This document shows, piece after piece, positions 1-64,000 of a stretch of 64,000 nucleotides of DNA. The stretch spans positions 14,157,088 to 14,221,087 of the forward strand of contig NC_069124.1 in assembly GCF_026914265.1 (NCBI RefSeq). The letters run 5' to 3'. Position numbers and translations under genes: made by a program. Below the pieces are notes generated by a model. That model saw only the letters and a program-made list of their open reading frames with translations, was not told where the DNA came from and made no database searches. The DNA is from Mya arenaria. Taxonomy: Eukaryota; Mollusca; Bivalvia; Myida; Myidae. Numbering within the stretch: position 1 is the first letter of the stretch; the number at the start of each line of letters is the position of its first letter.

Positions 1-32
1 GTTTGCCATCGCCACAACAAAGACTAGCTTAC

Positions 33-1602
33 TTCCGTATACGGTGATTTCCTTCATCTGCAGCCTGAGCAGGTCGCCCCTGACGGACACCCATAGGAAG
101 CGGCCGATCACGCCCTCGAGTCCGACGGTGATCACCTCCGGTATGTTGGATACGGTGTTCAGGTTGGTGTACACCAGTCGTCCGTCCGTCAGCGAGCTCG
201 TGTTACTCATATACAACCGGAAACCGACCAGGTAGCGTTTGGCTAGAGGAATATAAACATACCGTGTACAAATACCTCATGAAAATAATGTGTGCTTTGT
301 AAATACAAGAAAAGACATCTCGCACTGAAAATCCAGTAATCCAGGTTCGATTCCCGGTTGCGGAGGATACTTTTTCATACGGACACTACTACTGCTTAAA
401 TTTACGTGCATCGATATGTAATATAATTGATAGCAACAGTTTAGAAGATTGTCTTCATCATGCTATACAAGAGCAGTTGTATCTTATTTTTTAGGCACAG
501 AAATTACTTTTCGTCCATTCAACTACTGGGGTATTTGCAAACAGTTTAACTTTGTAATTATCCAAACATCTTCGAAAAACAGCAAAACATGTATCTTATT
601 TCGTAAAAATGCGTAAAAAATCATTTCCTGTGTACGTACTATCAGACTTGGTCCTCAGCTCGATGTAACTTATATCTCTCGCGTCTCCAAAGTCCACGTA
701 CCACCAGGGATCTGATTGCTCCAGCGTAGAAAAGTAGTCCCCCATGTCACCGTTCACCGCGTATGAAGATGATCTTGAGTCGGCCTCGCTTGTGCTCGAG
801 TTTGTGGGGCGTTTGTAGGATAATATTCGCCCTGCGCGAACATAATATGTTGCAAGTTCGTGACTGTTTTCCATTTTTGGCAAAGGATACATGAACATAC
901 CACATACTAATTATACAGTTTCACATTTATTCATAGCATTAATATGTATTGATTTATTTTCCATATCCAATTGTACACCTGTTGGGTTTTCATTGACTTA
1001 AGTAAAAGTAGGTCGTTCAAACGACCACCAAGACCGTTAAGTTACATTTACAAAAATAATGATTATAGTTGAAGGCATGTTAAATCCCGATTTTATACCC
1101 AAGTGCGCTTTTCTGCTTTAAGTTAAAAGCTTTCCGAGAAAAGCTTGGACTAGTCATTTACAAGTACCTGCTGTGATTTGCATTTCGCAGACGTCAAGAG
1201 TCTTGTTATCGCCCTTTAGTTCTATAGACACGTATCTTGCAAGCATTTTCCTCGAGCACATAATGCGCACGTGGTTCCCAGTGACGTCACTTCCGTCGTC
1301 TGTTTTACACAATGTCGTCTGGTCGCGAATCGAGTCAGGTCCGGCATACACAGAAAACCCAGCTACTGCCGCTGTGTGACAAAAATGAACGCCGTTAACT
1401 CGTAGCGTACCAGAAATGGATATAATAAATTACTGAGTACGAAGATGTGACCCGATATGGGATATACGGGGCATATATTTGGAATGGTTCCCTTTGCCCC
1501 GTATATCCCATATCGGGGCACCTACTCCTCCCGTTACTTGTAAAATTCCAATCAAGACAATGTCGTTCAACATCGCAACACTTAAACCGTTGCACAGACG
1601 TG

Positions 1603-1649
<47 letters not shown>

Positions 1650-4600
1650 GCAACAAACTGGTACAGCATGTATAAGAAATGATTTGAAATAGATGGAAAG
1701 AAAAGAGGCCCGTTCTTATTCAAGGCGTCACGTGAAAGATATCATTAAAATACATTTTAAATGCCTCTGATAATGACCAACAGTTCTTGATATTCGAGCA
1801 ATGTAGTCGCGCCTTATTGATTTTCACATAAAGAAAACCGACTTACTATAGTCCTTAAATAATATGTTTATCTCCGACACGTAGAAAGCGGTCTGTATGG
1901 AGACCCGGATGAATGGGTTTGTCTCCGGCCTGTCCTGGTAGGTACAGGAACGGTCATTGTTGTCTCGGACATTATCCAGACTTCTTCCTGGCTGACCCTC
2001 GATACGGGCCTCAGACACGAAGTTCTCTGAAAGTAAAAAAACACGAATTGAAAACATCGCTATAAACTGGCAGATGTGTTCAAGTATGCTTTCGACCAAT
2101 TGGTATTTTGGATACATTGAATGAGACATATCTGCTTGCATGCATTTGTCACTATTTTCACTTTTTAACCAAATGACATGTAATCCAATGTATACGTTCT
2201 AGAAGATATATCTTCATCGGGTCGATTGTGCAGACATTTGTGAAAGTTACCGACGTTAACGTCATCGTTGTTTACTTTCAAATGGTTGCATCTCTGAAAG
2301 TTTCATTGGTTCACTTGTGACGTGCAATACTCCTGACACATTGAATGTTTCAGCTGTGAGTGTTTCATTCGACTTTATGAGCATATATTAATAAAAACAA
2401 TAGTTTAACCTTAAAAAATTATAACGACGAAATTGTTTACAACTTTGTTTAAGTTAATAACGCTTTGAACAGTAGGCCCATTGCCGTCTTGAACCATTAA
2501 GAACGTGGTATTGTACCCAAATATTAAATGTTTAACATAACTCACTGTACTGGCACGCTGGTCCGGCCCATCCCTTCTTACAGAGGTCGTCCTTGCAAGC
2601 CCCTGTAACCTCGTCACAGCGGTTCCCCTCATGGTGACAGTTGCACTGGAACTCACAGTTTGGACCAAACGTGTAAAACCTTCCCCTGTCGTCCCAATTA
2701 CAGCCCGACACGCCTGGGAATATGAAACATAATACATTTATTGATGCTTTGTGGTTTTAAATAACACAAATTCAAATATGAACTTTTTAAACAGACACCT
2801 TGCTTGTTATCACATAAAATGAATAGAAACGATAGAGTTCAAATGAAAAGCAGCGCATTTTGGTATTGAAGGATTGGTATTCAGGCAAATCAAGGAAAGG
2901 ACTATTTTGTGGAAAAGGGTACACTTGTGTCAGTCAACTGTAAAAACCCTGTTTACTTCCCTTTATGTTAAATGTTTATTACCTTTCAAATACTGGTAAT
3001 AAGCCCAATATTGGTAAAAAGAAATGTGGAGAATAAGCAACCCTAATGAGATCTTACTATTTGTTACGAACATTCTATTAAGGCCGGTTTCCAAGTTTAT
3101 GAACCCTCCTAAATCGAGCGAAAGGAAATGTAGATTGTTACTTTATGCTGCAGAGAGTGCCTGGCTCTAATAATTTTATATGGTTCCTTTATAGACTGTC
3201 TATGATATCAAACGCCCTTCAATAGTCCAAGAACATATTCATTCAAGGCTTGAATAAATGACAATAAATATTTTGTTGTGACCATCAAACATTGATATTT
3301 ATTCCTAAATAATACTTTTTATAACTAAGTCTTGCCTACCGTCCAAAAATCTTGATAATTATCACCTGTAATTTCAGGGATTTGATGACATATCTATTTC
3401 TCTAAACTTGAGGTTATTTCTAAATAGCTAAACTTAGTAGCTGTTGTTTTGCCATTGTATATTTTCTTTAGACCTCGGAATAAACATATTAAATTGATGA
3501 GGTGTATGTTTTAAATTGACCAAAACGAGGAAGTATTAAACAGGTCGTGAGAACTGAAATTGAATAGCAAGGGTAGCTTTAAGTAGTGACGACACCACAT
3601 AGAAGGGACAAGAGAACCATTCTGCCCCTGAGTAAAAATACTTATCACATGCGAACAAATTTAAGTCGAACCTCAACAACTTTTTAAGCGAATTTTAGCC
3701 CGAGGGTATACCTCTGTTTATTGCCAATTATGATAAACAGATGTGCCCCAGCATTAATATCTGGCTATATCAAGAATGGTCAATTTGTTCGATGACCAGA
3801 TAGCAAATGAAACCGATCCCCGAAGGCATGAAAGTCAACGGATAAATATGAACTACGCCGAAAGAATGTTAATGTTTACTTGTTTATGAAACGTTTGTTT
3901 TATAATTTGAGTGTTCTACTTTCTATGGCTTTCTTATTGTTCTAGAACGATTTAACTGCGTTTTGATTAACTGTCATAAATTTTGACCGCGAGTCATGAT
4001 GTAAGATGCGTTCAGTTTGTCTGTGCATAACAGTAATTAATATATATCTATTTATTGATATCTATATCCCCCCTTGTAAAGCATATGTAATACTTTGTTT
4101 TAATAGTTTATCATGCTACATAACAAACGAATTATCGAATGGAAAGAAATGAATTCTTTAAAAGTATAAAAGAGAACATTTTCACTTGAAAGGAGCACAA
4201 TATCGAATGATGCCAACTATGTTTTATTTATTCTTAATTTTTATGTATTTTTATATTTAACTCATTTTACTTTATTGATCAAAACAAAATAAGCATATGA
4301 TTAAGGTACAGATAAAAAGAATTGGTGGCATTTTTGGTGCTTTTTAACTGAGTATTTTATGACCTCGAAGCTATTTATTAATTGTTTATGAAATATTTTG
4401 TATTTCTATCTGTTCCTAAATCATATTCCAAAATATCGCTCATATCTATCCAAAATTTTACTACTTCCTTAAACTATACCTCTTCTGACCTGTTCTTGGC
4501 AATATTTCTTATAGCTATCAACCCAGTTATCATAAATAAATAAGTTTCTTTTAAACTTTAAGTTGTCTAAATGAATTTCTATACGTTTTACACTTTACAC

Positions 4601-7600
4601 AAAACAGTGAATAATTGTGTTTTGCAAAATTGGTTATAATATCATAAATAATAGAAATGTGGACATAGGACACGAATGTCCCCACATTGCCGCGCTTGTC
4701 ACAAAAGTTGAAAAGTCCCAAAATGCAAGTTGTTGATCATAAAGGGGCCAAAACGTCAGTTTTACTAGAAAGTGCAGCAGGAAACGAAACGTCTGGTGCC
4801 CAAATTGTATCACCCTTTAACATTCCCATAAGGTTTCATGACTCTATGTGCATGTAATAACTTCTGGAGTTTTTAACTACTCAAGTCTAGAAATACCAAT
4901 GTTTGCTAACTCTGGTATTACTACGTGCAGCGTGAAATGAAACACCAGCTGCACAACTTTATCGACCCTTTAACATTCCATGACTCTAGGTTATATAGAT
5001 TCATGACCCTAGGTTATAATTATAGATTCATGACTCTAGGTTATATAGATTCATGACTCTAGGTTAAATAGATTCATGACTCTAGGTTATATAGATTCAT
5101 GACTCTAGGTTATATAGATTCATGGCTCTAGGTTATATAGATTCATGGCTCTAGGTTATATAGATTCATGGCTCTAGGTCATATAGATTCATGGCTCTAG
5201 GTCATATAGATTCATGGCTCTAGGTCATATAGATTCATGACTCTAGGTTATATAGATTCATGACTCTAGGTCATATAGATTCATGACTCTAGGTTATATA
5301 GATTCATGACTCTAGGTTATATAGATTCATGGCTCTAGGTTATATAGATTCATGGCTCTAGGTTATATAGATTCATGACTCTAGGTTATATAGATTCATG
5401 ACTCTAGGTTATATAGATTCATGACTCTAGGTTATATAGATTCATGACTCTAGGTTATATAGATTCATGACTCTAGGTTAAATAGATTCATGACTCTAGG
5501 TTATATAGATTCATGACTGTAGGTTATATAGATTCATGACTCTAGGTTATATAGATTTCGAGTTTTGAGCGACTGAAGTCCTCTAATACAGATGTTTGCT
5601 AATTCAGAGGCCAATACTTTTCACAATTAATCACGCTGACTTATAACGAAATCCACAGTATACGAATATGGTTTGTTTTCCAAAACATTCGGGTCTATTG
5701 AAGAAATTAGTAAAATGATTCTTCGTCTTCTATAAGCCGGTGCAAAAGTCGTTGACGATGTTTCACTAACTCTCAACAGACTAAATACAAATGTATCTGT
5801 TACTCTGTGAGTATAAACTCACTATAAAGACACAATCCACCCAGACAAATTCCCCATTTGCATTTACCTATGTTGTATGCTGTTTCTGAGCAAAAGCAAG
5901 CTGTAAAGTGCAATTTTTTTTATTTACCAATTATTAACCCACACGCAATACATATGGCAAATTACGCAAGGCCGTTTCCTACTCCAGTGCCGTATTCCGT
6001 TCTGCCGTTCTGCTATCGTCACGACATAATAAGTATCATTGCACAATGTTAACTTTACTTCCTGGAACAATATAGTGCATAATTGAAATTACATTTAATT
6101 TGAAATCATGTGTCTTTTAAGTCACTGAACCAGTATTGTAATATAAGGGTTATACTGCGGTTTAATTAGGAATATCGTCCGACTCTCCTATATTATTTCC
6201 GAATTAAACAAGATCAACTTTAGACTATACAAAATACCGGATCAAAACGCAGTATTAATGGTCCTACAATACATATGGTAAATAACCTCATAACTTCAAT
6301 AGCTGAAAATCTCCATTATTTTTATTCAGTGCATATGGACACATTTAGATCGCTCTTTCAGCAACAACGACATGAAAAAAATAAGTATTTAAGACAATGT
6401 TTACTCAGATTACAGTATGGGGATTGACATATCCAAAGAGTGAAATACCATCCAAATGTATATTAATGAAATCGGAGATATGAATGTTAAACAATAAGTT
6501 TTGTTTTAGAAAATGTCCATAATCGCTTAGCATTTATCTTATTTAAATTTCTGGATATTCAGGGACGAATGCATGCTGCAGTACGCCCGGGCGTATAAAT
6601 TATTTTGGGGTCCCCCGAAATGGCAAATGCTTAAATCTCGTGATCATAAATAAAAAATATATAACTTAGGGGTGTCTATAGTACATGTAAAGTTTTACAT
6701 GTTAACGTTCCTCGTTACTAATGTTGGCGTTTAGAATGCTAGAAAATGGTTATTTCATGTCTGTATTCTCCACACAACAAATCCTGAGGAAGGGGAGACA
6801 CCACTACCGCTGCCAGCCCGTAAAATATATTAAGACGAAACTAAAGACCTCCCCCATGTCGTAAGCCATCTCATGTGTACTTGAACGCCTCTGATATTAT
6901 TATCTCTATTTACATGTCTTGTACTGGTTATTGATTTATTTTCCCTTGGTGCTAATGTTAGAGGAATGGTTAAAATAACTTGAAAAGTAACAACAATCAT
7001 GCGTGGCTTGACATATTTCCTATGCAACCGTGTTTGCATGCCTAAAAATGTGAGTACAGAAATACGGAAATCGTGACCAAAATGAAATTATATCAGCGGA
7101 GCTGACGACTAATTGGCTAGGGTCGCCCATGTCATCCCCTGTCTCACTGTTTGTTCATTGAATTAACTCAAATAAGTATGAGGTAAACAATTCATCATAT
7201 TTTGTTAATATAAATAAAGAAAATATTAATAATGAGTTTATTGGGGTTTTTTTTGTGAATGTAAGTAATATTAAAAAATAGATGTTTTATTCAATATGTC
7301 TAAAGCCTTTTATAAATCAAAGTAAGAGATATGTTTGGGATTCACATTTTCCCTGTAACAAAGCATCCTAAAATTAACCAGGAGTTAAAACGCATAGTAT
7401 TATGAAGTTAATGTTTAAAATAAGAATTATAGAACATAAAGAAATAGTACATTTTGAAATTTCAATGAGTTTCATTTTAATTATTTATGTTATCTCATTG
7501 AATACTGATTGCGATATTTTACTTAATCTTTCTTGACATTGTTTATACGAAGAATAATTCACCGGTAGTGAATTTGAAGGATACTTACATAACACGTAAT

Positions 7601-7652
7601 AGCTCCAGAACAAAAGGACGTTTACAACACTTATTTTTATATCACAATTCAT
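33..7652 (-). CDS. Secreted EGF plus tandem FTP (F5/8-type fucolectin-like) protein, gene A, 3' end outside window
   Basis: Six exons were read on the minus strand: 7589-7652, 2546-2713, 1847-2026, 1168-1371, 640-831 and 33-242. All internal junctions are GT-AG and phase 1. Exon 1 starts MNCDIKIS and continues as a hydrophobic signal peptide ending YYVLC. Exon 2 is a Cys-rich EGF/MEGF-like module (CNWDD...CNCHHEGNRCDEVTGAC). Exons 3+4 and 5+6 each make one FTP domain of about 130 residues; the second keeps the PWWYVDFGD core and the first is more divergent (NPFIRVSI). FTP domains are fucose-binding lectin modules in animals, so a secreted glycan-recognition protein is the likely role. The last visible exon ends at a GTAAGC donor, so the gene continues to the left. 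Sugar-binding residues could not be checked. Gene B at 36589-41323 is a paralogue. Confidence 0.72.
331..366 (+). repeat. tRNA-like T-arm (B-box) fragment, probable SINE remnant
   Basis: GGTTCGATTCCCGG fits the RNA polymerase III B-box/T-arm consensus. No A-box or acceptor stem lies at the right distance, so this is a tRNA-derived SINE scrap in an intron of gene A, not a tRNA gene. Confidence 0.35.
1451..1517. repeat. Short perfect inverted repeat (MITE-like hairpin)
   Basis: Arms 1451-1473 and 1495-1517 are perfect 23-base reverse complements around a 21-base spacer, in an intron of gene A. A diverged relative sits at 51875-51962. Confidence 0.7.
1604..1649. repeat. (ATC)n microsatellite
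   Basis: About 15 copies of ATC/CAT in an intron of gene A. The His, Ile or Met runs in its frames are artefacts. Confidence 0.9.
2714..7588. other. First intron of gene A, 4.9 kb
   Basis: No exon-like sequence was recognised here. The main structured feature is the 23-bp minisatellite at 4979-5556. The 5' part, from about 6440, belongs to the duplicated block shared with 40430-41632. Confidence 0.45.
4979..5556. repeat. 23-bp minisatellite, about 25 copies
   Basis: Tandem unit reading roughly ATAGATTCATGACTCTAGG plus TTAT. Variants (ATGGCTC for ATGACTC, GGTCAT for GGTTAT) cluster in neighbouring units. It lies in intron 1 of gene A. Confidence 0.9.
7589..7652 (-). other. Signal-peptide exon of gene A
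   Basis: ATG at 7652 opens 21 codons of hydrophobic sequence and the exon ends at a GTAAGT donor in phase 1, which fits the EGF exon at 2546-2713. A near-copy lies at 41260-41323 with the same length (64 bp), phase and donor. That conservation supports this start. Confidence 0.72.
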
Positions 7653-7775
7653 TGTCAATATAATCCTATCCGAAAGTATGTAGATCTCGAGTCCAATGTA
7701 AACAATTATATGTTTATAAGTTCAATTACATCTCAATTAAGTTGGTCATTCATCGGTCGTGGTCAAAACAGGATG

Positions 7776-7783
7776 TTATATAA
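7776..7783 (-). promoter_or_regulatory. TATA-like box of gene A
   Basis: The minus strand reads TTATATAA about 125 bases upstream of the signal-peptide ATG. The duplicated promoter of gene B has TTATAAA in the matching place, at about 41471-41478. The transcription start is not visible. Confidence 0.35.
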
Positions 7784-8819
7784 GTAACAATCTTAACTTC
7801 GATGAGTTATATATCAGCAATTTTATCAGAGTAAAGTCTTAACGAAGCGTGTTTTGGCCGCAACATCAGAGCTAGAATCGGTTTGATCAGACGTGAAGTT
7901 TTGACAAAATTACCCAGAGGGATCTACCCAGAAGGATATTTCGGTAGATGTGTATCAGCTTCATTTACGGGCATCACGTGACATACATATTTACAGTCGA
8001 ATTACTAATGTCAAATACACTTATTGTGAAAGTTCAATTTAAAGGATATAAATAAAAGGATACAGTTTAAGATATCGATACTGAAACCAAAGAAATACTC
8101 TAGTAATAAAACTAACAATACCCGCAAAAATCACATAGACATTAAATAATTCATATAGTTTTCATTCTTTGCTATTCTTATAGCGTTTAAAAGACAAAAC
8201 ATATTTTACAAAACAACAACAACAACAACAACAACAACAGAAAAGGCATTTTCTGGAAATAACATACCGACGTAGTCTCTTTTTTCGGCGATAGCTGCTG
8301 ACCTAAATGTTAGACGTATGACTTATATTGTAGACCAATCAAACATTGTATTTATTGAATAATGTCGAAGAAATAAAGGAAACGAAAAGTTTTGATTGTT
8401 TCATACTGAGTTGGCGAGCCTACGAGAGGCACTAATAAGATGAAGTTTTAAAATAAAATTTTCTGGATACCTTCTCCTAATTGCGCTCCTTAAAGATAAA
8501 TTTATGTGAAAATCAATTGTAACATCTTAGTGCAAAATATTAAATTATTTTTATTTTATATGTTTTCATTCATGTATCGTCTAAAGACACTTGTAACCCC
8601 CTTTGCGAGCCTCTTCTTACCGGAAGACCTTGGTAAATCACTGATAGAAAACAAGCGACAGACCCTGCCCCCACCCCCACCCTCCCCCCAAAAAAACAAA
8701 CAAAACAACAACAACAACAACACACACTTTAAAATGACCAATTTTCAGAAATACTCCCAAACAAGAGAAATAATTTTTTAACAGATTCTTTACAAAATCG
8801 AACAAAGATATGTTGAATG

Positions 8820-9640
8820 AATGTACGTGAAGTTAGCGGCCTAGCGGCCTGAAGTTAGCGGCATAGCTATAGTATTCGTTAAAGGATGTTGATTTGTGAA
8901 TAGAAACCGTAAATTTATCAATGTTTTAGAAGAATACGCATGTATAAATGCTTTGAAATAGACACCAAGATAAGACCGCTAGGCCGCTATCTTCACGCCG
9001 CTAGGCCGCTAGGCCGCTAGGCCGCTGAACTGCTTGATCGACTTCTTTGAAAAAAATGTTGATAAGCACTTCAAATTGATAATTTGTGCATAAAAACAGT
9101 AAATGTATCATTGTTTAAGAAGAACAGACATGTTAACATGCTTTGAAATAGCTGACTGCTTGATCGACTTTTTTGAAAAGAATGTTGATAATCGCTTCAG
9201 AGTCATAACTTGTGCATTAAAACAGTTAATATATCATTGTTTTAGAAGAAAATGCATGTATACATGCTTTGAAACAGGATGCCATTTTAGGCCACCAGGC
9301 CGCTAACTTCACGCCGATAGGTTGCTAGGCCGCTAGGCCGCTGAACTGCTTGATCAACTTTTTGGAATAAATGTTTATAATCGCTTCAGATTGATAATTT
9401 GTGCACTAAAACAGTTAATATATCATCGTTTTAGAAGAAAACACATATAAAAATGCTCTTAATAGAAAACCAAGGCCGCTATGTTAATGTATGAATAAAA
9501 AACATTGATTTATCTTTGTTTTCCAATAATACGCGTGTGATAACGCTTTGCTTTGAAATAGAGAAAAAAATAGGCCGCTTGGCCGCCAACTTTACGCCGC
9601 TAGGTCACTAACTTCCCGCCGCTAGGCCGCTAACTTCATG
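8820..9640. repeat. Degenerate tandem array with GGCCGCTA clusters
   Basis: Blocks of two to four GGCCGCTA/TAGCGGCC octamers alternate with a repeated AT-rich segment containing TGCTTGATCGACTT, ATTTGTGCA, CAGTTAATATATCAT and GCTTTGAAATAG. Several imperfect units lie in the same order. The period is irregular, roughly 130-250 bases. Confidence 0.7.
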
Positions 9641-11882
9641 TACATGTTGAATGAATTGATGTTGGACTATCATCAATACTAGCCGCGAACGGCATCTGAT
9701 TTTCAATATTTTACATTACCTCGCAACAATTTAGCTGAATTTTTGACCGACTTCTCTGTAATAATGCAGATGTCTTTTGATCCAAAATCTGATAAAATCT
9801 TCTGTCGTGAAATTTGCTCAATTCCTTAACACATGAAAACATCCATATGTAGATGACTTGCTTCAGGGCCCGCTTTCGTTTTTCCACTTTAATTAAATTT
9901 CATTTCATTTCATTCCATTTCAACCTAATTTCTACTCTGTCTGTTCTTCCACCGTCTTCATAAAGGCCCTTCCGGTCGCAGCCTCCGCGGGCGAATATCC
10001 GAGATAAAGCTACGGCTAGGACAGGGACGGTATATCATAAAGTTGTGCTCGACAATCTCCTCCCCGTTCAGATGGACTTGGTGGCTTAAAATTGTAACTT
10101 CCGCGCGATGGACATATAGTTTTATATTGTTTTAGAAATGATTTTTTAAATAGCTCCATCTTGTCACAACAATAATATTTATCCTAAATTATATTTAAAC
10201 CAAATACGAATATTTGGACCTCGAGTACGACACTGTAAGAGTTGTCCATATCTGTTTTTATATCGAAAGGTCGATTTGGATACGGGCTTTTTCAAGCAAA
10301 GTCAAACTCAAAATAAGAGATGTCTTGAAATAGATAATCGGCACAATTTCAGCCGAATAATAAAAAAAAAAATTGTAATAAAAAGGGTTGAAAAATGAAC
10401 TAAAACACCTGACATTCGGTTTATTTAAAATGATAGAAAACATGAAATGGAAAATTGCTCAATCGCATACCTGAAAACCCGTAATATAATTGTTTAGTCT
10501 GACATGGATGAAGACGCTGTGCATTATTTCAGTATGCAGGGAACAGCTGCGGAAACTTGAACTGTGAATGAGTGTGCAGTGAAGGGACGAACTGGGTTAT
10601 GTATCAGTCCTCTGACTGTATTTTCGTCTGCAGTGCTCATAACAATAAAATAAATAAGTCGTGTTGGGTGGAACGAATGAGAAGGAAAATTACAGATGTT
10701 CAGCTTGGAATGAAAACAATCAGCTGAGTTCTCAATAAAAATGCAAGAACAAATGGTGTGGCATTTTGTACATTAAATACGTACGTGCATTGATAGCATT
10801 GCAAACAACCAGTCAAAGAGAAGCCTTAGAAAATATCTTACTCAGTACTTAACTAGTTAACTTACACTATTTTATATTGGAACCATAAAATTTAAGCACA
10901 TGGTATAATTAAATCAACCCAACTCTTATTTATTTACAGTGTGGTATTAACAAATGATAACTCATGCGACCTCACATATGATTATTTCAATGATATACAC
11001 ACGTTTCTTCGAAAACAATAGAGTCAATGGTCTAACACATGAATTTCAATAGCATGAAATTCACCTTTCATTTGTACCGCCATGTTATGTGAATTCCGGG
11101 CTTTATATATTATATTTGTTATTGTGCGCACATTTTACTCTTATGAGTAAATAGAACGGGGATGAAAAAAATCCACACATTAAGAGAATTATCTGGAATT
11201 CATTCTTGCGAATGACATTTTCAAAACAAACATTTCAGCTCAATGTTAATTTTTCTAAACTCGCTTTTTTGCTGCTCGCAAAGGGAGATTACTGCGTAGG
11301 AGCTTTTAAAAATATAAAGGATATTGTAATAGTACCGAGTAACCTTCACCTATTTGGGGGAAAGTTGGTAGTTAAAATCAAAATTAAAAAAAAATGATAA
11401 CCAGGGCTATTATTATTTAAGGTTTCATTATCAATTAAAGTGTATTTTTCTTATAAAACACATTGAACTTCACATTTTATCGTGCAACTGACGTGGAAAA
11501 TATCGAAAGCATTTTTCTGCAATTTATGAACTGGTCCCTTAGTTGGAGCAATATCAAATATAGTTGGCGCCGACTAATAACCTTTTTTTGGTTATCTACA
11601 TGCCAGTTTTTCTTATTCCATTGCGCCGATTTGATGCTATGCATATTTTTTTTCTTTTCTTTAATTGATAAGATTCATACAGGATACAGGTTACAAGAAT
11701 CTTTATTCAAAGTCGGGTATGTGTTATTCAAGAAACATTAGCTCAATGAGCTATTTTCCGACATTGCTCTTCGGAAGTGTATGATTTACGGTGAACTATC
11801 GGACAGATTCTGGAAGTAGATACATGTCGTCTGACCCCACAGTATGGTATAAAAAACTGGTCTTGCTGAAAACTGACCATCA

Positions 11883-11967
11883 TCACATGGTACTAGCAGC
11901 GTTGATTGTATCATACTGATTATCTTGATCTGGAGAGGGTCGAGTAAGGTCCGTGTATGAGGCTTCT
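11883..11967 (-). other. ITAM-coding terminal exon of D1
   Basis: The exon begins after a TTTTTGTAG acceptor, in phase 2, and codes 27 residues to TGA at 11885-11883. Both tyrosines have an acidic residue at -3 and Leu or Ile at +3. The paralogous exon at 20057-20141 has changes only outside these positions. Confidence 0.75.
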
Positions 11968-14900
11968 CTACAAAAATGAACTCAAAAAGTCAGTAATTAT
12001 ATATAATGTCAAACATCCAGATATTGAGATATAGCGCATCACCACTTTTAAATTGATGTTATAAAATAAAATAAATGTACCGTTGAGTTTGCAACGGGTC
12101 CAACTTCATGTCTTCTGTGCCTGCAATAGATGGCAATAACCGGAATACACTTCTTGCAATTTTAGTGTAAAATTTAAAAATGCATATACATTTTAATTTA
12201 TAGTGTAAAAATGAGCATCCGAAATCATATACCTTTGGATGTTAACACATTCGCGCGTTTGCGAAAACATAAAAGCAGCAGAACCACTATGAGGATGAAC
12301 ACAGCTGAGCCAAGCACACTAGAAGTCACTGTAAGCGCCGTACTCACGGGTTTTTCTTCTGAATACAAACGGAATACAATGATAACAAGCATAAGCTTAT
12401 TGCACAGTCACGTGATTTACTGATAATTAAGTGTGGTGTCTAACTGAAATTATACTATTTGGCTTACCACTAGAACGAGTCGTAAACCATACTGATAGCG
12501 GGTTCGAGCTTCCAGCACTGTTGGTGGCAATTAGTTTAACAGCGTAAGATGTATCAGAATTTAGTTCAGAAAGGGTGTAGAACATGTACTGATCGTCAAC
12601 ATCTTCCGGTGTATACAAGATTGATGTTGTAATATCAGCCGTCAATAGTTCAAGAAGATATGTCGGTCTTTCCCCTCCGTCGTCACCTGACTGCCAAAAC
12701 AATATTGCACTGTTCGAAGTTACACTGTCGTTTAAACAAAGGAACTTAAGTGGCGTATCAGGCTTATCTGCAACAAGAACATGAGTCAAAAGTGTAAACG
12801 AGCAATCAATTTGTGTTTTAGCGTAAGGTGCATTGCATGCTGGATTATTTAGAAATATACTGATATATATTAAATTTCAAAGAATCAAATCAAATTATCA
12901 TCAAGCTTTCTAAATGATCAAAGAACCTTTGAATTTTGATATAATAACTTTGCAATAATTAATATAACTAACCTGTGACTGGTTTTATTACTGTGAAAAG
13001 TTGAATGTACGGTTCGCTGATGCCATTGCCAGCTTCCACTTTGTACATTCCATAGTCCTTCAAGCTCACATACGGTATAACTAAGCTGGTGTTTAGACCA
13101 CGGGTTGCAGTGATCTGCACACCATCCATAGATTCAATGCTTCTCCAACCATGGTCACATTGGTTCTTTTTATACCAGTGAAATGTCGGAGTAGGATTGG
13201 CTAAAACTCCTAGATGCAGCAATGCTCTTTGCGTTCGTCCAACGACATAGTTAACTGTAGTCGACAAAGGAAGAATCGGCCTCGGGGAATCTGAAATATT
13301 TTGTTTAAGGATTTATATATTTTCAGTTTTGTGATAGGATATAGGAAACCTCGATCGCTTGTTTCAAATGTAGCAATCATGAAGTCTCTAAGTGAACTTC
13401 CAAATGTTCACTGCATGGCATCAATGTTTAGTTTTACGTGTATGTCGAAATACTTTGAAATAACGCACCGGTACATGTTCATTAAAGTAAGGATAGTATA
13501 CCTTATTATTAAAGGAAAAAGCCAACAACAGTATAGATGGGAATAGAGAGCTTTTATTAACTTACTAACTATAGCTCCAAACTACATATATTTGCGCGCA
13601 TGTCAAATGATAATGACATATCGACTGTTATAAGCGCGCAAACAAAAGTATGCACATATAATTATACATACAGTAATTATATGCATGAAATGTTACAAAT
13701 AAACAATGCATGAAAGAAAGAACCTTGTTGATAAATGTAATATAGACAAACTGTTAAAAATCGGATGGCCCAAAAACGTTTCCATAAGTTTAGCAGAATT
13801 TTTTTTGACAGAAATACATTAAAACTCATCATCTGTTGCATTGTTTTTAAAATAGGTTATACTTATATTATATCTTATATTATGTCCGTGATGTTTTACA
13901 GAAGCAAGACATGTATAAAGCTCAAAGATTCCTTCTCATTCTGTCGTGATTATTTTTTTGTGCATAAGCATTTGCCTACTTTCGTGTATAATTGAAAATG
14001 CGGTAGTATGTTTATGATCAAAATTTGTTAAATTGAAAGAGTGTTTTACAATGGTGTGTTAACTGAATATTGTTTAAACCAAACAAAGTCAGAAACACAA
14101 ATATCCTCCATTGCTTTATCAAATGGTTGTAATGCAAGTTTTGGGACTGTTTTCTATTTTTCATAGAGAAGCTACCTAAATAAAGGAACCAAGTGCGTGA
14201 TAGATGTTACTATCGGTAATGAACCCAGTTGAGCTAGTTAAAGTGAGTGGTGTCCGCGATAATGACATAAATCACGCAGTTCATTAATTATATATTTGCC
14301 ATAAGTTCATTAATTCTTTCGAGAACAGTTGACGCAAACAATACCTAGATAAACACGTTCCAATTTATTAAAATGCAATGAATCGCGATTCAAACATATC
14401 CGAATATGTTGCGTTCATCGGAAAATATTGGCAATTGCCGAAAGTCCGTTCATTTAAGGAACGAAAGTTAAGGGGTACATATATTCACTTTAAAGTAGCT
14501 ATCTGAATATTCCTTTATTTGATTTATACTTTAAAATGTGAATCAATTTTACTTACATTCAACTCCAATGTAGATTCTTTGTGAAGATATAACGTGTATT
14601 CCACCAACATTGCTGGCTGTGCAGTAGAGTGATATTCCGTTATCAAAAATACCCACTCTACCTTTAACCGTTGAAATGGTAGTAACTATGGTTCCGTTTT
14701 TCTCAGTTGTATGTGTTACTTCAGCAATGACGTCCTTGTCATCGTCTAAGAGATCATGGGTTTTAGAATCGTTTCGCCAAGAAATCACAGCCAGTGGTCT
14801 TGCTGGTGTTGTTCGACATTGCGCCTTATAGGTCGAGTTTTCATTAAGGGTAATATGTTGTGATGATGGCGGTTCAAAGGTCACAGAAGCAACAGGGACT

Positions 14901-15569
14901 GCGAAATTTAACATCAGCTTTACTAGCAGTACAGTATGTTCTTATATGCCGAAGGATCGTTACATTAGTGTTTAATTACCTGGCGGTTAATAAAAAATAG
15001 TTTATGGTCTAAACACTTTCGTATTTACGTTTATTCATTTTAAGGATCGCTATTACTACTCACCAGCAACATAAATTTCCGAAGTGTTGCTCTTATAATA
15101 AGATCCTCCGATTCTCATTTCACAGTCCCATCTCATTCCATGATATTCCTTCTTGACATGTTTCAGAACAACGCTAAACATGTTGTTGCCAAGACAGGTT
15201 GCATTGTAAAGGGTAGTGTTTGCCAGCGATTGGTATACTATGCATCCTGTGTCCAAGAGTCTCAAAATCCCTACCGAACCTCCATCTATTTTCCAAGTAC
15301 AAATTGTGACATTTTCGATTCCGTCGTATGAACAAATAAGTTGAAGATCGTTCCCAGCAATGACTCCTGCTCTTGGTGAAGGCTTTAATGTCGGAAAAAA
15401 TTGTCCTGTAACCGATTTGACTAATTTATTATGATATACGAATTAATACAATTTATACTAATTTCATATTAATACATGTATATCTAGATACAGAAGACGA
15501 AATACACTTACCATTGCATCGCATCAAAATTACAAACGTCACAAATCCTAAGTAAACGGATGTGTACAT
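11883..15569 (-). CDS. Ig-Ig-Ig-FN3 transmembrane receptor with ITAM-type tail (D1)
   Basis: Eight exons join in one open frame of 537 codons: 15512-15569 (signal peptide, MYTSVYLGFVTFVILMRCNG), 15064-15405, 14557-14898 and 12973-13290 (three Ig-like domains, with LICSYDG and YCTAS cysteine contexts), 12468-12767 (FN3, ending AGSSNPLSVWF), 12233-12358 (transmembrane), 12081-12120 and 11883-11967 (cytoplasmic). Junctions are GT-AG; phases are 1 up to the tail, then 2. The transmembrane segment runs GSAVFILIVVLLLLCF, followed by basic RKR. The tail holds EASYTDL and DNQYDTI with ten residues between the first Leu and the second Tyr. This fits the ITAM pattern D/E-x2-Y-x2-L/I, x6-12, Y-x2-L/I, which in vertebrate receptors recruits tandem-SH2 kinases such as Syk. 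Predicted role: cell-surface recognition and tyrosine-kinase signalling. The ligand is unknown. The domain order resembles adhesion or immune receptors; I assign no named orthologue. Confidence 0.8.
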
Positions 15570-15642
15570 GGCGAATTTAGTAAAGTGTCTGATAAAGTTG
15601 TTTAATGTGTGAATTCTTTCACAGACCACACAGCGAGCTTAG

Positions 15643-15650
15643 ATATATAA
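15643..15650 (-). promoter_or_regulatory. TATA-like box of D1
   Basis: The minus strand reads TTATATAT about 75-80 bases upstream of the D1 ATG. Confidence 0.35.
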
Positions 15651-17572
15651 CAAGGTAGACCAGTCTATCTTAATTGTTCTAGTACTAGTCAACAAATAAA
15701 CAATACGTTAGAAGTAATTTTACTCTGTACTCACGATAACCTTACTCTGTTTAAATAAAATATAATATATTCTATTTCAAAATTCCAAGTAAAAGAAACA
15801 CACAATATGGCACTCTTTTAAAAAAAAAAAGACTGACAAAGCACTATTAAAGATCAACTTCCACCTGGTTTCCCTTTATACATCATCTGATATAATCAAA
15901 TGTGTGGTTTTGAATAGAATATGATTTTGTTTATTTAAATCATAAGGAAGATATCTTAATGTTCACGTAAACTTGCTGTATAGGGAAGTTAATGATAGTA
16001 TGGCTCCAACCCTTCACAGTAGTTGTTGCATTTATTCATGGACAATGCCGTTATTGCAGTTTGAGACACCGTGACTCTGACAGTTATCAACATACATGAT
16101 TGGAATACTGTTGTTGTAGCTGTTGTTGTTGTTGTTTTTCATTATTTGGTTATGAACACATAAAAGTCGTAATGTAAACTTTTAACAAATTATAGATAAT
16201 GGTCTTATAGGCATCAACACTATTTACCTAATTGTGGCCTTTGTTTAAAAGAAGAAATAAACATCCATTCAGATTAATTGCGGTGTGCCTTTACTGGTGT
16301 TAGTAAGATATTTTATAGTAGCGGTGACCTCTGAGCAAAAATCGAAAGACGGTAGGTAATAGGCGAAAAAGCAAAATACTTAATGTTCACTGTCAGACAG
16401 GATTAGACACTTCTATTATGATTTCCTATACAGTTGCATGTAAAAAAACAACATTTTTTACCAAAAGTTATTTTCGAGCGAGTGCAGACTATGGGTCCAT
16501 CTCATAAACGAGCCTTTGACAAATATTTTCTAGAAAATTGAAATGAGTGCTAGGCGAGTATCAGAATCGAACTGAGTTATATCTTTCAAATTATTTTCAA
16601 AATATTGCGTTGCAATAAAACATTGCTGTTTCGAAAAACCTCTCGAGCGATATGCTCGTTGAAGAGATGACCCCAATGACAACCATACAACCATACATTC
16701 ACCAATGCATAACCTAGCCTACATTTAAATGGAGTGGGGAGGGTGGGTCAGATGATTCTCTCATAAAATTATATCAAAAATGATTCCTACCTTGCAGCAG
16801 TCAATGTTTATCTCTCCACCGGTGCCCGGTGCACACATAAATGCAGCAATGATATAAGGTTTAGAATTACTTCTTAGAATATATATAAAACAATCTTCAC
16901 AGTGTAATCATCATGTGACAATATGTCAACAGTTGACAACATCAGTGTGTAATAGAACAGTGAGAACAAATTGGACCGATTGTTGAGAACTGTGTCAAAG
17001 TTAATAACGTGATTAATGACATCATCGTTGTTAAATTTTAAACACGCATTTTTGAAAACAGACAAATACAGCCGAAACAGTTATCTCAAATCTTGTTAGA
17101 AATACAGCAGATCGCTCAAGTATCCATTAACATTCAAAGAAGTATATATTTGTATTAAACAACGATGACGATAATATTGGTCTATTGCGCGGTTAAGAAG
17201 TATGTTCTGAACGACTTAGATTATAACGCCTTGCATCGGAATTTCAAACCCAAATTATTTGTGTTTTAAAAAATCCAAAAATATATCTTGTAATTCCAAA
17301 CTAAAAACTATAATGCCAGAAATGTAAAAATGTTGATTTTTTCCCACATAAATATGCATATTGTACCGTCTATATATTCTAACCATTACTTAGTTTGAAA
17401 ATCCGGTGCCAGTGATTATAACGTGTTTTCAGCATGCAGGAAACGATAATGTGACGTCTTGTATGTTAAATTGTTAGACTGCATGTCTTAACGATTAAGT
17501 GTGATGAAAGCCGTTATGCGATTTCGTCAGCTGAATATGTAGGTTGTAATGTAAGTAATGGCTAGAGGATAA

Positions 17573-17758
17573 TTAGTAGAATCTTAGTGATAAAGAAGGG
17601 GCGGAGTATATTTTGCGTAAATCACTCAATACATTACAAACACAAACAAAATGAAACTCATCTATAGTATCACCACTGTTACATATGGTGCAATAGCGTT
17701 GATTTTGAGCAATTATATTGTTGCCATAACCCCAGTTACAATACGTAGCTGATGACAA
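17573..17758 (-). pseudogene. LINE C-terminal fragment
   Basis: The frame reads RYCTICNSGDTIDEFHFVC, then a VLSDLR segment. This matches the Cys/His motif typical of the C-terminal end of many non-LTR retrotransposon polyproteins (CxxC...DExHF...C). No reverse transcriptase remains next to it. Confidence 0.55.
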
Positions 17759-17951
17759 TTTAGTAAAAGGAATTCGATATTTTGAAGCAAACTTATTGTA
17801 TTATACCTATACATTGTATGCTTCTCATACGATTTTGGACGACTTCGGTCAAATCTAGTGTATGAACACTGACACGCTTTTGGCTGTGACGGTCGGAGAC
17901 AATCTTATGGTCAGGAAGTTAAATCTACAAAATGGTTCCACGACTTTTATA

Positions 17952-18026
17952 ATGAAACTCTATGATCACACAGTTTTAAACCTTTTATTTTAAAAGGCAG
18001 ACTGTGTGTGATGCTCATAGTTTCAA
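17952..18026. repeat. Imperfect hairpin repeat
   Basis: The arm TGAAACTCTATGATCACACAG near 17952 pairs imperfectly with CTGTGTGTGATGCTCATAG-TTTCA ending near 18026. Probably a short MITE remnant. Confidence 0.4.
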
Positions 18027-18167
18027 ACAATGATTGCATCGTATCTTTGAAAAGTTTTTGCATTAGGTGCTCTGAATTGTATTCCTCCGTCTGCATATAG
18101 AGTTGGGATCTCTAATTATTGAAGTACTTGGGGTTTACCTATAAACTTATTTAAACTTGTTTTATTA

Positions 18168-18990
18168 GGCCATTTGTTTTTATTAATTGGTTAACGGATA
18201 TTTTTGAAAAAATATTGGACGGGTGGTGTGAAAAAAAACGATTTCATACTCATACTATTTTTTTTACAATACATGTAGTTTTCATAGCATTTGTGGCGAA
18301 ACCCAAAACCTACATATGGATGACGTTTGAAATGCTTAGATTTCTATGCAACACAATGTCTGCAATGCCTCAATATTATAATAAATATTGATATTTTCAA
18401 ATGCTCACTTTGTCATTATAACACATATATTTGGCTTTACAGTCCATTGTTCTCAATTTCAAATTTAAATTATTGTAATCATTATATAAGCATTTTAGTC
18501 ACTTCCACTTTAAAATGATGTCACATTTAAAGTCAATATTTTTACAAACTTTCAGTTTTAGTGTCACTTTTTGTTGATGATTTTTGAATCACATCTTGAC
18601 TGCAAACGTTTTCCTATTTGCAACACTATTTCCACATGTCGACCTTACAATGAATATGCCTGTGTCTCCTCATTGCTGGGCACTACTTCATCTCAACAGA
18701 AAAAGCACACTGTAGCAAATTTCACTGACTCAATTATTTTTTAAATGGAGTAAGAAAATGTATGTAATAAAAATGATTTTATTTTCAGTAATGCATTCTT
18801 TGAAGTAAAGGTATTTCTCTGCAGCTTTAACAAAATTTAGGTTACCCAAGATGTTGATTACTTGAATAGTAGTCTCCATATATGTGTTTAACAATTAATG
18901 CCCCCTGGGACAAACACAGGACAATATAATTTATCAATAATATATGTGATTTGTTACCATTGATACAGACATCAGCCTTGATGTCAGTTA
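18168..18990 (+). mobile_element. Dispersed repeat, copy 1
   Basis: Segments near 18545-18700 and 18820-18985 recur as reverse complements near 50790-50910 and 49200-49420. The left end, TTAGGCC...ATTGGTTAACGGAT, also recurs in the same orientation at 48961. This suggests terminal inverted repeats and a non-autonomous DNA transposon. No coding sequence was seen. Confidence 0.5.
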
Positions 18991-20056
18991 TTTAGGATTG
19001 TTGGGATAAGAGTGAGGTTTGTGCACCTAAACTGGTTTAAACCCCAGTAAATTTACATTTTACTGACCGTCCCAAGGCGGTAACTAACAATCCTTGATTA
19101 ACATACCTATTTTTGTTATATTTAGTATGAATGCACTGTGCTGTTTGTGGAGTTTTGTGCTGTTCTTCCATGTTTCTTGCTTGTGATTTTTTGTTTTTGT
19201 GTTCTATGTCTATGGCGTTTACCCAGTGCCATTAAACCGGGTTTATGTTTAAACCTTTTGCTACTGAGCTTGTTTCTGTAGTTTTTCAACATAAGTATTC
19301 CTTTCTATGAAAAAGATGAAGACACCATGCATTATTTCAATATGCAGGAAACAGCTGCAGACACTAAAACTGTTAAAGACAGGGCTAACTAGGTTATGGA
19401 TTTATATGTCGGCCCTCGTCTGAGAGTGCTCATAACATTGCAATAAGTCGTGTTGTGTGGAACGAATGAGGACAAAAAATACAGATGTTCAGCCTGGAAT
19501 GAAAACAAGCAGCTAAGTTCTCAATAACAGTGTTGCAATAACAAATTGTCTAGCAGAATGCACATTAAATACGTCCGTGGATTGACGGCATTGCAAACAT
19601 TCAGCCAAAGTGAAGCCTTTGAAAATATCTTACTCAGTACTTAACTTACACTATTTTATATTGGAACTACATCTTTTAAGCACAGGGTATAATTAAATCA
19701 ACCCAACTCTTATTTATATACAGTGTGATATTAACAAATGATACCTCATGCGACTTCACTGATGACATTCACATTATAAATTTGTAACATTAAGTGATAT
19801 TACGATATTAAATTGTTTTATTAGAAAACAACAATTTGTGTATTTAAATTATATAAAAAAAACAATAAAGCCTTCAAATAAATCTGAAAACAGTCGCACT
19901 TTTGTTTACACTTTTTCCTTAATCGTTTATTGATAATATTCTTTGTTCTTCAGGAGTGTATTATTAACGGTGAACTAACAAACAGCTTCTGTAGATACAT
20001 GTCGTCTGATTCCACAGTATGGCATATACTCCGGTCATGCTGTAAACTGACCGTCA

Positions 20057-20786
20057 TCACATGGTGGTAGCAGCGTTGATTGAATCATACTGATTATCTT
20101 GCCCAGGAGCGGGTCGAGTAAGGTCCGTGTATGAGGCTTCTCTACAAAATGAACTCAAAAAGTCAGTACTTATATATAATGTCAAACATCCAGATATTCA
20201 GATATAGCGCATAACCACTTTTAAATAATGTTATAAAATAAAAGAAATGTACCGTTGAGTTTGCAACGGGTCCAACTTCAAGTCTTCTGTGCCTGCAATA
20301 GATGGCAATAGCCGGAATACACTGCTGGCAATTTTTAGTGCAAAATGTAGAAATGTTACAAAATTTTATTTATAGCGTAAAAATTAGCACTATTTCTTCT
20401 TATTCCTTTCTTAATAAGGAAGAGAAAAGTCATATACCTTTGGATGGTAAAACTTTCGCGCATTGTTTGCGAAAACATAGAAGCAGCAGAACCACTATGA
20501 GGATGAGCACAACTGAGCCAAGGACACTAGTAGTCACCGTCAGCGCAGTACACACGGGTCTGTCTTCTGAATACAAACGGAATACAATGATAACAAGCAT
20601 AAACTTATTGCACAGTCACGTGATTTACTGATAATTAAGTGTGGTGTCTAACTGAAATTATACTATTTGGCTTACCACTAGAACGAGTCGTAAACCATAC
20701 TGATAGCGGGTTCGAGCTTCCAGCACTGTTGGACGCAATTAGTTTAACAGCGTAAGATGTATCAGCATTTAGTTCAGAAAGGGTGT
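20057..20786 (-). pseudogene. 3' half of a D1 receptor paralogue, truncated in its FN3 exon
   Basis: Terminal exon 20057-20141, 40-bp exon 20253-20292, transmembrane exon 20438-20566 and partial FN3 exon 20676-20786 match D1 in order, phase and splice sites. All frames are open. The transmembrane exon is 129 bp, one codon longer than in D1. The tail keeps EASYTDL and QYDSI, so the ITAM geometry is preserved. Homology stops inside the FN3 exon, exactly where the palindromic element at 20787-21125 begins. No upstream Ig exons lie on its 5' side before unrelated EGF exons. It is either a truncated copy or the tail of a gene reorganised by insertions. Confidence 0.7.
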
Positions 20787-21125
20787 AAATATGGACGAGG
20801 GCATCAAACATGATTTTATACAACACAACAGAGCAAGGAATGCGTTACACGTACATGTGCGGGTATGTCGGGGAAGGTCGTCCTGTACATTTATTGTTCA
20901 ACTGTTTTATTTTCCACCGCTGTAGTGTTGTAACTGGACGTACGGAATGGGATGCACCCACAAGTGCTGGGCATATGAGATACTGTTTTCAGATATTGCT
21001 ACAGGGCGCCTCGATCTCATATGCCCAGCACTTGTGGGTGCATCCCATTCCGCACATGTACGTGTAACGCATTCCTTGCTCTGTTGTGTTGTATAAAATC
21101 ATGTTTGATGCCCTCGTCCATATTT
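20787..21125. mobile_element. Foldback element with perfect 112-nt arms and an asymmetric insert
   Basis: The right arm, 21014-21125, is by eye the exact reverse complement of 20787-20862 joined to 20946-20981. The left arm alone carries 83 extra bases (20863-20945) bounded by a CGG repeat. The central spacer is about 32 bases. It interrupts an FN3 exon. The perfect arms suggest recent formation or conversion between arms. Confidence 0.75.
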
Positions 21126-21305
21126 TCTATAGTACATGAACGGGTGGGGAATAGGCGTTGACCTTCCATTCACATTCGAGTGTTATGTTCAAATTTTGCT
21201 TCAACAGAAAACAGCAAACAGAACAATTAGAAAAAAAAATGAAAGCGGTATTCAAGAGGGGTAACTCTGAAGTTGGTTTTAGGTTCTTTAAGTTTTGAAT
21301 CTCAC

Positions 21306-22288
21306 CTAAAGTACAGGACGGTTCCTGGTAACCGGCGAACAAACATCCCTCTAAGCACGCGTCCGTCATAGGTCACTTCCGTAACAGATGCCAACTTGGC
21401 AGGTCTGTGTGCAGTTGTAGCCATGGAGACCGTTGGGACATGCTGATTTTTGAAGTAAGTGGTGTAAAGTTGGATAAACCCGTTTGCATTTAACGCTAGT
21501 ATATATATGGACGTGTCGTTGATGTAAACATACCTTTATTTTTATGGAAACGAAAGACAAAAAAGTTGTGCAACGTGCGCATGCCTTAAACTTGCTCTTA
21601 ATTAACGATAAGTGTGAATATTTTTCTGTGGTGTGCACTCCACAATCATTATTAAAATTCAACAATCAATACGTACCCTGGTTGCACATGGGTTTGTCTA
21701 AGGTGACGTATACACCGGGGTCACAGCCGACGTCACACAACTCGACAACAGCGTTACACGTGATGTTATCTCGACAGTCTCCGCACGCCTGTTTGCATTT
21801 TGCGCCCCATGTGTTGTGGTTACAGTCTGGAAAATGGTTTGAAAAAGTCAGACACAGTATTGTTTCCTAAGAAACGTTTACAGTTCAAAGCAACTTTAAT
21901 TCTATATGATACAATAAGTAAGAATTCATGTTTTGTTATCAATCAACAAAGAATCCTAGTTAAAATAGGTGTAGTAAATCGTGTCTTTAATCCCCTTACA
22001 AGACATTCAGAGACACTATTTTAAAAGATTCAATGAAACTTTTCTAAACCAAATGTTTTTAAAGTACTGATTATTATAAATTCATCAATTTGCATGAGTT
22101 GGTGACTTTCATACAGGTTTTTTTTCATCACGTGACATTACCTGTGGTGCAGTTGCCGCCCCTGTACCCCTGGGCACATCCGTTGGGGCAGACCCCTGTG
22201 ACCCGGTCACACGCCTCCCCGTCGTAACAGAAGCCGCACGTCAGACTACAGTCTTTACCCCCCCCCCCCCACAGCCCTTCCCGACATT
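21306..22288 (-). pseudogene. Three MEGF-type EGF exons, one frameshifted (possibly the 3' part of gene B)
   Basis: Exons 22142-22288 (147 bp), 21677-21826 (150 bp) and 21306-21442 (137 bp) each have AG acceptors, GT donors and phase-1 ends. The first two are open EGF-like modules (CSLTCGFCYDGEACDRVTGVC; CKQACGDCRDNITC). The third has the same cysteine pattern, but its length is not a multiple of three and the frame shifts by one base near 21370, after CYGSD. The first exon contains a run of 13 G that codes Trp-Gly-Gly-Gly-Gly. No signal peptide or terminus is visible. Their phase would let them follow the gene B exon at 36589-36729 across an intron holding the retrotransposon. This could be a broken gene or an assembly error. 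Confidence 0.6.
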
Positions 22289-23217
22289 CTGGAACAGAAA
22301 AATATATTCATGTTCTTGTTGGCAAACAGTTTTATTTTCAAATGATATAGGTTCAAAAAAAAAAATATTCTATGCTAGTGTGCATATGAATATGTTGTTT
22401 AAAACCCCTGAAAGCTTTAAACTGACGATTACTTTAATGTCATTCTCCTACGATGGCAATAACATTACCGTCTCCGTGGCCTAGTGGTGAAGCGTCCGCC
22501 TACGGAGCGGGAGGTCTAAAGAAATACATACATACATACATACATGCATACATACATACATACATACATTATAACGTAAAGCCTAATAAAAAAGCCCACC
22601 TAATCCCCTGTATCTGAACAAAGGTCTGTTGGTTTGTCGTTATCGGATTTGCGTTGCATTTTTTTTTGTTTTAGAATAGGACATTATAAAAAATGCTTTT
22701 TATGATGTTTTATCCATTATAGTAATTACAAAAACGCACATTTATAAACAGTAGTCTTAGGACGATTTATATTTTTACGGTTATACCTTAAAGGCATCAT
22801 TCAAACCGATCAGTATCTCAATTAACATTAAGTCTAAGAAAATACCATAAACGACACACCATCTCGAATGCGTTTATTTTTGATCATCTAAAATGGCTGA
22901 TTCTTAATTCTTCTCAAAAATCAAAGCACTTACAGTGCTGTAAGAACGGTATTCATTGTATGTTGGCGAGGCAAACCTCACAACGATCAGATAAAATGTG
23001 CTCTTCAGTGTGGAAAATAACTAGGGTGAATCCGCATGTTTGAACGTCATGTATATGCATTACAAAGCGACAAAATTAATCTCTGCTCATATATGTTTTA
23101 ATAGATTTAAACACCTAGGAATCAAACAAAATAAGTGTGTAGCCATAGTGCTGAGGAAGCCTGAAATGAAAGTTTACTTAGTTTTAAATTCTTAAACTAC
23201 TCCGTACGTTATCAGTT
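22289..23217. other. Non-coding stretch with a tRNA-like fragment and ATAC repeat
   Basis: At 22469-22515 the sequence resembles the 5' half of tRNA-Arg(ACG): A-box TGGCCTAGTGG, then an anticodon stem around CTACGGA. It lacks a T-arm and runs into (ATAC)n at about 22524-22568. I read it as a SINE head. Nothing else was recognised. Confidence 0.45.
22469..22568 (+). repeat. tRNA-Arg-derived SINE head and (ATAC)n
   Basis: A-box TGGCCTAGTGG and an anticodon loop with ACG, then (ATAC)n in place of the T-arm. Not a functional tRNA. Confidence 0.45.
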
Positions 23218-23390
23218 ATGGTTTTGTCGTTGCATTTGCAACTTGCAACGTGATATGTGTTAATGCTGGGAAATTTGCGGCCTCAACGGAGGAAACTGGC
23301 GTTCTGAAAGAAGTGTTCGAACGAATAGCTAATCTGGAGCATAAGATCAACAGTCAAGAGGCAAGCATAGGAGAACTTAATGTTATTTGA
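23218..23390 (+). pseudogene. Possible first exon of a secreted coiled-coil protein, frameshifted
   Basis: From ATG at 23218, one base is missing in the first codons (a T run). In the shifted frame the sequence gives a hydrophobic leader (VVAFATCNVICVNA), then a heptad-like helix (VLKEVFERIANLEHKI) and a stop at 23388-23390. Leader plus short coiled coil is common at the start of molluscan C1q-domain proteins, but no C1q domain is present. The retrotransposon begins 57 bases downstream. Family assignment is tentative. Confidence 0.35.
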
Positions 23391-23446
23391 TAAACTGATA
23401 GATGCGGCTGTGTTTGGATGATGTGTTTAAGGTATGTCCATAATAA

Positions 23447-24351
23447 TGTGACCGGACCGATAACTGTATATCGCCGTTTTATCTTCATTTCATGCGGAAC
23501 ACCTTGGTTTCTTGATTATCGGCTTGGCATGTTTTCGAGGAGACAATTTCATTGGTCGACATATATGTTACAGCGATTGTGATTGGTTCAGGCATGGTTT
23601 GATTCAGTCAGTCACGAAGTTTTGGAGCGAAAACACTGCGTTGTTAGAAACCTGTTTCTACAGAGTTGTTCGCTTTTGCATAAGGTTTTGCAGGTATGCA
23701 TTCTTGGTTTAATCTTGCAATTGATTGTATTCTCGTAGTGAACTCACTGGAATCGTTTGTTAAACGCCATTTAGTTATTCTGTCTTTATCATGTTTGTCC
23801 GGGATAAAGTGTTGTCCGAAAAGCAGTATACAAACCTCCTGTCTTAACCTAACCTTCAATAGGTTCACTACTTTTATATTCTGTACAGTAACATTCTGTT
23901 CACTTACCTTTTAGAACATAACTTAACCAGCACCGGAAGCGTGAGATGTGAGGGTTTTCAGTACCACATATTGGTAAGTTTCATGTGTCATTGTCATGTT
24001 TCTGTATATGTCTAAATGTTGGTATTTGCCATAATCGTGTATGTCATTGTATGTGACACAACCTCGTTTGTTTATCTGTTTGTCGTTTATAATGTATGCT
24101 TTGCTTGTGCTTTGCTTGTGCATTCAATTATATGTATATATGTCTCGAAATATTGTTTATAGACAATATTTGGCTGCTAGCCTATGATAGTTATAATAGC
24201 GATTATTGATATATTGAACATGCTATTTAACAGTGTTTTATATCTTTATATGTTGTTACTTACGTGTATATTATGAATTATATATTTCCAGATTACATCT
24301 CTACATTTATTGAGTCTTGTTCTTCCTATTCGTACAATACCGTACCGTTAT
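23447..24351 (+). repeat. 5' LTR
   Basis: Begins TGTGACCGGACC and ends near ACCGTTA. About 905 bases, almost identical to 32817-33721. The seen differences are at the seventh base, near 23707 and near 23886. Confidence 0.9.
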
Positions 24352-24354
24352 ATC

Positions 24355-24365
24355 TGGCGCCCAAC
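24355..24365 (+). promoter_or_regulatory. Primer-binding site, tRNA-Lys type
   Basis: TGGCGCCCAAC starts four bases after the 5' LTR. It is complementary to the 3' end of animal tRNA-Lys, as in the Lys1,2-primed retroviruses; identity to that primer stops after about 11 bases. Confidence 0.7.
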
Positions 24366-26880
24366 CTAACCGAACCTGGACAGACCCATAAGGAGAGGGT
24401 TTCGTGCTTGTAGCTGAGAAGCCTAGAGACGAAGACGTCTTTCCTACCACGGGGGAGAGCAGTGTGTGACAACTGGTGTCACAGTCAAGACTCTTGTTGC
24501 TATTACAAGTGGATCTTATGAGTTTATTCTTTGCTTGGTGTAGCACCGTGCGTGACAAGCATTGTCACAATTAAAACTCTTGTTTAAGTGAGAGATAGTG
24601 CATTTTTGCTCTCAAGGAGTAAATTTTTTGGCTCAGTGCATTACGAGCTTGTGACATAACTGGAGGACATGGATTGTTCCCAGCTGATTTAAGTAATTTT
24701 TACCTTTTAACTGAGAAAAACATTCGAAGGATCTGGACTTACCTGAAGGACGTTTGGCCATCAAGGATTCATCGCATATCAGGAGGACACATGTGAGGTT
24801 CCAGTGACCATAAACACTGTGCACAGATTAATATCAGTGCTAAATTTACAGTTATTTGTGTTTCTGACATTGTGCTAGCGGTCTTCATCATTCACTTGTG
24901 TTAGTTGTTTTCAAGTCATTCATTTCTACAGAGGGCGTGAGTACAAAGATATATATTTTTTGTATACATTAAAATTGCAGTGACTTGCTTTCCTTTATTT
25001 ATTATTTCCCTATGAGAATTAAGACATAGCTGTTACTGCCATTTTCTTGTGTACATATATCTAGAGAGCTATTATATTGATGAGAGAGATCTCACTGCAT
25101 GTTTAACAATAACATCTCTTAACAGTCTTGGTCATACAAAAAATCTATCATTTCTGATAACTTATTTCTTGGTGATTGGAAATATTCTTGATTCTCTTAT
25201 TAAACTGCTTTTTGGATACACTTTATCTAGGATTCTCATCAAATATTAAATATTTATTGTGTTTAACAAATTGTTTCAGTTGAGAGTACTTTCATTATTC
25301 TAATCTGTGTCTGATTTACAAACTATTTTGAAAGTTTGCACTGTTTTACTATTATTGATTTGGCAGTATAAACACACCTAAGGAATTTCATTCATAAAGT
25401 TCTTTGTATTGGTTTTTCCCAGTCTAGGTATTTTACATTGCGTGATTGACACACGTGGTAATATTGTCTTCCTATTGGCTATTCTGCACTGACGTATGAA
25501 TGCGTAATTAGCGGGCTGAATATTATCTGAAATTCTATTGGTTGTTTCGACTCGGAGGTTACGTGACGTCATTCGTTACTAAGCGACCTTGCCCTAATAG
25601 ATTTGACAGCGCACTATTTGACATTTTGGACGGAATTGAAAATTAATTTGACAACTCTGCTTCTGACACCGTAGTAGTTTAATATTTAGTTGTTAATTGT
25701 AGCTTATAGTTTATAAACCACCACTAGGTATCGTGTAGATAAATTTATTTAGCGACTTGTAGTTCATTAGCGATTTTATTGCAATTAAACTTAGCGTAAT
25801 TTGCGATTTGCTTACTTTCGGTTTACATTGACATTTCAGTGATAGAATTAAATCGTTTATTCTTTGGATATACAATTCATTTATTTCAGGTTTTGTGAAT
25901 TCATTACATAGCTTATTAATAGTTACAGTTATTGATTGATACTACAGATAATTTGATTTATTTTGAACGAAATAATATTTATTTATTCGACTTTGTGTAT
26001 TGAATAGAAAATAAGATAGAAATTGCATTGTATTGACATTTGACAGTTGTATTTATTGATGTAAATTTCTTGGATTATACAATAGTGCTTTATTTTCAGG
26101 TTATTTGATATTGATTTTGGTTTTGATTTGAAACACTTATATCTGCATTTGGTTGAATTTACTTTATGAAACTACTTTGATGCTTGTTGTTTACATGAAC
26201 ACATAGTTTATACAGTGAATATTTATTTAATTTTACTGTCTGAAATAATTTATTTGAGATAGTTCGTCATTACTTTGTGTCATATTTGAAATTATTTTGG
26301 TGGATAACTGGATAGTACTAAGTCGTCTTTTATAATTACTTCAATTAATTTTTGAAACTTTGTTTATTTATTTATTTATTTTTGCTCGACATTACATATT
26401 TATATTTACACATTATACTTTGATACTTTACATACAAATTATTCGAGACCGTTGGAATATTTTGATTTGGACTTCTGAAGCTGTTGTGAATTTTGTGATT
26501 GTTGATTAGGCACATTTGTACTATAGTTAGAGAACATCTACGCTGATATTGATATACATTTTTTGAATATCTTACTTGTGTATTGATATATATATATATA
26601 GTGCACTACATGTAACGTTTTTGTTGATTAGTGGAATTAAATTGTGTTATCTTGGAATATTCCTGGTATATTCGTGATGATTTAAGTTGATGACACTTGT
26701 GAATTAAGTTGTTCAGTATCCAACACTTGACACAGTGATTAGTGTGTTGTGAGTGCAAACCATTTGGCGTTTGAGTGAATTCGTTCATCATGATAGTGAT
26801 ATAAAATGCATACTAGCTGTGAATTGTGAGAGGATATAACATTTGTATTGTGGCTGAATTTGATTGAATTATTCATAGTG
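24366..26880 (+). other. 2.5-kb leader of the retrotransposon
   Basis: An AT-rich stretch between the primer-binding site and gag with no long ORF in either strand. It contains TGACGTCA (CRE-like) near 25564 and short AT repeats. It is much longer than usual Ty3/Gypsy leaders; splicing or internal initiation may be needed to reach gag. Confidence 0.6.
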
Positions 26881-28029
26881 ATGGCAACTCAAAGTGATAA
26901 AGCACTCCCTAAAGCGGAAGATGAGGAGACTAAACATAATGAGGCTTATGGAGGCGGACTCACTCATGAAGAACTTCAGATGGTTCAGTTCCTTCGGAGT
27001 ATGAAATTAACAGCAGACATAACTGATCCTCATAAAGCGACAAAATTGATAGAGGCTATAGGTGGCTGTAAAGATGAACCAGTTCAAATTAAGAAAGCAG
27101 AAACTTTACCATCCACTTCCTATCCGAAGTTCAGCATCTTTTATGGTGAAGATGGAAAAGGAGAGGCTACATGGGACAGTTTCAAGTATGAAATAGAATG
27201 TGTGTTGAATGCCAGAAGCTACACTGATGATCAGATCATGTTTGGTATTCGGCGTTCAGCCAAAGGAGCAGCTGCTGACAAGATAAGGAGACTAGGCCAA
27301 GGAGTAACAGTAATGAAGGTTTTGGAGAAATTGGATAGCTCCTATGGGATCGTAGATACTAGAGAGAGTATTATGAAGAGATTTTATACGTGCGATCAAA
27401 AAGCTGCCGAGTCAGTAGAAGGATATGCATCCAGACTAGAGGATTTATTTGACAAGGCAGTTGAACTTGGTGGATTCAGAACATCAGATACACAAGTACT
27501 GAAAGAGGTGTTGCATTCTGGACTCAGGAAAGATCTTAAACAAATGTCCACATATCAGTGTGATAAGATTAAAGGATATGATCAATTTAGAAGAGAATTG
27601 AGGAAGATTGAAGCTGATATGAAAAGTTCTAGCCCGGAGAGAAAACCTTGCAGACCTGTGGTGAAAGAAGAAGACAGTGAGACAGTCAAGCTCTTAAGAC
27701 AGCTAACAGAAAGAATGGATCGAATAGAAAAGGGACAGCGTCAACAACAACAGGGACAACAACAACCTCATCAGACACACCAGCAACCACAACATCAAGA
27801 TTATGTACCGAGAGGGAGCTACAGGGGAAGATGGCGTGGGGGACAAGGTCGAGGAATGAGAGGGCGTGGCTACAGAGAGATGGACCCTGGATTCGCCAGT
27901 GAACGAACTTGTTTCATCTGCAATAGGAAAGGCCACATGCAGCGTGATTGCCCCACAATACTAGCGCAGTTCGTTTGTTCTGTATGCAAAGACAAGGGAC
28001 ACCTGAAGAAGGACTGCCCAAACTTATAA
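26881..28029 (+). CDS. gag: Gag polyprotein
   Basis: The open frame gives 382 residues from ATG at 26881 (MATQSDK). An upstream in-frame ATG at 26848 gives 11 more residues but starts with a less likely hydrophobic stretch. The centre is capsid-like, followed by a Gln-rich and then Arg/Gly-rich region. The end has two CCHC zinc knuckles (CFICNRKGHMQRDC and CSVCKDKGHLKKDC) that should bind element RNA. The frame appears intact. A slippery heptamer overlaps its last sense codons. Confidence 0.88.
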   Translation: MATQSDKALPKAEDEETKHNEAYGGGLTHEELQMVQFLRSMKLTADITDPHKATKLIEAIGGCKDEPVQIKKAETLPSTSYPKFSIFYGEDGKGEATWDSFKYEIECVLNARSYTDDQIMFGIRRSAKGAAADKIRRLGQGVTVMKVLEKLDSSYGIVDTRESIMKRFYTCDQKAAESVEGYASRLEDLFDKAVELGGFRTSDTQVLKEVLHSGLRKDLKQMSTYQCDKIKGYDQFRRELRKIEADMKSSSPERKPCRPVVKEEDSETVKLLRQLTERMDRIEKGQRQQQQGQQQPHQTHQQPQHQDYVPRGSYRGRWRGGQGRGMRGRGYREMDPGFASERTCFICNRKGHMQRDCPTILAQFVCSVCKDKGHLKKDCPNL

Positions 28030-28060
28030 GTGCCCGAGTAGGGGGATCGAACCCGAGCAC
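28017..28060 (+). promoter_or_regulatory. Probable -1 ribosomal frameshift signal between gag and pol
   Basis: CCCAAAC at 28017-28023 fits X XXY YYZ in the gag frame (C CCA AAC), two codons before the gag stop. A six-base spacer follows. Then GTGC (28030-28033) can pair with GCAC (28057-28060), with an inner GGG/CCC stem around 28043-28054. The pol frame is -1 relative to gag, as required. Confidence 0.65.
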
Positions 28061-31000
28061 GTTGTTGTCTGATCCCAAGCTTATTGGAAATACAAATGAA
28101 GTAAATATCACCATAGCTAACCAACCAACCACTGCATTACTGGATACTGGGAGTGTTGTTAGTATTATATCAGAGTCTTTTTACAATGATCATCTTTCTT
28201 TTACTAAAATTCAACCAGTCGGTGACATTTTAAATATTGAATGTGCGGATGGAGAGAATCTTCCATACAAGGGATACATTGAAACTGAAATTACAACTGA
28301 TGATGGACTCCCTAATTCTACACCACTTCCGTGCTTGCTACTTGTTACACCTGATACAAAATATTCAGCCAAAACACCAGTCATTTTAGGAACAAACATA
28401 CTTCAAGAATTTATGAAAGATTGTTCAAATCAACATGGTGAAAGATTTTTACAAACTGCTTCATTACATGCACCATGGTACCTCAGCTTTCGAACAATTA
28501 CGTTAAGAGAAAGAGAACTAAAACGAAGTAAGAACCGTATAGCTATTGTAAAATGTGCCGCAACTCAGAAGATTGTCTTAAATCCAAACCAGAACATTGA
28601 TGCAATCGGGTACACGGATCATGAGTTGAATTATCTTCCAACAACTGCAATCCTACAAGAATGTGATGATTGTACGGCACCATCTTTAGATGTAACACCT
28701 ACAGTTATACAGTTTACTGGAGAGAAGAGAAAGGAAGTTAGAGTTACCTTGTCGAATATAACAACAAATCCTGTCGTCATCCAGCCTCATGCAATACTTT
28801 GTGAGATTCAGCCAGTTACGGTTGCAGAAGATGTATTTGATAAAATACATGAAGATAGATCACCTATATTGGATAACTTGAACATTGATGAAGCAAACAT
28901 TTTAGATCAAGATCAAAAACAGGAATTAATTGAATTATTAGATAAACATAAGGACATTTTTTCAACTGGAGATACTGATATTGGCATTTGTAACAGAATA
29001 AAACATAGGATTGATTTGTTAACAGACATTCCATTTAAGCAGAGACACCGCCGCATTCCACCATCTATGATTGAAGAGGTGCGGAACCATATTGAGCAGC
29101 TGTTAGCAGCCGGTGTCATACGACCATCGAAATCTCCATACACATCGAATGTGGTTCTTGTCCGTAAGAAGAACGGGAAGTTACGTCTTTGTGTTGACTA
29201 CAGACAGCTCAACAGTATTACAATCAAAGACTCATATGCTCTACCAAGAATGGAAGAAATCTTTGATTGTCTTCATGGAGCTAAGTTCTTTACCACAATG
29301 GACATGAAGTCAGGCTACCACCAGATTGAAGTGGAGGAGTCCCATAAGGAGCGCACCGCATTTACTGTTGGTAATATGGGCTTCTATGAGTACCACAAGA
29401 TGCCATTTGATTTAACAAATAGCCCAGCTACCTACCAAAGAATAATGCAGGAGATACTAGGAGACTTGAACATGCGCATTTGTTTAATTTACTTGGACGA
29501 CGTGATAATCTTCAGCGACTCCTATGAGCAACACTTGGAGCGGTTAGACATTATTCTCACCAAACTACATGAAGCAAGAATGAAATTAGCTCCTGAGAAA
29601 TGTCATTTTTTTAAGCCCAGTGTCAATTTTCTAGGCCATATTGTTAGTGGTAATGGAGTAGAAACAGATCCTGCCAAGATAGAGAAAGTTAAAGGTTGGC
29701 CAACCCATCTAATTCTGATGAATTGCGCTCGTTTATAGCTTTCGCTGGTTACTATCGTCGTTTTATAAAACATTTCAGCGACATAGTTCGGCCATTAAAT
29801 GAGCTTCTACCTCCAACTACTACTAAGAAGGGGTCAAAGGCAACAAAACCCGAGTGGAAGTGGACAGACAAGGAACAGGCTGTGTTCGACCATTTGAAGG
29901 AATTGCTATCTTCTCCACCAATACTGGCTTACCCGAATTTTAACATGCCATTCGAACTTCACACAGATGCGTCTGGAAAAGCATTAGGTGCAGTGCTGTA
30001 CCAAGTGCAAGATGGCCAAAAACGGGTAATTTCCTATGCCAGTAGGTCCTTAAACAAATCCGAACGGAACTATAGCGCCTTCAAATTGGAATTCTTGGCT
30101 CTTAAGTGGGCGGTGACTGAGAAGTTTAGTGACTACCTCGCCACGTTCCACTTCACTGTCTTGACAGATAATAACCCTCTTACTTATGTGTTAACTACTG
30201 CCAAGCTTGATGCAACTGGCCAACGATGGGCCTCTGCTCTAGGAGAGTATTCATTTGACATCAAGTATAGAGCTGGTTTGAAGAACCAAGATGCAGATGG
30301 AATGAGCCGATATCCTTATGAGAACATCACAGATACAGACAACACAGAAAGAGTAAAGATCAGTGATCCAACTGTAAAGGCTATATGCAATTTGATTTCA
30401 GTACCTTTTGTTGACACTCTTCCAATGAGCATGAATATTCTAGAGGCAACTGAAGACCTTGGCCAACCACTTGCACAGAAAGACATGCGTGAAATCAGAA
30501 GAGCCCAACGGAGTGATCCTCTCATTGAAAAATGGAGAATTGCTGTTATTGACAAGAGGTTGCCAAGAAAGCTTCTACATGGGAACGATCTGAATATGAA
30601 GAAACAGTTCAAGAACTTGAGCATCAAAAGAGGGATCCTGTTCAGAAATGTTCATGACAACGGTGACAATGACATTGAACAACTTGTGATTCCTGAGTCA
30701 TTCAGACATGAGATACTGACGGGCATTCATGATCTTTCTGGTCATCCAGGGCAAGAAAGAACAATGCGTCTGTTAAGGGAGAGGTTCTACTGGCCTGGAA
30801 TGACATCAGATGTGAAAGACTGGATAAGTAAGTGCGATAGATGTATTGGAAGGCAGGGGAAGATTGACCGTGCACCGCTCGTGAATGTTAATACATCATA
30901 TCCACTTGAACTTCTCTGTATTGACTACCTTTCTCTAGAGCCATGCAAGGGTAACATCAGCAACATTCTGATAGTCACTGATCATTATACCAAGTTTGCC

Positions 31001-32411
31001 AAAGCTATCCCTACCAGAAACCAAACCGCCAAGACTACAGCAGAAGCACTCTACAATGAGTTCTTGGTCAATTTCGGGATTCCTACGAGGCTACATTCGG
31101 ACCAGGGAGCCAACTTCGAAAGCCAGATTATTTCGGAACTGTGCCGCATTACAGGTATGAAGAAAAGCCATACCACACCTTACCACCCACAAGGAAATGC
31201 AGGGCCAGAGCGATTTAATCGAACACTTCTTGGAAAGCTTGGAACTCTCGAAGAAGATCAAAAGGCTGATTGGAAACGATACATCAGTAGTCTAGTGTAT
31301 GCCTATAATTGTACACCGCATGAAGCAACCCGAGTGTCCCCATTTGAGTTGCTCTTCGGAAGAAGGCCTATGTTACCAATCGATGTAATGTTTGAGCAGG
31401 CAAGAGAAGAGCCGGTCAGTAAAACTACAGATGAATACATGGAAGATCTCCAAGAAAGGATCGTGAAGGCACACGAGATTGTGAACCATCATACACAAAG
31501 GTCGAAAATGAAACAAAAGAAATACTACGACCGCAAGACAAAACCTGTTAGGATTAATGTTGGGGACAGAGTACTTGTAAAGAAGATGGCTTTTGATGGT
31601 AAGCATAAAATCGCCGACCGGTTCGAAGAAACCTTACACAGTACTTGACCAACCAAGAAGGGACATTCCGGTTTTTAAGGTAAGAGCTGAGGGCTCTGAG
31701 CGTGAAAGGACACTTCATCGGAATCATTTACTCTTGATTGAGCATCATGAGAATGACGATGTGTTGGGTGAAGTTGTTGCAGAACAGAAAGATAAAGTAA
31801 GGGATGCATCCGAAAGGAAAGAACTAGTGAGTGAATTCACTGAAGGTGATAGTGAGACTGACGAAGAAGGTGATGGCTATACAGGACCTGTATGCCACCA
31901 TGGGGACGCCCATGAACCAGACAGTAACGTCAGCCATGAGAATGACAGCTTAGCTACGGGTAGAGACGAAGCTGTAGATGATGTAAGTATCATTAGTGAG
32001 GTTGAGGATGTTAATGTTGACACTCTATTTTCAGATGATACGCATACAAGCGGAATAGAAGTCCCGGAAGATCCAGTTACACAATCAAAAGATCCAGAAG
32101 AAGTGATCCATACAGATAATTCTGCAGAGGTGCTACCGACAGTAGACGAACCCGAAGACCAGTTAGCTGCCGAAGCTATTGGAGATGCTGTAGGTTCACC
32201 TGTTGTAGACAGACTAAGACCAGTACCTCAACCACGACGTTCAGAACGGATCCGCAAACCACCTACAAGATTTGACGAGTTCCACATGTATAGCAACCAA
32301 CCAGTGGACCGCAGATTGCAGGCATTGGACACACTTATGCAGTCTGGCATTCTGAAAGATGTGGATAGTGAGATAGCGTATCAACTAATAGGTGCAATTA
32401 TGAATAAATAA
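28030..32411 (+). pseudogene. pol: Pol polyprotein (protease, RT, RNase H, integrase), two single-base breaks
   Basis: In order: aspartic protease with LLDTGS at about 28137-28154; reverse transcriptase with the YLDD box at about 29490-29501; RNase H with TDAS near 29967 and TDN near 30166; integrase with an HHCC zinc finger at about 30727-30845 and catalytic Asp-Asp-Glu near 30918, 31097 and 31208. The reading frame moves by one base near 29700-29715 (after RT) and again near 31625-31640 (in the integrase C-terminal region), both beside short homopolymers. A further 250 or so residues are acidic, then basic (PRRSERIRKPPTRF), to TAA at 32411. As written it cannot make a full polyprotein. With such young LTRs the breaks may be recent or sequencing errors. 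Confidence 0.88.
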
Positions 32412-32816
32412 GTTGCAATGCTGCACTTTTTATTGTTTTAGTTTGATCTGTGTAATCATTGATTTTTTTTATGCATTTTAATAGTGTTTTGTTAAAACTA
32501 TGTGGGCATAGTTTTTGTCACAGGGGGAGGAACTAGGACTGTTTTAAATTTTTGATTTTTTGGAAAAGCATTTTTTTTTTTTTTCACAAATCGCTAATAA
32601 ATTGCTTGTGTATGTAGTTAAGAAACTTAAGTAGTCACATGTTAGAGAAAGCTATGTACTGTCGAAAGTTTATGTAGAATTACATGTATACTATACATAT
32701 AAGTATACGTCAGTATAAGCAGATTGTCAGACCAGATACTGGACTACTTTTTTTTTGTTTTTGTTTGTTTTTACGTGACGTAATGACGGGACGTCATTTC
32801 ACATAGCGGGGGAGTA
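32412..32816 (+). other. 3' untranslated region and polypurine tract
   Basis: Holds a T run near 32569-32584, CRE-like TGACGTAA and GACGTCAT near 32776-32799, and a purine tract, AGCGGGGGAG, at about 32805-32814, just before the 3' LTR. No env-like ORF. Confidence 0.65.
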
Positions 32817-33721
32817 TGTGACCTGACCGATAACTGTATATCGCCGTTTTATCTTCATTTCATGCGGAACACCTTGGTTTCTTGATTATCGGCTTGGCAT
32901 GTTTTCGAGGAGACAATTTCATTGGTCGACATATATGTTACAGCGATTGTGATTGGTTCAGGCATGGTTTGATTCAGTCAGTCACGAAGTTTTGGAGCGA
33001 AAACACTGCGTTGTTAGAAACCTGTTTCTACAGAGTTGTTCGCTTTTGCATAAGGTTTTGCAGGTATGCATTCATGGTTTAATCTTGCAATTGATTGTAT
33101 TCTCGTAGTGAACTCACTGGAATCGTTTGTTAAACGCCATTTAGTTATTCTGTCTTTATCATGTTTGTCCGGGATAAAGTGTTGTCCGAAAAGCAGTATA
33201 CAAACCTCCTGTCTTAACCTAACCTTCAATAGGTTCACTACTTTTATATTCTGTACACTAAACATTCTGTTCACTTACCTTTTAGAACATAACTTAACCA
33301 GCACCGGAAGCGTGAGATGTGAGGGTTTTCAGTACCACATATTGGTAAGTTTCATGTGTCATTGTCATGTTTCTGTATATGTCTAAATGTTGGTATTTGC
33401 CATAATCGTGTATGTCATTGTATGTGACACAACCTCGTTTGTTTATCTGTTTGTCGTTTATAATGTATGCTTTGCTTGTGCTTTGCTTGTGCATTCAATT
33501 ATATGTATATATGTCTCGAAATATTGTTTATAGACAATATTTGGCTGCTAGCCTATGATAGTTATAATAGCGATTATTGATATATTGAACATGCTATTTA
33601 ACAGTGTTTTATATCTTTATATGTTGTTACTTACGTGTATATTATGAATTATATATTTCCAGATTACATCTCTACATTTATTGAGTCTTGTTCTTCCTAT
33701 TCGTACAATACCGTACCGTTA
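32817..33721 (+). repeat. 3' LTR
   Basis: Begins TGTGACCTGACC. Matches the 5' LTR over its whole length apart from about four positions. Confidence 0.9.
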
Positions 33722-33727
33722 TAATAA

Positions 33728-34224
33728 TACAAATTTAAATGGACCTTAGACTACTTTTTATAAATGCGCGTGTTTTTTTAATTACTAATATTGTTAATGG
33801 TCTACCCTAAAATAAAAACAATACAAATCAAGTCAAATAAAGACAAACAAACAGACCTTTAGTCCAGAAACAGGTAGGTTATGTAGGCCTTTTTATTAGG
33901 CTTATAATTGGAGAATGGCGTTAAAGTTATCTTCAATTTAAAGCTTTAAAGGTTTTTAAACTACAAATTTAAACACACACTAAAAAAAAAATTTTTTTTT
34001 TCATAAATATTTTTTGTTACAAACGGACAATAAACGTGCGGGTCGGCGCCTTTTTTGTAGGTACTGTCGGGATACCCAAACTAAAAGTATTTTTATGCCT
34101 TAGTGAAACAAATATTTTACAAATTTCAGACAAACCTATTGCAATGTGTCCGCAATATTAGACTTATTTAGGTCAAATCAGGCACACTAGGCCGATGTTG
34201 CTTTACTGGTCAACATTAAGATGT
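33728..34224. other. Non-coding stretch between retrotransposon and foldback element
   Basis: AT-rich, with A and T runs near 33982-34000. No gene or repeat family recognised. Confidence 0.5.
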
Positions 34225-36122
34225 AAGTGACGTCACACACTTAGAGTGACGTAGTAACGTGCCAACGGCATCATTCTCGTTGACTACAGTGGATACGATG
34301 TTTTATTTTCGCGCGCTGATGAAATGTACGGTCTGTATTTTCGCTTCTTAGCTAATTGTATGTTCTATTACGACGTCAAAAATGATTTATAACTGTACAT
34401 GGTTATTGCGAGAGAGTACATCGAAAATGACTAATAAACAACTACGAAAAAAACAGTTGTAAGAGTGATTAAATTTAAATATCATACAAAAGGGCAATCA
34501 CTGAAGACATGTCGAATACAAATTGAACTTCAACAAAACTCTGTATACATGTTTTCATTCGTTATCACCAAAGTCTCAGAAAGCCACAACAACTGAATCG
34601 CAACAACGCTCAATGTTCATGTACTTTACATGATGTCTTTACCAAAAGCATTGGGCAAACAAATTAAAGACTGTCGAATACATGTAACGCATAATAACTC
34701 ATTCCCGTACAACAGAGTGATGATTAGTGATGCAACCCTGATGAATGTTAGTAACTGTATCCACGCTATGAAAATTCAGTCTACCAACGCTTGTTAGGAT
34801 TATTGTCTTTATTTGCAGGAACTAAGTTTTAAATTGTTTTAATACATGACATTATTATTAAATTCATATTATTATGAGAACATGGCCCTTTTTTAATAAG
34901 TTATCTTAGAAGTAAATTATACGTTGCTTAACAGATAAAAAATTAGCTGTGCCTAGAATTTCACGATCTAAAGTCCTACTTTAGTTGTTAAAACGCAAAA
35001 AATAAAACATCTACAAGAGGGCAGCCACCAGAGAAATTGCGTTTTCTTCGTACTTGAGCCATTGAATTGACCCACTGACTCCAGGAATGCCAATTAAGTG
35101 TGACCAGACACTAATAAATGATGGACTTGCTTACAACACCTATAACGAAAACGAACACGGAGAAGTCACATCATATGATGACTATCGCATCACATCGTTT
35201 TCGGGTGTACTTTTGTATTGAAACACGTATAATACTTGTAAACGCACTGGAAAATGCACTTGAGTTTGAGAACACATTTGCTGCTCCTGCAGTGCCCCGT
35301 TTCAATAAAGTAGGACTTAAGATAGTGACATTCTAGGCACAGCTCATTTTCTATCAGTTACGCAACGTATGATTTACAACTAAGATATCTTATTGAAAAA
35401 GGAACCTGTATTCTCAATTGATATTCTAAATGTAATAATTATATCATATACTATTTTTTAGTTCCTGCAAATAAAGACAACAATCCTAACTAGAATTGGT
35501 AGAATAAATTTTCATAGCGCGGATACAGTTAATATCATTCTCATTCATCAGGGTTGCATCACTCATCATCACTCTGGTGTACGAAAATGAGTTATAATGC
35601 GTTACATGTATTCGTCACTCTTTATTTGTTTGACCAATGCTTTTGGGGAAGACATCATGTAAAGTACATGAGCATTGAACGATTTTGTGATTCAGTTGTT
35701 GTGGCTTTCTGAGACTTTGGTGATTATGAATAAAAATAAGTATACAGAGATTTGTTGAAATTCAGTTTGAATTCGACATGTTTTCAGTGACTCCTCTTTT
35801 TGTACAGATGATATTTAAATTTTATCACTCTCACAAGTGTTTTTTTTCGTAGTTGTTTATTAGGCGTTTCAGTTTTCTATGCGTTCTGATGTACTCTCTC
35901 GCAACAACCATGTACAGTTATAAACAATTGACTGATGTGTATTCTTGTGGACGTCGTAATAGTACATACAATTAGCTTAGAAGCGAAAAACACAGACCGC
36001 ACATTTCATCAGCGCGCGAAATAAAACACCCGAAAATAAAACACCGTATCTACTGTAGTAAACGGGTATGATGCCGTCAGCACATTACTACATCACTTTT
36101 AGTATGTGTCGTCACTGACAAC
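34225..36122. mobile_element. Large foldback element, arms of about 0.75-0.8 kb
   Basis: The sequence from about 34225 to 34985 reappears as an imperfect reverse complement from about 35308 to 36122. Landmarks include GCGCGCTGATGAAATGT/CATTTCATCAGCGCGC and CTTTATTTGCAGGAACTAA/TTAGTTCCTGCAAATAAAG. The centre, about 34986-35307, is single-copy here and holds no convincing gene. The arms diverge by scattered substitutions and small indels, so it is older than the element at 20787. Confidence 0.75.
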
Positions 36123-36588
36123 TTATTGTCAGGCGCATAGCTGACTGTACGCAGTTTTGTTATTAAATTTTGACAGGTCGAAGTTTTTGTCATACTAAAA
36201 ACCCGGAATTTATTAAACCTCTCCCACACCTACCCACAAGTCATCGATCTGCGTAATCTCAAATTGGCTCTAGCTTCATGTTGACCAGTAAAGCAGCCTC
36301 GACGTATTGTCCCTGATTGGACCTTAATCAGTCTAATAATGCGGATATTGTTTTGGCTACAGGTATGTCTGCGGCTCAGTTGTTCTTCACCAAAAGAAAA
36401 GACTTCCTCGCAACTATAGTTAAAATGAAGCTTGTGATTCATAGTAAAAAGGCTGGTGATCTTTATATGAATTTCTAATCTGAAAGCAAAAATCACGAGC
36501 TCGGATTTGAGAAGGCATTGCGGTAAGGTTATTAAAAACGTTCACCGTCGAAAGACGATACTTCTCGCAGCCAAATGACGGTGCTTAC
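36123..36588. other. Short non-coding stretch beside gene B
   Basis: No exon or repeat family recognised. Confidence 0.4.
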
Positions 36589-37692
36589 CCATGTCACACC
36601 TGCCGCCCTGCCACCCAGACTGGCACGGGAATGTGGTACAATATTCCGAGATTATATCACAATGAGCACCGCCAAAACACAGTCCGCACGTAACCGAGCA
36701 ATTAGCCCCGTACGTGCCCAACGTGCACTCTGGAATCAAACGGAAATACTTTAAAGTTAGAAGCTCGTAGCTACAAATGCAACATTATTGTTTCTAAAAC
36801 ATGTACATGTAGGTATTTGCTTATAGCTGTTTAAATCGGAAAAAAAACCAACACGGTTTTACTCCAAATATCCAACCTTACCAGTGCTACAAGTATCGCC
36901 CTTGTATCCGCTCTCGCAGCCAGAGGGACATATACCCGTGACCCGGTCACAAGCCCGACCCCCTGCGCACCGACACACCTGGTCACAGAACGTTCCGAAC
37001 GTGCCTTGGGGACATTCTAAAATACAGGCAACACTGTTTGTTATTAAGAAAACTGTCCATAGTGCAAAATCTTCGGAAAAATACAAATTCTCAAAAAATC
37101 TCAAGACAATTATTCCCCATAGAAACATATTTATTTAAAACACATTTCCTATAGCACATGCTTAAAGCCGATAGCGCAATTTTTGAAATACAGACAAGTA
37201 CGTTGCAATAAAAGAAACATTAGACAAAGACGGACTGCTTACATTACATTAACTTCTTTACTCCTCTAATACTTACCCAGCACGACAACCTCACAGATCT
37301 GTAGCCCTCCAATCCTGGTACTGACCACGAGCTGCTCGGCCGGGGTGCTCCGACAGCGGCCCAGGAATTGCCAAGAGGTGAGCCGCGCTGTCTCGCACGC
37401 GGCGCTCGTGCTCCCGTTCAGCGCAAGGATCTCGAAACCCTGGCCCGTGTTACTCTCTGTGACATTGTAAACAATTGACGATTGGCAACGAAATTATTTA
37501 TATAGAACATTGATAAAACCGGACTCTTTTTTAAAGTTTTGACTTGTTGAGAATAATGATATGTTACATAAATATATGTAACAAAGAGGAAAGATCATGG
37601 GTATTCGTACTGAAAGCGAAAGGCGCGCTGCTTGCAGCCAGTACTACCGAGGTGAACATAACGAAAAAGGCTTTTAATGTATAATAGTATGA

Positions 37693-37735
<43 letters not shown>

Positions 37736-37820
37736 GCTACTGCTACTGCTAATACTACTGCTACTGCTACTACTACTACTGTTGCTGCTGCTGCTGCTAC
37801 TGCTACTGCTGCTGCTACTG

Positions 37821-37852
<32 letters not shown>

Positions 37853-40800
37853 ACTACTGCTACTACTACTACTAATAATAATAGTAATAATAATAATTAT
37901 TATCATTATTATAAGAGTAAAAGAAATAATAAAAATTATAATAATAAAAAATAATAATATGATTGACTCGACCGACTGTGTTGTCTTAGACTAACGAAAC
38001 CATGCATATACTTAAAATGTTTAAACAGTTTAATTTCAAGAAAAGCATTGAAGTAAATGCTACCATTCATGAAGACAAGGAAGTCGGGGACGACATTGAG
38101 GGCTGGGAATTGTGAGCAGCCAGGATGGGGAAGTGTCGATCACCACGGGCGCACACGTATCTACACCGCCGTCCACCGTTGCCGGGGCTCGCTCGTACGC
38201 CTGTCCGGCACCCTGGATAACCGACGCCGAGTTGGCGATCGTGTTTACTGGTAATGGAAGAACGCCCAAAATTATAGTGAGGAGAATGGGTTGAAGTTAT
38301 TGAGAGATACTTAACATAAAACCCCGATACACTTTGAAAACTACCTTAGAAGAGAGACTTAGTAAAATAAAATATGGTCAATTCTCAATTTTGTGATTTA
38401 CTCACTGTTTATGCATTTCAACACTACTTTTTGTATTTATGTTATACATTTCTTGAGCTCAATTGCTTATTTACTTTGCTCAATATATTCTGCAAAACGA
38501 TAATAAGTAGTGTTTAGAAAGAGACCACAAAGCACAAACTACGTCTTCTTTGTCACCATATACAACTCGTTTTCTATATATTAATATGGGACAATTTCAT
38601 AATGTATGCATACCCGCTTGACATGTGCGGCCATACGTGAATCGCTTACACGAGTCCCCCGGACGGATACAGGCACCAGTCCACGGATCGCACATGCCGT
38701 CACAGTTACAGCTGTACCCGCACTCATACCCATACCGGTCAGGTCCGCAGATACCTGACGGGAGAATACGGAATAGTTATTGCATGAGTTCCGGTGACGA
38801 CTACAAGCGCAGTCCCACTGTTTACATGTTGCCAAAAGGCCCGCAAAACATACATTTCGGAGAGGTTGGTGCGGAACAAATACGTCGACCCCCTATTGGG
38901 GTTAAGCATACACAGTATATCCATTGTACACGCCAAAAACAATCATGGTCATAATGAGCAAGAAAGTAAAACATCGCCAATGATCGTTGGTTCGGATAAG
39001 AACACTTTCTTTCGATCATAAAACGGTTAAATAAGAATGAACCTTGAGTTTATTAGTTGTCAAGTGTATATAAGCAGTCGACCTTAAAAGTGTCCATAAG
39101 CCAAAAGTCTATTAAATCAAAATCATCTCGTGGCGTCCCGATACGATCCGGAAGAGCATTTCCTTTACCCTTGTGTTTAGCTGCCCAACTACGGGAATGC
39201 AAATAATGTCAAGAAATAAACCTTCTTGTAGAAAATATACTCACTTGTGTTACAAAATCCATTGTAGAGCCGCCAGTTACGCTCGCACAGTTCCATACAC
39301 TCCCCAGAGTACTCGGGTTGTCATTAAATACAAGATTTTATTAAACGAGTTCATGAAATTTGTTAGTAAGCGAGCCTCTGGCGAGCTTGCTTACAACTTT
39401 CATGGACGAGTTTAATAAAATTCTTGAATTAAATGACAACGAGTGTCAGATCTTTTTTATCACATGCTTAAACGGTGTTTTTATTACCAATTAAGTTCCA
39501 CTTTCTGAACCGATTGTTTGACAGCCAAAGTACTCAGAGTAGAATGTCAACGATGCGCCATATAAATAGTTCCAAATTAAAATGACAAAAGTGACTAGCA
39601 GTTATCAAGTTTTAAAATCTGATAAAGCGCTTAACAAGTCGCAAATATAAAAATGTGTAGTAAAATATCCAACAACATGAATAACGAACAATTTTAACCC
39701 CCCCCCCCCAATAAGTTTACAATTTGATGACGTCACACTCAGAGTACATGCATTTACGCGGTTTATGGGACCTACATCGGTCTGTCAAGTTTTACTGTGT
39801 GCACGGATTTAAAAGTTATTCGCTGTCGCTTTCTGCGATGATTTTGCAGCGTTTTCTTGGTGTACATGGTGTTTCACAACATGCAGATGATAACGGCGAA
39901 GCCTTACTCTGTACTGCATGGATGTTGATGTTGAAAAAGTTAATTTCCACCAGCAATGTTTCCAGAGAACATGATGTTCTAGCCGCCATGGGATGTGTAA
40001 TGAGATGTCTGTGCTGCAGAATTCGTATTTGTGTTTTCGGTAACCGACAGCTGATTAAATTGGCAAGCAAATAGCATTGATTGCATATTGCTTGTGTTGG
40101 TCAAGATGGAGATGTTTGAAATGTTCTTGTGGTGTTTGTCACTATTGTGGCTGTATTTGTTGACTAACTGGATATTTCTGTGACTAGTAATCTGCATTAT
40201 CTGGTAGGCGGAACATTGTTATCAGAAAGTTTTTGTACAAGATGCTTTCTGGCACTATGATTCGTCAGCCATTTCTCTCCCGGAAGTCTTACAGCTTCAT
40301 TATTACGGAAAGTATTTGTTGGCATTTAAACCATTTTCTTTACAAACAATGCGGAGGGATATCTAGGTTGCGTGTGATTAGTCTGGCCAATAGAAATGTC
40401 TGATAGGTTATCTTGCACATGTGTAAGATAAAAATATTCGTAATAGGTATATTACACGGAAAACAACGGTAAGCATGTGATAAAATAAAATAATAAGTTA
40501 TCTTTCAAAAATGTCCATACTCGCCTGACATTTTTTTATTTAATTTCCTGGATATTGTCATCTCTGTTTACATGTCTTATGTCTTGTACTGGTTCTTGAT
40601 TTATTTTTGCATGGTGGTAGTGTTGGAAGGCTGATTAAAATAACTTGACAAGTAACAACAGTCGAAAGTGGTTTGAAATCTATACTATGTAACCGTGCTA
40701 GCCTAAAAATGTTACTACATAAATCGTGACGGAAACGAAATTATATCATCAGAACTGACTTCACTTTGGTTAAATCGACTCGCAATGCCATCCCCTGTCT

Positions 40801-41323
40801 CACTCCTTATTCATTGAAACAATTCAAATAAGTATGAGATAAAGAATTAATCATATTTTATTTATAAATAAAATATAAATAATGAGTTTTATTGTTGTTG
40901 TTTTGTGAACGTAAATATTATTAAAACATCGATGTTTTATTCAATATGTCTAATATGTCTAAAGCCATTTATAAATCAAAGTAAGAGATATGTTTGGGAT
41001 TCACATTTTTCCTATAACAAAGCATCCTATTAAATAAAATTAACCTGGAGTTAAAACGCAGGGTATTATGAAGTTAATGTTTAAAATAAATTTATAGAAC
41101 ATAAAGAAATAGTAACGTTACATTTTGAAATTTCAATGCGTTTCATTTTAATTATTCATGTTACCTCATTGAATACTGATTGCGATATTTTACTTAATCT
41201 TTCTTGACATTGTTTATACGAAGAAAAATCCACCAGTAGTGAATTTGAAGGATACTTACATAACATGTAATAACTACAGAACAAAACGACGTTTACAACT
41301 CTTATTTTGATATCACATTTCAT
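36589..41323 (-). CDS. EGF/FTP paralogue of gene A (gene B), with one frameshifted exon
   Basis: Exons read on the minus strand: 41260-41323 (signal peptide, starts [13 protein letters not shown]), 38614-38754 (EGF-like, [11 protein letters not shown]), 38064-38247 and 37277-37456 (two halves of one FTP domain), 36882-37016 ([17 protein letters not shown]) and 36589-36729 ([17 protein letters not shown]). All have GT-AG borders and phase-1 ends except 38064-38247. That exon is 184 bp, one base longer than a phase-consistent length, and its frame shifts in a C-rich stretch near 38100, after SWLLTI. A further piece at 39245-39310 ([11 protein letters not shown], good donor) may be an exon whose acceptor was lost to a hairpin insertion. 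Possible 3' exons lie at 21306-22288. Role as for gene A, if expressed. Confidence 0.62.
37690..37906. repeat. Mixed (CTA/CTG)n trinucleotide microsatellite
   Basis: About 70 trinucleotides of CTA and CTG in alternating blocks, followed by an AAT-rich tail. Lies in the intron between the FTP half-exons of gene B. Confidence 0.92.
39245..39310 (-). pseudogene. Possible orphan exon of gene B
   Basis: The minus frame reads [18 protein letters not shown] and ends in phase 1 at a strong GTGAGT donor. The 5' side runs straight into a hairpin repeat at 39311-39445, with no usable polypyrimidine tract, so the acceptor may have been displaced. Confidence 0.35.
39311..39445. mobile_element. MITE-like foldback, about 135 bp
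   Basis: The left arm (CTCGGGTTGTCATTAAATAC and on) and the right arm (ending ATTAAATGACAACGAG) are imperfect reverse complements of about 60 bases around CCTCTG. Confidence 0.75.
39446..41259. other. First intron of gene B
   Basis: No exon recognised. A pair of opposed ORFs near 39724-40074 is unresolved. From about 40430 the sequence is a diverged copy of 6440-7588. Confidence 0.45.
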
Positions 41324-41632
41324 AGTCAATATAATCCTATCCGAAAGTTTGTGGATATCGAGTCCAATGTAAACAACAAACTTCAGTTGTGTCTTTCAAT
41401 TATATGTTTATTAGTTCAATTACATCTCAATTAAGTTGGTCATTCATCGGTCGTGGTCAAAACAGGATGTTTTATAAGTAACAATCTTAACTTCGATGAG
41501 TTATATATCAGCAATTTTATCAGAGTCAAGTCTTAACGAGGCGTGTTTTGGCCGCAACATCAGAGCTAGAATCGGTTTGATCAGACGTGAAGTTTTGACA
41601 AAATCCGCCAGAGGGATCTACCCAGAAGGATA
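40430..41632 (-). repeat. Segmental duplicate of the gene A 5' region
   Basis: Matches about 6440-7945, including intron start, signal exon, TATA-like box and upstream DNA. A block corresponding to about 6560-6890 is missing. Similarity stops abruptly after ACCCAGAAGGATAT at both sites (near 7945 and 41632). Confidence 0.75.
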
Positions 41633-42187
41633 TGTCAAAGTGGGAAAAAACCGATAATCCTTGGGAAGAGCACTATAAACATTCTCCAAATTGTAAATTC
41701 CTCAAAATCGTTGGCCACTCAAGCAGCGTAGACGTTATTGATACACCCAAATCTACGGGGATTGACTCAAGCACCTACACTTTTGGTAGTCAACGAAGCT
41801 CTCCGTGGTATCGTGACAGTCATTGTTTCACGGGTTTAACAAATCATGAACGAATCAACGGTACACATAATGGTAATGAACTCATATTTCGATTTAGTAT
41901 ACGCCAAAGCACTATACGAGTGTTTTGGTGGCATAGTGAAAGACATGTGTTATGGATGTGATGTCGATCATCCATCACAAATCCATCATTCATGCATTAT
42001 GTACGACACCCAGGAACATATTGAAATGTACTTTGACCATTTATTGTCTGCTGTCAGTGAGGATGATATCCTTCTATCCTGGAGTGAAATCGTTGATAAT
42101 CTAAACATTTGTCCCGAACTTCTAGCACTGCAGAAACTGAAATTATTCGATACAGACTGGTTAGCTACGATGAAAACAGAGCAATAG
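41632..42187 (+). pseudogene. BIR-domain remnant followed by a small CxxC/HPSQ protein of virus-like-element type
   Basis: The first frame opens with a partial BIR: DNPWEEHYKHSPNC keeps the His-x6-Cys half of the zinc site, and the upstream Cys pair is absent. A second frame, 41846-42187 (113 residues), contains CYGCDVDHPSQIHHSC. I associate this Cys/His signature with small proteins of Polinton/adintovirus-like elements, from memory and unverified. The BIR piece begins exactly at the edge of the duplicated block, so it was cut there. Function is unknown; BIR proteins generally bind caspases or related partners. Confidence 0.45.
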
Positions 42188-42667
42188 AGAACCAAAATGA
42201 AAAAAAAAATGGTGTTGTCTATTTTTCAGTTAGAGAAAAGATTATTTCAAGATGCTGTTGAATAAACTAGATTTTGAAACATAATTTGTTATTATATTGA
42301 TGTTCTAAACACTACTATCATTTTACATTCTTAAACTGCTTACTGTTGTATTATTTGAAGAATATGCCTTGTCAATATTTAGTTTGTTAAAACAATTTCT
42401 GTGTAAATAAACATCAAGTATATCAGCTTACACATGCGTTTGTTTTTATTTGTTATCGTGTTGTAACTGTTAAACAAATGTCAAATGGTATTCTAGAAGT
42501 ATTTACACACACCAAAACAATCAGGATTACCAGTACGTATTTGTTTAACAATTAGCCAGATAACCCGCCGTTCATATTAAAACTAGCTCCCGTGGAGAGA
42601 ATCTTGAAAGTTTAATTTGATGACTAGTTAAAACTCACAATGCAAACATTCCATCGTGATTTATCAG
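42188..42667. other. Non-coding stretch before the 60-bp minisatellite
   Basis: AT-rich, with a possible polyadenylation signal (AATAAA) near 42406. Nothing else seen. Confidence 0.4.
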
Positions 42668-43937
42668 TAAACCACACGTCTTAACCTTTTACAATATCTG
42701 ATGCGGTCATTAGGTTATTATTAGCGGGAAACACTACGTCTTAACCTTGTTCAATATCTGATGTGGTTATTAACTTATTATTAGCGGGAAACACTACGTC
42801 ATAACCTTGTACAATATCTGATGTGGTCAGTAGGTTATTATTAGCGGGAAACACTACGTCATAACCTTGTACAAAATCTGATGTGGTCAGTAGGTTGTTA
42901 TTAGCGGGAAACACTACGTCTTAACCTTGTTCAATATCTGATGTGGTTATTAACTTATTATTAGCGGGAAACACTACGTCATAACCTTGTACAATATCTG
43001 ATGTGGTCAGTAGGTTATTATTAGCGGGAAACACTACGTCATAACCTTGTACAATATCTGATGTGGTCAGTAGGTTATTATTAGCGGAAAACACTACGTC
43101 ATAACCTTGTACAAAATCTGATGTGGTCAGTAGGTTATTATTAGCGGGAAACACTACGTCTTAACCTTGTTCAATATCTGATGTGGTTATTAACTTATTA
43201 TTAGCGGGAAACACTACGTCATAACCTTGTACAATATCTGATGTGGTCAGTAGGTTATTATTAGCGGGAAACACTACGTCTTAACCTTGTACAATATCTG
43301 ATGTGGTCAGTAGGTTGTTATAAGCGGGAAACACTACGTCTTAACCTTGTACAATATCTGATGCGGTCAGTAGGTTATTATTAGCGGGAAACACTACGTC
43401 ATAACCTTGTACAAAATCTGATGTGGTCAGTAGGTTATTATTAGCGGGAAACACTATGTCTTAACCTTGTTCAATATCTGATGCGGTCAGTAGGTTATTA
43501 TTAGCGGGAAACACTACGTCTTAACCTTGTACAAAATCTGATGTGGTCAGTAGGTTATTATCAGCGGGAAACACTACGTCTTAACCTTGTTCAATATCTG
43601 ATGCGGTCAGTAGGTTGTTATTAGCGGGAAACACTACGTCTTAACCTTGTACAATATCTGATGTGGTCAGTAGGTTATTATTAGCGGGAAACACTACGTC
43701 ATAACCTTGTACAATATCTGATGCGGTCAGTAGGTTGTTATTAGCGGGAAACACTACGTCTTAACCTTGTTCAATATCTGATGCGGTCAGTAGGTTATTA
43801 TTAGCGGGAAACACTACGTCTTAACCTTGTACAAAATCTGATGTGGTCAGTAGGTTGTTATAAGCGGGAAACACTACGTCTTAACCTTGTACAAAATCTG
43901 ATGTGGTCAGTAGGTTGTTATTAGCGGGAAACACTAA
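42668..43937. repeat. 60-bp minisatellite, about 21 copies, with higher-order order
   Basis: The unit contains GGGAAACACTACGTC, TAACCTTGT and CAATATCTGATG. Unit length stays almost exactly at 60. Variant units (TTCAATATC...GGTTATTAACTTA) recur at about 42741, 42921, 43161, giving blocks of three and four units. Confidence 0.95.
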
Positions 43938-44413
43938 GGTGACTTTACAGCGGACGTAAGTGCTTAGACTAGCAGGTTGTGACCTGACGTAGTCATTCTA
44001 ACCTCTGAAATCTAGTAACTTTTAAATTGATTTACCATACATGATAAAACCGACAATCAAATTCTCAAATAGTTTTAAATGTTATGAAGACAATATAAGA
44101 GCATGTACTTTAATTGTCACTTTAGGTATGGATAAGCAAAAGAAAAAATCCATTTTTCAGCAGTATTAGTTTAATACAAAACACCCTGGCGCATTTACGG
44201 GCCCACAAAAACTTTACAAAATATTAGAGAAAAACTATTCAGGAGTGTTTACTCTGTATTTTATCAAAAATGAGTAAAAAACCAGGGTAGCTATTCTCTT
44301 TCTAAAGAACTACTAACCCTCTCTATATATATATATAAATGATTTAAAGGGTCGGCAGGCTTCATTATTGCAAAAACCACAGTGTTACTAACACATCACT
44401 TTTTAAGTGCATC
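43938..44413. other. Non-coding stretch after the minisatellite
   Basis: Contains (TA)n near 44325-44336. No gene recognised. Confidence 0.4.
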
Positions 44414-44824
44414 GTGAATTTTAAATCCTATATTCCAAAAGCCATAGTTGAACTTTTTCGTCCAAAAAAATTTCCAAAATCTAGAGTTGAAAAACAACAG
44501 ACACTCATACAATTAACATCAACAGTTAGAAATGCGGTGGATAGAGCTAAATCAGAATTAGATCGTATAAACAAGTCTGAAACTCCTAAGAGTCTCATTT
44601 CCTCATCCGACTCTCGAGACGAAGGTTCACCAGGAAAACGAGCATCAACAGGAAAGAAACTTGCAACAATGAGGAGAAATACATCTAACAAGTTATTGCG
44701 CGAAGATAGAAAACAACCAGGGAAAACATCGAATGAAATCACAAGAAAATTGAGGAAAAACAGTCAAAATCAAAATAAAAACAAAAATTCAAAGAAAGTA
44801 CTCTTTAAGGACATATTCGTGTAG
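44414..44824 (+). CDS. Small basic protein of unknown function
   Basis: An intact frame of 136 residues, very rich in Lys, Arg, Ser and Asn, with no cysteine-based domain, signal peptide or membrane segment. The C-terminal half (KTSNEITRKLRKNSQNQNK) looks disordered and nucleic-acid binding. The next ORF in the same direction starts 32 bases later, which is compact for this genome and suggests a virus-like element. No family recognised. Confidence 0.4.
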   Translation: MNFKSYIPKAIVELFRPKKFPKSRVEKQQTLIQLTSTVRNAVDRAKSELDRINKSETPKSLISSSDSRDEGSPGKRASTGKKLATMRRNTSNKLLREDRKQPGKTSNEITRKLRKNSQNQNKNKNSKKVLFKDIFV

Positions 44825-44856
44825 ATATCCCTAGATATATTGATATCTTCTCAAAC

Positions 44857-45349
44857 ATGAACTCTTGCGACAAATGTGATGCGTCATTTGATAGGAAATA
44901 CAACTTGGATAGGCATGTACGAAACAAACATAATCAACAATTAAGCGATATGGAGGAATCAGTTCATCAGACACCGAGGAGGACGATAACCCCATGGACA
45001 CGCTTGTGGAACAAGTTTTTGAAGAACTTAACTCTCAATATGAAGAGAAGGTTCTAGCACGAATTAATCAAGAACAAATCTCGGAAGAGGATGCGAGGAA
45101 TTTAGTGTTTCAAAGTATGAAAAGTGCTTATCGTAAAGCATTGACCGACCTATTCACAGACAAGCTTTTGTGGTACACGGCACTAAAAGACAGTCGCTTG
45201 TTTCAAGCAATCAAGAAAACAGCAGAAAATGTAAAATGCAGTCAGACGACTTTGATAGAGAAGAGGCGATAAGATTTGCAATCAATAAAAGAAAATTTCT
45301 ATTCGAAGCCCTTCTAGATGATTATAATCCACCAGAACTCACAAATTAA
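44857..45349 (+). pseudogene. C2H2 zinc-finger plus helical protein of virus-like-element type, frameshifted
   Basis: Begins with one C2H2 finger (CDKCDASFDRKYNLDRHVRNKH), then an acidic linker and a helical region (SAYRKALTDLFTDKLLWYTAL), ending near 45349 in a REEAIRFAINKRKFLF segment. The frame moves twice, near 44975-45000 and near 45235-45250, so it is not translatable as one protein here. A single N-terminal finger plus this helical C-terminus recalls an uncharacterised protein found with Maverick/Polinton-like elements in invertebrates. That link is from memory and should be checked. Confidence 0.45.
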
Positions 45350-47071
45350 TGCATTTTGACTTGCACATTTCCTGTGTTCTTGTTTCTTGAGTTTCTTGTG
45401 TTATTGATGTCATTCTTTCGTGTGATCATTAAAATATGTAATTTGAAAATAAACATTGTATAAGATATACATAATGTTGTATTGATTTGATGATAGTGAA
45501 AATAGATACACCTTTCAAACAAGCCTCACACAAGTGCAAATGTCTTCCTATTTGCAACAAAATAGTATATGCACTATCCTTCGGAGAGCAGATGACTTAA
45601 AACTCTTTTTACTGAGCATTACGTGAGAAATTGCTCTTTTTGCTTCATTGGTACTTGTTTCAGTGATTTAATGCCGTTTCCAAACCATTTATTAGTTATA
45701 AACCCCACATCTTTCAATGAAGCACCGCGTAAGCGCATTAGTATATGGTCTATCATAACATAACATATATTTATTAGCATAAGCGTTTACAAGTTAATTA
45801 CCATTTACAGAATGGTAATAACAAGATGACAATAATTGGAAAAAAGCATGCACACATTATATTTACAAACATAGACATAAAGCAATTTAAGAATAAACAA
45901 CGGCACAGTGTATGAACAACATGTAAATATATATTTATATATTGTTATTATTTTGAATTAAAGCTGTCTTGTATTAATGATAGAAAACAAACAATCCGTC
46001 AGACAGCAGATGTAAGTAACCAATGAGTAATTGCTCTTTTAACTGAGTAACCAATGAGTAATTGCTATTTTTACTGAGTACCACATGAGTAATTGCTCTT
46101 TTAACTGAGTAACCAATGAGTAATTGCTCTTTTGTGATTTTACAGTTTTTTGCTTAATTATTTTAGACAACTTTACCTATGTTTTCTACGCACCATTTTA
46201 TGTACAATGTGATCATGTAGTGATGTTTAATAAACATTAAAAAGTAATGCTTGTGTTATAGTTAGTCTCTATATTAATACAGTTGTGTATAAAGAAAGTT
46301 CCCGCTGAAATATTTCATTACTTAGATATAGATGTTTCAACCCCATACATTATTTGAAAACCTTGAACTAGTTTGTATGTCAACGGATACCTCACTTTGT
46401 CCGTTAAATGAGACAAGATAGCCCATCCATCAAGGATGAAATCTATTATCATTAGCCAATAAGAACAAAGATCATCTCTCAGTCCTCATTTATTTAAGAT
46501 TTATGACGCAGTGAAAGTAGTCTAATGTTTTTCCCTCCAAAACTAACACATGAGCTGACATAAGTGAATAAACTGTTAATAATTCAGTTATGGTGTACGT
46601 GGAGGCCATCTAGGATACAAAAGATGATTCAAACTGATAATCAGAAGAAGTCATTTAGCAAACGGAACCTACTAACCACTGATAATAACCATTATAGGCT
46701 ACATCCGTAAATGAGATGATAGTTTGAGCAACAAATTGACCCAACACTTGAATCATGTAAATCCCCAACTTGTTCAAGATGTAACTTTTTCAACCTTTAA
46801 CAACTAGGTTAGGACCGGATGCAATAATTAATAAGATATTAAAGTATGTGAACTAAAGAGAAAGATGACTTTATGACTTTTCCTTCAATGTAATTTCACT
46901 TCTGACATATTTTGCATTGCAAAAGATTATCACATTAACAACAAAGACAATATAATGTTTCATAATAAACCTTTATTGTTCAAAAACAAGAAGTACATAT
47001 TCATTTAAAAGCATATATAAAGTAGTATGCCATAGATAATGCATACATAGCTCATATAGAGTTTGTTTGTC
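45350..47071. other. Non-coding stretch inside the virus-like remnant
   Basis: Contains about four copies of a 30-base unit (AACCAATGAGTAATTGCTCTTTT) at about 46018-46133. No element core gene (polymerase, integrase, capsid, ATPase) was found. Confidence 0.5.
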
Positions 47072-47359
47072 TTACTCTAAATCGTTATCATCTAAATATC
47101 TAGTTGAATGTTTCCTGTATTTCAAGCCAGGATTTGGTAATACATAGCCAATACAACTGCTTAACAAAACCAATCGTAAATCTTTATCTGGGTGCTGCAT
47201 GGTCAAATTAATAACAGCGGCTAAGATTATACCATACAGTGCTACTATTTGAAATAGAAAAGTTATTTTGTTTTCAGCGATTCTATTGCGACACATGCGT
47301 CTGTTCGTTGATAGTGAGTCTACTTCGACATTCATGGTGTTGACAGCTGTATCTGTCAT
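47072..47359 (-). CDS. Small membrane protein overlapping the upstream ORF
   Basis: 95 residues with one clear hydrophobic segment (ITFLFQIVALYGIILAAVINL) and a shorter one (VLLSSCIGYVLPNPG), and an acidic C-terminus. Its ATG overlaps the stop of the preceding ORF as ATGA, typical of viruses and compact elements rather than host genes. The motif SSCIGYVLPNP recalls a small protein of adintovirus/Maverick-like elements (memory only). Function unknown. Confidence 0.5.
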   Translation of the reverse strand: MTDTAVNTMNVEVDSLSTNRRMCRNRIAENKITFLFQIVALYGIILAAVINLTMQHPDKDLRLVLLSSCIGYVLPNPGLKYRKHSTRYLDDNDLE

Positions 47360-47574
47360 ATTACTAGTTCATTTAAAAGTTGATCCTGTTGTGTTGATCC
47401 TTTCCGTAATATAATGTGGTTAGTATGCTCTGTCTCTTTCACGTTCAGCGACAGTTTTTCGTTCACTGTACAAAAGATTTGTTGTAAAACGGTTGACCAC
47501 TGCACAGTCGTTAAACCCTTTTCTTTGAAGTAAGTTAACGTGTCTTCTGTAAACTCAAACTGAGCTTGTGCCAT
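47356..47574 (-). CDS. Small ORF coupled to the membrane-protein ORF
   Basis: 72 residues (MAQAQFEFTEDTL), mostly soluble and helical in appearance, with no recognised domain. It ends in the ATGA overlap with the next gene, so the two are probably expressed from one transcript. Confidence 0.45.
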   Translation of the reverse strand: MAQAQFEFTEDTLTYFKEKGLTTVQWSTVLQQIFCTVNEKLSLNVKETEHTNHIILRKGSTQQDQLLNELVI

Positions 47575-48080
47575 ACTGTGGAAAAGCTACTAAGATTAAG
47601 GCCTTATACACACCATGAAAGACATACTCACCATTGACCAACCTTGACATTAGGTGAAGAGGTGGCCACGAACATGCGCAATCGTGACCTAAATTTAATG
47701 ACGTCCCGATCTTACCCGTTTATCATACGACGTCACAATAAGGCGGAAAAGATTTAAGCGCTTCAAAACACTGGTTAACGTTAAATTGAAACACCTATGG
47801 CAACACTTCATTTAACAAATCATGAAATAACACTTTTCAACAGGTTTTTGTGGCCTGCTGACACAAAAATAACCAGATAAACAAATTTTAATTTATATTC
47901 AAATACGATTATTCACGATCCGAACATATCCGAACATATTGCGTTCATCTGAAAATATTCACAATTTGCCAAAAGTTCGTTGATTTAAGGAATGGAAGTG
48001 TAAATGTTAACACCTATTTGAATAATACTTAAATAACACATTATTTGGTTTTGTATTTTAAAATGTGAATCATGATTTAC
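47575..48080. other. Non-coding stretch upstream of the small ORFs
   Basis: No Ig3 or FN3 exon of the receptor copy at 48081-48932 was found here, so that copy ends at or near this junction. Confidence 0.45.
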
Positions 48081-48932
48081 ATTCAACTTCAATGTAGATT
48101 CTTTGTGAAGATATAACGTATACTCCATCAACATTGCTTGCCGTGCAATAAATTGATATCCTGTTATCAAAAATGCTCACATAACCTTTAACGCTTGACA
48201 TGGTACTAACCATGGTTTCGTTTGTCTCTGTTGTTTGCGTAATTTCAGCAGTAATGTCGTTGTCATCGCTTAAGAGATCAGGAGTTTTAGAATCGTTTCG
48301 CCATGAATTCACAGCCAGTGGTCTTGCTGGTGTTGTTCGACATTGCGCCTTATAGGTCGAGTTTTCATTAAGGGTAATATGTTGTGATGACGGCGGTTCA
48401 AAGGTCACAGAAACAACAGGGACTGCAAATTTAACATCTGCTTTTACAAGCGTATTGTTTATATGCAATAAAGCCCGAATAGTCGTTACATCAGTGTTTA
48501 ATGACCTGGCAGCGAGGATTACTTATTTTATGGCCTTAACAGTTTCGTTTTTTACGTTTATAAATTTTAAGGTTCGCTTTTCTTACTCACCAGCAACATA
48601 AATGTCCGGAGAGTTGCTCTTAACATAAGATTTTCCGATTCTCATTTCACAGCTCCATCTCATTCCATGACTTTCCTTCTTGATATCTTTCAGATTAACT
48701 CTGAACGTGTTGTTGCCAAGACGGGTTGCATTGTAAAGGGTAGTGTTTGCCAGTGATAGGCATACTGTGCATCCTGTGTCTAGGAGTCTCATAATCCCTA
48801 CCAAAAAGTTATCTATATCCCAACTACAGTTTGTAACATTTTCGGGTCCATCATATGCACACATAAATTCAAGATCATTCCCAGCAACGACTTCTGCTCT
48901 TGGTGAAGGCTCTAATGTCGGAACAAATTGTC
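48081..48932 (-). pseudogene. N-terminal Ig exons of a third receptor copy
   Basis: Exons 48591-48932 and 48081-48422 are each 342 bp like their D1 counterparts, share splice phases and are fully open. The second ends at a weaker donor, GTAAAT, against GTAAGT in D1. Exon 1 is missing: similarity to D1 intron 1 stops near 48960, where a dispersed repeat starts. The third Ig, FN3, membrane and tail exons are absent nearby. It may be a fragment, or in principle the head of a gene whose tail is the piece at 20057-20786, although 27 kb of other same-strand exons lie between. Confidence 0.7.
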
Positions 48933-48960
48933 CTGTAACCGTTTGGACTAAATTCGTATG

Positions 48961-51080
48961 TTAGGCCTTTTTTTAACAAATTGGTTAACGGATCCGCCGC
49001 CCAATTATTATTTTTTTTTAAATATTTAAAAAAGGAAATCAGTTGGGGTTTTTTGCACACATGAAATGATGTAAAACCTGTTGCCTTTTCCATTGCAACA
49101 TAAAATGCAGTTTTAAAAATTGTTTTCAAAATGGCGGCCTCAATTGTCAGAGCTGAGATCATACAAAAAATAAATTCTCATTTTCAACATACCATCTGCA
49201 TTTAAACTTTTTTTTTTTAAATAACTGACATCAAAGCTGATGTTTGTATCAATGGTAACAAATCACATATAAACCATAGTAATTGATAAAATGTATTGCC
49301 CTGTGTTTGTCCCAGGGGGCATAAATTGTTAAACAAACTATATGGAGACTACTATTCAAGTAATCAACATCTGGGGTAACTTAAATTTTGTTAAAGCTGC
49401 AGAGATCTTAACTCCAAAGAATTAATAACTGAATATAAAGTCATTTTTATTATTTACATTTCCTTATTCCATTTAATAAACTAGAGATGTTTGTCCAACA
49501 TTATGCACCCCCCCCCCCCCCCCCCCCGAGCGCCATGTTGTCAGGATTATATGGACAATTGAATGAAATATGCATGGACCAAAATGACAGCTCATTTGTC
49601 ACTGACATTGGATGCCGTTGAGGCAGTTTTAAGATTATGACCATTCAAAGTGTGAGGATAGAGGGTGTTATGACCATGACCTTTGACTCTATGACCTCAA
49701 AATCCATAAAAGTCATCAGCTGGTCACCAAAAACCTAAATGTCAAGTTTGAGGGCCATGGGTGCAGGCATTGACAAGTTATCACACAGACAAGCTTTTTT
49801 TCGTTCGAGGTCACTGTGACCTTGACCTTTGACCCGATGACCCCTAAAATCGAAAGGGGTCATGTACAGGTCAGACGCAACTCCGAGTCAAGTTTGAGGG
49901 CCATGGGTGCAGGTATTGTTGAGTTATCAATCGAAACATTTCGCATTCAATGTCACTGTGAACTTTGACCCGATGACTCCTAAAATCAATAGGAGTAATC
50001 TTCTGGTCAGGCCCAACTTCCATGTCAAGTTTGATGATCATAGGTTCAGGCATTGTTGAGATATCACTGGGAGAAGATTTGTTAACTTTTGCGTTAAAGG
50101 TTACTGGACCTTGACCTTCGCCCGATGACCCCCAAAGTCAAGAGGGGTCATCTACTGGTCAGACCCAGCCTTCATGTCAAGTCTGATGACTATAGGTCCA
50201 GAAATTGTCGAGTTTGCTTTCAAGGTCACTCTGACCTTGACCTTTGATCCCTTAAATCAATAGGGGTCATCTACTGGTCAGGCCCAACCTCTAAGTCAAG
50301 TTTGAGGGCCATGGGTGCAGGCATTGTCGAGTTATCACTTGGACAACGTTTTATCAGTCAAGGTCACTGAGACCTTGACCTTTGGCCCGATGACCCCTAA
50401 AATTAATAGGGGCCATTTACTGGTCAGGCCCAACCTCCAAGTTAAGTTTGAGGGTCATGGGTGCAGGCATTGTTGAGTTATCACTCGGACAACCTTTTAT
50501 CATCCAATGTCACTGTGACCTTGACCTTTGGCCCAATGGCCCTTAAAATCAATAGGGGCCATCTACTGGTCAGGCCCAACCTCAAAGTCATATTTGATGA
50601 CCATACGTCCAGGAATTGTTGAGTTATCACTCGGACAAGCTTTGGTCTACCGACGGACCGACCGACCGACCTACCGACCGACATGTGCAAAGCAATATAC
50701 CCCTCTTCTTCGATGGGGGGGGGGGGGGGGGAGCATAATAATTGAGTCAGTGAAATTTGTTACATTGTGCTTTTTCTGTTGAGAAGAAGTAGTGCCCAAC
50801 AATAAGGAGACACAGGCATATTCCTAGTAAGGTTGATATGTGGAAATAGTGTTGCAAATAGGAAAACTCTTGCAGTCAGGATGTGCTCAAAAAACATCAA
50901 CAAAAAGTGACAGTAAAACCAAATGTTTGTAATAATATTGACTTAAAATGTGACACTATTATAAGGTTCGTACATTCAGCTTCCAAGTTCAAGAAAACTT
51001 TTGAAAAACAGGAAAACCATTTTTCTAAAGACTGTAAGTTTTTTAGTTGCAAACATATCTTTATGCAACCTTTTGATCAT
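48961..51080 (-). mobile_element. Dispersed repeat, copy 2, with internal tandem array
   Basis: The flanks, about 49200-49440 and 50780-50910, are reverse complements of parts of 18545-18985. The interior, about 49640-50640, is an added tandem array. A C run of about 21 lies at 49507 and a G run of 15 near 50716. The right limit is approximate. Confidence 0.5.
49640..50640. repeat. Tandem array of about 130-145 bp units rich in TGACCTTTGACC
   Basis: About seven degenerate units share GACCTTGACCTTTGACCCGA, then CTGGTCAGGCCCAACCT, GTTTGAGGGCCATGGGTGCA and GAGTTATCACT. The first motif is a run of TGACCT half-sites with 0 and 1 base spacing. Confidence 0.8.
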
Positions 51081-51661
51081 TATTGACAACAATTTCTGGT
51101 ATAAAAGTGATGTGTTTAGTTTTGATCAGGGGAAGTAACTACAATGAATTTTAAAAGAAGTTCTTGAAGTCAGTCGGTACTTTACCCTTAAGTTGTAGCA
51201 AAATTATCACTGTCGTTTCTTCTCTCGATATTTCATCGAAAAGCATGAAAGAAACGATGAAAATAGCGTAGTTTAATTGATATACTTGATTCGGGGACAG
51301 TTCTTGTTCGTCCATAATTTAATACATTGTAAATTTAACGATGGAAATTATTGGGACAAGCCCAGAAGCCTAAAGTGTAACCAACTTGGATCCGTTATAT
51401 AAAGGTGCGATGATTCATGACACATAACACCAAACTAGAAAACCAGAAATATAACGCTACAGGACATCAAAAGGTACTAGCAAAAATAATCAAAATAGCA
51501 TCATTGGTAAATCCTTGGTAAACCCAAAGGCAAACGCAGTGTACAAGTAGTAAGAACTCAAAGGGGGTTTAAGCATTTGTTACAATCATGGGTTTTAGAA
51601 ATAGATTGAATAACACACATACAACTTTAACGTACGTTAAGGATAGACACTGTGATGATCA
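51081..51661. other. 3' flank of the FAXC-like gene
   Basis: No coding sequence or clear repeat family recognised. Confidence 0.4.
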
Positions 51662-54368
51662 TCATTCAGTTTTTGATTCCTCAAGTCTAGGCCATTCAGG
51701 CCAATAGTTGTCCCTCATCCGGTTAAGGAATCGAATAATATTCGGGCATTTGTCGAATAAATAAATCCTCATCGGGTACTTCATTGGAACGTAGGCAACC
51801 TGGGACAGCACACCAAATACGCTACAGTCCACCTGGAATATTGAAAATGAGGGAAATAGTATTTTAAGTTACGGGGTTAGTAGGCGAAGTAAGCGAAGGT
51901 CTCACCCTAATATTTTAATATTTTCCTGCGCCCCGTGTATCCCAAATCGGTCACCTACTAACTTCTCAACGTATATATCACGTCGACAACCAGTTAACAT
52001 GTTTAAATGTTTCATTTGTTCATCTGAATTTCATCGAAATCGGAAAATAGACGCTATTTTGGTACGATATTAATTTTATGACCCAAGATGGAAAAGTGTG
52101 GGGTCACCGCGTGACCAGTCATGGACCAATGATGTTGCGTCATTTATGTTGGAGGCTTGATATAATGTCATAAAACTGCCCTTACGTTGAAGGAACATCT
52201 TTGTATTAAGGTTTTGTAAATAAATAATACATTGGAGACTTCATGGCCCTAACATTTAATAAATGTATATATACAAACTTATTTCTAATATATCTCACCA
52301 GTGACGGTGTATCGCCCATGATAAAGTTTTTATCAGCTAGATAGTCGGATATGGCCTGAATGTCATCACACCCGATTTTCTGTATGTCGGCACTCGCATG
52401 GCGCCCGATACCGTGTCCATACGCCCGCTTACCCACCTGTAATAGGTTCATACACGTTGACCGACAACACAGAACATGTTCATAATAAGTATGATGGCTA
52501 TAGAGTATCGTACAATTTATATGGAGTTTGGATTCGGACAAATGAGGTTTAAGATTTTTTAAGACGTCAATATTGCGACAAATTTATATTTGATGTTCAT
52601 GTGTATTTAATGTGATAATCTCTAAATAAAATATTTGACAAACTGAAATAAGCTTAACGAATTTAATAATAAAGTGGACTCAATTCTCTGTAGAAAAGTT
52701 CAGTGTGTTTTTTTTTTAAATTGTATAACTAATTTTATCTACCCAATCAGTAAGCGTCTCCAGGATTTTTAATCGTTGTTCTCGTGGAACGGTTGGGAAG
52801 AAATAGTCCGCGTATTCGTCTGTGTGTTCCACATACCGGTAGACGAATATCGGCCTGGAAAATTAATCAAATATGTTTGCAATAAAAAGATACTCCGTTC
52901 ACACACTCTTAGTTTTGTTTTTTTAAGACGCACACTCTATTCTGACAAGCAAATTCATTTATGTTATAAATAAAATGGTGAATTAAGCCTATTAAATGCT
53001 CCTTATCCTACTTCCTGATAGCAAACATTTTTCAAACCCTGCTCAGCTACGGTCGGCGAAATATTTTGTTTCTAGACTTTATTCTCTGATTTTTTTTTAT
53101 CATTATATTAATAAAAGCTCTAACAATTGAGCTTGCTTCATCACTTGTATTTGCTCTACAAAATGTTCAGAAAATAATTATATTTAATTGAATCAAAACT
53201 CTTGCTAATGAGCAATTCATAATAATATCAGTCTTTATTCAAATTCGATCATTTTATATATCTCGAACTTAACAAAAAAAATAAAATTACCAGGTCATAT
53301 TTTCTTCGGTCATCTTCAGGAAGGCCCTTGAGGTAGCTCGCTCAATGGGTCCAAGGCCCGGGTAGGGATCTTTTTTAAACTTCTTACACAGAAATTCCAC
53401 AATGAAGTTACTATCCGGGATCTCTTCTCCGTTAAACAGGATAAACGGACTTTGCTTCTTGCTGGAAAACTGCTCACTGTCTATCGTCTGCACAATAAAG
53501 ACAAACACATGGCAACCAATGACGATTCAACTTCTCGCATGTTGGTTGTTAAATCTTATTCTAATTGCCTAACTGTCTTATCAGATCTCCGATCTGAGTA
53601 TCCTGCTTTGCAGTTTTGGAGGTTTAAATATTGAAATGGACCCTAAATGGCCCTGAGCCAATAAACAAATAAACAGGAGATTGGCCCCTTCTGTGACATC
53701 AGTACAATGAGCAGAAGATGCACAGCAGAGGGTTGTCATGCCAAACATTCCTTTAACTACGCCTTTAAGTGTTAAACTCCAATGAAATAATCATTTGGAA
53801 ATAGGGCTTTATAATAAAAGAATATAACCCGACGGGTTTGAGAGTAAAGTTTTTGAAATATTTACCGGTATGTTGCAGATTCACGCATGACCTTGTGGGT
53901 GAGGACTCGACTTGACAATAATTTATGAAACATACAGGCCGTGGTTTCAGGCAAGCATGAGGTTAATAGGTCATTGATTATGTTGCATATGAGCAGAGTA
54001 TTATAATATGGCGATACTATTTGAAAATGAACAACTACTGAGTTGTTGACCACACAGCCACTGTGGTTTCATAATCCCACTGTTATCAATAAGTAAACAT
54101 CGGGTGTACAATGTCCTTATGTAAATTTAAAACGAAATTTAGAGCGTTCGTTTTAAGCTAATATACTGGCCCTCTTTCAGATGCTTACCTCAAATGGTAT
54201 CTTGTTTATTCTCAGCCAAAACTCAAGTTTGATTGCAAAGGGTGAAATGTTGAGTGCTCCCTTGGCTCGGTCACGTGGTATTACGTGGAGATACACATGA
54301 TCTCGCTTGTACTCGGGCTTCCACTGTGGATGGGGCTCGTTAGGGCTCGTGTCCTCAGCTCCAGACAT
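51662..54368 (-). CDS. Failed-axon-connections-like GST-fold protein
   Basis: Five exons give one open frame of 266 codons: 54189-54368, 53291-53487, 52743-52854, 52299-52436 and 51662-51832, with GT-AG borders and phases 0, 2, 0, 0. The N-terminal part has the thioredoxin-like GST fold signature of FAXC/metaxin-related proteins (VYLHVIPRD, SPFAIKLEFWLR, SPFILFNGEEIPDS). The C-terminal part has the GST-C helices (GIGRHASADIQKIG, YLADKNFIMGDTPS, VDCSVFGVLSQ). In Drosophila, fax acts with Abl in axon growth; in nematodes related CDR proteins respond to cadmium. Enzymatic activity is unproven. Length is nearer to the invertebrate CDR/FAXC-like members than to the longer vertebrate FAXC. All exons intact, start at the first ATG of a conserved N-terminus. 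Confidence 0.85.
51875..51962. repeat. MITE-like inverted repeat related to the hairpin at 1451
   Basis: Ends GGTTAGTAGGCGA and TCACCTACTAAC are inverted. The right half shares GCCCCGT-TATCCCA-ATCGG with 1497-1516. Confidence 0.5.
53550..53760. repeat. Dispersed repeat in the FAXC intron
   Basis: CTTATCAGATCTCCGATCTGAGT and CCCCTTCTGTGACA-CAGT-CAAT recur at 57604-57626 and 59556-59580. It flanks the LINE/GATA region and is probably a shared LINE-linked sequence. Confidence 0.55.
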
Positions 54369-54457
54369 TCTTAAATATTTGTTTTTACTTGATAAATGAT
54401 AAATAGTAATAAAATTATATAATCAAATGAGACTGACTTTCCTTAGAAATGTTCTCC

Positions 54458-54464
54458 TTATATA
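54458..54464 (-). promoter_or_regulatory. TATA-like box of the FAXC-like gene
   Basis: The minus strand reads CTATATAAGG about 90 bases upstream of the ATG. Confidence 0.4.
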
Positions 54465-55463
54465 GGGAGCACTAGCGTTTTAAGCGTGTGGTGTCAACAT
54501 CATGCACACAATAACAACACCACAAACACTTATACGCCAAAATGCCCCATTTTAAATTGAAACAATGAAGTGTACGGTAAACGAGTATTTGAAATCTAAT
54601 ATTTATTTGGTTAATCGTCTAGCCCGAATTTCTCGAAACTTCTTGAGCTTAACAGGGTTAAGTAGCTTATTTTAATTAACCAAAATACAGACTGAAGTTG
54701 AATTTTGATATATGTACAATGGTTTATTGTGTTTATCATGAATATAATTTATATCTTATGTATAAAAAAGTTTAATACCACGCAATTTATTGAAAACCGA
54801 AAATAATGAGATTGGCTTAATCCTGTTATAAGGGACTTTAGAAGTTTCGAGAAATTGGGACCAGTACCATACGTATTGCAATACTTTTGATTATGTGAGT
54901 TTATTTAGATTTAGATTCAAACTAATTTAAAATGATGTATTGCTGATATAAACCACAACGCATGTTTGCTGACAAATAATTAAGTGGTTTGACAAACGTG
55001 TCTAGATTTTGAGACTAAACCTTAATTTGCTATCAGAAACAGTAAACGTATGATAAACTATTTAGCATAGATATGGTCAAATGTTTGTAAGATGGTCAAC
55101 ATACCTTGTTTATTAAGTCCTTATATGACACTGAATCAGACTGAGTGGTATATCGTTGGCGGGTAGGGTTACATCTCGACCGGTGTTACCACACCATTGC
55201 TGCACAAACATACGTTATCAGGGTGAGTTCAATGTCATTGATGGATATATTAGACCTACATGTATATAAGTTCGGTGTGTTAGCACTACAAGGTGTTGTA
55301 AACTACTACATTGTTACTACTTGAGCAAGTGTCTGAACAAACTTGGTGATATTTGCCAACCACTTATGCAACTTTTACACACAGACAACGTGTTTCAGTG
55401 TATATTCGAACATGATGAGGCGTTCGATGCTTTCAAACATGCGCACAAGTAGTTCGCTACGTT
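54465..55463. other. Upstream region of the FAXC-like gene
   Basis: Contains a short diverged repeat (AATTTCTCGAAACTTCTTGAGCTTAA and its reverse complement near 54640 and 54840). No gene recognised. Confidence 0.4.
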
Positions 55464-55466
55464 AGA

Positions 55467-55560
55467 GTTCATTCTGGCGATGTACAGAAACTTCAGCGAA
55501 CGCAGCGAGACCGCAGGCCGAGAAAGCTCGTACCAATTTCTGTACATCGCCAACATGAAC
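55467..55560. repeat. Hairpin repeat, about 24-base arms
   Basis: GTTCATTCTGGCGATGTACA pairs with TGTACATCGCCAACATGAAC; the core is GC-richer. Confidence 0.7.
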
Positions 55561-56440
55561 ACAAATTTATTTGGTGTTAGTACTGAGTTGATCCACTAGC
55601 TCCGCCCTTTGTGAAGTCACGTGCTATTTGGGCGCTAAAATTAAACCGCCCAGGTTTTATAAAATGTGTCGTGCGATGGTAAATTATCGCGGGTTTGTGA
55701 ATCTTTAAAAAAACAAATTAAGGTAGCACACCCCTAATGAACACCTCCACTTAAAACTCTTCAATGTTAATGCTTTGGCCTATTATGTTAAGCACAGGAC
55801 TACAAATCTTTTTAGGGTTTCAAGGTAGTGGTTCGAATCTAGCCAGAAGCACATTTGTTTTCTTATTTGTATACTGTATCTATGCTTCTTGGTTATCCTT
55901 TAGGCGATGTTCATTAAAAAACATGAACTTAGCTTTGTATGTGTATGTATGTATTAGTATGTATGTATTTCCATGAACAATGGTTTAACACTTTGGTAGC
56001 TTTAGACGGACTTGCATAGTAATTAACGTCTGAAAATTGACCATAAAAGGACGTAAACCAGGGTGCGAACGATAATAATTAAAGATGTCACAAATAATCA
56101 CAGATTTGACACCATTTAACTTGGAGAGATTATACATCCTTAAAACTGAAATTAATTGAAATCTATATAATTTTCGTTTCTTTTGAAAATCAATACGACA
56201 ATACGTAAAATCAAAAATATAAGTATACAATACTTAATTTAAATTAAAATTGAAAATAAATAATCATAAAAGCGCGATTTTAAAATGAACTATTTGACGT
56301 CGATGGTGATTTGAAATTACTGCGCTTTATGACGTCAGTAGACAACGTCACACGCGCTTTTTGGTGAGATGTACAAAAGTGCGTCTTTACGTCAATTTTT
56401 CCACAAATTCATAATTTTAGGCATGCAAGAAAACATATCA
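55561..56440. other. Non-coding stretch between two hairpin repeats
   Basis: A tRNA-like B-box (GTGGTTCGAATCT) lies near 55829, after a weak D-arm-like stretch: at most a SINE remnant. GACGTC sites occur near 56297 and 56333. Confidence 0.35.
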
Positions 56441-56554
56441 ATCATGTTTTTCCGGTCCGGATCGAAAAATCCGACCCTCGGGCACGCTGCGTGACCGAAG
56501 CTTACGCGCGTATCCTCGGGTCGGATTTTTCTATCTGTCCCGGAAACACATGAT
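56441..56554. repeat. Hairpin repeat, about 40-base imperfect arms
   Basis: ATCATGTTTTTCCGG...AAAAATCCGACCCTCGG pairs with CCTCGGGTCGGATTTTT...CCGGAAACACATGAT. CpG-rich centre. Confidence 0.75.
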
Positions 56555-57689
56555 AGATTATAAGTATCTTCCATGGCCGAGAGTGTAAGATAGGTTCATT
56601 CCGACCCGAGCGTAGGGTGTTTTGCGGAAACGAGGTTTATAAAAATAGTTTATTTCAATCTAGATAAGTTTAATACCAATGCATGGAAAGGTAGAACACA
56701 TGTGTTGCAGTTGAAGTGAGGCAGATTTATGCGATTTCTTGTTATTCATAATAGCATTGCACCTTCAAACTTTTGGATGCTTGCCAACAGTATAGAGATG
56801 AAATAATACACACAATCAGCACGGTGAATGGTTTGTGCCATGCACACGACTCTTAATGAGTCCTTCTCGAGATCTAAAAAGGATCCAGAAATGTGTCTAT
56901 TTCCTGGTTTTATTATGAGATGAAACACTTCGAAGTCAACAGTAAAAAGTGAATAACATATACATCGTAAGTATTGAACAACATTTTTACTGACAAATTT
57001 CTGTTGTTGTTTTTTTCAATCATTTCCCGATCGGACTTACCGAAACACCCTTATTTACCGAAAGACGGGAAACATATCAAACATATACCGAAATCCTGAT
57101 CATAGAACGACTAAACATATCAAGACTGTTTTTCCATTCTAAACTATCTTTACTTAATACAATATCATTGAAATAATTTTATACTATTTTTCGTAAACAG
57201 AAATATTTAAGTCTCAAACACAACTGTAAATCATTAATAAATATAGAATAACCTTCCATCAAATGACAAGGTTGTTACAAAAAGTTATGTGAAGCCGGGC
57301 ATTATGTTTATTTTACTATCTAAAGTTTCGCAACACTCTTTGGACATAGTGATAGGTTGTCAATAAAAATAATTCCACAGACTAATTGATAACAAAAATG
57401 CTAGACGCTGTGTATACTATAATATAAAGTTTGACAACTATCTTTGAATAGAGTAACAAGTGTCTTAAAATAATTCGGCTTAAAGGCCTAGTTTAAGCCT
57501 TTTATAAGTGCCCCCCCCCCCCGAAAAAAAAAACAAAAAAAAACAGCCTTGTATAGTACACAAATTCTCGGTATTGATCTTTATCTTAATTGTCTTGTGC
57601 TGCTTATCAGATCTCCGATCTGAGTGTCCAGCTGTGCAGGTATAGAGGTATTTTTTTTATATAAATGGACAATACGTACATCTTGTCTT
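56555..57689. other. Non-coding stretch before the LINE remnant
   Basis: Contains a C run and A runs near 57512-57545 and the shared repeat motif at 57604-57626. No gene. Confidence 0.4.
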
Positions 57690-59060
57690 TTAGTTGCTGT
57701 TGTTGTTTTCAAATGATAATAATACTTTTTATTCCCGACATGATAAGTCTGCTGAAACCGCAAATAACTTACAATTGCAACTTAACCGTATATCGGAATA
57801 TTGTGATAACACGGAAATGACTGTTAACTTAAAGAATACAGAACTCATCGTATTTCGAAACGGCGGCCCGTTGAGAAATTATGAAACTTGGTTATACAAA
57901 GGTCAAAATGTGAAGGCAACCTTTATGTATAAATATATGGGTCTACTTTTTACCCCTCAATTTTCTTGGTCAGATTCAAAACACCAGTTATCATTGCAGG
58001 CCAGAAAAGCAGTTTTCGCTATCAAATCTTACGAAAGACCGTTTGGTCGCTTTAATAGCAAATAACTTTTTAAACTGTTTGACTCTATGGTGGTCCCCAT
58101 TCTGACATATGGAGCGGAGATTGCGGGTTGTATAAGTATATAATGTAACGCTCCTGAAATCGAAAGAGCTCAAAGTTCGTTCTGTAAAACTTTTCTCGGT
58201 CTAAATATAAGTACTAATAATTGTACGGCACTACGTATATGTGGTCCTGTTCCACTTTGCGTAATATATTATTCAAAATGTATTTAATACTGGTGTAAAA
58301 TTCTGCATATGCAAAACCATCGCTACCCTAAACATTATTACGTTATGTTAAAACGTCAAGACGATATTGGAAGAATAAATTGGGTAACAAAAGTTAGAGA
58401 AATATTATTTCACTATGGATTTGGCTACATCTGGCTATGGCAAGACGTGGGCGACATTAATACTTTCAACGCGCAATTTAAACTTCGATTAATCGACTGT
58501 ATGACTCGGGGGTGGCACGACACTGTTAATACATCTTAAAGATGCGATCTCCATAAACATGTTAAATCCTTACGCAATCCGGGAAAATATCTTACCATAA
58601 ACTTGTCACATAAGTTTGTTCGTGCGCTCGCGCGATTTAGGTGTTCAAGTCACCGGTTAAGTATCGATATTGGCCGGCATCTTGAAAGAAATGACAGAAT
58701 ATGTGCGTCCTGCTTAATCATCGTGAACAGGCTTTTGTTAGATGAGTGTCATGTGTTTTTTATATGCTCGAGGTTCTCTACTGTAAGAAATCAGTTTTTA
58801 TATAGCTGGTACAGGGCTCGAGCTGACCTACATGCCTTTTACAGACTCATACAGCCAGCCAATAGTTTTTTTAATAGACAAGTGGTAATATATATATTTT
58901 TACTTGTTAAAAATGGCGGATTAATATTGAACTTTGTTTACAATTTGTATTAAGCAATGACACCACTGTATTGTAATTAATGATGTATATATTATATTAT
59001 GTATTTTGGGCCGGAGGCCTTTATGTGCTGAATAAAGTTGAATTGAGTTGAGTATTACAT
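57690..59060 (+). pseudogene. Decayed non-LTR retrotransposon (LINE), reverse transcriptase 3' half
   Basis: Broken frames at 57694-58065, 58309-58539 and 58603-58953 follow each other in the order of a LINE C-terminus. The first has the post-catalytic RT segment (MTVNLKNTELIVFRNGG, KYMGLLFTPQFSW). Next comes an in-frame stretch with VVPILTYGAE interrupted by stops, and then the Cys/His end (CASCLIIVN...DECHVFFIC). It ends near GAATAAAGTTGAATTGAG at about 59046. The YxDD box and endonuclease are absent. Overall style is CR1/L2/Jockey-like. Confidence 0.7.
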
Positions 59061-59153
59061 AAGTAACAATGCCTTTGAATAAGAATAAGAGTTATGTTAT
59101 ATATAATAGCCCATTGATAAGATTTAACCAGGATGCTTCACAATTCGGATATA

Positions 59154-59555
<402 letters not shown>

Positions 59556-60084
59556 CCCCTTCTGTGACACCAGTGCAATAAAGAGGGGATGCACAGCAGG
59601 GAATAATTGTGCCAAACATTCCTTAAAATATGCCCAGGTCGAGTTTGTATAAAATCATGTTTGGGATCAAGATATGTCCCGCCCCGAGTGCCATAGTTTC
59701 TGTCTACACTTACAAACCAAACACCATGTAGCTAGATTTCCTTTACCATTTCTTTTTAAACTGTGCTCCTTGGTTCTCATTGGTTCAGGATTGGGCCGTC
59801 CCGGACTTCCATATATCTTAAATCCTAAGCCGGAGCTAGGTGATTAGGCCAAGATAGAGATATAGGTTTAATAATTTAGAACATCCATACACTCAAAATT
59901 ATCATTTTTGATATTGTTAAAAGCTGGACACATTTTTTAATAGATTCAAATATAACAAATGAAAACATATTTCACAAGGCAATAAAAAAAACCTAGGATC
60001 GGGGCAGATAACATAGGCCAGGAAACCGGCAACAGACATAATTCAATTTAAGCTTTTCCCAGGTTCAATTTATACAGTGGCATT
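59556..60084. other. Non-coding stretch between microsatellite and minisatellite
   Basis: The first 80 bases match 53680-53760. Nothing else recognised. Confidence 0.4.
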
Positions 60085-61165
60085 CATCAATGAATGAACA
60101 TTTAATGAAATACACATATTACAATTAATGAACATTTAAGGAGATACACTCATTACAATTAATGCACATTTAAGGGGATAAACTTATTACAATTAATGAA
60201 CATTTAATGAGATAAACGTATTACAATAAATAACCATTTAATGAGATACACTTATTACAATTAATGAACATTTAATGAGATACACTTATTACAATTGATG
60301 AACATTTAAGGAGATAAACTTATAACAAATAATGAACATTTAAGAGATACACTTATTACAATTAATGGATATTTAAGGGGATAAACTTATTACAAATAAT
60401 GAACATTTAAGAGATACACTTATTACAATTAATGGATATTTAAGGGGATAAACTTATAACAAATAATGAACATTTAAGAGATACACTTATTACAATTAAT
60501 GGATATTTAAGGGGATAAACTTATAACAAATAATGAACATTTAAGAGATACACTTATTACAATTAATGGATATTTAAGGGGATAAACTTATAACAAATAA
60601 TGAACATTTAAGAGATACACTTATTACAATTAATGAATATTTAAGGAGATAAACTTATTACAATTAATGAACAATTAATGAGATACACTTATTACAATTA
60701 ATGGATATTTAAGGAGATAAACTTATTACAAATAATGAACATTTAATGAGATACAATTATTACTGTTAATGAACATTTAATTAGATACACTTATTACAAT
60801 TAATGAATATTTAAGGAGATAAACTTATTACAATTAATGAACATTTAATGAGATACAATTATTACTGTTAATGAACATTTAATTAGATACACTTATTACA
60901 ATTAATGAATATTTAAGGAGATAAACTTATTACAAATAATGAACATTTAATGAGATACAATTATTACAATTAATGAACATTTAATTAGATACACTTATTA
61001 CAATTAATGAACATTTAAGGAAATAAACTTATTACAATTAATGAACATTTAAGGAGATACGCTCATTACAATTAATGAATATTTAAGGAGATAAACGTAT
61101 TACAATAAATAACCATTTAATGAGATACACTTATTACAATTAATGAACATTTAATGAGATGCATT
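60085..61165. repeat. 34-35 bp minisatellite, about 31 copies
   Basis: The unit reads about TTACAATTAATGAACATTTA plus ATGAGATACACTTA. Two variants alternate: AAGGGGATAAACTTATAAC-type and AAGAGATACACTTATTAC-type units form doublets of about 70 bases between 60340 and 60640. Confidence 0.9.
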
Positions 61166-61612
61166 GTTCGCAATAAATTAACCTTTTTAATTGGATACAA
61201 TTCTTTGCTAATATTGGTATAAATCGATACGCTTTTAAAATTAATATTACCCGAATTCATTAACAATTAGGTGAAATATTTGATTGATATGTTGGCTCAT
61301 ATGGTTTTTATTAAAAGCTCAGTCAGATACCATTCATAATATCAATACAACGATTAAATTGTTTAAACAAAGTCACAAGCGCCAGCAAATTAGTGCTATT
61401 TCTGATATTGAATATCGGAACGCCATTGTAATTGCAGCGAACCGGGGCAAACTATAATGTAAATAATACAACATGATAAAGGTAAAGATAAAGAATTTTG
61501 AAATATGAAGCGGCGAGCCATTATGCGCATGACATAAAAACATTGTTTTCATTTAATTACTAGTTGCAATGGTTTTATTTCAATCTCAGTCGTGAGGACT
61601 GTGTTTATACAA
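61166..61612. other. Upstream region of the RING/B-box gene
   Basis: No clear TATA box or repeat seen before the ATG at 61613. Confidence 0.35.
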
Positions 61613-63289
61613 ATGGCTTCAACGAATCAGCTTTCTAAAGGTATGTTGTTTTATATATATATACGAATACATAAATTGTAGACATGAGTTTGGGTATTAT
61701 TTCAGTCTTATAATATTCACCTTAACTGATTAAATCAACAATACGCCAAAAATTCCATTTACAATACGCGCAGATATGTTTTGTTCCATTTTGCTAACGC
61801 AATGAAACATTTTATTACTCGCTATAATGTTCATATGTCTTTAGTGTTGTCGGATGAGGCGCGGAATCTCATGTGCGGGATATGCTCGGAATACCCGGAA
61901 GAGCCAAAAGAGCTTCCGTGCGGCCACCATTTCTGTCTCCCCTGCCTTCAGATCCACTGTCTGTCCGTCGCCGACCCTGAGCGTCCGTACTTCCCATGCC
62001 CCGAATGTGGGAAGAACGTCATCATCCAAGACCCCACCACACCAGTGCTGGACTGGGTCCATCATATTCCAACGAATAAGACTAAACAGAAACAGCTGGA
62101 GAGGCTTACAGCTCTGGCAAAGGAGAAACGCCGCCAGTCCCTGATATGCTCGTTCTGTAATACCAAATGGAAGAATGCCTTGGCGACGAAGTATTGCAAA
62201 GCTTGTCAGGAGTACTTCTGTGACGAGTGCGGTAACCAACATTGGTTGCTACGGGCAACGAAAGAACACCGAGTGTGGTTGGTTGACGACCTACATACTC
62301 TTAAAACGGACTCCCTGTTAAGATCTTCACTGACGTTACTTTTCAACGCGAAGTGGAAGGGGAGAAAGTTGGATAAGAATGCGAAACATAACAACCAGCC
62401 AAAGGTTATATCTGAAAGTGAATCGGATGAGTTTGATATAGATATAACTGGTGTGGGATTTATCAATAATTCACATATCATCATGGCTGACCGAATGAAC
62501 GAACGGGTGAAGTTGTTTGATCATAATTATGTTCTGAAAAATTCCATCAGAATGAAATGCTTTGATCTACTAGTTTTAGAGGATAACCATGTAGTTGTGA
62601 CCTGCCCGCTGGACGAAAATATCAAATATATTCATGTCTCAGGAAACAAACTTCATGAAACGAGTACACTTGATATTAACAATGAATGCTATGGATTATG
62701 TTACATGCACAATAACATGTACGCTGTGATTGTTGCAACTGATCCAATTAGTATATTGGTAATAAAAAACAATAATAGGTTTAAAACCATCGAGCTTGCC
62801 ACAGGAAAGATAACTATGAAGACGCCAAGATATATTGATTATTTCCTGGAAAACAAAACGTTCGTATTAACTGACACAATACATCAATGTGTCAAGAATG
62901 TATCCGCTTCCGGTGAAGTATTATGGGAGAGGAAAGTACCCGGATGTAAAGGAGTGGCGTTTTTTGGGAATCACGTTCTTATCGCGCGCAGTGATCGCGC
63001 TACAGTGGATCTTATGAGTAGCAAAGGACAGTTTCTAAAATCGATTGTCCGTTTAGACGATGGTTTAGCGGAAGTGCAAGCGATTCGCATCAATGCTTAT
63101 TTTGACAGCACGGCTGTAACAAGCTTAATAGTTAGTGAAAATACTAATCTAGTCAGAATATTTCGGGTGGAGGATCCACTAAAAGACGAAGACTTGATTG
63201 CATACATCATGCCCGGCCCTCCTCTGTCTGTGGCTAGCGGTTCAAGCCCAGATTCTTCAGCGAAAAGCCCAGTGTGTAGTATATTGTAA
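61613..63289 (+). CDS. RING/B-box (TRIM-like) E3 ligase with propeller-like C-terminus and CaaX end
   Basis: Two exons, 61613-61640 (MASTNQLSK, donor GTATGT, phase 1) and 61845-63289 (acceptor CTTTAG), give 491 codons. This start is preferred over an in-frame ATG at 61781, which would read through intron sequence. Near residues 18-66 lies a C3HC4 RING (CGICSEYPEEPKELPCGHHF, CPECGK), the E2-binding module of ubiquitin ligases. Around 120-155 is a B-box-like Cys/His cluster (CKACQEYFCDECGNQH). There is little coiled coil. Residues of about 200-470 show repeated hydrophobic blades (GVGFINNSHIIMADRMNERV, LIVSENTNLVRIF) as in TRIM56- or NHL-type propellers. The protein ends CSIL, a CaaX prenylation motif with Leu favouring geranylgeranylation. 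Bivalves have large TRIM families; no orthologue is claimed. Confidence 0.85.
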
Positions 63290-63764
63290 CGATAACCATG
63301 GCAAAAGTTTCCAAAAAATACCAGCAAAAAGAATTGAACAATATTATGAGCAGGCGTGATAGGCTGTGGACATGAAACATTTTGACTTAATTGATAAGGT
63401 ATAACTTTAAAAGTACATCTAAACGTATCGCACCACTTGTTCTGCTATAAGACTAAGCCAGTGGCTTAGTGGTGCGAGTAAGCCTTTAAACAATATGAAT
63501 TAACTACTTAGTCTAATAGAAATGCATAATTTCCACGAATTTGGCCCATATTTTCCTCAGTCCGACGTGCTTTCGTACTTTGTTCATGTATATTCAATGG
63601 CCAAAATACATTTAGGAATCAAAGGTAAGGAATATATTTGTTCCCAATTTATTTCAGAAAATATTAATCCTCAGCGGTTAATAAATGTTAATAAACGAAG
63701 TTGACTAATATCTTCTAAAATGTCATATCGTTTTTGTTCATTAAAATGCCCTCCTCTCTTCGTT
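63290..63764. other. 3' flank of the RING gene
   Basis: A nested hairpin lies at 63428-63477 (outer TCGCACCACT/AGTGGTGCGA, inner CTAAGCCA/TGGCTTAG). Otherwise nothing recognised. Confidence 0.4.
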
Positions 63765-64000
63765 TTAAACTTCTGAGTCAGCATCAATGCCGGAATGTAT
63801 CTCATCGTCTTCACTGAAATCGTCAACGCTTGCTAGATCACTAGATGGATCATCAGTCATGGAAGTAATATCATCCCCTTCACCACCATCGACCGCCATT
63901 GGTGGATCTTCCCCAAAGGCTTTAGCCCAGTTCACTTCAACACTTTGTAATTTCTTTAAGCCCAGATTGTCCATAAGAGAGTGATACTCGTGTTCTTTGT
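63765..64000 (-). CDS. C-terminal end of an unidentified gene, truncated by the window
   Basis: An open minus-strand frame runs in from the right edge and stops at 63765-63767. Residues read EYHSLMDNLGLKKLQSVEVN, then a strongly acidic tail (DDITSMTDDPSSDLASVDDFSEDDE). No domain recognised. It could be a host exon or a transposase end; the acidic tail alone does not decide. Confidence 0.4.
   Translation of the reverse strand, partial: KEHEYHSLMDNLGLKKLQSVEVNWAKAFGEDPPMAVDGGEGDDITSMTDDPSSDLASVDDFSEDDEIHSGIDADSEV

Follow-up and report, generated by a model that had tools for sequence, protein, structure and literature searches.

A probable single-chain ITAM receptor in the clam Mya arenaria, related to a large family of Ig/FN3 genes

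The vertebrate proteins CEACAM3 and Fc gamma RIIA are single-chain Ig receptors with an ITAM of their own, as is predicted here for LOC128227292 of the clam Mya arenaria, and contain no FN3 domain. The Drosophila receptor Draper has an ectodomain with EGF repeats. The ITAM of Draper is described as binding the SH2 kinase Shark and driving engulfment (PMC10366216), the kinase in this case being Shark and not the Syk considered below for the clam. IgSF receptors that bear an ITAM or an ITIM are on record from the oyster Crassostrea gigas (PMC11999971). CgIgIT2 and the receptor of a 2020 paper on 'BCR-like signaling' share with LOC128227292 the bivalve source, an Ig ectodomain, one transmembrane (TM) segment and a tail with tyrosine motifs. 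An oyster IgSF receptor is reported in the same source to recognise bacteria and to signal via ERK; five Ig domains are described there without mention of FN3, and the likeness to the clam protein is one of description. Hydractinia Alr proteins with ITAM/ITIM and the Botryllus receptor family (FcoR) with ITIM/hemITAM are listed as further invertebrate receptors with such motifs, located at histocompatibility loci (PMC12065747); they differ in that they serve allorecognition, the former in a cnidarian and the latter in a tunicate, and are likened to LOC128227292 by description, not by sequence. Single-chain Ig receptors with an ITAM have therefore already been reported outside vertebrates, and LOC128227292 is of a known kind. 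The original prediction had regarded such a receptor as unusual outside vertebrates, and by these accounts this part finds no support in the form given, whereas its molluscan source, exons, architecture and the sought Syk-type SH2 domains do. An account of a large family with ITAM tails in Mya was not found by searches of open-licence PubMed Central. LOC128227292 is probably a single-chain activating receptor that signals through its ITAM and Syk, most plausibly with an immune or phagocytic role, and would form a divergent branch of a Mya Ig/FN3 family.

The window, that is the whole stretch of 64,000 nucleotides analysed here, corresponds to C3:14157088-14221087 (chromosome 3) of a Mya arenaria assembly of 1.216 Gb in 18 contigs, so that the suspected molluscan origin proved correct. 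Hand splicing of eight exons on the minus strand (15569-11884), all of which had been predicted to be open, yields an open protein of 536 amino acids, and this product is identical to NCBI LOC128227292 ('uncharacterized protein'), with 100% identity over 100% of the length. GT..AG borders are present in 7 of 7 introns, with phase 1 at junctions 1-6 and phase 2 at junction 7. Exon 1 (15512..15569; all exons on the minus strand) contains the start codon and a likely signal peptide (MYTSVYLGFVTFVILMRCN), in agreement with the NCBI model and with a helix at residues 3-18 of an alignment-based fold model. Ig domain 1 is encoded by exon 2 (15064..15405), which is colinear with the first Ig domain of the Mya relative P0009 and forms beta strands in the fold model, Ig domain 2 by exon 3 (14557..14898; Pfam ig and C2-set_2) and Ig domain 3 by exon 4 (12973..13290; Pfam Ig_3, 45.8 bits), the latter two also being colinear with Mya relatives. 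In all, Ig_3, I-set, ig, Ig_2 and C2-set_2 scored above their Pfam cut-offs. For exon 5 (12468..12767) Pfam fn3 reached 19.9 bits, under its cut-off of 25, and the FN3 domain was called because colinear FN3 domains are found in Mya relatives and because the fold model agrees; genome FN3 matches point the same way. Exon 6 (12233..12358) encodes the TM helix, as judged by hydropathy and by a helix at 470-488 of the model, together with the start of the tail, exon 7 (12081..12120) is a short tail exon retained at 20253-20292 in a partial copy described below (copy B), and the terminal exon 8 (11884..11967) encodes the ITAM and the stop, as given by splicing and NCBI identity.

The fold model has a mean score of 63.2, with domain blocks mostly at 63-85, and supports the order Ig-Ig-Ig-FN3-TM at the level of folds only; a single-sequence structure prediction (pLDDT 36.7) gave no usable model and was set aside. 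From hydropathy and from the N-terminal and TM helices of the model, LOC128227292 is predicted to be a single-pass protein with a signal peptide and an inner motif. The proposed arrangement of Ig-Ig-Ig-FN3-TM-ITAM on one chain is supported by splicing and by the NCBI model. The other Mya annotation of the gene, MAR_022616 (295 amino acids), lacks part of Ig2, Ig3 and FN3 and joins the partial Ig2 straight to the TM exon, its TM segment and tail being the same. No charged residue occurs in the TM core of 19 residues, which would fit a receptor without need of an adaptor chain, and 51 residues follow the TM segment as defined by hydropathy (53 by the cut used for shuffling).

The motif EASYTDL...DNQYDTI had been read in this tail as an ITAM with acidic residues at -3, Leu/Ile at +3 and a spacing within 6-12, and this reading was borne out by translation of the open frame and by shuffling. 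At 11904..11966 (minus strand) the tail encodes EASYTDL-TRPSPDQ-DNQYDTI, that is YTDL, 10 residues and YDTI, in agreement with Yxx[LI]-x(6-12)-Yxx[LI] and with an acidic residue at -3 of both tyrosines; the tail contains no further tyrosine. Textbook ITAM spacers are mostly of 6-8 residues, so that the spacer of 10 is longer, yet within 6-12. When the tail of 53 residues was shuffled 300,000 times, Yxx[LI]x6-12Yxx[LI] occurred at a frequency of 0.0013, the narrower Yxx[LI]x6-8Yxx[LI] at 0.0006, and the pattern with acidic residues at both -3 positions (spacer 9-15 as coded) at 0.000023. In six-frame translation of the window the acidic-type pattern was found twice, in LOC128227292 (copy A) and in copy B at 20078-20140, against 0 in 20 block shuffles. 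Given the tail shuffles and the six-frame count, an origin of the motif by chance is unlikely; its rarity in shuffles and the independently identical NCBI model favour the reading as an activating ITAM receptor.

According to this reading, LOC128227292 would be a type I membrane receptor whose three Ig domains and membrane-proximal FN3 domain bind a ligand. We infer a location at the cell surface, where clustering by ligand would lead a Src-family kinase to phosphorylate both tail tyrosines; the paired phosphotyrosines would then dock the tandem SH2 domains of clam Syk and give an activating response. The output would probably be phagocytosis or haemocyte activation (uptake or killing), which would make a haemocyte the likely cell type and the role an immune one. 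The proposal is weakened in that no orthologue outside Mya was found by limited word-based searches: with residues 446-536 as query, in a search that reaches relatives sharing exact 5-residue words and having 0.55-1.75 times the length, only the two Mya annotations of LOC128227292 were recovered, and the whole protein gave beyond Mya one weak match to an insect Dscam2 among the best 7998 candidates by shared words that were scored.

Within Mya, weaker matches also came up when the genome was searched with the full-length protein (81 of 418 candidates scored), most of them on contig C5, and a composite query from a locus on contig C10 gave 13 protein matches, 11 from Mya and 2 from the snail Gigantopelta. 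P0009 (Mya, nephrin-like, 732 amino acids) is 25% identical to LOC128227292 overall and colinear with it, with identities of 29% in Ig1 (8.5e-10, the E-values of this comparison referring to a small local set), 30% in Ig2, 26% in the last Ig and 27% in FN3. P0009 and its relatives on C5 have the same end domains as LOC128227292 (Ig1, Ig2 ... last Ig, FN3, TM, ITAM tail), whereas P0009 differs in having extra middle Ig domains and an internal tail exon with a spacer of 8 (YEELx8YDEL). As LOC128227292 contains homologous Ig domains and a membrane-proximal FN3 domain in the same order, it belongs, by sequence comparison, to a large Ig/FN3 family of Mya located mostly on C5, of which it forms a divergent branch on chromosome 3. 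This family, as well as near copies on chromosome 3, comes in addition to what had been predicted. When eight tails of relatives were examined, at least one Yxx[LI]x6-12Yxx[LI] was present in six (P0001, P0004, P0008, P0009, P0013 and P0014, the last with two), with frequencies in shuffles of 0.002-0.017, and none in P0007 and P0016. P0002 (same gene as P0001), P0003 and P0015 (not Mya), and P0005, P0006, P0010 and P0011 (no clear TM segment by hydropathy) were left out, and P0012, outside this set of eight, has a TM segment and a tail without any Yxx[LIVM]. The tails of P0007, P0012 and P0016, lacking a canonical pair, count against the proposal.

To the FN3 exon of P0013, 101 genome matches were obtained, 83 of them on C5 (150 of 159 candidates scored), and this query found the FN3 of LOC128227292 at 8e-10. 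The paired-tyrosine tails on C5 were detected after the pattern had been loosened. With the tail exon of P0009, 78 matches were found (58 on C5; E up to 10), and 64 of these contain paired Yxx[LIV], 33 as Yxx[LI]..Yxx[LI] and 31 with V at a +3 position, with 14 showing neither, though the query itself bears the motif and is thus biased toward motif-bearing copies. All 78 can be aligned over 28 columns without a stop, and 72 are distinct in DNA; the assembly seems to contain haplotype duplicates, some copies being identical, so that true loci are fewer than matches, and the tail-exon matches need not all belong to working genes. Among the 72 distinct exons, Y1 is present in 68, Y2 in 69 and both in 65, Leu is found at +3 of Y2 in 69 with five Leu codons in use, and nonsynonymous difference amounts to 0.14 in the four motif columns versus 0.29 in the other 24. 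For 41 of the 78 tail exons an FN3 match on the same strand lies upstream at a distance of no more than 10 kb (35 distinct FN3s), and 34 of these 41 have paired Yxx[LIV], whereas the control on the wrong side or strand gave 0; within 20 kb the numbers were 43 and 2. When 16 FN3 stretches (about 9 kb at most) were compared, a tail exon of the P0009 type was seen in 7 and none in 9, two of which (L017 and L024) are one locus.

The colinear P0009 with its YEELx8YDEL tail, the proportion of paired tail exons and the conservation of the motif columns favour the proposed activating receptor, as does the linkage to FN3 exons together with the Syk-type SH2 pieces described below, whereas the bias of the query and the FN3 stretches without a tail exon weaken it. 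It is weakened further because homology of the tail of LOC128227292 to the C5 tail exons is not demonstrable from sequence, given its spacing of 10 versus 8, its position in a terminal rather than an internal exon and its untypical acidic -3 residues, those of C5-type exons being mostly A and T. This tail is absent among the 78 P0009-type matches and does not show their pattern, GxDNPGxNAAxTYEELSMxxxTSVYDALS with x8 spacing, and a search of 12 loci for acidic-type ITAMs revealed no convincing tail outside the chromosome-3 group.

The same data bear on a different function, which appears unlikely, namely that LOC128227292 is a contactin- or nephrin-like Ig/FN3 receptor for adhesion or guidance whose tail does not act as an ITAM for Syk, its two motifs chiefly directing endocytosis or sorting as YxxPhi signals or recruiting other SH2 proteins. 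Both YTDL and YDTI are compatible with the looser YxxPhi motif, and the fold search with the model retrieved generic Ig/FN3 chains. Matches to solved structures, by sequence as well as by fold, are mostly to Ig/FN3 proteins of adhesion, growth-factor reception and muscle (such as contactins, IgLON5, FGFR and titin), and the fold matches include antibodies. NCBI names such as contactin-5-like, nephrin-like and hemicentin-1-like among the relatives point in this direction; however, these names are automatic. Shuffled tails seldom show the paired spacing, and most of the 72 diverged exons keep both tyrosines, the +3 Leu and a constant spacing, whereas sorting needs no pair.

A Syk-family kinase with tandem SH2 domains had been suggested as something to look for in the same genome, and Syk-type tandem SH2 exons are present on contig C13. 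SH2 (PF00017) gave 71 genome matches (150 of 152 candidates scored), and 39 stretches, covering part of these, were compared with the tandem SH2 of SYK. A stretch on C13 matched best the N-SH2 of SYK/ZAP-70 (1e-17; next family 2e-8), and the adjoining 5 kb encode both the second half of the N-SH2 plus interdomain A (SYK 3e-20) and the start of the C-SH2, which matched ZAP-70 at 5e-10 and SYK at 3e-7 (34-residue query, first part of the domain). The three pieces lie in order within ~3 kb (exons read by eye, then matched), and for 3 of 3 the top solved matches are Syk/ZAP-70 chains; what C13 offers is thus two SH2 domains with Syk/ZAP-70 as best match, as far as the SH2 exons go. No ankyrin-like stretch was noticed by eye between the pieces; Shark is described as having ankyrin repeats between its SH2 domains (PMC10253181/PMC9486129), and both Syk and Shark kinases are stated to occur in invertebrates (PMC10253181, PMC9486129). 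As schistosome Syk is said to be without the sequence for ITAM binding (PMC2820527), the presence of Syk alone is no proof of ITAM docking. Further SH2 domains in the genome were named from sequence as Csk-like, SHP-2-like, PLC-gamma-like, STAT-like and Abl-like.

An SHP-2-like SH2 pair (L118 and L119, named from sequence) would provide a partner if LOC128227292 were an inhibitory or mixed receptor whose tyrosines recruit SHP-2, a reading that is improbable. ITIM-like sites such as SVYDEL do occur in several C5 relatives, and oyster CgIgIT2, ITAM-bearing according to PMC11999971, is nevertheless described as inhibitory by the title which that source cites as its reference 93. However, neither tail tyrosine of LOC128227292 agrees with the ITIM consensus [SIVLT]xYxx[ILV], position -2 being occupied by A in one and by N in the other, and the two matches to this consensus in the protein are both in the ectodomain.

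We tentatively consider a broader picture, which may or may not hold, in which Mya would possess several dozen germline-encoded ITAM receptors of Ig/FN3 type, mostly on one chromosome, with single or tandem ITAMs and ITIM-like variants, all capable of feeding one Syk, as a counterpart of the paired leukocyte receptor complexes of vertebrates and shaped by birth-and-death evolution; LOC128227292 would be an outlying branch on another chromosome, its canonical ITAM being encoded by a tail exon of another type. The family would matter more than LOC128227292 alone, and should the majority of the 64 tail exons with paired tyrosines belong to expressed receptors, the clam would have a large ITAM repertoire. 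The same Syk logic would then have been built from unrelated ectodomains, and the evolution of diversity, activation thresholds and paired activation and inhibition would become testable in an animal without adaptive immunity. Mya arenaria carries a transmissible cancer, and such a repertoire could bear on the recognition of foreign clam cells in this host.

On chromosome 3, the window contains two partial copies of LOC128227292 on the minus strand, neither of them a complete gene in place. Copy B (19943..20796; 87% DNA identity to copy A) comprises the end of the FN3, the TM segment and exons 7-8 with EASYTDLTRPAPGQDNQYDSI, and keeps both ITAM tyrosines; within the window no Ig exon was found beside it and the 5' part of its FN3 did not align. 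Copy C (47859..48963; 82% DNA identity) consists of the Ig1 and Ig2 exons only, with open frames and splice sites, and in the window no exon 1 homology was seen upstream and no tail. When the genome was searched with exon 8 as query, three matches were obtained, all on chromosome 3, namely A, B and a copy D at C3:13775892, 390 kb from LOC128227292. Copy D matches in 6 of 6 parts compared, but its Ig1 is frameshifted and its second ITAM tyrosine is replaced by F, so that both tyrosines are retained in two of the three such tail exons found in the Mya genome. Other copies, partial or degenerate and several with stops, were located at C3:13.25, 13.77, 13.80 and 13.81 Mb; one of them, the degenerate copy L013, retains the tail exon in broken form. 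The decay of close copies such as D and L013 weakens the case for an activating receptor. LOC128227292 is, by sequence, the sole intact copy found in this group (81 of 418 candidates scored, so that more are possible), and since partial, frameshifted and degenerate copies accompany it, the group evolves through duplication and loss. Values of dN/dS were 0.86 for A versus C over Ig1+Ig2 (Ig1 1.27, significance not assessed; Ig2 0.58) and 0.51 for A versus B over TM and tail; as far as these copies can indicate, the values are compatible with weak constraint and not decisive. In exon 8, A and B differ by 4 amino-acid changes, yet at both tyrosines and at positions +3 and -3 they agree, and with so few changes the motif residues could have been spared by chance. 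That LOC128227292 is itself a remnant of a decaying group, with an ITAM without present use, is very improbable, for although the broken copies and these dN/dS values would suit it, the frame of 536 amino acids and all splice sites are intact, the gene is modelled in two annotations, and A and B share the motif residues, if perhaps fortuitously.

The receptor gene LOC128227292 and the two partial copies of it that lie in the same window, copy B (FN3 end, TM and tail) and copy C (Ig1-Ig2), share two stretches of locally high identity. Intron 5 of the gene (window 12359-12467) is identical to copy B at 108 of 109 bases and the first part of Ig2 (about 14780-14898) shows few differences from copy C; both stretches are much closer than their flanks, as the copies are elsewhere 82-87% identical. 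Judging from this pattern, gene conversion could be the source of the near-identical stretches. Copies B and C are separated by a Ty3/Gypsy-type LTR element (window 23446-33723), which is a recent insertion. Its paired LTRs, of 908 bases each, are 99.56% identical, and its open frames encode zinc knuckle, reverse transcriptase, RNase H and integrase domains.

The second annotation of the gene, MAR_022616 (P0002), is possibly a short isoform with the same tail as LOC128227292: it skips Ig3 and FN3, apparently by using an internal donor within the Ig2 exon, whose position (window about 14662, minus strand) was read from the sequence, and leaves the tail unchanged. Elsewhere in the assembly, the fetched stretches L083-L087, L091, L094, L095 and L112 (contigs C7, C6 and C5) contain variant tail exons amid many intact ones. 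In the copies on C7, N replaces the second tyrosine and in the others H or F replaces the first; such exons may encode non-signalling or single-tyrosine partners.

Genome matches to SH2 domains are repeatedly paired, with equal or nearly equal scores and a spacing of about 1-1.5 Mb (for example C13:11.04-11.23 and 12.07-12.25 Mb, C2:68.70 and 70.21 Mb, and C4:45.03 and 46.39 Mb). These pairs look like haplotype copies retained in the Mya assembly, a situation in which family counts would be inflated.

The window also contains one unbroken frame (61799-63289, plus strand) whose layout is TRIM-like: it carries a RING finger, together with a B-box-like match that is weak. Four long tandem arrays are present: a 60-base unit in 21 copies (42676-43936), a 34-base unit in 32 copies (60088-61160), a 23-base unit in 25 copies (4979-5557) and a GATA array (59157-59554).
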